Source: Proteromonas lacertae (lineage: Eukaryota; Sar; Bigyra; Opalinata; Proteromonadidae). From it: a DNA stretch of 64,000 bases. The position numbers were made by a program, and so were the translations under genes. The DNA is taken from assembly GCA_002245135.1 (NCBI GenBank), contig NGBS01000006.1, forward strand, positions 55,638 to 119,637. The letters are read 5' to 3'. Of the stretch, positions 1 through 64,000 are shown piece after piece (the first letter of the stretch is position 1; every line of letters begins with the position of its first letter). The notes under the pieces are model-generated. The model worked only from the letters and a program-made list of their open reading frames with translations, searched no databases and was not told the origin of the DNA.

Positions 1-3000
1 ACATGCATACATTTCCTATCAAAATGTTACAATTCATCTTTTCCAGTGAGTGTATTGTTCTTTAGACCATACCCAGGAGGGAATGATATTTTAATCATTG
101 ATCCTGAGAAATATAAAGAGATTAATGAAATAGTAAAAACACATGATAAAAATATCAATGAATATTTGAATACATATAAAAAGTCGAAACTATTAATTTC
201 ATTACCAATTGATTCTAATTTAGCTACAACAACTTTACAGCAACCAGTAAAACCAAAACCTGTTCAATTACAAATAGTGCAGCAACAAGCAGTACAAGCA
301 GTACAACCACAACAAACAGTACAACAATCAAACCAACATCAAACCAATACACTAATTCAACATCAACAACCTTCACAGCCATACCAACTTCCTACTCAAC
401 AACAAAAACAAAATAAACAAAAATTATGCGAACCAGAAAACCAATCAGAAAAACTACAACCAATTCAGCCTATAGAATCATCGAAATTAATACACCAACT
501 ATCTCAACAATCACAACCACATCCTATACAACCAATGTCATTTAAACAACAGCCAGTTGTATTCCAACAAGAGTCATTGGCACAACAGAATCAACAAATT
601 AAACAAAAGAAAGTGAATGAATTGAAAGAAAAAATAACCATCATCAGAAAAACATATTCTGAAATCATAGATATGTCAAACATACCAATAAATAAAGGTG
701 TAACTGAAATAACATATATTTTTAATGATATATCAACTCTTAAGGAAATTAATAATACCATTGATAAATACGATCTAAATATCAACAATGTTGAAATGTA
801 TGAAAATGATCTAATAAAATATGAACAGTTTTATTTGAAAGTCAAAGGAAGATTTGATTTTTTAATTGCAACTCAAAGAGCTATGAATAGAAGAATAGAA
901 GAACTGAAAATAGAACAACAACAAAATCAATATGTACCAAACCAAGATTATTTTTTAGATAATTTATATGAATCAATAATAAAAGAAAGAATAAGAAGTA
1001 TTGATATTCAAACTAAGTTTATGAGATTAGAGGATGAGATTAAAGACTTGAATATTGCAGTAGATAATTGGAATAAAAAGAACAGAGAAAATGATCCTAT
1101 ATATATTACATCAAATTCTTTATTTAAGACTGCAACTAAAGAAAAACTACTGGAAGCTATAAAATATAGAGAAAATGAAAGAGATTTTGTTCTTTTGGAT
1201 ATGAAAAAGATACTTTATTATTCAAATACATTAGAATTGATTAATTTTCAAAATAAATATAAATCTGAAGAAATGGGAAATGAATTTAATGAATTTAATG
1301 ATAATATGATCTATATTAGAGAAATTATCATATTTTTTGAAGCTGTAGAAATGAATACTGCTAATTTTTCAATTTATAAAATAAGAATGGATCAAATAAA
1401 AGCACGTATAAGTAATAATCAGAAGATTATGAAACATATAATTGAGGAGAAAAAGAAAGAAATTCAAAAACAAAAACAAAATGTAATTGAGAAAAGGCAA
1501 CAGGAAGAAATTGAGCATCAAAGAGAGATTGAAAAAATAAAAAAAATCGAGCAGTTAAAAGAGAAGAAAAGAGAAGAAATTATTGAAAGACAGAAACAAG
1601 AAGAAAAGGAGAGAAATAGTCAAATAGAAGAAGAAAAAAATCAAATAGAAGAAGAAGAAGACTCGAATATAATAATAGACTCTTTTAAGTCTTATAGAAA
1701 TATAATTGAATTTAATGAATATGTAAAATATCAAGATCAATTTTATAAGAATAGTATAGACAATAATGTAATAGAAAAAGCGTATATTTATGTTATTATT
1801 ATTATTATTATTAAAATAGAGTATGTGCATTAGTTACTCCAAAATCATCGTCTGATAAACAATATGAATTGAAAAGTTTTTTAAATTATTTCTCTACTAA
1901 GTCATCTATATATAATGATATTCATTTATTCCCAATTTGGCAAAGTATCAATAAAAGTGGGTTAATAATTGCTGATTGTAAAATGATTGATAGACAATTA
2001 GAAGCATTTGGTTGTATTTTTAATTCAGTTAATCTAAATCATCGTATGAATCATTTATGGATAAGTAAATCTGAAATCCAATGGAGACATATAAATGATT
2101 TAATTTGTCAATATATTAAAGTATATCTTTTAAAGATTTCTTTATTTATTTATAGATGATCGAGTTTAATGAAAATGATAGTATTGAAATTCCAATCAAT
2201 TCACCATATATTTTACATATTTATTATTCCAATTTAGTAGACAATAAAAAGTATAATAGGATAGTTCAATTCATAAAATCTAATGGATTTAATGGAAAGA
2301 TTGTATTTGATGAGTGGGAAGAAATATATGAAGAATTTATTGATGTTTATAATAAGAATAGACTGACAGAAGTATAATTTATTATTATATACTAATCTAT
2401 TTATTTTAGCTTGGAGTTGCTGTATGTGAAATTCAAAATACTGCTCTTCAAAGTGGTTCAATATATTTAGCAAGCGATGAAAATTTATCATTGAATTATT
2501 TATACTGCATGGTTAAGTTGTCTTTATTCAAAAATGACAATGAAAATGATAAATTGAGCAACGATCGAAATATAAATAGTTTATTTATGAAACAAAGTTT
2601 ATATGATAAAGCTAGTAATTATTTATTGAAATTATATTTAAAAGAAAGTGGATGTTTTATTTCTAGAAATATTGCACTAACAAATACAACTCATGAAATC
2701 ATATTGAGTGACATTCATAATGAATATGAATATAACAAAATGTTAGAATTTTGGAATAATATGAGTAACTATATGAAGATTCTATTAATGGTATATCAAT
2801 TGATAATTTTTATATTATGTTTATTGATATATATAGAAAAATATAACAGATGATAAAGTAAAAGAAATGAGATATAAAAATTTTTATGGCTGTTATGATG
2901 AATTTCTACATTTGTTGAATATGAGTATGGTAATGAAGGAATGTAAAGAAATTTATTGATAATATGTCTATTGCTTCAAAATTGATTATAGAATATTTTA

Positions 3001-6000
3001 TGTCAGATTATGTATATAATAAATATATTATATATGATGTTTTATAGGAAAAAATACATCAAAAGGAAAATAGAACATTTTCTTCATTAATACAAGAAGT
3101 ATCAGAAAAATTAATATCTTATATACCACATGGATATAGAGTTAATGTCAATGATGAAAATGAAAAGTATTTATTTATTGTTTCTGTTTATATGCATATA
3201 TAGGAGAAAAAGGTTTACAACATGTTGTTATTGTAATGGTAGTGGTAATTCAATGTATCATTGTGTGAAATGCAATATTACTGCTTCTCATCAGTTTTGT
3301 ATGAAAGAGAAAGGGAAAAATTTAACTGGCTTCATATGTAGTTTATGTGAAAATAAAAATAATATATATTATGAGTTGTTTAGTAAAATTGTATATATAT
3401 TTATTTAAATATATGTATGTAAATAGAATAAAGAAAGTCAAGAAATACAATCATTAGCCTTACCTCCTAATCCAATTCTAGATTTAATAGATTACTGTAA
3501 GAAAAGCATGAAACTAACAACAATAATAACAGGGAATGAAACATTTGATACAAAAATAAATCAAACTAAAAATATTAATTTCAATGTCTTAATTATGAAC
3601 GATAGATCAATTTATGGAATAAACTTAATCAAAGATAAACCTAAAATATATCATTTATTCTTGGATATTAATTGGGATATTGATTATATGAAAAGACAAA
3701 TCTATATAAGTCAATCAAATGATCAATATGTCTCTAATTATTATTCATTTTTTGCAATTAATACACCATTGAATAAAGAAATATTAAACGGAGTATATGA
3801 TAAATATTCATTTTGAATAGATTAATAAGGAAATGTGTCGATTGGGAAGTAAAAGAACTGATATAAATGTATTGTCAAATAATACAAACTACTTATTTGA
3901 AGATATATTAACTGTATTAAAGAATATTTCAAGTATTAAGAAGTTGATTGAAAAAGATTATCCTTCTTCTTCTTCTTCTTCTTCAGAGAATGAATTGATT
4001 AAAAGATATAATTTGTTGAAAATACCAACTCGCAAATGTAATTTGTTTGATTATTCTAATGGATTATTAAATAAAGGAAAAAATGAAATTGATTACTTTT
4101 TAAATCATTTTAAAACAATACCAACAGAATATCAAAACATGATTCTTCAGCTTATGATAGATGTAGAAGAATTTTCAGAAAAGAATAGTGAAATCCAGTT
4201 CTTACCATTTATTGAAGAAATTAATATATGTGGATATAAAAATTTTACAGCAGATAGATTCGATTATTTATATAAGAATAGAGAAGTAAAAATAGCAAAG
4301 TTTGTATTGAATAATAAGATTAGTTGGTATGAAATTTGTAGAATTAAAGGGATAGTTGGTGGAGAGTATAATTTTCTTATTATGATAATATAGTTTCTAT
4401 ATTTTACCATATCAGAATCAGAGTAATTGTAATTTTAGAATAGCCTTAATTTATGAAATGAAAGATGTGAAAAAGAATAGATCAGTATATATATATTATT
4501 ATCAATATTTATTCAATAGTTGATTCAAAATAATCAAACTCCACCATATTATTATGCTTTAACACCATTCTCCAATTCTACACCAAAAATAATAACAAAA
4601 GATATATTAAGCAAATTAAAAGTAATAAGTATGAAAGATGCTTATAATGACTGGAATGATTCATTAAAACAAACAAATTTAGAAAATTCAATTGGAGAAG
4701 AATATGATGTGGAGATGAATAGAAGTTTTCTATTGTTAAAATGTGATTATTTTACACTTTTAGATTTATTACCAATTAGAAATGCTGAAGAAAAGTATTA
4801 TGTTGTTAGAGTAATACAACCGAATGAAATATTTACTGGAATTTATATTCCTCGAAAATGCATTAATTCAATTCAATACAAATTGTCGAAGAATAACATC
4901 GATTGTTCAACAAGAATCACTGAATCAGCAGATACAAGATTATCCAATAATACAACAAATAATTCACAACTACAACAGATAACACAACAGATTCAATCAA
5001 CTCCAGTACAATTTTCTAAAGGAAACAATACTCCTCGTAATGGTGGTGATATGATACAACAGTACCAACAACAGAATCAGCAGAATATTTATTGTAAGCA
5101 GATACAACAGCTTCAGCATCAACAGATTGGACAAAATATCCATCAACAACTTCACACTGAAATACAACCACAAATTCAACCAAATCAATTTCAACAACCA
5201 TCACCAAATAAACAGCAACTTCAACAGCAGCAACAACAACTATTACAAGATATGCAGAAGCAACAACTACAGAAACAACAGCAGCAAGTTCAACAACAAG
5301 CTCAACAGCAGCAACAACAACCAATACTTCGAAATGTAATTGAACCATTTAAAGTAATGAGTTATGTTGAAATATCAACAAGAAAAATGAAAAAGATGGT
5401 AATTGAAGTGGCAATAGATAATAATAAAAGCAACATCAATAATAATAGATTTAATCCTATTCAATCATCACCATCAAGATCTAAACAAACTCTCCAATCA
5501 CAACCACCACCACAAAAACCTCAACAAAATTCAACAAAGAATAAATCAAAATCAAAATCAAAATCAGGAAAATCAAGCAAAAGTAAATCAAAACAAGAAG
5601 ATGATTATCATTCATTACCAGTTAGAAATACTATTCCAATTGTGGTGAATAATGGAGGTATTATTAATGGTAATAATCCAAATAAAAGAAAAGAAAGTTT
5701 TTCACAGACTGAAAATAAGATTAAAAAACCAAAGATTAATCTAAAAATTGATATTGGAATTGTTAAAGATTATATTATAAATAGTGTTTTACCAAAGTAT
5801 ATAGGCAGTGAAAAGATAGATGAGAAGTTAATCACTGAAGAAGTAAGAAGGAAGTATAATACAATATTTTTAACTGATGATACTTTGGGCAATATGGTAA
5901 AGTCAATTCTGAGTGAATTATCATTAAATACGGTTGATGCAAATGTGTGTAACAAATGTAATAATAAGAATAGAGATACAGCTAAATTCTGCGATTTTTG

Positions 6001-6022
6001 TGGAAATAGAATAAGAGATTAA
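1..6022 (+). CDS. Large Q-rich PHD-finger / zinc-ribbon protein, 5' partial
   Basis: The frame is open to the left edge, so the start lies outside the window. About ten introns of 28-46 nt (for example 1782-1819, 2121-2155, 2372-2409, 3012-3047 and 3793-3820) join the exons into one protein of roughly 1,800 residues. In order it shows an unrecognised N-terminal segment, a poly-Q tract (about 230-600), a charged coiled coil (about 1430-1670), a PHD-type finger (about 3210-3345, Cys4-His-Cys3 spacing with CYC, HC-x2-C, HQFC and CSLC), a second Q-rich stretch (about 4960-5320), a Lys/Ser-rich basic region and a C-terminal four-Cys zinc ribbon (CNKC...CDFCGN). A PHD finger commonly reads histone tails, so a chromatin or transcription role is inferred. 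The family is not recognised. One frame break near 2930-2960 is not explained by an obvious intron. Confidence 0.7.
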
Positions 6023-6230
6023 TAAATGTTATTGTTTTGTGTAGAATTTTCATGTTTTTTATTTCTGTAATAGAAAATTTCTTGAAGTATATCAACAAAT
6101 GCAAAATAGATTTTCATTTTAATTTGACTCAATCAAGCTTATTTTATTTAAATCAATTTTTCTCAACAAACAATCTTTTAATTTTCCCAAAGTTTATTCA
6201 TAATACAAAAAATGTAAGAGTATTATAAGT

Positions 6231-7446
6231 TTATTCTCTTAACCACAACACATCTTGAGATAAATCGTGAAGTGCTTCCTGAATCTCACTTTCATCATGA
6301 TAGTATGAATTTGTTCTTAACTCTGCAATCTTCAAAGCAAATTTATCCTTTTTGCCTCCCAATAATAAATCCACAATTTGATGTTTTTTACTGTCTCTAT
6401 TATCAGGTAGATATATCTTTATCATCTCAGTACAAGAATCTAGAATAATTTCAGCACACTGGTACAAAGCTATAGCAACTTCCTATTGTAAATAAAAAAA
6501 AAGAAAAATACAGTGAAAAAAGCAGTTGGATCAACTTCAATCTTAAACATCTTTTCATGAGAAAGTTTCAAAAACGGTTGAGAATTACCCCATGAGGCTT
6601 GACCAAACACTTGTTGAGTAGCCAATTGAATAGAGGAAGTACAATTATAAACTAATCTCCAAGCTATTGAATTGAGTGATAAATATAATGAAACTGGATT
6701 GGATGGTTCAGCTAAGGCTGTTAATGAGAAATCAGCTGCTTCACTCTCTTTTGTGGAAGTTTCACTTCGTTTTTGCATTGCGATTGATGTTAAGATTTGT
6801 AAGGCTCGATCTCTTCTAGTTAATTGGTTTTTACATCTATTTATTATTATTATTTTTATTATTATATTATTATATATACTCGTTTATTAAGATATAGGAT
6901 GTTTCTATTGATTTCAATAAATCGTTAGACATGTCAAGCATATCATTAAATGTTTGATTTATTGTATCAGAAGCTATATAAATAAAATAATAATAATAAA
7001 TATATATACAGGAAAGATGATTTTTCAAACTAATCAATTTATTCTTCATTGATTTCATTTTATCATTCACTTTTGTACAACTAGTATTGACCAATTCAAT
7101 AGCTTTCATTTTGCCATTCTCTTCATCACATGCAATATTTAATTCAACTGTCAAATCAGCCCATTGTCTGGATCGACACATATCCACATATTCCTCAGTC
7201 AACATATCTATAATAATCAATCAATATAAAAGTAACTATACTTAATCTTGAATCACCATACATAATATCTCTTAATTGTTCAATATCATCTGTTTTGACT
7301 AATATAATCTCAAAGTAACCTTGAACATCATTCAATAAGGACATTAACTGCAATGTTTTCGAATGATAAATAATGAGGGATATTACTAATCGAATAAAGA
7401 CAAGATATCCTTCAGAAAATAATAAATCCCAAACATAATATAATGT

Positions 7447-7483
<37 letters not shown>

Positions 7484-9052
7484 CATCCATTGGTAAACCT
7501 ACAAAAGCACCAGCAAACCATTTCATTAAGATTGGTTTAATATCAAATTTAATATTTAATAATGAACTATAAATATCTGGTATTGATTCAGCAATTATTG
7601 TTTCTATTGTGTAACATTCTAAGTGAAATAATATTTCATATTGATCGAGATATCTTTTCATCCATAATGGTAATACAGTATGAATAAGACTATCAAATAA
7701 CTAATATGATTAAATAATTACTACTACAATAATAATATATACCCAATAAGATTCATCATCGGATAATGTATGGACGAAGTATAATAATATTGATATCATT
7801 TCAGCATTTGGCTTGACTAATGGGTAAATGTCAATTAAGGAATAAAATATTATTATAAATTATATATAGTTAAATGATATATGATTTTCACAGTATGACT
7901 GAAATATCAAGGCAGTTCTCTCTTGATGTTCAGAAGTAACTGGTATTGAGTAATCTTCAACACATTGTTTGATTAAATTACATAATTTGGGTTGAATTAT
8001 TTCTTTATCACAATATGATGGTTTATCAAGAGGATGATTGTGTAATTTGTAAGTGTTTGAATAACCGAGCCAAACCTATTTTTACATAAAAATGAAAAAA
8101 ATACTTCATTTCTGAGGTTATAGGGAATACCCATTCTTATTGATTGTCTTGTAAAATTGTTTCTACAATAGCTCTGATCTTCCAATGTCTTTATTAATGG
8201 AGTTAACCAAGATATTGATGTACATGAGAGTAGAATGTTATTTGACTTAATATTTCCTGACGAAATAAATTGTAATAAAGATTCCCATATTTGTGGTAAG
8301 TTTGCATCTTCACTAGTTGATACACTGAATAATAGGGTTTTCTCAGGAATTGTTATTGAAATTTGTGAGGCATGAGGATCAGATTTGTCCATAGTAACTA
8401 TATTCAATGATATTGTAATATCTTGAGGTTTGACTCGAGTAAAATTATATACTTCACATAATTCATTCAAGCTATATATATTATATATGAGATATGGAAT
8501 ATATATGTAATACTCTGTATTTTGAAATCTCATTAAATGTCCTGAGGAAGTTAAAACTAAGAATTGACTTGCCCATTTAAACAAATTAGCTTTCTTGTAT
8601 ATTACTGATGAAAATATTACTATATATGATATATATATACACTATTTATATTTGATACTATAAGTAGTTGGTGCTAACTGTTTTAAGTTTTGTTTAACTA
8701 TTTCAATATCTGTTGGTGAAAAAACAAATAAACAACTTTTTGTTTGTGAAAGTACTGCTACTCTTACACCTGAATCAAGTTCAGGATTGTTGCATGGATT
8801 TCTTTGTATCGTTATTTCTTCAAATGTAACAAAAGCATCAATTAGACTCTTTTCAATTGTACCTTTACACATTTGTTGATTTTCATCATCAAAGTCAAGT
8901 ATTCCCATACTTGAAATACGAAAATATCTCTAGATGAGTTAATAAAGGATAAATACTTTCTTTAAACTTGCCACACTCTCTACTGCTTTGTATCCCCATC
9001 TATTATGATTGTTATTGTGTAATATTATACCCACACCATAAAAACTCACCAT
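6231..9052 (-). CDS. PH-domain plus TBC-domain (Rab-GAP) protein
   Basis: Multi-exon gene read from an ATG at 9052 to a TAA at 6231. The first exons hold a PH-domain core: a KKRYFRIS strand followed by GILDFDDENQ and a CKGTI turn. After splicing, a TBC-like domain begins near 8140 with RMGIPYNLRNEVW (the usual GIP-x-x-LR-x-x-VW start). It runs through an EMISILLYFVHTL...SYWLFDSL segment (about 7830-7700) and WFAGAFVGLPMDV...YYVWDLLFSEG (about 7530-7380), which match the C-terminal half of TBC domains. TBC proteins accelerate GTP hydrolysis on Rab GTPases, and a PH domain would target the protein to phosphoinositide membranes. I could not find the catalytic IxxDxxR arginine clearly, so GAP activity is uncertain. 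The C-terminal third is helical and unassigned. Convergent with the preceding gene. Confidence 0.7.
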
Positions 9053-9870
9053 TATCAATATCTAATGAATATTATTATGATTATACCTTTTGACATTGTT
9101 AATATTATCTAATTATTGACTTTATATCTCCACAAAGTTGATACAGAATGAGAAATATAGAAGATTTAAAATATAAAATTGGTGTAGTGAAAATTTTTAC
9201 ACCCCGCTTTCAAAAGTTGATGAAGCGAATGTTTTTGTTAAACAAATAAAAATTATGTGTGGTGATTATAATGCAGAATCACAGTTTAGAAGTTAATTTT
9301 TTAAATAATTGGTAATAATTGTGTATAATATTCGTTAAACTAACATTAATCATAAAATGTTGTTAACTAAATTACATATATAGCAGATTAATAAAAAGTA
9401 TATTTTTATGTAGGTTTTTAATCGTTACAAAATAGTTGGTTTGAAAAAGTTTGAACATATTTTTTGTCATTTCAAAAATAATTTAAACTAATTAATATGT
9501 AACATAATAGATGTGATTTAATCTTATGGCTTCGGCTAAAAGTTATTACCCTAGTTGCTGATTTGAACAACATACAAAATTAGTGAAGTTAAAGTGTGTG
9601 TATTAAATTAACATGATAGTTTGTTAGTCCATTATATAGAAATAGCTAAGATTTTCATCATTAATTTATAAGGCGCTCAAAATTTTGTATAATTTCCAAA
9701 TAAAACCAGTGTTTATGATTTGCCTTGTTATGCATAGATAGATAAATTATTTATATAGACATTCGAAATTTACATACAAAAATATGAAACGAATAAAAAT
9801 TTATTTTAACCAATAAAAACGCTCTTTTTATATGTAAATCTGGCATTTCTGACATTATATATGCTAGCTG
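9053..9870. other. Intergenic region, divergent promoters
   Basis: About 820 bases of A+T-rich sequence lie between the divergent PH/TBC gene and the RRM gene. It should hold both promoters and 5' leaders. I see no tRNA, no convincing snRNA, no ORF with recognisable content and no repeat other than short A/T tracts. Confidence 0.5.
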
Positions 9871-11892
9871 ATGGATAAAACACAGAAAAATGAAATAGAT
9901 GGAAAAGGACAGCTTGATAGCTTACATATGTACAATGAAGACACTGTGGCTGCAGGTGGCAATAAATCCATATCAGCACCGGAAAACAGATATATTACAC
10001 TCAGAAGAAGCATTCAGTCGTCTCAACAACCTCAACAACTATCTCATGATTTCTCTAAAGCTACCGAGATTACCCATCTAAACGCTTATTCATCTTGTAA
10101 TCCACAATATAATGCTTATATGTCTTCTGATGCATCCATTCAAACATCTAATTTACCTACTTCTGCAGTTACATCCAATACAAGCTCTCCGCAGTCTTAC
10201 TCTTATGACTATCATCAGAATGTGTATAATCCATCAGATATATATCATCAAAACTGTCAGTGCAATCGACTTCTATTACAACAGAATGACCAACCATGTA
10301 ATACAAATCCTTTATCGTCACAACAACAACCTTCACAATATAACTATCCTCAGCAAGTATCTTCTTTAATAAGCTCACATCCACAACAATCTCCTCCAGT
10401 TATTCAAACTCCACTTTATACATCTTTTCCACCATTTGGAAAAGATAAAGTGTACAAAGAGTTTTATCTTAATCATGCTTCTCTCTCTTCTTCGCCTTCT
10501 CCTACTCCAGCTATTCCATGTAAAGAAGAAAAATCTCACAAAATACACCATCATCATCATAGAGATGAAGATACATCAACAAATAACACTAAATCTGATG
10601 ATGAGAGTGAAGATTGCGAAACAAGCACAGATAAAGAAGTTGATAATGATGTTGAAAATCAACCTCACAATGAATTGCTTAATTCAAATAACAAATCAAA
10701 TAATGAATATGATTTATTGACTCAAATCAGTGAAAAGAGCAATCATTCTTCATATGTTATACAAATTGATGGAATAAACGAAGAAGTTAATGAAAATTTA
10801 ATAAGTGATATATTTAGTATTGTTGGTAATCTTAAATCTACAAAAATAGTGGAAGATTTAAACAAGTATGCAATAGTTGAATATTATACAGAAGAGTCTG
10901 CAATAAGAGCTATAAAGAAATTTAATGGTACAAAACTAAAAGGATCAAAAATGACAGTATCTTGGAGTAATATAGTTTTTAAAGTTAATAAAATTGTATT
11001 ATATAATTTGCCATACAATATAGAAAAAGAAAAGATTTTAAACATATGTAGTGTAATAGGTGAATTAGAGTCAATCGAAATAGAACGTGAAGAAGGCAGA
11101 AGTAGATGTGCATTAGTTTTTGAAGAAGAAGAATCAATTAAAACCGCTTTAGATTTATTCCAAGATAGTATTATTGATGGTTTACAAGTTGAGGTGATTG
11201 AAGATAGGTATAATATAATCATATTGCACACAGATTATAAAGTAAATAGTAATGGAAATGGACCAATATCATCTTCATCTTATCTTAGACAAGTTGTGGT
11301 TGAAGAGCTACCACCAAGTCCAGCATCTAATTTGGATAAAACAAAAGAAACAATCAATATAATTAAATCAGCACCTACTCCTCTTCAACAATATAATATT
11401 AATAGCAATCCGATATATGAAATTGAAAGACCTTTAATTATTAATAATTTTACTTGCGATGAAGTGAAGAACATATTCGATGGTTATGAAATAAAGTCGA
11501 TGATTGCAATAAATGAAACATCATATGAAGTTAACTTATCTAATGAAGAAATGACAAACACAGCAATGAAAGAATTGGCTGGAAAAGAATATAATCATAA
11601 AATAATTGCATTAGAATGGGGTAATGAAAAGAGAGTAAAGAAACAATTAAACACTGTGTTTGTAGGCTGTCTATCTGAAGCTGTTAGTGAAGATGATATC
11701 AGGGATGAGTTTTCCAAAATTGGCGAAATACATTCAGTGAAAGTCTTTCGCCAAAAAGTTAAAGGAAACTCCCCTGATTATGCATATGTTAATTTCGTAA
11801 ATCCTGAAGATATTAAGACTGCTGTAGAAACATTAAATGGTATCAATATAAAAGGAAGGTTTATTACTGTTCAATATCCCAAAAAGAAATAA
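9871..11892 (+). CDS. RNA-binding protein with four RRM domains
   Basis: Single-exon ORF of 673 residues starting at ATG 9871. The first 290 residues are Ser/Gln/Tyr/Pro-rich, with a short His run and an acidic patch, and are probably disordered. Four RRM-like domains follow. The first (about 10750-10970) has YVIQIDGI and KYAIVEYY as RNP2- and RNP1-like strands. The second (about 10985-11210) has KIVLYNLP and SRCALVFE. The third (about 11400-11630) is degenerate, with neither RNP motif conserved. The fourth (about 11655-11880) is canonical, with TVFVGCL and DYAYVNFV. The layout resembles poly(A)-binding or hnRNP-type proteins, but there is no PABC domain, so a specific orthologue is not claimed. 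It likely acts on mRNA in the cytoplasm or nucleus. Confidence 0.85.
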   Translation: MDKTQKNEIDGKGQLDSLHMYNEDTVAAGGNKSISAPENRYITLRRSIQSSQQPQQLSHDFSKATEITHLNAYSSCNPQYNAYMSSDASIQTSNLPTSAVTSNTSSPQSYSYDYHQNVYNPSDIYHQNCQCNRLLLQQNDQPCNTNPLSSQQQPSQYNYPQQVSSLISSHPQQSPPVIQTPLYTSFPPFGKDKVYKEFYLNHASLSSSPSPTPAIPCKEEKSHKIHHHHHRDEDTSTNNTKSDDESEDCETSTDKEVDNDVENQPHNELLNSNNKSNNEYDLLTQISEKSNHSSYVIQIDGINEEVNENLISDIFSIVGNLKSTKIVEDLNKYAIVEYYTEESAIRAIKKFNGTKLKGSKMTVSWSNIVFKVNKIVLYNLPYNIEKEKILNICSVIGELESIEIEREEGRSRCALVFEEEESIKTALDLFQDSIIDGLQVEVIEDRYNIIILHTDYKVNSNGNGPISSSSYLRQVVVEELPPSPASNLDKTKETINIIKSAPTPLQQYNINSNPIYEIERPLIINNFTCDEVKNIFDGYEIKSMIAINETSYEVNLSNEEMTNTAMKELAGKEYNHKIIALEWGNEKRVKKQLNTVFVGCLSEAVSEDDIRDEFSKIGEIHSVKVFRQKVKGNSPDYAYVNFVNPEDIKTAVETLNGINIKGRFITVQYPKKK

Positions 11893-12003
11893 AACAAAGA
11901 ATATTATGTAAATAAATAGGATAAGCAATAATGTAAATTCTACTAGAAAGATATATAATCTACAAACATACATTGATCAATATAAATATTTGTAGAATAT
12001 TAA

Positions 12004-13404
12004 TTATTCTTTTGGATCTATAATTATAACAACTTTATTGGAATGATTCAATAGATCATTTACATATTCTTTTTCTTTATAATTCAATCCTTGATTTGAT
12101 AAATCTAATCTATATTCATCTGGCTTAATACTATACATCAATAAATCTAAATACTTCAATGTGTTTGGAAATCTAAAACTCAAAAAATAATCAATTTTCA
12201 ATCTCTTTAAATTAGTTAATAAGGGTAATTTCCCACACAAAATTGTCATTAATTCTTCATTTCTAAATATATCATTTTTTTCCAAATCTAAGTATGTAAT
12301 ACATTTAAATAGATGAATATGAGTAATAAAATCAACTATATAACCTTTGTTTAAAAGTCTAATACACATTCCAAACTGTTTATAAACACTCATTGATAAT
12401 TCTTTATAGTAATTATTATTCAATTCATCATAACAATAACACTTTAAACTATCCCATTCTTTTGAGTGTAAAATTGAATTAATTAACACATAGATGTATA
12501 GCAACTCTTTATTATTTTCATTACATTCTTTTATTAACTTATAAATAAAAAATTCATTACTACTGATTAAATTATACTCATTTGCACAAATTTCATAATT
12601 TACTGTATTTGTAATATACAACTTACATTTATTCCAATCCACAAACAAAGAGTTGTAATCATACACATTTTCCACCTCATTTATATTCTTTAATTCTTCA
12701 TACACTTCTTTTATAGATATTCTATTCTGCGGCTTTATTCTCAACATTAATTTCAATAAATATTCATATTTACTTAACAATGAATCTTCATCATCTGATT
12801 CAAGTTTTATATGTAATAATTTGGACTTTAGTTCTTCAATTTTTGTTCCTTCTAATAATTGTTTCTTAGTAATAATGTAGTATATAATACAACCAAAACT
12901 CCATATATCACTCTCATAGGATACTTCTCTATCCAACAATTGTTCTGGTGAAAAGTATTGAACTGAAGAGAATGGGATATCTTTTGAATATCTTATTGAA
13001 TTAATATTATAATCAGATATAAATATTTCATTGAAAGATGATATTAGTATATTGGATGGTTTTAAATTAAGATGAGGTATGTTTATTGAATGAAGATGAT
13101 TTAACACTTCATTTATAGTTATTAAAAGAGTATTTACTTCTTCTATAGTGCTATATTTCAACATTGTCAAGTTAGTTTCCAACTGATCTGTCTGTATTCG
13201 TATGAAATTGGCTTTAATATTGAAATTATTCATAATTAAAATGTTCTGGAGTTTTAGCTTTGATATAATTAAATTACCGTTTAAATAGGATTTTAACAAG
13301 TTATGTGATATATTTGATACATTTATAGTCTTAACATGAACAGATGAATATTTAAACGAAGGAGGCGGCTTTGGAATAAAATGATTTTCTTCTTGATTTT
13401 TCAT
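12004..13404 (-). CDS. Protein pseudokinase with leucine-rich C-terminal tail
   Basis: Single-exon ORF of 466 residues. The kinase C-lobe is recognisable: HLNLKPSNIL stands where HRDLKxxN is expected, SDYN replaces DFG (Asp kept), SPEQLLDREVSYESDIWSFG matches the APE and DxWSxG region, and RIKPQNR matches the helix-I arginine. The catalytic Asp of HRD is Asn. The N-lobe is short, with no glycine loop and no clear VAIK lysine. It is therefore predicted to lack phosphotransfer and to act as a scaffold or regulator. The last 150 residues contain irregular leucine-rich repeats (YLDLEKND, LKRLKIDYF, LKYLDLL, RLDLSNQGL). It is transcribed convergently with the RRM gene, about 110 bases away. Confidence 0.75.
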   Translation of the reverse strand: MKNQEENHFIPKPPPSFKYSSVHVKTINVSNISHNLLKSYLNGNLIISKLKLQNILIMNNFNIKANFIRIQTDQLETNLTMLKYSTIEEVNTLLITINEVLNHLHSINIPHLNLKPSNILISSFNEIFISDYNINSIRYSKDIPFSSVQYFSPEQLLDREVSYESDIWSFGCIIYYIITKKQLLEGTKIEELKSKLLHIKLESDDEDSLLSKYEYLLKLMLRIKPQNRISIKEVYEELKNINEVENVYDYNSLFVDWNKCKLYITNTVNYEICANEYNLISSNEFFIYKLIKECNENNKELLYIYVLINSILHSKEWDSLKCYCYDELNNNYYKELSMSVYKQFGMCIRLLNKGYIVDFITHIHLFKCITYLDLEKNDIFRNEELMTILCGKLPLLTNLKRLKIDYFLSFRFPNTLKYLDLLMYSIKPDEYRLDLSNQGLNYKEKEYVNDLLNHSNKVVIIIDPKE

Positions 13405-14283
13405 AAATTACAGCAAAACATACATTAATCTTCTATATAGCCTAATATTTAAAAAAGAATAAAAATAACTGATACAAAAATACACAATTAATACAGTGTA
13501 TTAATCAAATTGTATTTTATTTCACAAGGTAGTTTTTTTCAAAGCATAATAATATGTTAAGTATACAGTATTTATATTATACTTATGAAATATACTAAGT
13601 TCATATTTATAATCATAGATATTATTGTGATTACTTATTAGAGTAGTATATAACACTCTTCAAATCTAATAAAAAAGTCGAGTATAGTCAATGGAGATAT
13701 TTCATGGCTAAAGTACGAAAGAAAATGAAATTCACCAAAGCGAAGGTAAAAATTATCAGTCATATTAAATTTATATTATAAAGATATTATGTGTGAATTT
13801 TGCATAAAAAGAGAATGATTGGCTATTCACTTTGAATCAGCAATACTTACACTTTATTTACATTATTAAATAAATATACTACTGTAGTAACAGTTTATTA
13901 ACTGTTTTAATACCCAAAAATCTTATAACGAAATTTTGTGTCTTTTGATGAAATAACCATAAATATATCACAATAAATATGAGTAACAGCAAATATAACA
14001 CTAGACAACATTCAGTAATGATTTTGTTACTCAAACAAAGATAACTGTCTTAATCAGCTTTAGGACATTTTTCATCAGCTTATACAAGTGTGCACCATGT
14101 GTTACTTGATCACTACTACATATACAGAATTAAAACCAAAAGATAAAGCCGTTGGTAATAAATAATTAATAAGGTCATTGATAATCAAGTCATTCTTCGT
14201 ATTACTGAACAGAAGGCGCGATTATTCATCTCAAGTTATTTTCTGAAGTTTTTATTTATTTTTCTATTGAATAATTGCATAGT
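13405..14283. other. Intergenic region, divergent promoters
   Basis: About 880 bases between the pseudokinase and the CHD gene. Apart from a 14-codon Lys-rich ORF start near 13704 that leads nowhere, I see no coding, RNA or repeat signal. It presumably contains the promoter and 5' leader of both genes. Confidence 0.5.
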
Positions 14284-17200
14284 ATGAGCTATCCTTCCCG
14301 TGTTAATTTGGGAGAAAATCAATACAATTATACTGGTACAGAACAAAATGCATTTTTGAACATCCCTCAAAGTCAACCACACACAAACACGCCTTCAACT
14401 ATCCGTATATGACAATTTTATATTTTTTTAGAATCTTCTACTCCTTTAGTTAGCAATAATTCTACAATACCTAGTCAAACATCTAATATTATGTTACAGA
14501 ATAATTACTATGGAGAGGTAAAAAAAGACAGATTTAATATGAATGCATATAATCCTAGTCAAGTGAATAATGTTGTAAATAGTGTAACAAATTCATCAGT
14601 ACAATATAATTCAATGGTAAAAGACGAAAATATGTACAAAAATACAGCAAATATCATGTCTTCTACTAATAGAATTCAAAATCCAACATTTAATACCACT
14701 TCTCAACCATACATGCCACAACAACAAATACCACCACCACAACAGCAACCATCACTACCTTCTCAATCACATATGCTTACTACCCAACCACAACAACAAC
14801 TACAGATTAATAATTATCATCAACAATCACAACATCAACCACAGATACAACAACAACAACAACAGTTACAGCAGCAACAACAGACACTTCGATTAATTGA
14901 TGATAAAGTTCCATCTTATTATTACGAAATAGATATAGAAAAAGGTACTTACGGTTTAGGAATGAATGTTGAAGAAAGTCAATTAGGTGTGACAGTGAAA
15001 GGATTTTTGAATAACCCAGACGGCTCGATGGGTCAAGCTCAACGTACTGGTAAAATATTAGCTGGTGATATTTTAATGGAAATAAACCATCGTAGTTTAT
15101 ACAAAGTAATATTTAGTGAAGTAATCAATTTACTTAAGAATAGTGGTAATATTTTACATTTGAAATTTAGGCGTATTAATTATGACCAATTAAAACCAAC
15201 ACATCGTGACGTCAGAGGTAATTTCAGTTATACACAAACTGAGCAATTAAGAAATCAGATTATAGCACATCGATTCTTCAGTGATGGACATGTTCCTAAT
15301 TCATTAGTATTATCATTAGCTTATGGTGAAATATCTAGAAATGGAAGAACTACACTTCCTGAACCAATACCAAACGTATTAAATTATATATATTTATTTA
15401 TTTATATTTATGAAATAGACAAATCGAAAAAAAAGTGGTCGAAAAAAGAAACCTCAAAATGATGATGAAGATTACGTTGATTATATACCAAAAACCAATA
15501 CTGAACCAATACGTCATAGTTTAAGAGAAGTAAGCCGAAAGAGTTATAAAGAAGATGATATTGATGATGAAAATGATAAAGATAATAGTGACAAAGAATC
15601 AACCAGTACATCCAAGAGTAAAGATGAAAAGAATGAGAACATATGGGATATTGATAAGATATTAGGAATTAGATATTATTTAGGTAAAGATACTACAGAT
15701 GAAGTGTTGGAATTATTGATTAAATGGAAAGGAAAAAGTTATACACATGTACAGTGGGTTAGTAAAGAAATATTAGATGAAATGGGATTAGGAAAATCTA
15801 AAAAATTAATCCGTTACTTAAATCAACATTTAGCAACTGCAGAACATATAAAGTTTGGTGAAGATAAAGTATATGATGATTATTTCCCAGCTACTTATAC
15901 AGAAATTGAGAGAATATTAGCAGTAAGAGAAGTGCCAGTAGAAGTAGCGAATAGTAGAAGAGATATAAAGAGTGGATTATTAAAGAACAGAATGAATGAA
16001 GAATATATTCAAAGTTTAGTTAGAAATTCACAAACCAATCTAAATAATACACCAAATACACCAAATACATCAAATACACCTAATACACCAAATACATCAA
16101 ATACAAAAAAAAAAAAAAAAAAAAACATAATACACAAAACAAATACATCAAAATACAACAACAACTCCACAACCAATGTTTCAATTAAGTGGAAAAATGA
16201 TAAGACAATTCCTTGTAAAATGGAATGGTTTATCTTTTAAAGAAATCACTTGGGAAAATGAAAATGAGATTGAAGATCCACAAATGATTACTCAATATTA
16301 TCAATTCAACTATCCTCCACCAATAAAGAGTTTACATTTAATCAATTTCAAAGATGAAAGACCACCTCCTCAATCTTGGAAACAATATGGTAAAACTCCA
16401 GAATATTTAAAGAAAGGAAATGAATTAAGAGGTTATCAGCTAGAAGGATTGAATTGGCTTGTATTCAGTTGGTATAACCGCCGTAATTGTATTTTAGCAG
16501 ATGAGATGGGTTTAGGTAAAACTGTTCAAACCATCTCTTTATTAGCTCATTTACACTATTGTGAACATTTACGAGGTCCATTTTTAATCTTAGCTCCTTT
16601 GAGTACATTACAACACTGGAAGCGAGAAGTAGAAAACTGGAGTGATATGAATGTAGTAGTATATCATGATGCTGAAGGTGGAAATCAAATTCGAAGTGAT
16701 ATTCGAAAATATTTATTCTATTATGAATCAGCGATGTTACAACAATATAATATCTATAAATTCAATGTGTTGGTAACATCTTATCATATCTTAATTCAAG
16801 ATTTCGAAGTATTAAATCAAATTCGTTGGCGTTATGTAGTGATTGATGAAGCTCAACGAATCAAAAATCGAGATACCAAATTTATCCAATATTTGCGAGA
16901 TTTGCGAAGTGATAGTCGATTATTATTAACAGGAACTCCAATTCAAAACGATGTGAATGAATTATGGAGTTTATTGAATTTTATTGAACCAAAAGTATTT
17001 GAAAATGAAGAAGATTTTATGAGTAAATTTGGAAATTTACATGACAGTGATCAAGTATCTAAACTACAAAGTGTATTAAATCAATATATGTTGAGACGAG
17101 TAAAAGAGAATGTAGAAAAATCAATTCCTCCAAAAGAAGAGATAATAATCGATATAGAATTAACAAGTCCTCAAAAGAAATATTATCGAGCGATATTTGA

Positions 17201-18851
17201 TCGAAATCGTGAATTTCTGAGTAGTCCAAATGGAGCCACAATGGGTCAATTAATCAATATGGAAGTGGAATTACGTAAAGTATGTAATCATCCATTTTTG
17301 GTTCGAGGAGTTGAAGAAACTGAGACAGGAAATATCGAAAGTGTTTATTATGATAAACTAATCAGTTATAGTGGTAAGATGTTATTATTACATAAACTAT
17401 TACCAAAATTACATAGTGAGAAACATAAATTATTGATTTTTACTCAATTCACTCATATGTTAGATTTATTAGGAGTATTAATAAGTTATTTAGGTTATAA
17501 ATATGAGAGATTAGATGGTTCAATTCGAGGTAATACTCGTCAACAAGCAATTGATCACTTTAACAGTAGTGAAGATTGTTTTATTTTTATATTATCAACT
17601 CGAGCAGGTGGTGTAGGAATCAATTTAACAGCTGCTGATACAGTGATAATCTATGATAGTGATTGGAATCCTCAAAATGATATTCAAGCTCAAGCTCGAT
17701 GTCATCGAATTGGTCAAACGAAGAGTGTTCGAGTTTATCGTTTAATAACTCAGAAGACATATGAAGCTGAAATGTTTAGTCGAGCTTCAAAGAAATTGGG
17801 ATTACATCAAGCTGTATTTGATAGTGGTGGAATTCAAGAATCCTTTGGTCGAAATGTAAATGAATTGAATGAAGGTGAAAAGATGAATACTTTAATGGAA
17901 ATGGATCGAAGTAAAATCGATATGTTATTGAGATATGGTGCTTATGCGATAATGGATGATGATAAAGAAACTCCCGTAACTTATAGTGAAGAAGATATAG
18001 ATCGAATCTTATCGAGTAGTCGAGTATTGAGATATGATGAAGAAAATGGAAATAATAGTAATGTAAATGGTGATAGAAATAATGGAAATATATTATCATT
18101 GAGTAAAGCTACTTTTAAAATCAAAAGTGAAGATGGAGATGAAGATATCGATTTTAAAGATCCTCAATTTTGGGAGAAAGTATTAGGTCCTCGAGTAGTA
18201 ACGAAACTACAACATAAAATGAAAGATAATTATCTGAATAAAGCGAGTGATGAAGAAATAGATGAATTTATGAATGAATTAGGTGATTTAGTAAATCAAG
18301 TGATAGAAAGTCGATTAGATGGTAAAATTCATGATGATACTCATGAAGTAGTGAATTTATTAATAGCTGTTCGAGAATGTGGTCGAAAAAACTTGCGAAG
18401 TCAAGCTGATGATTGGATAGAAGAATTAGAGAAACGTCGTCATCGTCGAAAAGTTGATCATCAATATACTGAATATGATAATGAATCAAATGATGAAGAT
18501 GTTGATGATGATCCCAAACCTCGAAAACGTCATAAGAATGAAAATATGAAAGATAATAATAATCACAATCATTCTAATAATAATAATAATAAGAGACGAA
18601 ATGAGAAAAGTGCAAAGAATGTGAATGTATGGAATAATAAACATGTGAGTGGAATAAAAATTCGAATGAAAGATATAAGTGAGAATGAAATAGTTTTATA
18701 TAAAATAGTAGAAATTTCGCCAAAGAATGTATTAAATAATGTGTACGATAAAAGTGATCATAGTTTGCGAAGTCGTCGAAATCGTCGAAAATATGGTTTA
18801 GATGATTTAGAGTTAGAATATGATGATAAAGATGATGAAGACTATAAATGA
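14284..18851 (+). CDS. CHD-type chromatin remodeler with N-terminal PDZ domain
   Basis: Starts at ATG 14284. Introns at 14405-14431 and 15376-15418 restore the frame. The N-terminus is Asn/Gln-rich. It is followed by a PDZ-like domain (about 14930-15180: YGLGMNV loop, GKILAGDILMEINHRSL core), then a basic/acidic linker, two chromodomains (about 15650-15840 and 16150-16310, with LIKWKGKSYTHVQWV and FLVKWNGLSFKEITWE), and a complete SNF2 ATPase (ADEMGLGKTVQTI Walker A, VVIDEAQ motif II, LLTGTPIQN motif III, STRAGGVGINL motif V, QARCHRIGQ motif VI). The C-terminal DPQFWEKVLGP and helical region match CHD1-like proteins. It should slide nucleosomes and bind methylated H3 tails. A run of 20 A (16105-16124) lies in a Thr/Asn/Pro repeat between the chromodomains, and the reading frame changes within the next 50 bases. 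Confidence 0.9.
16105..16124 (+). repeat. Poly(A) run of 20 inside the CHD coding region
   Basis: Twenty consecutive A follow a degenerate AAATACACC/AAATACATC repeat (about 16045-16104) encoding Asn-Thr-Pro/Ser. Downstream of it the reading frame of the first chromodomain and the frame of the second chromodomain disagree. Replication slippage or a sequencing length error is the simplest cause. Confidence 0.85.
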
Positions 18852-19002
18852 TTAAGATAATAATACTTTGTTGTTTATTCATATTGTATTATTGATGATG
18901 AGTAAATATAAACAAAATAAAATAAAAATGTAAAAATGAATGTAATTGACTTGTGACATGTCAAGTCATCTCAACATAATTAAAAAATAAAAACAAATCA
19001 AA

Positions 19003-22000
19003 ATGAGAGTTTTAGTGATGTTGATGAGAATATTGATGATATGTGAGATATGTGTGAGCATAATATGGAGTGTATGTCCTAACAGTTGTAGTGGACATGG
19101 AAGTTGTTCAAATTCTGTTTGTGTTTGTTTCAGTGACAGTGAGAGTGGTGAAAGTTACAGTGGCGTTGACTGTAGTTTACGTGGTTGTGCTCGTGGCAAC
19201 CCTTTCAGTGCTGTTCGTTCAGTTTATCCTAGTTTAGGAGTTGGAAGTAGTTATTACTCTGTAAATCGTGAATTGTCTGAAGTAAGAGAAATGGAAGTAG
19301 AAGAAAGTGGTGGTTACCCATTGAAGTTAGTAGAAGGAAGTGTTGCTTTAGATAAAGATGGTAAACTATGGAAAGTGAGTGGAATCGAAAAATTGGTTGA
19401 AATATTCCCCAAAAGTGGTGGAATAATTGAATGTGAGTTTACTAATACAGCGGATAATACTGTTATTAAATCTTTAAATGTGATTAGTCATACTTCCACT
19501 TCAACTTATGTATTATTTGATGATACAGTTAAATCAATTGGCGATGGTGCTGATGATACTTATAAAAGTGTTGTTTGTACTGATATTCTATCAATGAGAA
19601 ATGATTTAACTCAAATTAAACCAACACCTGTGAAAGAAGGTCCAACCACTGCTCCTGGTTCAAGATTATTATCAAATAATACAAGACAATTAGGTGATCC
19701 AGTTACCTCCTCATTTACATGGAATGGATATTATTCAATTCTGAAAGATATGGGATTATTAACACCAAATAAAGAAACTCCAACTAAATATGAAAGTAAT
19801 GAATTTGTATTTGCTTGTTATACTCTACCAGCTGTTGATTCAAGTGATTCAATAACTACTGTTGAGATAAAGAAATATACTGGTTTTATTGCTGAAAGAG
19901 AAGGAGAAACAGAGAATGTTTTATTTACAATATCAGGTGAAACAGCTGATAAAGTTCCTACTAAAGGTGATATGTGCTTATGTTTAATGGATGGTGAAGG
20001 AAGTGAAGTGAAATTAGAAGAAAGTGAAATATCTGAAAATATAAGATATGATGAAAGTGATAAGAAATATTATATAGGTAAATATAAAGATGCTGCTACT
20101 GCTAATGCTGATCATGTTGCTTATGGTACAGTTACTGATGGTGTTTTAACAATCACATCAACTCTCAAAGGTGATGATTTATTATATTTTGGTATTAACA
20201 GAGTTGTATATGGAACAATATTAGATGGAGGAATATTCAAAGAAATATTAGTTACAATGTCTTCTACTGATCCTTTAAAAACCTGTAACAATTACTGGTA
20301 ACGTTGTTTTACCATATTTAAGATCATCAGCAATTAATCCATTAACACCATCACCAAAACAAACAATTACTGCAAAATCAGGAACATTATATAAAGCATA
20401 TTACTTTGCTGATAATTTATTAAATTCAATGAAGAAAGAAGGTGGAATATTGGAATGTGAATATACTCCTACTGCTGCTCCTCGTGAAAGAATTTTAGCT
20501 GATGTGAAAGGAATAGTTAGAAATTGCAGATGGTGTAAATAAAGATACATTAAAATGCTCAGGTATAAAATCAATTAGAAATGATATGACAACTTATAAT
20601 GGATTATCAGAGTTAGTAATGCAAAAAACTAGTGGTGGTGGTAGTGGTAGATTATTAACTGAAAATATCATTACATGGACAGGATATAGTCCAATACTAA
20701 AGAATATGGGATATGCAGAGAATAATGAAGTGAATTTTACATGTTTTAGAACAGATGATCCAAGTAAACTAATTAAGACTATTGAAACTACATTAAGTTA
20801 TGATAAAACTACTCCCACAAATGCGTTATTTACATATACTCCTACATCAGAAACTGTTGCAAGAACTTATATTTGTTTTATGAAGACAAAATTTGATAAA
20901 ACTGATGTAATTCTTGAAAATAGTGATATAAAAGATAAAATTGTATATGATAATTCATCTCCAAATAAGAATTATTATTTTGGTGAATATATTGTATCAA
21001 CAGAAACAAAATATGAAAAAGAAACTGATGGAACTGAAGTAATTATATTAAATAGTGGAAGTAAATTTGAATTGAAAAATGATAATTCAGCATCAACAAT
21101 AACAATTCCAGATTTTGAGAAAATACCAGAAGATATACAAACCAAATTAGTAACAGGTAATACATTTAAATTGAAAGTGATGAAAAAAGAATCATTTATT
21201 GAAACTACAGTAAAATGTACAATAAGCAGTATAACTACTCCAACTCCTGCTGCTGATCCTGCCGGTTCTAGAAGATCACTTGAATCAGTTAAGAAGATAA
21301 TATCTTTTTCTCCAACTGATAGTAATATTAAATTTGATACTGATGATATTCCATTTTATGTAATGTATTTGAATATTCCAACACCTTCACCAACTTCTGA
21401 ACCAACTGAGAAACCTACAGAAACACCAATAACAGAAATAAACAATATTGATGTAAATTCCTATTTTTATGAAATAAATAATTTCTTAGAAGATTTAACA
21501 TCTGAATTACCATTAATAGGAGGAAAATTACAATGTAAAATAGATGAAGTTGGACATGTAGGAATAATTGATGTAAAAGGAGTAAAAGGAAGTGTAAGTT
21601 ATATGAAATTCAATACTGCAGTAAGTAATAGAAGAAGAATGATGAATGATATAATATCATTGGAGAATATAAAAGACTGTAAAATCACAAATGTGAGAAA
21701 AGATATGTCATTTTATAATGTATTAAAATTAGATAATTCGAATTATGTAAATGGAATAATGAGTTGGATTGGTTATGGTGAAATATTCCCTTCTTTGAAT
21801 GGAAATATGATTTGTTATAATCCATCTAAAGAATCAAATAAAGAAATGACAATATATGAAAATTTGAAGATTTATAAAATAAAGAATTTAAACAATAACA
21901 ATAAATATGATATAAACATTCAATTTGGTGATAAAAAGCCAAGTGTTGATGATGTTTGCTATATGTTAAGTAATGGAAATACTGCAATATCAATCGAATC

Positions 22001-23000
22001 AAGTGAATTGAATGATTTTATAAGAAAAGATTCTAATGGAAAATATTATTTTGGTAAAAGTGAAATAAAAGAGGATGGAAAAAGTGAAGAAATAAAGAAA
22101 AGTGATGGAAGTGTAGAAATATCAGTAAATAGTAATAAATTTGTTGATAGTTTTAGTAGTGATGATGAAGCTGATAGATTTACAAATAATGATAATAAAA
22201 ACAAATTGGATTTATTTGATATAAAAGAACCATCCTCTCCATCACTCTATATTCCTCCTGATATGATCGGAATCGAAAGCCAAAAGATGGTAGTAGTAGG
22301 AAATACAGTCGAATTAATATTTATATCAAAAGGATCAAAAAGTGAAGGAAATGCTCAAATATTGAAGATAAATAAAGATAAATTAGAAAGATTTCAATTA
22401 TTATTATCAAGTGCAATTTATCTTCCAACAAAACCAGATAGAAGATTAAGATCATTAGCTCCAGCTGATAGTATTGATGTTGATATGTTAGTAATAAATT
22501 TTAAGAGTGAAGGATCAACTCATGTTGCAATAGAATGTAGTGGTCAAGGAAGTTGTGACAGAAGTAGTGGTTTATGTAAATGCTATAATGGATTTAGTGG
22601 AAGTGCTTGTGAAAGATTAGATTGTCCAAATAACTGTAATGGCAATGGTCGATGTGTTGCTTTGAGCGAATTATTATCGAATGAAGAGTTAGAAGAATAT
22701 ATTGGATTTGGAAATAAACATGTAGGTAAATATGATGATGGAAGTAGTACTGTTAAAGATGTTCAGTTTTCAAATCAAGTATTTGGCTGTTTATGTGATA
22801 AGCGACATCGTGGATATGATTGTAGTTTAATCGAATGTCCATCTGGTGAAGATCCAGAAGAAGCAACAAACATGAATGGAAAAGAAGATGAGTTTAGAGA
22901 TTGTAGTGGAAGAGGTATTTGTAATTACAATACAGGTGTTTGTGAATGTTTTGATGGATTTAGTGGTGAAGGATGTCAAAACCAAGTTGAAATGATGTAA
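19003..23000 (+). CDS. Secreted multi-EGF protein with triplicated novel module (two frameshifts)
   Basis: Starts at ATG 19003 with a hydrophobic signal peptide (about residues 1-24), immediately followed by an EGF-like domain (CPNSCSGHGSCSNSVCVC). Three further EGF-like domains close the protein (about 22530-22985: CSGQGSC, CPNNCNGNGRC, CSGRGIC). Between them a module of about 115 residues repeats three times, at about 19700, 20660 and 21750. Each copy begins with W-x-GY and contains F/I-x-CY/F, a C-(L/F/Y)-M segment and a final KYY(I/F)GK/E. I recognise no family for it. Arg-rich (R)RLL/RRSL/RRMM motifs precede several modules and may be processing sites. Two +1 frame changes (near 20280 at an A run and near 20522) separate three segments that are otherwise continuous in sense. 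They are either assembly errors or lesions. Confidence 0.75.
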
Positions 23001-23148
23001 TATTATTTTTATTACCTTCATTCAATTCTTATTATTGAAATTATATTTTTGATTAACTATTATACTATGTTAATCGATATGAAATTGTTTTTGTTGTTGA
23101 AATACTATTACAATAAGATTAAAATGAAAAGAAAACTAAAATTTAATT

Positions 23149-26100
23149 CTATATATCAGTTGAAGTTTTTTTCCTTAAATCTTCATCAATCCAATAATCT
23201 CGAGTTATTTCATAGTTGATTAGTTCACTTGCTTTTCTATCAATCTAATCAAATAATATAATATATAATATAAAATCATACATTACTTCCTACAGCTAAT
23301 CCATAACTATTTATATCATTACTGTATTTATCTTTCATCACTTTTGTTCGAATTATTTCAATTGTGTAGATTCTACCAACATAATGACTTTTACCACTTA
23401 AAATACTACTTTTCTTTAATAACATCTCACTTCTAGCACTGGAAGGTCTTCTTGAAGAATATTTTGAATTTATTTTTGTTACTGAATTCATTGATATACT
23501 GTTTTGTCGAGATACTGTTGATTCACTTACTCTACTTCCATTACTATATATACAATTAACTACTCTACCAATTATCTATTATTATTATTATTATATAAAA
23601 TCATATATATATAAATATATACTAATCTTTCAATTCTTTCACTTTCATTTGGTATTTCATCTGCAAATAGTATTACATCACCTATTTCTATATCTATATC
23701 ACTGTAACTTGTTTCAGTACATTCCACTGGAAATCCTCTATTCCAAATATCACTGTAAATTGGTTCACTTTCTGTTGTTTTTATCTATTAACATAATAAT
23801 AATATATAATATACTGAAATTGAATCACTGTAATATCCATTGTAACATTTTGCTCGAATTAAATAGTCTTTACATGGTTTTAAATTAGAAATTCGACAAT
23901 AATTCAATTTACCTTCATAACATACATTCCAATTTCTATTTCGATAAATATAAATAAATATACGTTACTCTATTTTCAACTGCCTTTATTTCAACTATAT
24001 ATTTATCATTATAATCATTTACTAATAAATAAAACATTATTATATACCTTGCTTCCATTTGATTGAACAACTTCGAGATAAAACTTCTATTCTGGCTAAA
24101 CATTCAACTCTTTCACTCAATGTATGAATTCTTATACTTTTAGAATATAATGAATTGGTAAATGAATTAAATACTTGAATTGAAACACTATTTATATAAT
24201 AAATAATACTAATAAATATATATACTCATAATCTGTATTTGGTATAAGATCACTAACAACTGTAAAATAGTTTTCATCAACTACAATATCCTCTGGACTT
24301 ATATCATTATTACGATTGATTGTTCTTATTCGATATTTTACTGCATTAGTTTTAAACCAATTATCAAATTCTTCAGCAGTTATTACACCGTTATTATCTT
24401 CATCAAATTTATTAAACAATTCTTCCATTTCTTTATCGTCTATTTTTAAACCAAATTCATTCATTAATATTTTAAATTCATTTCGATCTAATACTCCATC
24501 ATTGTTTTTATCATTATTCAACATTATATCATTGCTTGTCATATATTTATCATGAATTTTACTAAGTGCTTGATCAATATGGACTCCATGATGTTCAGGA
24601 TGAAGTGCTTCTTCTTCATTACTCCATTTAGCTATTTCTTCATCTGGCTTCTTTAGTTTCGTTGTTTTTATTTCTATTTTTGGTTTATTGAATTTGTTAT
24701 ATCTTTTCCATTCTACACGAAAAGATCGACTATCAACACCACCACCAACAATTGATAAAGTTGGAGGATCAGGTGTAGCTAACAATGTACAAACAGTCTA
24801 AAGCACAGTGTATTAATAAATGAATATAAAATATACAGTGTAATCTGTTGGATCTGATATTGACACTCCATCAGCTGATTTTATTAATAATCGAAATTGA
24901 TAGATTGTTGATGGTAATAAATGATCTACAATTATCTCTGCAGATTTTCCAATATATTCATCTCTCCATACGTTATTAACATCATCAATACATCTTTGTA
25001 GAACATACATACATCCATTACGAATTGCTGCACTTGGAATACTAAAACAAAAATATAAAAAAATATAAAATTATATACTTTTCAACATTCATATTAATAG
25101 CAAAGAAAGATACGAATTCTTCCCAACTTATACTATCACTATCATCATTGTTAATAACATCATATAAACTATTTAAAAATATAATTAAAGAATAATAATA
25201 ATAATAATAATGCTATTATTAAAAAAAGGATATATTTTGGTTCTGGAATAGCTTCAGATTTCTTTGAAGTTGTTGAACCACCTGCATCTAATTTTGATTC
25301 ACTCATTTTTGATTCACTCATTGTTTTAGAAGCATTATTATATTCCGTTTTGTCTAATGATATTTTACTCTTTCCATATTTCGATATTTTCAAACTGTTT
25401 ATAAATTCAGCCAATTTTTTGTCTTTTTCTAAACCTTCCATCAATTCTTCTCTGTCTAATGTTCCACTATGATCTTCATCTAATGCATCAAATATATACT
25501 ATTAATAAATAATAATAATAATATAAAATATACTCTAAGTCTGTTAATCATATCTACTTTGTCTTTATTCACATCCCAATTCAATTTCACTGTATAAGCT
25601 GTTTTTCTTACTACCATAGGTTTTAATGGATGTCTTTCTGGTCTTGGATATACATTAATGTAACTATAATCACTTTTACCATTCGCATTATAGGCAGTTA
25701 CTCTATATGTATATTTTGTATAACAATTCAATCCTTTATCAACAAAGAAATTCTTCATATCTTCATCAGCTAATGAAATAATAATAATAATAGAAATATA
25801 CGAGTAATTGGATCTTTATAAACATTTAAAAACTCATGAGCATCAATCAGTTTATCAATTGAATAAAACATTACTACATCATTCTTATCACCAGGCTTAT
25901 AGTTCAATGTAATACAGGAACAAGTATTATCTTCAAATTCATCACCAACTCGATAAGTAACTTTTGGTGGCATTGGTTTTGGAGTCTATATATATATATA
26001 TAAATGATTATTATTATACAGTCAATAATGTCTTTGCCAATTTCTCTTTTAGTAATTGTGGAGCAGAAAGATATCTCAATATTTTCATATTATTAGACGT

Positions 26101-26302
26101 TGTTTCTATATTAAAATAAATAATAGATAAATACTTCTATTACATTGAGATTTCTCACATTTCTTTGGTGTTTCAAAGTCTTTATTATTGTGCAAATCAC
26201 AAATGAATTTATTTTTTTTCCTATCAACATGACTAGGCATTTCAATTCCTTTAATATCTTTACTAATAGATAGACCACAAAATGGACAAGCACTAAAAAT
26301 AT

Positions 26303-26336
<34 letters not shown>

Positions 26337-27308
26337 GAATCCCAAATACACTTTTTCTTCATAGCTTCACTAACACTTCCACTTGGACCAGTAAAATCAA
26401 TAAATTCATCATAACTTATTGTTTTACTATTATCAGCATCAAATGCTCTGAAAACTCTATCAATTTCATTCTGATTTAAACGAATTGACATTAATGAACA
26501 GAAGTAGTTAAAATCTTTATGATTTAATACGAAATACTCTTTTGGAATATCTGATTGATTCTCAATACCATCTTTTAAAATTGAATAAATCATTGTTGGA
26601 TTGACTTTCTTTTCAATTTTCATTTTTACGAACTTATCGAAGAAAGTATTAGCTAGTTGTCTTTCAAAATCACTTTCTGGAGAAAGTATCTTTAAGAATA
26701 ATAATCTAGTACTTGTAGATATTTGATGAAACTATAATAAAAATAAAATTATATATAAATACATCACATGAAACTGGTGGAACTAAATCCCAAATTGCTT
26801 CTAACAAATGTTGAGAGTATCTTACATTACCCCAATTAAAGAAATCATCTTTCAAAGTTTCATCTATTGATTTTAAACATTCTGCAACAATCATTACTTT
26901 CTTATTCTCTTTATCTTGATCATCAGTGAAATTGTAATTCTTTAATCTGAATACTGGATCTTTTTTTTCTAATAATATTCTTTCTAAGTAGAATCGAGCT
27001 TTTTCCATGAATTCTTTCATTCCTTTCCATTCATTGAAATATTTAATACTCTATAAAATAAATAAATAATAATTATAATATACTAATTCTTTCATTCTTT
27101 TTTCTTTCTCCCTTCTTTCTTGTTTCTTTTTACATGCCAATCTGTATAATGTTTCATCAACTTCACCAACATCATCTTTATAATATTCTTTTCTATTTGC
27201 ACCTGTTTCAGCTAAAGCTCTTTTGTATTTATCAATTTCATCTTCATTCTTTGATTCAAAATGCATTCTTTTTAGCCCTAAATCATTCCATCTATTCAAT
27301 TGAATATC

Positions 27309-27353
<45 letters not shown>

Positions 27354-28741
27354 TATACTTTCCACTACTCTTGGCTTAGTTGAATGTGTTATTCCACTAT
27401 CAACATTATGACGAGTAATCATTGGAATTGGTTTATCACCTTGCTATAATAGAATAATAAATAATAGAATTATATTACAATACATATTTCTCTGGTAATA
27501 ATGGTATTGGCAATTCAATTGTTGTTTTCACATATGAATTAAACTCCTTTTTACTTGCTTCTACTTTCTCTCTATTCTTTTGATTTACTTCATCCATATT
27601 CTTCCTTTTATATGTGTCTAAATATATTTCTAATTGGCCTAAACCGTATTTATATAAAAACTTTCTATCACTTAATCCTTCAGTATCATCATTCTCCAAT
27701 TTTTCCCTCAATTTTTCAACTTCTGTTAAATATATTGATTTTAACTTCTTCACTACTAATTTGTTTAATAAACTTGCATCTTTTTGAGCACTCTTTTTAT
27801 CTAATTTAAATATAAATCATAAATATATATATATACTTGCTACAGCAGCTGGTGGTGGTTCTAAGCCAGTATTTCTTTGTTTTTTAGATTCATCTTTCTT
27901 GGATGGATCAGTATATCGTATATGTGTTAAAATATGTTTATCACCTGTGTTTTCTTGGAAATAAGTCTCTTGAGAAGCATTACTGAATTGTTTAAATATT
28001 GATTCACTTACTTCCACATTTTCAAAACTTGCATTACTTAATTTGTAGAAGTAAAGATATAATTCTGCTAATGATTTTGGTTTACATGAACAGGTTGGAT
28101 TATTTTTCTATATATATATTATTATATTTATACGTTACACACTCTAATGCATTTTCCACACATTATACACTTTTCACTACTACAACTACATCTCTTTTCT
28201 CTCTTTACTATATCATCTGCTGGATCTCTACAATATACTTTATGATCACATTTCTTCCAATTACCGTAGTATAAATCTATTGCTGCTAATGTTTTAGCTA
28301 AATCTTCGTATTTAATGCCTTCTGGGATTCTATATTCACCTTTTTTACTTAATGGGTTTATAAATAATAAATTTAATTTTTCTTTCATGTCTGAACTAAG
28401 TGTTTTGGTTTTTAACCATTTATCGTATTGCTGTTGTGGTGTTAATTTTTCTTCAGTAGATTTAGGCATTTCTTCATTTTCTCTCATTTTTGAAGTTGTA
28501 GAAGTGGATCTATGTTGAAGGACAGTAGAATTAGAGTTTTGTCTTCGCAATACAGCTTCCATAGATGGTGGTGGTTCTTCATGCTTAGTCTCTTCTTTTG
28601 TTTCTTCTTTTGTTTCTGTTTTAGCTTCTTCTGATACAACCTATTTTAAAAAATATAGAAAAAACATACAGATAAATTTGTATCAACTTTTGTTTCTGTT
28701 CTTACATCTTCTTTTGTCTCACTTACTTTACTTTCACTCAT
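23149..28741 (-). CDS. Multi-exon EF-hand / fibronectin type III protein
   Basis: Read from ATG 28741 to TAG 23149 through many introns, several of them A/T microsatellites (26309-26335, 27311-27353). The product is about 1,600 residues, with no signal peptide or membrane helix. A Lys/Glu-rich N-terminus leads to a Cys-rich CSCSSEKCIMCGKC zinc-like cluster (about 28140-28190) and coiled-coil segments (27000-27750). EF-hand loops follow: DADNSKTISYDEF (about 26410), DEDHSGTLDREEL (about 25450), then the pair DKNNDGVLDRNEF and DEDNNGVITAEEF (about 24400-24520). Fibronectin III-like segments are interspersed (for example PPKVTYRVGDEF near 25960, PDPPTLSIVGGG near 24770 and the CKDYLIRAKCYNG strand near 23850). 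A calcium-regulated cytoplasmic or cytoskeletal scaffold is inferred. Exact exon borders are approximate. Confidence 0.65.
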
Positions 28742-28866
28742 AAAAAAAGAATTTGTTTTTAAATAAGTTTGATAAAACAAACCTCTAAAACGTTTTAAAC
28801 TGGCTATATTTGTTTCAACTGTTTAAAAATATTGATTCGTTTCTATTCATTATTATTTTCTTTTAT

Positions 28867-29542
28867 ATGAAGAACAGCTTAAACAATGACGTAAGTCCTA
28901 ATACACCTCTAAAACATCCAAATACAATAAGAGAACCGACAGTTTTAGGTTTGCGAAGTTCAACGCAGAATAGAAGACTAATGACAGTCAAACAAAAAGC
29001 AAAACTTATAACACACAGAGTATTATATATTATTATACCAAAATATAGATTCATGAATCTGTAATTTATAACATTTATATGATCGCTGTTGTTCTATTAT
29101 GTATTATACTATTGTTTTGGAGTTATTTCGGTAAAAAGTATATTTTCAATATTTCATTTTTTAATATAGTTTACTTTATAATAAATTTTACATCTTCTGC
29201 CAATTTATTGTAGTCTTATGTATATTTGTAGAATTTGTCTTTTTCTGTATTGCAAATGATTATGTATAATATCAATTTTATATTATATTGTAGAGAATCT
29301 GTTCATTGTTATTTATTTTTGATATACTTGTAGCATTTGCAGCAATTTTAGCACTTATATTATTATCTTCCAAAGCTATCAAATATTCACAACCAATCTA
29401 CTATATAATACCACTTATGTACATAATTAGATATGCAAGTCCTTGTGCAAGATTTTCATCAGTATTTCGTAATATTCAAAGACATTATCGTCCAGTAACA
29501 GAAGAAGACGATATAATTATAGATGATAGATCATCTGTTTAA
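28867..29542 (+). CDS. Four-helix membrane protein, possibly a voltage-sensor-like fold
   Basis: Starts at ATG 28867. Introns near 29012-29045, 29130-29214 and 29268-29294 join a basic N-terminus of about 50 residues to four hydrophobic helices and a short acidic tail ending DDRSSV. Helix 1 is IAVVLLCIILLFW, helix 2 VLCIFVEFVFFC, helix 3 LLFIFDILVAFAAILAL, and helix 4 is preceded by YYIIPLMYIIR and carries spaced arginines (RYASPCARFSSVFR). An Asp in helix 3 and arginines on helix 4 recall S1-S4 voltage sensors or proton channels, but the arginine spacing is not the canonical every-third-residue pattern. I treat function as unknown. It is divergent from the EF-hand gene across 125 bases. Confidence 0.5.
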
Positions 29543-29656
29543 TTCTTTATAATTTATAAAACTATATGTGTATATGAGAGGTTAAGAAAAACATATTTAA
29601 ATAGTAAAAAACAAAATTATCATTTTTAAATTATATAACACTCATTCTCTAACTAA

Positions 29657-31413
29657 TTAATAGTCCAATTTGTCATATAACACTTGACATGCTTGTATTG
29701 ATTGTCTAAACAATAATAATCATAATAATATACAAATCTGTATGTACGGCTAATAAATCATGTAAAATACTCTTCATACTACTCAATATTGTGTAATTTG
29801 ATCTAATCTGATCGATTATATCATTTAAACATAAACTACATGCCTTAATCACTACGTTATGGTTGGTAGATTTAAATCCTAACATACATAACCTAACAAA
29901 AGCTTGAAGTTCATAAAGCGTAAAAATATCAATTTCTGTTGTGTTTACAATTGAAGCGAGTAAATCAAAATAAATTTGAGCCATAAAAGTATTGGTTTTA
30001 GGGTAATATCGATACATTGCTGTAATAATCTAATTTAAAAATAAACAAAATGTAATAATAATACTGGTAATCTTAGATTTGTTTCTCTACTAATAAATGA
30101 ATACACTAATTCAGCAAATCTCATGAAATAAATATTAAAAGAATCTAATTTAATTAATGGTATAATTGATGATTTATATAAACAACGAATTTCACTAGAA
30201 AATTTTATACAATTATTTACAATTCTAAAACAATAATTATATATATATATATAAGAATATTTATACTGATTTATTAATGATAAAAGATAATTAATTCCTT
30301 CATATTCTTCAATATTATTTTCATATACCAATATGCTCAATTTATCAGATATGAATTTAATAATATCTGCTTGTAATGGATCCATTTTAGTATAGAATTG
30401 GATGATCATTTCAATGTAAAAATTATTCTGATAATGATCTGATTCACATATTTTAGAAATTAACTAAAATAGAATTAATATATATATTATATATATACAG
30501 AAGATACAAAATACTTTGGAAGTATTGGAATTATTACTGAAGGATGAAAAGTAATTGAATAACAAACACTATTTAAAAGATTATTAGTTTCCTATTACAA
30601 TATAAAGAAACATATATTTATTTTACATTTCTTAATTTGAAATAATCTTCATTCATTTCATCATCTCTGTAAAAATTATAACATGTTTGAATCTATATAT
30701 AATTATAATTATAAATACAAATTCAAATAAATATCTGCCAAATATTGGATTTCCTAAAACTGTATTACAATTCCTTATTTTTTGAGATAATAATCGCATT
30801 TTCTATTAATTAGACGTGAAATTATACTTCTATTAGTTCATCTAAGTATATATCTTTAGTCTCTACATCACTATTATAGAGTATATTAACGTCAATTGAA
30901 CATTTTTTTAGTATCTTAGTATATTCGTCATCTTTTACTACTCTTTGAATTTTAATGTCATTTAATTCATCGCTATAAGCATGTCTTCTTACTGGTCGCT
31001 GAACAACAGGCTTTTTCTTTTGAGGTGGTTCAGGAAGATGTTCAGTTTTACTTCTTTGAAGTGCCAGAGAATTTATGGCACAATCTAAAGATGAAATAGT
31101 GATAGTATTTTTTCTTTGATAAAATTCTGATTCATTTCTGTTATCTGAATTCGCTCTTGTCCATGAAGTAGCTGAAAAAGACTTTGGTCTAAAAATCGGA
31201 GGGAAACTTGGTGATTTGTCCTTTTTGAGGGTTGTTTTCGTTTTTGATAAAACACAAAAAGCTTGTGAGCTTGAATAAACAGATCTTTTTGTTTTTTTTT
31301 GTCTTTTCTAACCTCTGTAAATATATATTTTTGAATATTTTATGTATTATGAGTGACAGTATATTTATATTGTATGTTAATACCTTTTTAGATAAACCAC
31401 CACGTCGAAGCAA
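29657..31413 (-). CDS. PP2A B56 (B')-like regulatory subunit, divergent
   Basis: Multi-exon gene ending at TAA 29657. After splicing, the central and C-terminal parts align by eye with the B56 fold: a KILKKC-type start (about 30930), LVYENNIEEYEGINYLLSLI near 30310 (compare the B56 IYETEHHNGIAELLEIL segment), IPLIKLDSFNIYFMRFAELVYSFI near 30130 (compare [25 protein letters not shown]), and AMYRYYPKTN near 30005 (compare ALLKYWPKT). B56 subunits steer the PP2A phosphatase to substrates. The 5' end is unclear. The only upstream ATG (31413) requires an intron plus a one-base correction in an A run at about 31292-31300, and its first exon would overlap the divergent PTEN gene antisense. Confidence 0.5.
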
Positions 31414-33205
31414 AAAGAATCAGTTTAAAACCCAAATATCATCAATTAAATCACCACCCACATCAGATTATGATAGTGATCAACCTGGATACATATCTGG
31501 AGCGAGTTGTGATTGTGACAGTTCAGAAATCCCTGATGCACCTTGTGTTAGTTCTCCTACTGGTGAATTAAATTCAAGTCTGTATGGTTCAAAGAAAAAA
31601 GCTAAAAATCCATTTGACTATGCTAGAAAGCTAGTTTCTCGACACAAAAAGAGATATGAAGCAGATGGATATAATTTGGATTTAGCATATGTAACAGATA
31701 ATATAATAGCAATGGGATTCCCATCTCTTAACTTTGAAAAGATCTACAGAAATCCTTACCCTCAAGTCTTCAAATTCCTCGAAGAGAAACATAAAGATCA
31801 TTACAAAGTTTATAACCTATGTATAGAGAAAACTCGACAATATGATTACTCATTATTCCATAATCGAGTATCCTGCTATCCTTTTTCCGATCACAATGCA
31901 CCAACATTACAATTAATATACGATTTCTGTAAAGATATCGATGAATGGTTAAAACAAGACAAAGAAAACATCGCTGCTGTTCATTGCAAAGCTGGAAAAG
32001 GCAGAACAGGCGTTATGATCTGTTGCTATTTAATATACATTCATCAATTCATAGATCCTATTAAATGTATGACATTCTACGCTAGGAGACGTACAGAGGA
32101 TGAACAAGGAGTAACAATACCATCACAAAGAAGGTTTGTAGTGTATTGGAGTGAGATATTGAGACAATGGTTTCAAAATAAAGGTATAAAGATTGAAGGA
32201 AATAATATATTAGATGGTACGAGTGATTATGCAGATGAAGATAATGATGATGATGATGAAGAAGAAGATGATGATGAAGAAGATAATGAATTAAAAGAGA
32301 AAAAATCAGTAAAGAAGAAGAAAATGAAGAATAGAAATAGTAGTGTAGATTTAATATTTGATAATAATAATAATATAGCATCTTCAGTTCATAGTGATAA
32401 TGGTGGTAGTGGTGTAAAAGGGACTGAATATGCAGATGATGAAAATACAGATGATGATGATGATGATGAAGAAGATGTAAATGAATTAATTGGTTCAATG
32501 CCTGCTTCTATTATTCCACCTTCTAGAAAGAATAGAAATATGAATAAATTCAAAACATATAATGGAACGAGTAATATCAATAGTTTGAATAATAATAATA
32601 ATAAACGAAGTATTCCACCATTATCACCACTTAAAGGATTGAATGATATAATAATAACAAATAAAAATACAATTATTGAACCTTCACCTATTATTTTTAA
32701 CAGATATAATTGGAAGGTAAATTACGGTCAATTACCGTCAAATATACCATTACCTTTGACTATGATAAGAGTAACAACAGGAAGTGATGAAGTGTTAGGA
32801 TTTAAATGCACTAGTTTTACAGTAGAAAGTGAAAATAAGAAATATAGTAGTGAAGTATATATATTATTTATAATTTAATAGTCATTTTGTTCATGTAAAG
32901 TTATCAATCGTCATTTTAGTACAACTGATACAGTAATTATGGATATTGTTGTAAATGGCGAAGCAAAAGTTGTTTTTTTCTACAAAACTGATTTTGTGTG
33001 TGGATTTTGGTTTCATTCTTCATTTATTACAGTATATATATATATATATATATACTTCAATATCTAATTAATCTAATTTATATAGGATAACAAGCTTGTT
33101 TTGAAGAAAGATGAGATTGATGGACTTTGTAAGGATGATAAAAACAAGAAATGTCCAAAATCTACACGTATTGAACTGTATTTTAATCACAAAAAGCCAA
33201 ATTAA
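31349..33205 (+). CDS. PTEN-like phosphoinositide phosphatase
   Basis: The first exon is only ATG AGT GAC A (31349-31358), spliced over a 33-nt intron (31359-31391). Two more introns lie at 32855-32881 and 33032-33085. After a Ser/Pro-rich leader of about 75 residues the PTEN phosphatase domain runs to about 32185. It carries the P-loop HCKAGKGRTG, identical to the PTEN catalytic signature (Cys nucleophile, two Lys that favour the PIP3 head group), and ARRRT. It should remove the 3-phosphate of PIP3. An acidic, poly-D/E and poly-N insertion of about 150 residues (32230-32690) separates the phosphatase from a C2-like domain (about 32700-33200, ending NHKKPN). No PDZ-binding tail is seen. Confidence 0.9.
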
Positions 33206-33331
33206 ACCAATTTTATAATGTGGTTGAAATACATTTTTATCAATTTATATTTATTTAACAATTTTTCCTTACAGTATTAATTGTGTTTTATTCTTTAGTT
33301 TTAAATTTTTTAAAATTATATCCGTTTCAAA

Positions 33332-35075
33332 ATGAAGAAAAAAACATTATTTTATATTTCCTATTGCCTACTCCTACTTATCATATTTATTGATATGGTA
33401 GGCACATCAATGATTGTTCCTATTTTACCTCGATACTCCAAACATTTTGGTTCATCAACATTTGAACATGGTGTTACGTTTTCATCCTATTCAATAGCTC
33501 AATTTCTTAGTTTATCGTTAATGGGTTATTTGAGCGATAAATTTGGAAGAAGACCTCTTCTGTTAGCTTCTTTATTTGGATCTACATTTGGACCAATATT
33601 CCAAGGTTTCTGTTGGAATACTTGGTCATTTATCGCCGGTAGATTCATCACAGGTGCTTTAGGAGGTAGTTCAACAATTGGATATGCGTATTTATTAATC
33701 TCAATTTTATTTTTTATATAGATGGGTAGCTGACTGTATTCCTCCCAAACAAAGACCAAAATATCAGACTATAATGAGTGGAATGATATCTCTAGCATGG
33801 TGTATTGGTCCAGTATTTGGATCTTTACTAATCGAAGTAAGTTTATCATTTCCACTGTTTATGGCTGGAGCATTAGGAGGCATTGTATTTATATTAAGTA
33901 TATTCTTCTTAAAAGAAGGATCAGAATTTGCAGAATTACTAAAAAATGAAGAAATTGAATTAGAAACACTTTCTCTTAACCAAATTAAAATTCAACAAAA
34001 TGATAAAAAAAAATTATCCGTTGAATTAGATCCATTAGATCATCCAGTAAGTAGTGAAGATAGTGAAGAATTTGATGTAAATAAATTGATAGGTAAAACA
34101 GCTAGTATTCAATCACCACAATCACCATCATCTACTTCCCAGTTATTACAACAACAACAACAACCATTAGATATTAAAACAATGGTAGATTTACCAACAC
34201 CACCACCACCTGAACCAAACACAGTAATAATTAATGAAGAGGAAGTAAATGAAAGAGAAAGTCATATATCAGTGATATCAGCAACAATAGTTGGTGCAAC
34301 AGCAGTTGCTTATTCAGAAGCAGTAAGAGAAACAACAACAACTAATGATAATATAACAGTAGATGAAACTACAAAATCATCAATTGAGAATAATAATAAT
34401 AATAATAATAATAAGAACTCAAAGTTTTTGGTTGACAATTTCTACACAATATTCATATTATTGTTAATCATTTGTTTCTTATCAACTTTTCATATTAATT
34501 CTTTTGATGTTATATATCCATTAGATGCATCTGACAATTTCAATTTATCATCATTGGAATTAGGTTTTCTTTATATGGGAGTAGCTGCAATATTTGCATT
34601 ATTTCAATTATATTTATTTGATAAATCCAGATATTATATGAGTATTATTAGTTTATATTATATTTCAATTCCATCAATGAGTATATATTTATTTTTTTTT
34701 TCTTTTTTTATTTTTATAGCTATTGCCTGGATTATGTGTGCATTTGCAAAGGTTACTTGGTTGAGTATAATTGGTACTTTAATTCATGCATTTGGTGGTT
34801 CAATCTGCGCTTCTCTTCATACAGTAGTTACTTCATTACTGTGTAGACCAGAATATGGAGGAAAGTTCTTAGGTTATATGATGTCAGCTGAAGGTTTAGC
34901 GAGAATTGCAGCACCCCTTATGCTTCCTAGTATATATGATGTATGGAATCCTTTGGCATATTTAGTGACGATTGGTGTTGGGGTGATTGAGATGGTTATT
35001 ATTTTTGTATTTGCATATGTCACTAGAGATGTGAAATTGTTGAGAAGAATTCGAAAGCAAGCAAAAAAGAATTAA
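33332..35075 (+). CDS. MFS transporter, drug:H+ antiporter-like (first of a tandem pair)
   Basis: Starts at ATG 33332. Introns at about 33687-33720 and 34688-34726 restore a 12-helix protein of about 555 residues. Helix 1 ends in DMVGTSMIVPILPRY. The loop between helices 2 and 3 has GYLSDKFGRRP (MFS motif A, GxxxDrxGRr). The helix 4-5 region has GALGGSSTIGYAWVADCIPPKQRP. The long central cytoplasmic loop (33950-34430) is rich in Gln, Pro, Glu and Asn and ends in a poly-N tract. The C-half begins at FYTIFILLLIICF. Substrate cannot be told from sequence. It is followed after about 140 bases by a paralogue in the same orientation. Confidence 0.85.
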
Positions 35076-35217
35076 ATGATTTATAATGTATGTTATATTT
35101 AGCTTATTTTATTTTAATATCTGGTTATTACATTCGTATTATGACTGACATCTATGTTTGTTAGGCATTTTACCTTACAACACAAAAATTGAACTTGAAT
35201 CGACAATTTTCATTTTG

Positions 35218-36931
35218 ATGAATTGGAGGTTCATCGCATCTCTAGCAATAGTCTACGCCTCAGTTTTTATTGACGCGTTTGGTGTATCTATGATTGTACC
35301 AATATTACCAACGTTGCAAGAGTATTATCAAATGACAACTATGCAATATTCAATTACTTATGCTGCATATTGTACTGCTCAATTTTTCAGTATGATTATA
35401 ATGGGTAAGCTCAGTGACATACTTGGCAGAAGAAAGTTGTTGATTACTTCACTCGTTGGTACCTCTTTAGGTATATTTCAAATATATAACATAAATACTA
35501 TTTATAGGTACAATATTGCAAGGCTGTTGTTGGAGTACATGGACATTCGTTGGTGCTCGTTTTTTCACAGGCTTCATGGGTGGAAGTGCTACAGTAGGAT
35601 TTGCTTATATATCTGATTGCATCCCACCAGAAAGGCGTCCAAAATATCAATCAGCAATGAGTGGAATGACTTGTATAGCATATTGCATGGGTCCAGTGTT
35701 TGGTACAATGTTAGTAGGCGTATCAGTGAAGTTGCCTTTCTTCTTAGGAGGAGCATTAGCTTCAATCATCTCTATATTTAGTTTTTGTTATGTTTTAGAT
35801 GCTAAAGATTTAAAGAAGTTAGAAAAGCAAAATCAACAGGAAATAGAACTACAAACAACAAACACAAAAACTACAACAATTGTAAATAATAATAATAATA
35901 ATAATCAACGAAATAATAATAATAATAATAGTGATGATGAAGATGATGATAATGATGATGATTTAGAAAAAATAGAAGATGAAGAAGATGACTTAGAAAA
36001 GAAAGGATTAATAACAAGAGTAGAATTACCTGCCAACAACAGAAGCAACAACAATAATAATGATTTAACTCCCAGAATGACAGAAGAAGAATTAGATCAA
36101 AGAGAAAGTAGATTATCTCAATTAATAACTCAACATTTAGGTAATACATTTGCAGTAATTGAATCTCATACAGTTGAAGAAGAAAAAAAGAAAAAAAGAA
36201 TAAAACATGGAAAGAAAAAAGGATATTCTGTAATAAGTGAAACGGATAATTTATTGGAACTCCAAGAACAAGAAGCTGCAGTTACTCCAAGAGAAGAGAA
36301 GAAAATGAGTAAATTTATAGTTCCGAATTTTTACAAAATATTTATTCCACTTTTCTTTATCTCTGTATTGAATGGATATCATATTAATTCCTTTGATGTT
36401 TTATATCCATTGATATTAAGAGATGTTTATCATGTTAAAACATCTTATACTGGATTCTTATATACTTTATGTGCTGGTATATTTGCAGTAGTTCAAATAT
36501 ATTTATTTGATCATATTAGACATTGTTTTAGTATTATTCAGTTGTATTATATTGGAGTTTCATTTATGATATTATCATGGGTACTTCAAGCTTTTACTAA
36601 TAATGTTTGGGTTACTGTTTTTGCTGGTGCTTGGCATTCTTTTGGTGGTGCACCACCTCAAGCACTTCAAACCATCATCACTTCATTGTTATGCAAACCT
36701 GAGTTTGGTGGTGTTTATATTGGATATATTATGGCTGCAGATGGTTTGGCTAGGATTATTTGTCCAATGTCTATACCCACCATTTATGATTTAGGAACAT
36801 CTGTTCCATTTCATACAACCAATATATTAGGAGCTATTGAGATTATTTTACTTATGTACATGCATTATCAGACTAGAAATATTCAAATGTTTAGAAGAGT
36901 TAGAAAAGAAAAGACTAATGAAAATGCATAA
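35218..36931 (+). CDS. MFS transporter, second of the tandem pair
   Basis: I chose ATG 35218 because the upstream in-frame extension has no ATG. One intron (about 35472-35509) splits the motif SLG|TILQGCCWSTW. The protein (about 560 residues) shares its plan and many segments with its upstream neighbour: FGVSMIVPILP, GKLSDILGRRK (motif A), GFMGGSATVGFAYISDCIPPERRPKYQSAMSGM, INSFDVLYPL. The central loop (35860-36300) is poly-N and strongly acidic. Similar gene order and shared motifs mark a local duplication followed by divergence of the loops. Confidence 0.85.
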
Positions 36932-37034
36932 TTAAATTAGAATATATAAATTACATTTCTGTTTATTAATATAAATGAATATTTTCTTTTTAACAAATAA
37001 ATAATAATAATAATATAATGAAAATAATAACAAG

Positions 37035-37620
37035 TTACTTATAATCACTTGGTAAAGTAGAATTACCTCCAACAATCTCATAATGATTTATTAATCCAGC
37101 ATGAGGCATTATATCATATAACAAAGTTAATCTGACATTAGCTCCTCTTAAATCTCTAAATCTATCTTGTAAATTGTATTTCATCTCTTGTTTCGTTTTG
37201 TGTAGAAGTGCATCTTCCTTTTTCTTTATAATTGAATCCCAGATTGTTATGCTGGAATGGACTTTGGATGTCTCAAAATCAGCAACTACACAACAAAATA
37301 GTTGTTTAACATTCCAATTCCATAATGATCTTAAATCTATATTATCATATATAAATATGTTTAATATTACCAGCATCTAAATCAAAGCTGAACACTGCTC
37401 TATCACCATATGGACCAGAACGGCTAGAATAAAGAAGAAATTAATACAGAGCATAAACAGTATTTATATCTAATTGCTTTAACTCAGGTACACCATGATG
37501 AAACCATGTTCTATTCAATAATATATAAAAATACGATATTTCTGCAAAAATGCAAAGCACTAGAAGATTTATAACTCCCCAATATGTAACAGAGTTAAAC
37601 CTAACCCAAAGACTATACAT
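37035..37620 (-). CDS. SPC3: Signal peptidase complex subunit 3
   Basis: Read from ATG 37620 with three short introns. The N-terminal exon supplies a single signal-anchor helix (VINLLVLCIFAEIS). The lumenal part contains RAVFSFDLDADLRSLWNWNVKQLF, the characteristic SPC3/SPCS3 segment, and later SITIWDSII, LRGANVRLTLLYDIMPHAG. The family is a non-catalytic but essential subunit of the ER signal peptidase, positioned on the lumenal side. Length (about 180 residues) matches the family. It is convergent with the second MFS gene. Confidence 0.9.
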
Positions 37621-37871
37621 ATATCACAAAAAAAAGAAAATCAAAATGTCTGGCTTGGTTGAGTTTGATTGTGATTTTCTTAAGATATATACTACAAAAT
37701 AAGATGCAAATGGTGTTACTTTGCATTTAATGCAGTCTTTTAAACATATATTCAATGAAATTTATTCCCTCAATATTCCTTCAAATTTACACACATGATT
37801 ATAAACATAAAATAATTATAACTAATAGATAAAAGTAACTAAACTCTTAACATAAGAATTATCATATTTCT

Positions 37872-38093
37872 TCATTCTGATTTTTCTTTATCTACATTAT
37901 TTTCTTTGTCATTATGCATTCTTGTATAATCAACAGTTTGTTTTGGATTCCATATAAATTTATACCAAAGTTTTTTCACAACCCATAATATAACAACAAA
38001 TAGTATAATCTCTATTTCTACAGGCATAACCACTTTCAATTCCCTATAATTATCAGTACATAAATTATACTCTTCACCAACTTCATAATTCAT
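37872..38093 (-). CDS. Small single-pass membrane protein, unknown
   Basis: ORF of 73 residues from ATG 38093 to TGA 37872, with one strong hydrophobic helix (VEIEIILFVVILWVVKKLWYKF) followed by a basic, Lys/Asn/Asp-rich cytosolic-type tail. Its start faces the UBC13 gene across only 75 bases, which supports a real divergent transcription unit. I do not recognise a family. An additional upstream exon is possible. Confidence 0.45.
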   Translation of the reverse strand: MNYEVGEEYNLCTDNYRELKVVMPVEIEIILFVVILWVVKKLWYKFIWNPKQTVDYTRMHNDKENNVDKEKSE

Positions 38094-38168
38094 GAGAAAA
38101 ACGATAATACACCTTATACAGTTAATACATTATCAGTATTGTATTTAGATTTTTTATTCATTTATACA

Positions 38169-38728
38169 ATGCCCCTTCCTGTAAGAATAAAAAAAGTATG
38201 AAAATTAATTTTACATATAATAGGAGACAGAAAAATTACAAAAAGATCCAAGTATACTTTATCTACACTATTATTTTAGTTCCAGGAGTTATTGCTACTC
38301 CAGATCCATCTAATCCTCGTTATTTTAAAGCAATTATTGATGGTCCGAAAGATAGTCCATTTGAAGGTATATTACTGTATTTTATAAATTAGGTGGAAAA
38401 TTCCGCTTAGAACTATTTTTACCAGCAGATTATCCAATGGTGCCTCCAAAAGTTAGATTTACAACAAAAGTGTTTCATCCAAATATTGATGGAATTGGAC
38501 GAATTTGCTTAGATTTACTGAAAGATAATTGGACACCAGCATTACAAATAGGTAAAATACTTCAGACTATTCAAGTATAATACTATATTATAAATTTGTA
38601 TATAGTTGTTATTGGCAAATCCTAACGTTGAAGATTTCTTAGGGTCAACAGCTGGAGATGCATATCAGAAAGACCGTAGAGCTGCAGAAGCAAAATCTAG
38701 AGAATGGACTAAGTTATATGCTCATTAA
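38169..38728 (+). CDS. UBC13: Ubiquitin-conjugating enzyme E2 N (Ubc13-type)
   Basis: ATG 38169; four introns of 26-31 nt (one is exactly 38367-38392) give a protein of about 150 residues. The [14 protein letters not shown] start, [54 protein letters not shown] and [18 protein letters not shown] segments match Ubc13/UBE2N closely. The active-site Cys is in RICLDLL and the HPN motif is present. Ubc13 with an Mms2-like partner makes K63-linked ubiquitin chains in DNA-damage tolerance and signalling. The gene ends about 100 bases before the outer border of the left duplication arm and is not itself duplicated. Confidence 0.95.
38367..38392 (+). other. 26-nt spliceosomal intron (example)
   Basis: A 26-base GTATAT...TAG intron interrupts the E2 between the codons of GluGly and Gly. 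Removing it restores the universally conserved SPFEGGKF block, so its borders are certain. Others in this window have the same GTATA donor and TAG acceptor and no visible branch-point or pyrimidine tract. Confidence 0.95.
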
Positions 38729-38826
38729 AACATTTATTGATTGTATTCTATTTAATTCGATATTTTGGGTGTTAATTTAGAGTATACCATTAATATTTCT
38801 ATTTCTTATAACTGCATTTGTTTATC

Positions 38827-41800
38827 TAGGCTTGGATTCTGTTTGCCAGAAACGATCCTTTTTTCTTTATTCTAGTTTTATACTTATGGAACAACTGTTT
38901 TATCAATTAAGATCTATCAGTGACTTAATCAAGTTACAAACCATCGATATGGAGAAAATCAAAAGTACTTTATTTGTTGTTTAAATCTTCTTCAGTATTA
39001 TCAAACGAAATAAGAGCAATCGAGAAGAATGAGACTCTGTCTCTATCAAATGCTGAGATTTTACATACAATATCAATAGAGCTTTACAATTTAGTTCGAA
39101 GTGAAATGCAAAAGTGTAATACACTGAATCGAATGAACTTTCTGATTGAATGTCGAATACTATCCTGTGAAATGTTGAATACAAGCACAAAATTCAATTC
39201 AATGAAGAGTTTAAGAAATGAAGTGATTAAAGCTTACTGTCGAAGTGGTATATCAATATTGAGAATAAACAATGTCAATATACGAGGAATATCATGCTAT
39301 GAGCGAGTATTGGAGATATTAGAAGAAAATGGTGGAATTGAGAGTATAATAACTGAAAAGAATGAAGATATGGAAATATGTTTAGAATCAATATATGAGA
39401 TGTTAGTCAGTTATATCGACTATATATCACGAGAAGAAAAGAATAATAAAGACAAACTGATAAACAATATAAAACTGATAAATACAATAATTTCCTATTT
39501 AAATGATAATAAGAATGAAGAAATATACAATTTAATGTATTTATTAATATTGTTTATTATATATAGATTTGGAATCTTAAAAGAATATCACAAAATGAAT
39601 CGATATAATGATGTGATAGAAATAGGTGAGATATTTTATTCAATGATAAGTAATAATTGTGATGATAATAAGAATATGAAAGTATTATTGCTATTAAGTG
39701 ATTGTTATATAATGAACAAAGATAAGAAAGCATTAAACTGTTTATATTTGTGTGAATATGAAAAATATGGAATTGGTATATATTTGATGATAAAATATAT
39801 ATGTTTTACTAAAACTATATCATTTTTATATATTTTTATTTATATTTTCTTTAATTTATATTATTTTTACAAAACCGATGAAATAGTGAAATTAATGGAA
39901 ATGTTATTGAATCATAATAGTAAAGAATATTCATTATGTTTAGATGCTTGTCATATGATATTAAATAATAATATAATATCTAAAGACAATAATGAATTAT
40001 ATTGGTATAATGAATTAAAAGAACATTTTATTGATCATTGTGTTGATATTAATTTAGAAATATTGGAAATACTTTTATCTAAAAATCCAATTCCATTAGA
40101 TGTAATGGAAATATTGAATGAATTTAAATCAAGTATTTTTATATCTATATATTGTTTATTGATTATTATTAAATAGATATTAATTCATTATCAGAATGTC
40201 AATTATCTTCAATATATAATCTATTATACAACACTTGTATATTGTATTATGAAAATAAACAATATAATGAATCAATAAATGTATATATATATATAAATAA
40301 ATATATAAATATATAATAGTGGTGTAATGAGTTATTGCATTTATTGAATAATAATAATAACAGTTATATTCCCTCCATATTAAGAATGTTATCTGATTGT
40401 TACAATGAAACACATAATGTGAATGAAGCCATTAATAAAGCCAAAGAATGTATAAAGATAGACAATACAATCAAAGTATAATGATTATTATATAATATAA
40501 ATAGTCTCATTTCTTATTATATCATATATATATAAACAATAATATTGATAGAATAAATATAAATGAAATGAAAGAATGTTTGAACAATTTAATGAATGCA
40601 AAAGATTATGATGTAAAATATTTATATTTATGTTGTGAAGAAGCCATTAAAAATAATAATATATCAATCTCCATAGAATCCTTAGAAAGACTGTTATATT
40701 TACATAATAATATAAAGATTGGTCCAATACTTCGATGTTTAATAGAATTATATAATAATAACCATATAAATGATGATAATAAGATATTACAATACTTTTC
40801 AAATGGATTAATGAAATTAGATAATATAAAAATAAAGAAAGAAGAAGAAGAAGAATATAATGAAAAGATAGAGAATGAGATAAAATCAATATTTGGAAAT
40901 ATGGAAGAGATTAATTGGATAGTTGGAATATTATGGAATAAAGGGTTATTATTGAAAGAAAAAGAGAATTATAAAATGAGTCATAAATACTTGAAATTAT
41001 GTTATGAATATAGTTGTTATTTACCTCCTTCAAATATACTATTATCCTTAAAGAAATCTTCCTTATTATTATCCTCAAGCCTATTATTTGAGACAATAAA
41101 TAAGAACGAAGAAAAGAAAGAAGAAGAAGAAGAAGAATATAAAGAAGTATTAAGAGAAATTGAAATATGTAAAAGATTATGTTTGAAATTAAAGAAACAC
41201 TTTGAGAATAATAAAAATGATAATTTGATAGTATTTGGTAGAAAAGAGAATATTTGCACAATAAATGAGAATATGTTAATATTAAATACAATCGAAATGG
41301 AATGTAATTTATATTTACATAATAATGATAATATTGAAGAGTTATTCAATGAATATATTGAATCAAGTACAATAATAATAAACCCAGAAATATTAGAATA
41401 TATCTCTGAAATAGCTAAAAATACCAATTCCAAACCAATAATATATAAAGTATATAAATATATATTATTATACATATTATTATTATTATTATTATTATTA
41501 TATAGAAATGCTTATCGTTATGTTTACAATATTTATATCAACAGAATCCAATAGATATAAAGTGTTTAAGTAGAATCTTAAGAAAATTATTATTACAAAG
41601 TGAAAACAAAGAAGAATTATACAAATGGCTTGAAGAAATCAATCAAATATGTGAAAATATAAAAGATGATGATTTTGATAATAGTGATTATGATTTTTAT
41701 ACGAGTATTAGTTGGAACAATGGAATAAAATATTTGAGATTAAAAGAGATAGAAAAGAGTGAGAAATTATTGAGTTTATCATTGAAATTCTTAGTAAAAT

Positions 41801-42370
41801 CTAAAGGACTACAAGTATATATTGTAATGTATATATATCGTATAGGCTTACAGTAATGAAATGAATGAGATCTACAGTAGAGTTCTAAGTGAAAGAGAAG
41901 ATTGTTGTTTACAACAACTGACTGAGATATGAATGATAATTAAAATCCTTATTATTGATATATTGATATAGATATTGTTTTGTTTTTTGTTGTTATTTAT
42001 TTCCATAAGAGAAAGAAGAGAGATTGTTGTTGATTAAAGAAAGAAGATGGATAAAATATTTCAGAATATCATATTTCAGTTGCAGATAAGAGTGAAATGT
42101 TCATTTTTGAGTTTTAGTTGTTTTTAATGAAATTCTTTCTTTGAATGAAACGACTATAATAACGAAAAACTCAGTTTTGTTTTTTAGGATTTTTAGAATG
42201 AAATTCTCAATTCTGTGTATGATTTGTATGATATGATGAATAGTCCTTGTGCTGATCTGTAGTATTGTTGGTGTTAGTGAAGCAGGCAGACACTTCTTCA
42301 CGAATGGAAGCATTTCTGAAAGAAAGAATAGTTCAAGAAGATTAAGTGATGTCGAATTAACAAAAATATC
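38827..42370 (+). repeat. Left arm of 3.5-kb near-identical inverted duplication
   Basis: Position x in this arm pairs with about 94123 - x on the opposite strand (94125 - x after a 2-base TA-repeat length change near 40290). Identity starts at the TAGGCTTGG of 38827 and ends at 42370, inside the surface-protein coding region. I noticed only a handful of differences across the arm (an Arg/Leu codon near 39601, a base near 40867, a base at 42331 and the TA indel). The arm holds one full ZIP4-like gene and the promoter plus first codons of the surface gene. Confidence 0.95.
38886..41932 (+). CDS. ZIP4: SPO22/ZIP4/TEX11-like meiosis protein, left copy
   Basis: Start ATG 38886 is in a short first exon, joined across a 31-nt intron (38962-38992) to the body. 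Further introns fall near 39550, 39770-39875, 40133-40176, 40278-40320, 40479-40508, 41452-41506 and 41814-41846. The product is about 870 residues of TPR-like helices. The second half has the family hallmark IVGILWNKGLLLKEKENYKMSHKYLKLCYEYS and a final SWNNGIKYLRLKEIEKSEKLLSLSLKFL block, and the section around 40530 (FLLYHIYINNN, then KECLNNLMNA) matches the TEX11/SPO22 repeat order. These proteins act in synapsis and crossover formation. The family call is by pattern, not by alignment. Low-complexity Glu runs are present. Confidence 0.7.
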
Positions 42371-45300
42371 ATTTGGAACTAGTACTGATGGATATTATAA
42401 TATAAAAGCCAGTTATTTATGTTCTTATGATAATATAGGTATAATCGACAGAACTAACTGTAAATTTTGTAAATTTGTATATACATATAAAGGAACATAT
42501 GATAGAACTAATCAAGAATATAAATTCAGTGATATTGTTCTTGATGAAGAAAAATCGTTATTCTATTTAGATTCTTCTATCGTAGCTGATTTACCGGAAA
42601 AAGAATACAAATACAGTGAACTGAAAACATCTACTGCAGCTGTACAATATGTGGAGAGTAAAAAATTACCTTTACCAGATTATGTTCATATACCCAGTGG
42701 AGAATTGATGTTGGAAGGAGACATTCGTGCACCATATTTTCAGACTTGTATATTATATCTAAATTATGAATATAACAATTATAGTGAATAATGAAGATGT
42801 GATGTATAGAATAGAAAATAGTCATTACAAAACATATAATGCAAAAATGGATAAAATGTATGGTTATAGAAAAGATACAAGACAATATTATGAGAGATAT
42901 GGTTTAGACAATAACATAACAATAATTGAAGTTCATGCAATGAACATGGAAAGAACAATATTATATGTTGCAAATAAGAATGAGTATGTCGATATGATTG
43001 AGGAATTTAAAATAGTTCAAAATGGTGATGAAGTAGAATCTGAAAGTGGATCACCTTTATATTGTTATACAGAAGAATGTGATTATGTTAGTTCACTAGT
43101 TGATGGTTGGGTTCAGTTCTATATTCGTACAACTTTGTCATTTAAAACAATGCCAAAAGAAGATGTAAGAAAAAACATTGATGCAGATATGAAAGCTATA
43201 AGAAAAGAGATTAGAAATTATTATAGAAGTAAAATTAGTAATACAAGAGAATTGAATAATTATGAAAGAGATTTAGCTGATGATATTGGTTATTATTATG
43301 AAGAAAAAGGTGAAAGTAATGATATTTATAACGCATATATAATATATACAAATCAACTTACAATATCAACGTATGAAATAGATGGTAGAGATAATGCAAA
43401 TAATTCAATAAAAGGTATAATAAAAACCAAATATACAATTCCTGATAATAAGATTATAAATCCTCAGAATGATTATGATTCCACTTCTACTGCTGAATTA
43501 GCAGATTATGAGAGTTGTAAAACACCAACTCTTTTATCGTATATATGTATATTATATTAAATTTTAGTAATGTTGAATCAGTATGTGGAGTAGATGCACA
43601 AAGTACTACTAATAGTTATATATATTCACTTCCTATTACTATTCAAATATTGGAAAATAGTATGATATTTACTGATGGTAGTAATACAAAAGAAGTAGAA
43701 TTAAAAGAGAAGAGTATAAATATATGTTTATATAAATAGATGCAGATGATCTTAGAATGATATTTGAGAAATTTTCAGTGAATACAATTCCAATACCATC
43801 TGAAAAATGTTATAATGGTAATATTATTGATATAAAACATAGTTTGGATATTAATATTACTTCAATAGATAATGAGTTATACTCATTTGTTAAAGCATTT
43901 GAAGATGGAAGTTATGGTTTTGGTATATCAACATCATCTATTTCTAGCAAAGATAAATATTCAGTATCTGAATCTAGGTATTTTAAATTCGATTATTATT
44001 CATTAACTACAGAGGATTTAAGCATTATTAATAAGGGCTATTCATATTTTACTTTCTACCATTCTCTTGTAGATGGTTTAGTTGATCTAATAGATTGTAA
44101 AAGTAATAATGATATTCAAATTCAAAAAGCATTAAATAATTACAATGAAAATGCATATTATATTGATAGAATATTTAATAAGCAATTACCAGGAGGAAGT
44201 GATAATCCAAATGATGATGATGATAATAATGGTAATGATGATAATAATGATGATAAAACAACCACAATAACAACCACAAAATTATTTATTCCTCCTCCAG
44301 TGTTACTATCATGTAAATTGAGTGATGAAGGATATATATTGATAATAGAATTTGATAAGAAATGTTTAATGAATGGAATAGAAGTAAATAGTATATTTAC
44401 TTGGAGTGATCCTCCATTTATAACATTTGATTCTTCAACAAGAATTGATATATTATTCTACAAATGGATAAATGATGAAACACTATATGCTTATTATAAT
44501 TCTACAACTGAAAGTATATCAGATTCTCCAAAAATGACACTTACAGAAGGATATATATATTCTGATTTAGATAGTATTTATTCAGCTAATGGTAGTTTAG
44601 CAATTACAACCAGACCTAAAGTTCCTAAAATATTGAATGGTGAATTTATTGATGAAAATATAATTGAAATTAATTTTGACATAGAAATCAAAGAAGGAAT
44701 TAGTATAAGTGGAAGAAAATGTAATGAAATTTTTAGTGATGAAACATTTGGTCCTTCATCAATGTGTTATTTATCATCATCGTTGAAAACAATAACAATG
44801 AAAATGTCCAATCCAATTACAATATTTCCAAATAATAATTTGACATTAATTCCAAATATACTAAAAAGCAGTAAAAAGCATATGGAAGGAAGTAAAGGAA
44901 CTATAAATCTGTCATTATCAGAATCATTTGAAACAGAATTAGAAGCAATAATCTCAATTCCTTCAATTGTTTCATATTGTTATGATTTTATAATGGATGG
45001 AAGTAGAAGTAGAGGTTCAAGTAGACCATTGATCTATCACTGGAGTTCTTCAAATGAAACATTAAATAATACAATATCCTCTTTAAATGAAGCAATGATA
45101 ATAATTCCAAAATATTTATTAGAAGGTGGACATTATTATGATGTAAAATTAGAAATCGAAAGTTCATTTGATCATAGCAATGAATCAAGTAATATAACAT
45201 TTTTTGTTGATTCAAATTTTGTATTAAATGTGAATATAGAAGGAGATAATAATCATTCAATATATACAAGTCAAAGTGAATATATTCGTGGAAGAGTCTC

Positions 45301-48300
45301 AGTATATCAATGTAACAAAAGTATTGAAATTCCATCAATTGAATATGATTGGTCATTAAAACATGAGAGTAATAAATCAGAAATTGATATATCAAAATAT
45401 AAAACCGATGATAAAACCAGATTATATTTTGATTCTCGTTCAATTCCATATGGTGATTATATTCTTACTTTGAATTCATCAGTTGATGAATTAGAATCCA
45501 ATTATTCAATAGAACTGAATGTGGAATTACCTTCATTAGAAATTTTAACATCATATCCTGCTTATTTAAGTCAAAATCAAAATGAAAGTATATATATTGA
45601 TTTATCCAATATGAATGATCCAGATAATGTAGATATTGAGTTTACTTATACATGGAATTGTATATTTAATAAGAGTGAAGATGATTATGATGAATTAGTT
45701 TCAAATTCAAATCCAAATTCAGAATCAGATTTAGATACTAAAATATTTAAAATACCAAGTAATAAATTAAAAATAGGGATTTATGAAATAACAGTTGAAA
45801 TAAATGGAACAGAAACAGAAAGATCAGTTTCCAAAACATTTATAAGAGATATAAAAGAAATACCATTTTCATTATATATTCAAAATCCAAAATCCAATTT
45901 AAGTATCTATAATCCTAAAGATATGTTTCAACTAATAAGTATAAGTTCAATCACTGAAAATGATAAAATAGAATATAATTGGAGTTATTCAAATGATGAA
46001 AATATAAATCCATTTATAGGTAAAAGAGATTATAATAAAGTGAATATAAGATGTGAGAATTTAAATCCATTAATTACTCATAAAATCAAATTAGAAGTAA
46101 CATATAAAGGTAATACAGTGGAAAGTTATTATGAATTTAGAATAAATGAAGGTCCATTATTTGGTTATTTATCTGTTTCAACATTGAACTATCAATTTGG
46201 TAATTATATTTCAATAACAACAAGTGGTTGGAAAGGAGAAGAACCATTTAGTTATAGATTTGGTGTGATAGTAAATAACTCAACTTATTATTTACAAGCA
46301 GTATATGGAAGAGGTAACAACTATTATGGAATATTACCATTAGGATCTAATCAATATAATTATAGTTTAAATCCAATAGTGTTTATAAAAGATCGATATG
46401 GTGTAATATGTAATACAAGTTTTGATAAAGAAGGAAATATAATCGAAATTTATTCTCCACCAATGCAATTAGATGATTTATCAAAAATAACTAGCGAATT
46501 AAAGAATGTAAGTGATGATTTGAAGAATGAACAATATTTCGATTATATATATTCAATGATAGAAGGAATTTCATCTCAGATGAAAGAAAGAAATTGTTCA
46601 GAAGATATAGGATGTCAAAATGGAGCTGAATGTTTAAATGGTCATTGTCAATGTTTGAATGGATTTTATGGTGAATTATGTGAAAATCGAATGCCAATAG
46701 ATGGTGGATTAAGTGTTAATTATAGTTATGGTGAATGTGATCATAAATGTGGATATGGTTTAAAACCGAAATGGAAAGAATGTAATAATCCTAAACCTGA
46801 ATATGGTGGAAAAGAATGTAAAATTGAGATAGAATATGAAATATGTATTGGTGAAGATAAATTAGAATGTGAAAATGAAAATGGAGGTTGGAGTAAATGG
46901 AGTGAATTAAGTGAATGTAATGCTTATTGTGACAATTATAATGGTAAAACAGTATATGGAATTCAAAGTAGAAATCGAAACTGCTCAGATCCCAAACCAT
47001 CCGGAAATGGAGCAAATTGTATTGGTGATGAGAATGAAATAATACAATGTTCCAAAGTATGTGAATCAGTGAATAAACTATGTCCAGGTGAATATATCTC
47101 AATGAATGGAACAAAAATTGGTAATGCTTGTAGTAATCATGGAAGTTGTATTATAAGTCGAGAAGGATGTAAAGAATATGAACCAAATTGTCATAGTAAA
47201 TGTAAATGTCTTGAAGGTTATGCTGGTGAAAAATGTGAATATAGTAAAAATGAATATGAAATTCGATTAGATTTAAACAAAGATTTATTAGAAGAGATAG
47301 TTGAATCTTCATCTAAAAATGTATTGACAAATGATGCAAGTGAACAACATTCTTCAGCCTTATTATCAGTGATAAATCCTCCAACTCAATTATTATCAGA
47401 AAATAAATCATTTTCAATGTCAATAATCAAATCTTCAATCAATTCATTAAAAGAGAATTCTTCATTTGAAATATCTTATGAATCAATGACAAATTATATA
47501 AAAGCGAGTTGTTTATTATTGAATGATGAATGGAAAGATCGAGATGAAAGTAATTCTAGATTGCTTGAATCATCATCTTCATCTTCATTAATTTCAACAA
47601 AGATAGGAGAAGAATTACCTGAATTATTTAAGAATATAAGTAAGATGCATTTGAACCAAGAAAAATCAATAATTCCATTAGAAGTAATAACTGATGTAGT
47701 TAGTTTAAAGTCAATAAAATATGATGGAAGTATCAATTTAAATGATATGGGAGATTCTGTTAATTTTCCTAATTCGATATTAAATGTTGATAGTGGAGAA
47801 GAAGCAAAAGAAATTTCAATAATTGATTGGTTAGATAATCCAAATAGTGATGATTTTGAATCAAGTAATAGAAGTGCAGGAGTAATCTCAATCTCAATAA
47901 TGGGTAAAGAAGAAGAAACAGAAAAGAAATTTAATGATGTGGAAAATGTAATATATTTCATTCAAAGAATAAATGATGATAGTGATTTAAGACATATTCA
48001 ATGTAGTTATTATAATAATAATGGTGAACTATCTTCGAAAGGATTAATAGTGATGGGAATAAGAAATGATGTAAATGGAAGTAAATTTGTGATATGTGGT
48101 ACAACTCATTTAAGTGATTTTTCAACTCGAAAGAAATCTATATTACCCAAAATGAATTTAGTAAATCCAATCAGTGATGCGAAATTATTAGGTAATTATA
48201 ATAAAGATAATATGATAGTTCCAATAATACTAGGAAGTGTAATATTAATCTGTATAATGTGTTGGCTTCTAACAAAATTCAAAGATTTAAATGAAATAAC

Positions 48301-49759
48301 TAAATTAGAAGAATATAAGAGTGATTATTTTAAACTAACAGGAAGATTAGATGAAGAAGAAACTGAATTTATAAAAAGTGAAAAGAACCACAAATCAATA
48401 ATGGACAAATATTGGCATGTATTGAAAGATGAGCATAGCTGGTTATCTCCTCAATTAGGTCCAACAGAGAATCTAATAGTAGTAAATCGAAATCAAAGAG
48501 TGTTATGTTTAACAGCTCAAATATTAACATCAACAGCAGTAAGTGCTTTATTCTTTGGAAATGATGCTGAAAATATATCTCAATTAGCAATGACTTCGAT
48601 AATATCTTCTTTATGTATGTTACCTGCTTCTTTATTAATTCCATATGTATATAAATATGCGAATGGTTATATATCTAAGAAAGCATCAAGAAAGACAATT
48701 CCAACATGGAAATTGATATATTTGAAGTTGAAAAGATCAATAAAAGAAATGAAGAAAAAGAAAAATCTACCCAATAATGGTAATGAAAAATATCAATTGA
48801 TATTGATAGTAGTTTCAATAATATTTGATATAGTGAGTGCTTTGTTCTTCATAATATTTGTAGCAATATTACCAGCTGGTTATATAACATTAGTTTTATT
48901 TTGTATTTATATAATATTTATAATTGAGACAATATCAATAATAATCGTATTAAATGAGAAGAAGAATAGATTATATATAATAATGATAACAGTGAATATA
49001 ATATTATTATTATGCTTTTTGATATTATTTATATTGTATATCCTCTATATGAGTGATTCTTCAGCAGCATATTCGATATGGAAAAGTAGTTATAATGGAT
49101 CATTAAAAGATTTAAATGAATATATCGAAAATAGTTTAGAATGTTGTGGTTATAATGAAATAGATGATTATAATACAACTGATTGTACATCTCCCAAGAT
49201 AATGGCATTAGGTGAACATACAGGATGTAAATCTTTATTAGTTGATAAATTCAACGAATATGCAGCACTTTGGTTAATATATTTTATGATAAGTATATCG
49301 ATGATAGTTATTAAAATATATTTAATATCTAAATTCGTAAAAATAAAACGAAACAAAATCAATCCAGATTCATTAACATTTGATAATATAACAACTGCAA
49401 CTTGTAAGTCTGAGGAAATAATTTCAAGAGATTGTATTGTTGCAACTGAGAAATTAATATGTTTTTTGAGATATCGAATCTTTAAAGTTCAATACAAAAG
49501 AAAAGTTGAATATTTACACTGGAAAAGACAAAGAAGAATAAGAGCTGGATTGATATTATTAGCTAACTCATTTGTATTTTTATATATTCTAATAATGGTT
49601 TATATAAATTTATTATATGGAGTAAAATTTAGTAGTGATCAAGCTACAGAATGGATAATAAGTTCAACAATCTCAATGATAATCGATGTAATAATTCAAG
49701 AACCTTCAATGATACTATTATCAACAGTAGTAACAACTACATTAGGATCAATATTCTAG
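42198..49759 (+). CDS. Giant REJ/polycystin-like surface receptor with tetraspanin-like insert
   Basis: I start at ATG 42198: a 27-nt intron (about 42217-42243) joins MKFSIL to FLVLICSIVGVSEA, giving a good signal peptide. Further introns (about 42750-42786, 43540-43568 and 43713-43738) lead into a 6-kb exon, about 2,550 residues in all. An N-terminal ectodomain of about 600 residues (shared with the gene at 49953) is followed by an Asp/Thr linker (44200-44290), a REJ-like region (44960-46450, with DGSRSRGSSRPLIYHWSS), an EGF domain (46595-46690), two TSP1-like repeats (46730-47065, GGWSKWSELSECNAYC), another EGF, a degenerate GPS-like CGTTHLSDFS (about 48095) and nine membrane helices. RNQRVLCLTAQILTSTAVSALFFG and the last pair (LYGVKF...WIISS) match polycystin-1 helices. 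Between them sit four helices with a CCG...C...GC loop as in tetraspanins. PLAT and the TRP channel part are missing. Confidence 0.75.
44960..46450 (+). other. REJ-like region of the receptor
   Basis: The segment opens with SYCYDFIMDGSRSRGSSRPLIYHWSSS, the Cys, DxSxSxG, RPL-x-Y-x-W pattern that starts REJ (receptor for egg jelly) domains. It continues as beta-rich units such as FTYTWNC and IEYNWSYS that resemble PKD/REJ strands. REJ regions occur in polycystin-1 family proteins and sea-urchin sperm receptors. Confidence 0.65.
48795..49335 (+). other. Tetraspanin-like four-helix insert
   Basis: Helices at about 48795-48875, 48885-48955, 48975-49050 and 49260-49330. The long loop between the third and fourth helix has ECCGYNE, then NTTDCTSP and TGCKS. 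CCG, a central P/S-C-type Cys and a GC are the disulfide signature of the tetraspanin large extracellular loop. The insert lies between the second/third and the final two polycystin-like helices. Confidence 0.65.
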
Positions 49760-49952
49760 ATTACATATAATGATTAAAATTTTTATTTTTATTTTTATAT
49801 TTGTTGTTGATATTTCGTTATTAATTTATTTTATTACATCTATTTTTATTATCAGTAAAAATATTTGGTTATGAAATATCATTTACATGGTTATTCTTTT
49901 GTCTTCCCATTCCATTAGCTATAATTTTGTTATTTGATTTCTATCAAAAGTA
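49760..49952. other. Junction between convergent surface genes
   Basis: About 190 A+T-rich bases separate the convergent stops of the large receptor and its short paralogue. I see no repeat shared with the arms, so this is the centre of the unique spacer. Confidence 0.6.
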
Positions 49953-51927
49953 TTAATTGATAGTTGATAATCTATATATCATTAAATTGTTTTCTATTAA
50001 CGTTTCTATAAATGTATGATAATTTATTAATAACGAATATTCAACAACAAATATAAAGTTATTAACTAGTTTACCTTCTGCAATTGCTTTATTGTCATTT
50101 TTAAGCTCTTCTGTTGTTGCAAATACATAAACAGCATCTCCTACAGCCTTATATTGTTTTACTTCAGATATTGTTTCATACTCAACTAATGATATCTCTG
50201 AATTGGAATAAACATATATCATTCCACCACCAAATATCAATTTACTAGATACATAACTTCTATCTCTTATTATGGTTATATTAGTTTCTTCCACTCCATC
50301 TCCAGAAAAACTAAAATCATAATTCAAACATTTGTCAGAAGGGATTGGAATTGTATTGAAGGTAGATTTTTCAATTATCATTCTTAGATCATTTATATCT
50401 ATTAAAATAAACATAAATTTATACTCTTCTCTTTTAATTCTACTTCTTTTGAATAATCTGAAATAGTAATTCTTAAACTCTTTTCCAATACTTCAATCCT
50501 GGTTGGAATACTATCCAACATTCTATTTATCTGCTGTACTGCATTTGATCCACATTTTAATTCAACATCTCTATTTATAAATATAATATTCAAATATACG
50601 ATAAAAGTGTTGGTGTTTTACAATTCTCATAGTAATTAAATTCAATAGTTGAAGAAGGTTCATAATCATTCTGAGGATTTATAATCTTATTCTCTGGTAT
50701 TGTATATTTACATTTTAATAAATATTTTTCACTTCTACTCATAGAATTATATGTTAAAATTGATAATATATTTGAATCTAATATGTAACTATGAAAATAA
50801 TCACTATCATCGCCATCTTCATAATAATATCCAACATCATTAGTTAAATCTCTTTCATAATTATTCAATTCTCTTGTATTACTAATTTTACTTCTATAAT
50901 AATTTCTAATCTCTTTTCTAATAGCTTTCATATCTGAATCAATGTTTTTTCTTACATCTTCTTTTGCCATAGGTCTAAATGATCCTAATATGCTTGTATA
51001 GAAATCAGCCCAACCTTCTTCTTCATTATACATACCAACATAGTCACATTCTTCAGTATAACAATATATTACACTACCTCTTGTATCTTTTATTTCATCA
51101 CCATTTTGAATTTTTTCTATGACAGAGATACCATCGATGAATATATTTTCATCAGCTATATAAGTGATCGCTCTAAAATAATCCATTGCATTTACAACTA
51201 TTACAGTAATATTATTATATATCCCTAATCCATCGAAATATTTCATAGATTCTTTACTATAACCATACATTTTATCCATTTTTGCATTATATGTTTTGTA
51301 ATGACTGTTTTCTATTCTATACATCACATCTTCATTGCTTACTATAATTATATATATATATATATATATACGACTGTAAGAGTCTCTATATTTATTATCA
51401 CTATCATCAAAAAAATATGACATATATGAATCTATTTCAACTTTTGTTATATATGGTGATTTTTTACTCTCCACATATTGTACAGCTTCTGCACATCCTT
51501 TCAATTCACTGTATTTGTATTCTTTCTCTGGTAAATCGCAGTAGATAGATCCATCTAAATAGAATATAGATTTTTCTTCATCTACAACATAATCACTAAA
51601 ACTGTAGGTTTTAGTTGTTTTATCATATGTTCCTTTATATGTATATACAAATTTACAGAATTTACAGTTATCTCTATCAATAATGGCCAAATTTTCATAA
51701 GAACATAAATAACCAACTTTTGCATTATTTCCAAACATAGATATAGCTCCAAACGATATTTTTGTTAATTCGACATCACTTAATCTTCTTGAAATATTCT
51801 TTCTTTCAGAAATGCTTCCATTCGTGAAGAAGTGTCTGCCTGCTTCACTAACACCAACAATACTACAGATCAGCACAAGGACTATTCATCATATCATACA
51901 AATCATACACAGAATTGAGAATTTCAT
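49953..51927 (-). CDS. Short secreted paralogue of the receptor ectodomain
   Basis: Start ATG 51927 mirrors the left gene exactly, including the 27-nt intron in the signal peptide and the sequence through VELTKISFG. After that the two proteins share the same exon plan but diverge: identical islands such as YKTYNAKMDKMYGY, KEDVRKNID-DMKAIRKEIRNYYRSKISNTRELNNYERDL (positions about 50990-50840) alternate with unrelated loops. Cys spacing is kept (FCKFVYTY, YCYTEECDY). It ends at 49953, soon after TIPIPSDKC, at about 600 residues. It lacks the REJ, EGF, TSP1 and membrane parts, so it is predicted to be secreted. A TA-repeat intron interrupts it at about 51341-51371. Confidence 0.75.
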
Positions 51928-54900
51928 TCTAAAAATCCTAAAAAACAAAACTGAGTTTTTCGTTATTATAGTCGTTTCATTCAAAGAAAGAATTTCATTA
52001 AAAACAACTAAAACTCAAAAATGAACATTTCACTCTTATCTGCAACTGAAATATGATATTCTGAAATATTTTATCCATCTTCTTTCTTTAATCAACAACA
52101 ATCTCTCTTCTTTCTCTTATGGAAATAAATAACAACAAAAAACAAAACAATATCTATATCAATATATCAATAATAAGGATTTTAATTATCATTCATATCT
52201 CAGTCAGTTGTTGTAAACAACAATCTTCTCTTTCACTTAGAACTCTACTGTAGATCTCATTCATTTCATTACTGTAAGCCTATACGATATATATACATTA
52301 CAATATATACTTGTAGTCCTTTAGATTTTACTAAGAATTTCAATGATAAACTCAATAATTTCTCACTCTTTTCTATCTCTTTTAATCTCAAATATTTTAT
52401 TCCATTGTTCCAACTAATACTCGTATAAAAATCATAATCACTATTATCAAAATCATCATCTTTTATATTTTCACATATTTGATTGATTTCTTCAAGCCAT
52501 TTGTATAATTCTTCTTTGTTTTCACTTTGTAATAATAATTTTCTTAAGATTCTACTTAAACACTTTATATCTATTGGATTCTGTTGATATAAATATTGTA
52601 AACATAACGATAAGCATTTCTATATAATAATAATAATAATAATAATAATATGTATAATAATATATATTTATATACTTTATATATTATTGGTTTGGAATTG
52701 GTATTTTTAGCTATTTCAGAGATATATTCTAATATTTCTGGGTTTATTATTATTGTACTTGATTCAATATATTCATTGAATAACTCTTCAATATTATCAT
52801 TATTATGTAAATATAAATTACATTCCATTTCGATTGTATTTAATATTAACATATTCTCATTTATTGTGCAAATATTCTCTTTTCTACCAAATACTATCAA
52901 ATTATCATTTTTATTATTCTCAAAGTGTTTCTTTAATTTCAAACATAATCTTTTACATATTTCAATTTCTCTTAATACTTCTTTATATTCTTCTTCTTCT
53001 TCTTCTTTCTTTTCTTCGTTCTTATTTATTGTCTCAAATAATAGGCTTGAGGATAATAATAAGGAAGATTTCTTTAAGGATAATAGTATATTTGAAGGAG
53101 GTAAATAACAACTATATTCATAACATAATTTCAAGTATTTATGACTCATTTTATAATTCTCTTTTTCTTTCAATAATAACCCTTTATTCCATAATATTCC
53201 AACTATCCAATTAATCTCTTCCATATTTCCAAATATTGATTTTATCTCATTCTCTATTTTTTCATTATATTCTTCTTCTTCTTCTTTCTTTATTTTTATA
53301 TTATCTAATTTCATTAATCCATTTGAAAAGTATTGTAATATCTTATTATCATCATTTATATGGTTATTATTATATAATTCTATTAAACATCGAAGTATTG
53401 GACCAATCTTTATATTATTATGTAAATATAACAGTCTTTCTAAGGATTCTATGGAGATTGATATATTATTATTTTTAATGGCTTCTTCACAACATAAATA
53501 TAAATATTTTACATCATAATCTTTTGCATTCATTAAATTGTTCAAACATTCTTTCATTTCATTTATATTTATTCTATCAATATTATTGTTTATATATATA
53601 TGATATAATAAGAAATGAGACTATTTATATTATATAATAATCATTATACTTTGATTGTATTGTCTATCTTTATACATTCTTTGGCTTTATTAATGGCTTC
53701 ATTCACATTATGTGTTTCATTGTAACAATCAGATAACATTCTTAATATGGAGGGAATATAACTGTTATTATTATTATTCAATAAATGCAATAACTCATTA
53801 CACCACTATTATATATTTATATATTTATTTATATATATATACATTTATTGATTCATTATATTGTTTATTTTCATAATACAATATACAAGTGTTGTATAAT
53901 AGATTATATATTGAAGATAATTGACATTCTGATAATGAATTAATATCTATTTAATAATAATCAATAAACAATATATAGATATAAAAATACTTGATTTAAA
54001 TTCATTCAATATTTCCATTACATCTAATGGAATTGGATTTTTAGATAAAAGTATTTCCAATATTTCTAAATTAATATCAACACAATGATCAATAAAATGT
54101 TCTTTTAATTCATTATACCAATATAATTCATTATTGTCTTTAGATATTATATTATTATTTAATATCATATGACAAGCATCTAAACATAATGAATATTCTT
54201 TACTATTATGATTCAATAACATTTCCATTAATTTCACTATTTCATCGGTTTTGTAAAAATAATATAAATTAAAGAAAATATAAATAAAAATATATAAAAA
54301 TGATATAGTTTTAGTAAAACATATATATTTTATCATCAAATATATACCAATTCCATATTTTTCATATTCACACAAATATAAACAGTTTAATGCTTTCTTA
54401 TCTTTGTTCATTATATAACAATCACTTAATAGCAATAATACTTTCATATTCTTATTATCATCACAATTATTACTTATCATTGAATAAAATATCTCACCTA
54501 TTTCTATCACATCATTATATAGATTCATTTTGTGATATTCTTTTAAGATTCCAAATCTATATATAATAAACAATATTAATAAATACATTAAATTGTATAT
54601 TTCTTCATTCTTATTATCATTTAAATAGGAAATTATTGTATTTATCAGTTTTATATTGTTTATCAGTTTGTCTTTATTATTCTTTTCTTCTCGTGATATA
54701 TAGTCGATATAACTGACTAACATCTCATATATTGATTCTAAACATATTTCCATATCTTCATTCTTTTCAGTTATTATACTCTCAATTCCACCATTTTCTT
54801 CTAATATCTCCAATACTCGCTCATAGCATGATATTCCTCGTATATTGACATTGTTTATTCTCAATATTGATATACCACTTCGACAGTAAGCTTTAATCAC

Positions 54901-55296
54901 TTCATTTCTTAAACTCTTCATTGAATTGAATTTTGTGCTTGTATTCAACATTTCACAGGATAGTATTCGACATTCAATCAGAAAGTTCATTCGATTCAGT
55001 GTATTACACTTTTGCATTTCACTTCGAACTAAATTGTAAAGCTCTATTGATATTGTATGTAAAATCTCAGCATTTGATAGAGACAGAGTCTCATTCTTCT
55101 CGATTGCTCTTATTTCGTTTGATAATACTGAAGAAGATTTAAACAACAAATAAAGTACTTTTGATTTTCTCCATATCGATGGTTTGTAACTTGATTAAGT
55201 CACTGATAGATCTTAATTGATAAAACAGTTGTTCCATAAGTATAAAACTAGAATAAAGAAAAAAGGATCGTTTCTGGCAAACAGAATCCAAGCCTA
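51755..55296 (-). repeat. Right arm of 3.5-kb near-identical inverted duplication
   Basis: Reverse complement of 38827-42370. Its outer border is the CCTAAATA at 55293-55300 and its inner border is in the coding region of the short paralogue. It reaches within about 60 bases of the Maverick left end. Confidence 0.95.
52193..55237 (-). CDS. ZIP4: SPO22/ZIP4/TEX11-like meiosis protein, right copy
   Basis: Second copy of the left-arm gene in mirror orientation, with the same first exon, introns and stop (ATG 55237, TGA 52193). The two predicted proteins differ at one residue that I can see (Arg to Leu after HKMN, near 54520). Both copies look intact. An A/T-repeat intron near 53800-53845 is two bases different in length. 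A recent duplication or continuing gene conversion explains this level of identity better than old duplication. Confidence 0.7.
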
Positions 55297-55373
55297 AATA
55301 CCTTAAAAACGTGAATATATTCATCATCAATACATAACATAATAATATATATTAAGGGCTACAGACCCAAAAT

Positions 55374-55409
55374 GGCTTGACGCTAGACCACGAGGCTTGA
55401 CGCTGGACC
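55374..55409. repeat. Tandem 20-bp repeat at the Maverick left end
   Basis: GGCTTGACGCTAGACC (55374-55389) and GGCTTGACGCTGGACC (55394-55409) are direct repeats with a 20-base period and one mismatch; a partial third unit (GAGGCT) follows. They lie in the outermost 60 bases of the element and are probably part of its terminal inverted repeat. Confidence 0.8.
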
Positions 55410-55479
55410 CGAGGCTAAAATTCGTATATTCGTTTCATTTTTCTTATTTTTCATTTTATTCAATAACCGTTCATTTGTA

Positions 55480-55563
55480 CAACGGTTTTAACGGTCGTTA
55501 TGAATCCGTTACATGTCAGTTACATAACTGACGTGTAACTGACGGTGTAACTGCCGTCCGTTG
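55480..55563. promoter_or_regulatory. Cluster of eight Myb-type YAACKG motifs
   Basis: TAACTG, TAACGG or CAACGG occur on one strand or the other at 55480, 55489, 55506, 55517, 55525, 55536, 55548 and 55558, eight times in 84 bases. Positions 55515-55532 form the palindrome GTCAGTTA-CA-TAACTGAC. The matches are direct readings; binding by a Myb factor is inference from the known consensus. Confidence 0.6.
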
Positions 55564-55701
55564 TAAACATTTGTTCAATTATGTTATAGAGACTGATATA
55601 AACCTTAGGAAGGCCATATACACCACCTAAGACTCGTTTTCACTTTCCCTTGTTTTCACTTTCCCTTTTCTTTTACTCATTTAGTTTTTGAAATGCGGAT
55701 T

Positions 55702-55825
55702 TCATAATCGATTTTCCTTTCCCTTTCTTTTTTTCACTTATTTACCTAGAGAAAAGTGATCGACTTCACTTTCCCTAAGTAAGGAAGTGAAAAAAAGAAA
55801 GGGTAAGAAGAATCGGTTATGGATT
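55702..55825. repeat. Large inverted repeat (hairpin) in the Maverick terminal region
   Basis: CCCTTTCTTTTTTTCACTT (55722-55740) pairs perfectly with 55786-55804, and the complementarity continues imperfectly outward to about 55702 and 55825 (CATAATCGATT against AATCGGTTATG). The 45-base loop itself holds a smaller stem (TTCACTT at about 55775 with AAGTGAA at 55786). Confidence 0.8.
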
Positions 55826-55942
55826 TTTTATGTTATTTTAAATAAACCCTTAAAAACACACAGTCTTCTTTTTATTTTAATTAATCTCTGTATTAGTATT
55901 TAAAATATATAATTATTTAATCATAATTAGATAAATTCATAT

Positions 55943-56377
55943 TTACTTACTTCTTTTTTTGATATCTGCATCCATTTTCACTCTAGCTGCTAAAGCATCA
56001 CATAATAAAGATAGTAATCCATTAACTGCGTAATCTAATTTGTTATCAATAAATAATTGATTATTCTCAATTAATTCTTTCTTAAATCTATTACCATCTT
56101 TTCTAATATTATCTAAATATGTGATAATTTCCAATCTTTTTTTCGTTGCATACTGATTACTATAATAATGCTTAACTTTGTCTAGTATAGCTTTTAACTT
56201 TGCTAGATTAGCTATACTCTCTTCTAAATAATATAAGAAATGAATTTCTGTATATCCATTTAATGCTAATTCTCTAATGCTATTAAAAACTTTGATCCAA
56301 AATGGTATTTCTTCTTGAACCATTGTTATATCTCTCTGATAAACAAAATGACGCATATTAATATAGTAAATAATCAA
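55943..56377 (-). CDS. Small helical Maverick protein, unknown
   Basis: ORF of 144 residues. The start could be 56377, 56356 or the ATG at 56323 (ACAATGG context); I keep the longest. It is predicted all-helical with a hydrophobic, charged periodic pattern and no Cys cluster, signal or membrane helix. It is divergent from the polymerase gene across a 175-base region with two palindromes. I do not recognise a family. Confidence 0.55.
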   Translation of the reverse strand: MIIYYINMRHFVYQRDITMVQEEIPFWIKVFNSIRELALNGYTEIHFLYYLEESIANLAKLKAILDKVKHYYSNQYATKKRLEIITYLDNIRKDGNRFKKELIENNQLFIDNKLDYAVNGLLSLLCDALAARVKMDADIKKRSK

Positions 56378-56408
56378 AAAAACAATAAATTAAAAGTAAA
56401 GTTAATTA

Positions 56409-56429
56409 TTTCTTTGATAATCAAAGAAA
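56409..56429. promoter_or_regulatory. Palindrome 1 in the divergent Maverick promoter
   Basis: Perfect inverted repeat with 10-base arms (TTTCTTTGAT) around a single central A. Confidence 0.7.
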
Positions 56430-56453
56430 AAATTTTAACTATATTATTACAAC

Positions 56454-56470
56454 TCCTTGATTATCAAGGA
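56454..56470. promoter_or_regulatory. Palindrome 2 in the divergent Maverick promoter
   Basis: Perfect inverted repeat with 8-base arms, TCCTTGAT-T-ATCAAGGA. The core CTTGAT/ATCAAG closely matches the CTTTGAT/ATCAAAG core of the palindrome 25 bases upstream. Confidence 0.7.
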
Positions 56471-56534
56471 ATTTCAATTAGCAAATCATATTAATACATT
56501 TGGAGTTATTTTATTGGGTATATTTATATCTTTC

Positions 56535-56548
56535 TCGTTTTTATAGGT
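56535..56548 (+). promoter_or_regulatory. Shared Maverick upstream motif (polymerase copy)
   Basis: TCGTTTTTATAGGT lies 4 bases before the polymerase ATG. The same 14-mer with one change (A for T at position 7) precedes the gene at 63394. A promoter or leader role is inferred. Confidence 0.5.
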
Positions 56549-56552
56549 TCTA

Positions 56553-59500
56553 ATGTATCCCAGCTATCCTCCTTGGTTTAATCCGTGGTATTACCAGTCT
56601 CCAAGTACTTCTATGCCTATTCAAGGCAATAGTCAAGCAAATCAGATTCCAATGTTGCCACAAAGTTATTTTAATCCCTGGATGAACCCTTATTTTACTC
56701 CAGCTATCCCACCACCACCACCATCCTATTACTATCCTCCACCATATTATGTAGGATCATTAAATCAACATCCACAACAACCTCAGCAGCAGCAGCAACA
56801 ACAACAACAACAATCAAACACTACTAGAAGTACTAATGGAACTAGTTTCATAACACCAAGAAGAAGAACAACATCTTCAATTGTAATTGATCAACCACCT
56901 CCTCCACCTCCAAAAATACAGCGATTAGCAGAAATCCCAGATGATTTATTGCCAGATACACCTCCTCCTGAAGATCCACCAACACTTTCACCAATTAATG
57001 ATGGACCAATTCCTGAAATACATCCTCAATCAACTACAGATGTTGAAAGAAGAAGGCAGCTACAGGAAGAAATGATTGCTCTGGATGTTGTTGATAATCA
57101 TCCAGAGCAGTTGAAAACAATGTCACATCCTGAAAGAGTAAGTTTGTTACAACTTGTAGAGAGAAGCAGTAGAGACTACGAACGTACCTACGAGAAGATT
57201 ATAAATGAAGAAGATGGAAAGAAACCTGAGGATTTGTTTACCCAAATCTGCAATGCATCAAGTGATTTTATGGTTACCATACGTAACTACATAAATGAGA
57301 AGAAATTTTCTTATATAAAAGTGTATTTCAGATTCAGAGTAGGTTATATAGGATCCGATGAACCAGCCAATGCACAAGTAAGTTGTTACAAAACATTCGA
57401 AACAGCGCCAGAAATTATAACTTCTCAAGAGTTAGGTACAATTGGTTCAAAGTTAAACAATGCCATGATTCGAGATTTAGGTTCAATTTTCAACACTGAA
57501 AGATCTGAACTAAAGTTCAGATATATTAAGAAGGTAGAGATGATACTGATGAAAAGTTCAATGGCTGCTGGATCCTCTACAGAAGATGACAACATAAAGT
57601 TACCAGCAAGTCTCAACAATAGAAAGTGCGTTATTAATTTAGTAAGATATAGTGAAGAATGTAAGAATATGTGCTTTTTATTTAGTGTGGCAGCTGGTTT
57701 ACACTATATAGAGTTCAAAGACCACCGTAACAGAGCAATGAAATATAAACAGTATGTAGACTTAATGGATGTAAGTAGTTTAAGGTTTCCAGTAGATGCA
57801 ATTAATGATAGTGACAGAATTGATGAGTTTGAACAGCTGAATCATATTACTATCAATATATTTACAATAGACCAGAATGAACCAATACCTTTATACGTTA
57901 CCAACATAGATAAAAGAAAACACTGGCCTCATGTGAACCTATTGATATATAAAGATCATTATATGGTAATAACAAAGTTAGAAGCCTTCCTATCACCTTC
58001 TGGTAAAAGGTGTCATAATTATTATACCAGATGCCAGTATTGTTTCTGTACTTTATCAACAGCTGATATGATAATTCAACATCAGAAAGAGAACTGTCAA
58101 TTACAAAAAGGAATCATTCGTCAATTTCCACCTCCAGATACCTTCATCAAGTTTCATAATTTCAAATACCAACAAATGATTCCTGTAGTATTATACTGGG
58201 ATACAGAAGTTATACAAGTACCAATAGATCCTTCTGAAGTAATACCTGGAGCCAAAGGAGCGTTTAAAAAACATATTCTCAGCAGTTGGTGCATTCACTT
58301 AAGTTCCAGGTACCCTGAAATCATCAGCGAAGAAACATTCTTCGGAAAACTGGAATTGCAGCAAGATCCACAAGATTTGGAGATGCAACTAGTAAAGAAG
58401 TTTGTTGAGATTCAAGATTATGTATTGAAGAAGTATGAAGATTATAAAAGTGGTGAATTGAAACCATTAGATGAAAGCACTTATATTCCAGCTCATAAAA
58501 ATATCGATAAATGTATGTGGTGCAATACACCCTTCAATGAAAACGACAGAAATAGAAGGCGAACAAGACACCATGACCATTTTACTGGTAAGTATATTGC
58601 AACCTTATGTTCAAACTGTAATTGGCATTGTAGTTTACAACATATGCCTATACCATGTTTGGCACACAACAGTAAAAACTATGACAATAACTTTATAATA
58701 CGCGGATTATCAAAGTTGGATAAAGAAATGGAAGCAAAATGGTACAATGATAATAATATTCCTATTCCAAATGATGATGATGATGATGATGAAGATAATG
58801 AAATTATACAATTACCAATACCTGAACCTGAACCTGAACCAATTGCTGATAGATTAGCTGAATACAATAGAGGTATTGAAGAAGAAAAGAAACAAGAACA
58901 AGAAGCAAAAACAGTTGATAATGATGAAGAAGATGCAGAAACAGAAGAAGATACTGATTCTGATTTGCCATTACCAGAAATACCACCAAATGCAATTGAA
59001 ATAGTTGATGAGAATGATCCAGCAAATGAAGAAGCATTTAATGAGTTGTATTACATGTTACATAGTAGAGATCATTACATATCACCAAGAACAGCAGAAG
59101 ATATTGGATTAGAAGAAGAGATGGGAAATATTATTGTTTCACAACCTAATTCAACAACAACTGAACAACAACAACAACAACAACCAACACCAAGAAAGAA
59201 GAAATATCATTCAAAACTATCTGTATTGTTAAAAACTGATAATAAGTTTTTACTTATCAAGTTCATGAAGTTACACTTTATAGATAGTTGTCAATTTATG
59301 CCAGCATCATTAGATTCATTAGTAAAGTCATTGAAAGTCGAAGCTGATGCACATGCTAATCATAAAGTACTCTTTAAACCAGTTTATCAATATGTAACAC
59401 AAACAAAAGAGATAAATGATTGTTTAAAAGAGAGAAACTGGACAGTGGATGATTTTATAGCTAAGTGGGGTTTACAGAAAGGTCATTTCCCCTACGAATA

Positions 59501-61440
59501 CGTAGATAGTATTCAAAAGTTATACCTTACTGATAAATTACCTAGAAAAGAAGATTTTAAGTCTCAATTAAAACAGAATGAAGGTATATCTGATTATGAT
59601 TATGAATCATCTCAAGCTCTCTGGACTCTATTGAAATGTAAAAACTTGATGGATTACAATATGTTCTATTTAGCAATTGATGTTCTTACATTATCTAGTG
59701 TATTTGATCACTTTAGGAATGTTGTATTTAGAACGTTTACATTAGATCCATGCTGGCATGTATCATGTCCTGGATTAGCCTGGAGTATATTCCTTAAAAA
59801 ATCCAAAGTGGATATAGAACTAATATCAGATCAAGACAAGTATGACTTTATGAGAAAAGGTCTTATTGGTGGAATTTCAATGATTGGATCTACGAGAAAA
59901 GCAGAAGCTAAAAATCATTACATGGATCCTCCATACTTTTCAGATCATACTTCTCATCCACCAAAACAAGAAACATATATTATGTATGTAGATTATAATT
60001 CTCTATATCCTTCTACAATGGCATCAATGAAATTACCCTATAAAGACTTTCAATGGGAACCAAATCCTCAATTAATTTATGATAATGTTATAACAAAATT
60101 AAAACCTTATGAGGATTTAAAAAGATCATTTATGGTAGAAGATCAGAAGCTGTGGAAGGATCCAGAGAGCAGAGGTTATATATTAGAAGTTGATATAGAA
60201 CCTCCAGATAATACAAATGGCAAGTTCTCAGAGTATCCTTTGTTTCCTGAACGAAAGATAATATTATATGAAGATTTGTCACCAACACAGAAGCAATGGG
60301 CCAGAGAATTAGGATTAGTAGCTGTCAACAAAAAGTCTGGCAAAGAAGTATTGAAGAATAATACAGCAAGAATAATATGTGATTTATCCAACAAGTATCA
60401 TTATGTTGTTCATTATCAATATCTAAACTATGCTGTGAAGTTAGGATATAAAGTAACCAAAGTATGGAGAGTAATTAGTTTTTGTGAAACAGATTATGCG
60501 TATGAATTTGTTATGCAATGCCATCTATTAAGAAAAGATGCAAAGAAGTTCCATCGAGATGCAGAAGCTGATACGTTTAAACTAATCCTGAATAGTGCAT
60601 ATGGTAAGACATGTGAGAATACTGAGAATAGATGTAGAAGTAGACTAGTTAATAATGAGGACCAATTCCTCAAATGTGTTAGCAATCCATACTTTACTGG
60701 TTTTGTTTCAATTGATGGTTGTGACTTGAGAGTGTGTAAGTTTAAAAAATACAAGTGTGCAATAGATAAGCCAAGCTATATTGGAATGTCCATTCTTTGC
60801 CAATCAAAGTATCTTATGGCAAAGTTTTGGTATGGACAATTATATCAAAAGTATAAACAAGGATTGCGTTTATTAATGACAGATACAGACTCTTTTATCT
60901 TTATGGTATGGACAGATGATATATACAAAGATATTGCTAATGATTTAAGTCTACAAGGTTGCATGGATACTGGTAATATTAATTGTGATTATCTTAAAGA
61001 GAGAGGTATTCGTTATCAGAACTATCAAAGAACAGGTGAACTGAATTTACTTAAAATGGAAGAGAACAAAAGTGATCAATTATATACAATAACAAAATTC
61101 TGTGGATTGAAAGCAAAGATGTATGCTTATGAGAAGCAAAGAGTGGATGGATTTACGCATTTAAAGGTGTCTGATAGCAGAGCAAAAGGCGTAACTAAAG
61201 GTTTCAGAATAAAGACTTGTGACTATGATTACTACAAGAATATCTTAGAAAGTAAAGAACTAAGTAAAGTTTATGTTAATCAATATAGTTTCAGAAGTGC
61301 AAAACAAGTAGTATACACAGTTAAACAACCAAAGTTAGCTTTTACAATCTTTGATATAAAGAGATTTTACTTGAATGTTTTAACTTCAATTCCTTATACT
61401 ATAAGTCGCCCACCACCACCAATGTTTACAGATATTGTCG

Positions 61441-61476
<36 letters not shown>

Positions 61477-61508
61477 TTATTAATATTGATGAAAATAGCA
61501 TTAATTAG
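56553..61508 (+). CDS. polB: Protein-primed DNA polymerase B of Maverick
   Basis: Intact single-exon ORF of 1651 residues. A Pro/Gln-rich N-terminus (about 160 residues) leads to the Maverick-specific region with ECKNMCFLFSVAAGLHY and the CQYCF...HQKENC zinc element (about 58030-58095). The 3'-5' exonuclease shows VLYWDTEV (Exo I, 58190), a CMWC...HDHFTGKY...CSNCNW zinc element, and HNSKNYDNNFI (Exo II, about 58660). A 170-residue acidic, Pro-rich and poly-Q insertion (58740-59190) is unusual. The polymerase core has MYVDYNSLYPS (motif A, about 59980), LILNSAYGKT (motif B, about 60580), LLMTDTDSF (motif C, about 60870) and GLKAKMY (KxY, about 61100). All catalytic Asp residues are present. 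It should replicate the element from a terminal protein. Confidence 0.95.
58740..59190 (+). other. Acidic low-complexity insertion in polymerase B
   Basis: Between Exo II and the following conserved KLHFIDSCQFM block lies about 150 residues of Asp/Glu/Pro-rich sequence with poly-D, PEPEPEP and poly-Q tracts. Related polymerases usually have a short link here. The composition matches that of host loops in this window. Confidence 0.6.
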
Positions 61509-61567
61509 AATAAAATGGATATATTCAATATATTTGTGTATGCTTTTACTTTTGTGTTTTTCTTCTT

Positions 61568-62859
61568 ATGCTTACTAATTCTTATTATAATCAGCCTTAC
61601 ACTAAGTCAAATACAAATGCAACTCAAGAACTACCACCAGGATATAAGTTTGTTGATCAAACAAACCAATCAAACCTTACGAGCAATTTTAACAATGCAC
61701 CACCGCCATTACAGAATTTTACAAGAGCGGATCCGTATGATGATGATGAAATGTCAAGACAAATCGAGCAGTATAGAGAATATTTAGATAGACTTTATGA
61801 ACAGTATTATTATTTAAGTGAAAAACAGTTTATTAAATTAACTCAAGAAGCTATTGGAAAGAATGAAGTTCCACCTCCTTATGATGTTGTTAGAGAGTAT
61901 CTTAGACGTAAACCAGGTCGTCAAGTAGTTGATTTCAAGTACAATAAAGATTTACCTTTTGCAACTGTTAAGAAACCAGGCTATTTTCAATTAGATATTG
62001 TCTTTTTCTTACCTCAATTATATCATTTATATATAATAGAAATAAACTCTAGAAAAGTATGGGTGATACCAATGTCAAGCAATAATGCTGTAGATATAAT
62101 GAGAGCTTTTAATGCATGGTATTTTAAAACAAATGAAGATGGTTCTGAAATAGTATCAAAAAGACGTGTTGTAAGTATTTTAGCTGATTTAGAAAGTGGT
62201 TTTAGTGTAGTTAAAGAGTTCTGTGATAAGGAAGGAATAACATTCTATCAAAAGCACCTAATGAACATAGAATAGAAGCTATATTAGATAAATCGGTAAG
62301 TGTAATAAAGAAACTATTATATAAACACTTGATAGACTTAGGAATAGAAGCACCAGAGTTTCAAGCTAATATTGATCGACGGGACAGAAGAGAAATCATC
62401 GATCAAAAGTGGTTAGCACGTTTCAATGATATTGTACAACAAGCTGTGAATGACTATAACAACAAACCATTATCAAGTTTGAGAGATTTTACACCTAATG
62501 AAGTATACAATAGTCCTAAACTACAAAACAGAATGTTAATGGAATCAATCAAATACAATTTTAATAATGAACAAAGATTAAAAGTTCATTTTCAAGTAGG
62601 AGATTTAGTTCGATTTAAAGAGAGAAGAAGACCTATGGATAAAAACACTTATTGGTCAGATAAGATATATCGTATTATAAAGAAGAACAGATACTCTTAT
62701 ATGTTAGGAGATACAAATGGAAATTGGGATGAAGATGTGTCTCGATATAGGTTTAAGCACTATGAACTTCAATTAGTAGCTAGAAGGGATCCTGAAACAA
62801 ATTTCAGACATATTTTGGAAAGACCTCGAATCAGAAAAGGTGATAATACAATTGTGTAA
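61568..62859 (+). CDS. Retroviral-type integrase of Maverick (one frameshift)
   Basis: Two frames, 61568-62275 and 62329-62859, encode consecutive parts of one integrase; a -1 change at the AAAA of about 62252 joins them in sense. The DDE core shows YFQLDIVFF (first Asp), ILADLESGF (second Asp) and EHRIEAILDKS (candidate Glu). The C-terminus has FQVGDLVRFKERRRP...TYWSDKIYRI, the beta-barrel seen in Maverick and Ty3/gypsy integrases. The family inserts the element into host DNA. The start may instead be ATG 61515 spliced into this frame (possible GTGTATG...AATCAG intron), which would remove the first few residues. The lesion may be an assembly error, slippage or decay. Confidence 0.85.
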
Positions 62860-62863
62860 TTAA

Positions 62864-63299
62864 TTAATTAATTTTAAGCTGTTCTAACAACCAAGCAACA
62901 TCATAGCTATTAACTTGTTTTCTGGGTGGAGCAACAATTGTCTTTGCATTAATTACTTTTTGATTCTTCTCTGTTTTTGTTTGACCTCTTGCAAGATACA
63001 ACACATTGTGTAATAAAACTCCTTATCAATTGTAGATACAATAATTGGTTTGTATCTTGATGGAATGAAGATCTCGTAAAATCCATGGTTGGGAATAGGT
63101 GAAATTGTAGGACAACCAACGCTATATCTATCTTCTACAGCCTGGCCATAATTTATTACCAAAGGTGCTTTGATATTTGATGATGAGAACCATATTATAT
63201 CTTTAGCTTCTTTTGGAATATATATCTTCCATCTACACTCGTCATATACTTCTCGAATCCAAAAATAGTTTGGTCACCATGGCTAAAACAATACTTCAT
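62864..63299 (-). CDS. Maverick gene of unknown function (two frameshifts)
   Basis: Three reading frames contribute consecutive segments that make one continuous, protein-like sequence: MKYCFSHGDQTIF from ATG 63299, then WIREVYDECRWKIYIPKE...IPSRYKPIIVSTIDK, then LLHNVLYLARGQTKTEKN through AWLLEQLKIN and TAA 62864. The changes are near 63263 (a run of five A on the + strand) and near 63028. Length would be about 145 residues. I do not recognise the family. It ends 4 bases from the convergent integrase stop. Confidence 0.5.
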
Positions 63300-63368
63300 G
63301 AATTCTTAAAAAATGTAACGAAAATGCCAAAGATCGCGAAACGAATAAATTCGTATTTCTTTTATTTT

Positions 63369-63382
63369 TCGTTTATATAGGT
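63369..63382 (+). promoter_or_regulatory. Shared Maverick upstream motif (second copy)
   Basis: TCGTTTATATAGGT, 11 bases before ATG 63394, is the near-identical partner of 56535-56548. Confidence 0.5.
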
Positions 63383-63393
63383 ATCAAATAACA

Positions 63394-63657
63394 ATGGAAA
63401 TGATGTTAAAAGAAAATGCAGAAGCAGCATTTGACATGTGGTTCGAATTATGCAGCACATATATCAATCACAAAGATGATGGTAGTTTGGAGTACCAAAA
63501 CGCATTAAAGAAAGCAGGGAATATAATAGTAACTTGTAAGAAGCTCAATGAAGCATACAATTTAGGTTTGGATGAACAAGTGCTTGAATTGATGAATCGT
63601 TTAGAGAGTAAGAGATTAGCTACACAGTGTCTTAAAGAAGAGTTAGAAAAGCAATAG
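63394..63657 (+). CDS. Small helical Maverick protein, unknown
   Basis: Intact ORF of 87 residues from ATG 63394 (ACAATGG context) to TAG 63657. The sequence is mainly amphipathic helix (AEAAFDMWFELCSTYIN, LELMNRLESKRLATQCLKEELEKQ) with one central Lys-rich turn. No family recognised. It is divergent from the frameshifted gene across 94 bases that contain a CGAAT-AA-ATTCG palindrome near 63343. Confidence 0.55.
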   Translation: MEMMLKENAEAAFDMWFELCSTYINHKDDGSLEYQNALKKAGNIIVTCKKLNEAYNLGLDEQVLELMNRLESKRLATQCLKEELEKQ

Positions 63658-63734
63658 AAGAAGTAATGCCTATACTAAATATTTTTAAAACCTCATAAAG
63701 ATTAGATAATAATAATAATTAATTAATTTTTTTT

Positions 63735-64000
63735 TTATACTATTCCAAACTCTTTTTTCATCATTGCTACTCTTTTCTCACCTACCACTGTATTAAATCT
63801 GTAGCCTGCTTGAATGTTCTTTTTCTATTTAATATATCGTTCAAAAAATTGATTGCGAAAAAACCACAATTACTTGTATTACTATTCTGGTTTTGAACTG
63901 CATTGATTTTTAACTGATATGGTTTTTCATGAAATTTCTTGAACTTTTTCAAACATTCTTTGAAATATTCTAGTTTCTGAGGATCCTCACCGAAAGAATC
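63735..64000 (-). CDS. Adenovirus/Ulp1-type cysteine protease of Maverick, partial (one frameshift)
   Basis: Enters from the right edge on the minus strand. The visible part carries NAVQNQNSNTSNCGFFAINFL, the Q-x(n)-SxxCGxF core with the catalytic Cys of adenain/Ulp1-like proteases, then an AGYRFNTVVGEKRV and MKKEFGIV tail to TAA at 63735. A one-base change near the A run at about 63822 is needed between NRK and the tail. In Mavericks this enzyme is thought to mature capsid proteins. The His and Asp of the triad would lie outside the window. Confidence 0.75.

Follow-up and report, generated by a model that had tools for sequence, protein, structure and literature searches.

A possible hypervariable recognition-receptor locus within a palindromic duplication of Proteromonas lacertae

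Comparison with described systems

Several described systems share particular features with a palindromic locus of the AT-rich eukaryote Proteromonas lacertae located in the 64,000-nucleotide stretch of contig NGBS01000006.1 that was analyzed here (the window; this copy of the locus is designated C43). According to excerpts of a preprint on the Dictyostelium tgrB1/tgrC1 locus (PMC12324515), it resembles the palindrome in having polymorphic surface-receptor genes, a rearranging locus and intragenic recombination, with nearby partial copies proposed as the source of new segments. The tgr genes contain TIG repeats, whereas the palindrome genes contain an N-terminal domain (N-domain) without a Pfam match. 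In addition, tgrB1 and tgrC1 form a divergent pair sharing a promoter, while here the genes are convergent, the inverted arms are long and each arm contains a ZIP4-like gene.

In the Tetrahymena MTA and MTB genes, as presented in the excerpted text (PMC3608545), a type-specific segment is likewise joined to a nearly invariant membrane part, and the MTA segment is on average 42% identical between types. These genes are arranged head to head, and programmed somatic deletion completes the pairs, whereas the palindrome genes are complete and convergent, and no sign of programmed rearrangement was seen at them. In the human Y palindrome P6, the excerpted account (PMC3723533) describes arm-to-arm conversion that keeps the arms similar and is far commoner than inversion; unlike in P6 as described there, near-identity here ends within the part of a gene that encodes a variable ectodomain. 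Finally, PKD1/REJ receptors, such as sea urchin SpREJ, have a REJ domain and several transmembrane (TM) segments, as does gene 1 of the palindrome, but no Pfam match to PLAT or GPS was obtained for gene 1 at E up to 1 (compared with the excerpted text of PMC1934368).

Organization of the palindrome and its genes

Alignment of the two arms (Table 1) revealed four substitutions and one 2-bp gap over 3,548 columns. The outer coordinates lie within 4 bp of those in the initial annotation, which had recognized a 16.5-kb inverted duplication with near-perfect arms of 3.5 kb. The same annotation regarded the 9.4 kb between the arms as unique DNA, which proved incorrect: weaker inverted homology runs about 1.4 kb further inward from each arm, indicating that the arms originally measured about 5.0 kb and enclosed about 6.5 kb. 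The near-identity stops sharply within the coding sequence of the surface genes, at approximately codon 49, and in the diverged part encoding the N-domain the identity is a mosaic that includes an exact run of 75 bases.

Table 1. Coordinates of the features of the palindromic locus in the window
Feature	Position	Strand	Remarks
Left arm, near-identical part	38823..42370	+	aligned to right arm
ZIP4/SPO22-like gene, left copy	38886..41932	+	8 exons, 910 aa: 38886-38964, 38996-39802, 39887-40132, 40177-40280, 40320-40475, 40505-41449, 41506-41814, 41846-41932; introns set by hand, second intron uncertain
Intergenic region, presumed promoter of gene 1	41933..42197	+	identical in both arms
Gene 1	42198..49759	+	signal peptide (judged by eye and from hydropathy), variable N-domain, linker, REJ, EB/EGF-like and TSP1 modules, seven hydrophobic segments; exons 42198-42216, 42244-42747, 42785-43538, 43568-43713, 43740 on
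Five-SNP haplotype cluster, left arm	42341..42353	+	all synonymous
Left arm, inner diverged part	42371..43811	+	mosaic, 48-98% identity per 60 bp
REJ domain of gene 1	45329..46417	+	Pfam match 74 bits, cut-off 25
Seven hydrophobic (TM) segments of gene 1	48215..49606	+	hydropathy
3' end of gene 2, 141 bp	49858..49998	-	98.6% inverted copy just outside right arm: C176:9410-9550, C654:9696-9836
Gene 2	49953..51927	-	signal peptide and N-domain as in gene 1; 620 aa, no body; exons 51927-51909, 51881-51372, 51341-50600, 50570-50425, 50398-49953
Right arm, inner diverged part	50327..51754	-	mosaic, 48-98% identity per 60 bp
Right arm, near-identical part	51755..55300	-	aligned to left arm
Five-SNP haplotype cluster, right arm	51772..51784	-	mirror of left cluster
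Intergenic region, presumed promoter of gene 2	51928..52192	-	identical in both arms
Target site of Polinton B, CTGAAA	52061..52066	+	empty here; occupied in other haplotype (C121, C201, C176)
ZIP4/SPO22-like gene, right copy	52193..55237	-	mirror of left copy
Target site of Polinton A, CATAAC	55333..55338	+	empty site in C176
Polinton/Maverick-like element A	55339..64000	+	DNA_pol_B_2 match and further ORFs; cut by contig end

High-identity inverted repeats are a classical place for misjoins, and contigs of this assembly end within the arms and within Polintons. Nevertheless, an assembly artefact is highly improbable, and the locus is not a lone chimeric join. Two further contigs, C121 and C201, contain the junction of gene 2 with the right arm, and another two, C176 and C44, contain the right arm joined to its outer flank. 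Furthermore, the inner homology of about 80% cannot be an echo of read mapping, and matching 6-bp target-site duplications were found at both Polinton insertions.

Both arms contain an open frame of the ZIP4/SPO22-like gene, in agreement with the earlier assignment of an intact meiosis-type gene to each of them. According to the Pfam analysis, the encoded protein matches SPO22 just below the curated cut-off (24.7 bits against 27.5, E 2e-5, residues 376–630). Six of the eight exons are identical between the copies and the other two have one substitution each, giving two differences per 2,733 bp of coding sequence, as against a dS of 0.47 between the N-domains just downstream. One outside protein related to the ZIP4-like exon was found (source 'lgn'). 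Judged by the titles listed, the literature search revealed no arrangement linking ZIP4/SPO22 to mating-type loci. The ZIP4-like gene might conceivably be a passenger of the duplication that has no part in a switch.

No difference between the arms was found in the 265 bp of intergenic DNA or in the adjoining exon for the signal peptide; the presumed promoter and signal-peptide exon of a surface gene are present inside each arm, as the initial annotation had stated. Its further statement that each surface gene has its body in the spacer is correct for gene 1. Gene 2, which is convergent with gene 1, has a truncated N-domain and no body; its product would be shortened to 597 aa if one more possible intron is removed, and hydropathy analysis found no TM segment past the signal peptide (best 19-residue window 1.33, threshold 1.7). 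The Pfam search confirmed the REJ domain, which the initial annotation had placed in a protein next to a crossover gene. An HLS motif noticed by eye in gene 1 may represent a GPS cleavage motif, although Pfam gave no GPS match.

Probable exchange between the arms and orientation of the spacer

A second haplotype of the locus was found in contigs C121, C201 and C176. The bases at sites 42341, 42345, 42346, 42350 and 42353 are A,A,G,T,C in the left and the right arm of C43. In C121 they are G,T,C,C,T, again in both arms, and the single arm of C201 has the same five bases as C121. An external donor of this cluster was sought in the whole genome with up to two mismatches and rejected, since the G,T,C,C,T motif occurred in three places only, all of haplotype 2. 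All five haplotype SNPs of the right arm coincide with five of the seven in the left arm (hypergeometric 9e-10; 313 bp comparable in both arms and both haplotypes), a test of sharing in cis that covers the five-SNP cluster and not the whole arms. One further mirrored site has swapped alleles. The first 2 kb of C121, which hold its left copy of the cluster, contain nine of the ten uncorrected-looking indels in the match of that contig.

The arms are more than 99% identical and, at the five-SNP cluster, alike in cis but different between haplotypes. Since one haplotype has the cluster in both arms and the other has it in neither, arm-to-arm gene conversion appears to have taken place; the argument comes mainly from this 13-bp cluster and the mirrored site with swapped alleles. 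Recombination between the arms, as predicted by the initial annotation, is consequently supported in the form of gene conversion.

The same annotation proposed a switch, in which crossing-over between the arms would invert the spacer and swap the promoters of the surface genes, in the manner of loci that control mating type or antigen switching. The gene starts do lie inside near-identical inverted arms that bear signs of sequence exchange, but such a switch is very unlikely. Two different Polintons, one per haplotype, have insertion sites no more than 3.3 kb apart; bridged via these insertions and their target-site duplications, both haplotypes lead to the same right flank, and gene 2 adjoins that flank in each of them, which corresponds to a single spacer orientation in two chromosomes, a sample small enough for a rare inversion to be missed. 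Right-arm variants at 38826, 40282–40283 and 40867 are present in all right-arm copies covering them (3/3, 3/3 and 2/2, respectively), while site 39602 varies among right arms. As the promoters and signal-peptide exons are identical, each gene would sit behind the same promoter sequence after an inversion, and their exchange would alter nothing there.

Our preferred reading, held with slightly better than even confidence, is that of a hypervariable recognition-receptor locus whose inverted duplication remains palindromic through gene conversion between the arms. The duplicated unit would comprise the ZIP4/SPO22-like gene together with the 5' half of a gene for a surface receptor. Conversion would keep the outer 3.5 kb alike, including the ZIP4 copies, promoters and signal peptides; the extracellular N-domains, which start inside the arms, have diverged as a patchwork, while this outer part is almost identical. 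The N-domain may serve in recognition and be subject to diversifying or balancing selection. Gene 1 is the putative receptor, and gene 2 may either encode a secreted partner or donate N-domain segments in cis. Conversion within the palindrome could then move segments between genes 1 and 2, giving rise to new specificities. If this is true, the locus would offer a compact natural example of a receptor whose constant 5' part lies in the arms of a palindrome and whose variable part lies at their inner edge, and the balance of homogenising conversion and diversifying selection could be read from a single 16-kb locus.

It is also possible, with lower probability, that this is an ordinary palindrome, either young or maintained by conversion, which is neutral and useless to the organism and whose inner edge is straddled by a fast-evolving surface gene by chance. 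Arm-to-arm conversion in long inverted repeats is known elsewhere, for example in P6 (excerpted text of PMC3723533), the ZIP4 copies give no reason for pairing with a receptor, and the inverted 141-bp copy of the gene 2 3' end outside the right arm suggests a plain rearrangement footprint. However, a neutral palindrome leaves unexplained both the sharp edge of identity within the coding sequence and the fact that the same N-domain is a hypervariable island at a second locus.

Variable N-domain and its second locus

Each of two genome searches gave nine N-domain matches on five contigs, corresponding to two loci with four distinct assembled variants, and in these searches a large archive of silent N-domain cassettes was not found. 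At the second locus, the N-domain is joined to a different body with one TM segment and a PH domain; this receptor and the REJ receptor of gene 1 were the only fusion partners found.

The second locus is represented by two collinear contigs, C563 and C1155, whose comparison took in about 12.7 of the 19.4 kb of C563. In the variable block, 395 of 1,563 sites differ (25.3%), and beside it 37 of 4,846 and 31 of 2,850 (0.8–1.1%); at the ends of C563 there are 3 mismatches in 1,476 columns and none in 1,575. The dS reaches 1.0–1.3 in codons 200–300, and the first ~120 codons have no synonymous and six nonsynonymous changes. Over the whole domain, dN/dS is below 1 (0.58 and 0.59), which counts against our preferred reading. 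These contigs could be alleles or else recent segmental paralogues; provided they are alleles, the divergence of the N-domain is as expected for a balanced recognition polymorphism. On that condition, raised allelic diversity is seen at the second locus only, because the N-domains of the two palindrome haplotypes are nearly identical.

Surface variation might instead be directed against a host, predator or virus, as in an antigen/receptor arms race, and not serve self/non-self recognition. Surface receptors can serve as viral entry points, two different Polintons are inserted close to each other in the two haplotypes, and hypervariable ectodomains suit either use. We consider this explanation unlikely, given two loci and four assembled variants with no large silent repertoire, and a two-variant island with raised diversity beside it that looks like balanced alleles.

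Returning to the recognition-receptor reading, the initial annotation had suggested a recognition or mating locus. The hypervariability of the N-domain between the two collinear contigs adds evidence to this suggestion; self/non-self or mating recognition might be the biological use. An extended version, which we offer only tentatively, is a two-locus system of self/non-self (mating or kin) recognition, in which the N-domain is carried by the REJ/TSP1/multi-TM receptor of the palindrome and the PH-domain receptor of the second locus. The palindrome would then act as a specificity generator, with cis conversion passing ectodomain segments from the body-less gene to the receptor and the promoter and signal peptide staying fixed. 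A search for HAP2 gave no match, and neither did its controls.

Pfam analysis of the N-domain gave nothing above the cut-off, the one match being at chance level (AGH in the gene 2 frame, E 0.064), and the structure model of its exon 3 was too poor for a fold search (mean pLDDT 45, pTM 0.35). Among other proteins of the genome, a myosin head had 7kch_A as its best PDB match, ahead of chains of Dictyostelium myosin 2, and actin was closest to Dictyostelium chains by a margin of 1–2 bits; these matches do not decide the affiliation of the organism. Three outside proteins related to the N-domain were found, and four when a profile was used (source 'lgn'). Two related outside proteins, P0002 and P0003, are identical across 155 aligned residues and then at 49 of 105.

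Structure and gene content of the palindrome

The analyzed region lies at the right end of contig C43 (55638-119637; assembly of 50.2 Mb, 1,181 contigs) and has a GC content of 26.9%. Its gene content and introns mark it as eukaryotic. Alignment of the two arms (3,548 columns) revealed four substitutions and one 2-bp gap, in agreement with the near-perfect 3.5-kb arms of the initial annotation. The 9.4-kb spacer, described there as unique, is only partly so: beyond the sharp end of arm identity (~42371/51754, within coding sequence), inverted homology of 48–98% per 60 bp continues inward to 43811/50327. This extent implies that the initial inverted duplication had arms of ~5.0 kb around a centre of ~6.5 kb. 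In addition, in each haplotype the final 141 bp of gene 2 have an inverted copy (98.6% identity) immediately beyond the right arm. Such a pair, bounding gene 2 plus the right arm, would be the expected trace of an inversion with staggered breaks and is perhaps its scar.

Features of the palindrome, its surroundings and the second locus (window positions unless a contig is named)
Feature	Position	Description
EGF_2 ORFs	(+) 19003-20301; (+) 20586-23000	Neighbouring; EGF_2 modules below (first) and above (second) the cut-off
Left arm	38823-42370
Right arm	51755-55300
ZIP4/SPO22-like gene		One per arm; 8 exons, open, 910 aa; exon borders set by hand, second intron uncertain
Gene 1 (starts in left arm)	42198-49759	Signal peptide, N-domain, REJ, EB/EGF-like, TSP1, seven hydrophobic segments, in this order
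REJ domain of gene 1	45329-46417	Pfam match
EB/EGF-like stretch of gene 1		After REJ; Pfam match under the cut-off
TSP1 of gene 1		After EB/EGF-like stretch; Pfam 21.9 bits, cut-off 21.6
Seven hydrophobic segments		C-terminal part of gene 1
Gene 2 (starts in right arm)	ends 49953	Convergent with gene 1; signal peptide and N-domain as in gene 1
Final 141 bp of gene 2	49858-49998	Inverted copy at C176:9410-9550 and C654:9696-9836
Polinton element A	from 55339	DNA polymerase B match; target site 55333-55338
Polinton element B	C121 10570-18672; C176 1-5972	Empty site in window at 52061-52066
Second-locus protein, body		One TM segment and PH domain; Pfam PH 26.3 bits, cut-off 25.1

The ZIP4-like gene showed a Pfam SPO22/ZIP4 match below threshold (24.7 bits, cut-off 27.5; E 2e-5), and its two copies are identical at all but 2 of 2,733 coding bases. 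Its longest exon was located at three places in the genome, namely, both arms and C176, where the right arm occurs a second time; C44 also contains the outer portion of a right arm. Downstream of the gene, a 265-bp intergenic region and the signal-peptide exon that follows are identical between the arms.

The N-domain of gene 1, the variable extracellular part (~500 aa) common to both surface-type genes, gave no Pfam match above the cut-off. With its C-terminal part, gene 1 falls into a large genomic family (at least 39 matches on 22 contigs), on whose other members the N-domain was not found. Several matches to this multi-TM end (43757-49759) contain stop codons, which may reflect introns or broken copies. 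Gene 2 encodes 620 aa (597 aa with one further possible intron), and hydropathy analysis detected no TM segment in it. Introns of the modelled genes are 26–84 bp long; the eight N-domain introns at the palindrome locus are very short (26–37 bp), including those of 27 bp at 42217-42243 and 51882-51908.

Haplotypes and transfer between the arms

Two Polinton/Maverick-like elements distinguish the contigs covering the locus. C121 matches window 41496-52066 (99.7%) and then enters element B, whereas C176 exits it, matches 52056-55345 (99.85%) and continues into ordinary genes. The two ends of element B carry a 206-bp inverted terminal repeat, 91% identical between them, and the same target-site duplication, CTGAAA; the window has the corresponding empty site. 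Element A has its far terminal repeat on C654 and is flanked by CATAAC, with C176 as the empty site. Past element A, C654 and C176 represent one and the same flank, without substitutions and with a single 22-base gap over 1,497 columns. This matching flank and the reciprocal empty sites suggest that haplotype 1 comprises C43, C44 and C654, and haplotype 2 comprises C121, C201 and C176. C44 was placed in haplotype 1 because it carries element A and has the same base at 39602, despite 11 substitutions and 14 indels relative to the window in 10,300 columns. The contigs cover each element from its ends, and haplotype 2 without its left flank; bridging across the elements thus relies on the target-site duplications and should be regarded as probable. 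In both haplotypes, gene 2 lies on the side of the same right flank.

The elements are different insertions, 3.3 kb apart on opposite haplotypes, each with a 6-bp target-site duplication; being polymorphic, they probably inserted recently. In element B, a Pox_A32-like match to a packaging ATPase lies at the cut-off, and an integrase match is weak. Its open frames of 479 and 325 aa, both without a Pfam match, are presumed from size and order to encode capsid proteins.

Between the haplotypes there are 18 substitutions and 10 short indels in 10,574 columns. Nine of the indels fall within the initial 2 kb of C121 and probably reflect sequencing errors, because a comparison of C121 with C201 gave 10 indels without any substitution in 6,913 columns. 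Ten of the substitutions represent one five-position, 13-bp cluster counted twice, in the left arm and at its mirror in the right arm: both haplotype 1 arms carry one state and both haplotype 2 arms the other. In the 313 bp comparable in all four arms, 5/5 right-arm differences match 5/7 left-arm ones (hypergeometric 9e-10). Such a pattern requires transfer between the arms, in either direction, after the haplotypes split. All five changes are synonymous, including one AGT/TCT codon, and the cluster resembles a patch derived from an old, diverged copy; its motif, searched with up to two mismatches, was absent from the assembly outside the palindrome locus. At a second mirrored site (42467/51658) the alleles are swapped (T/C and C/T), which by itself would be a weak indication.

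The N-domains of genes 1 and 2 are diverged (dS 0.47, dN 0.27; 492 codons). The duplication may be old, its outer side having since been homogenised, or young, having brought together two old N-domain variants; the data fit either history, and both require arm-to-arm transfer.

The second N-domain locus

Two genome searches with the N-domain gave nine matches each, on only five contigs: C43, C121 and C201 (palindrome locus), and C1155 and C563 (second locus). C563 (19.4 kb) aligns collinearly with C1155:186.3-205.7 kb at either end and in its middle part, the comparison covering ~12.7 kb of C563. The ends are mismatched in 3/1,476 and 0/1,575 columns, and 37/4,846 and 31/2,850 sites differ beside and behind the variable block. 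Within the N-domain, 6/380 sites differ in the first part and 395/1,563 in the remainder, forming a hypervariable island. The first ~120 codons contain six nonsynonymous and no synonymous changes, and at codons 200–300 dS reaches 1.0–1.3, matching the divergence between the loci (0.97–1.03 overall). Over the whole domain, dN/dS is 0.59 and 338/484 amino acids are identical. The same mosaic pattern is seen in P0002 and P0003, two N-domain-related proteins from an outside collection, with 155 identical aligned residues followed by 49/105.

Balancing selection on alleles would be expected to leave diversity raised beside the block and lower farther away, as seen here. C563 and C1155 may be alleles or, alternatively, recent paralogues.

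A putative recognition locus

The best-supported reading of the palindrome is a recognition-type receptor locus, in which gene conversion keeps the constant 5' parts and the ZIP4-like neighbours alike. The variable ectodomains begin within the arms. The sequence itself shows the inverted arms, a cluster that changed in concert in cis, mosaic N-domains and the hypervariable island of the second locus; allelism, balancing selection, receptor function, a donor or partner role for gene 2 and a passenger role for the ZIP4-like gene are inferred from it. The data speak against promoter exchange by spacer inversion, as initially proposed, since the arms have identical promoter stretches and the spacer lies in the same orientation in the two haplotypes. 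In the human Y palindrome P6, conversion is reported to be commoner than inversion (PMC3723533); the absence of inversion here is therefore unsurprising.

Among the listed titles and abstract openings of open-licence papers, no description of such an arrangement was found. The closest system in logic is the tgrB1/C1 locus of dictyostelids (PMC12324515) and in architecture Tetrahymena MTA/MTB (PMC3608545), with membership claimed in neither. As for the surroundings, the EGF_2 ORFs ~16 kb from the palindrome may encode one or more further surface or secreted proteins.
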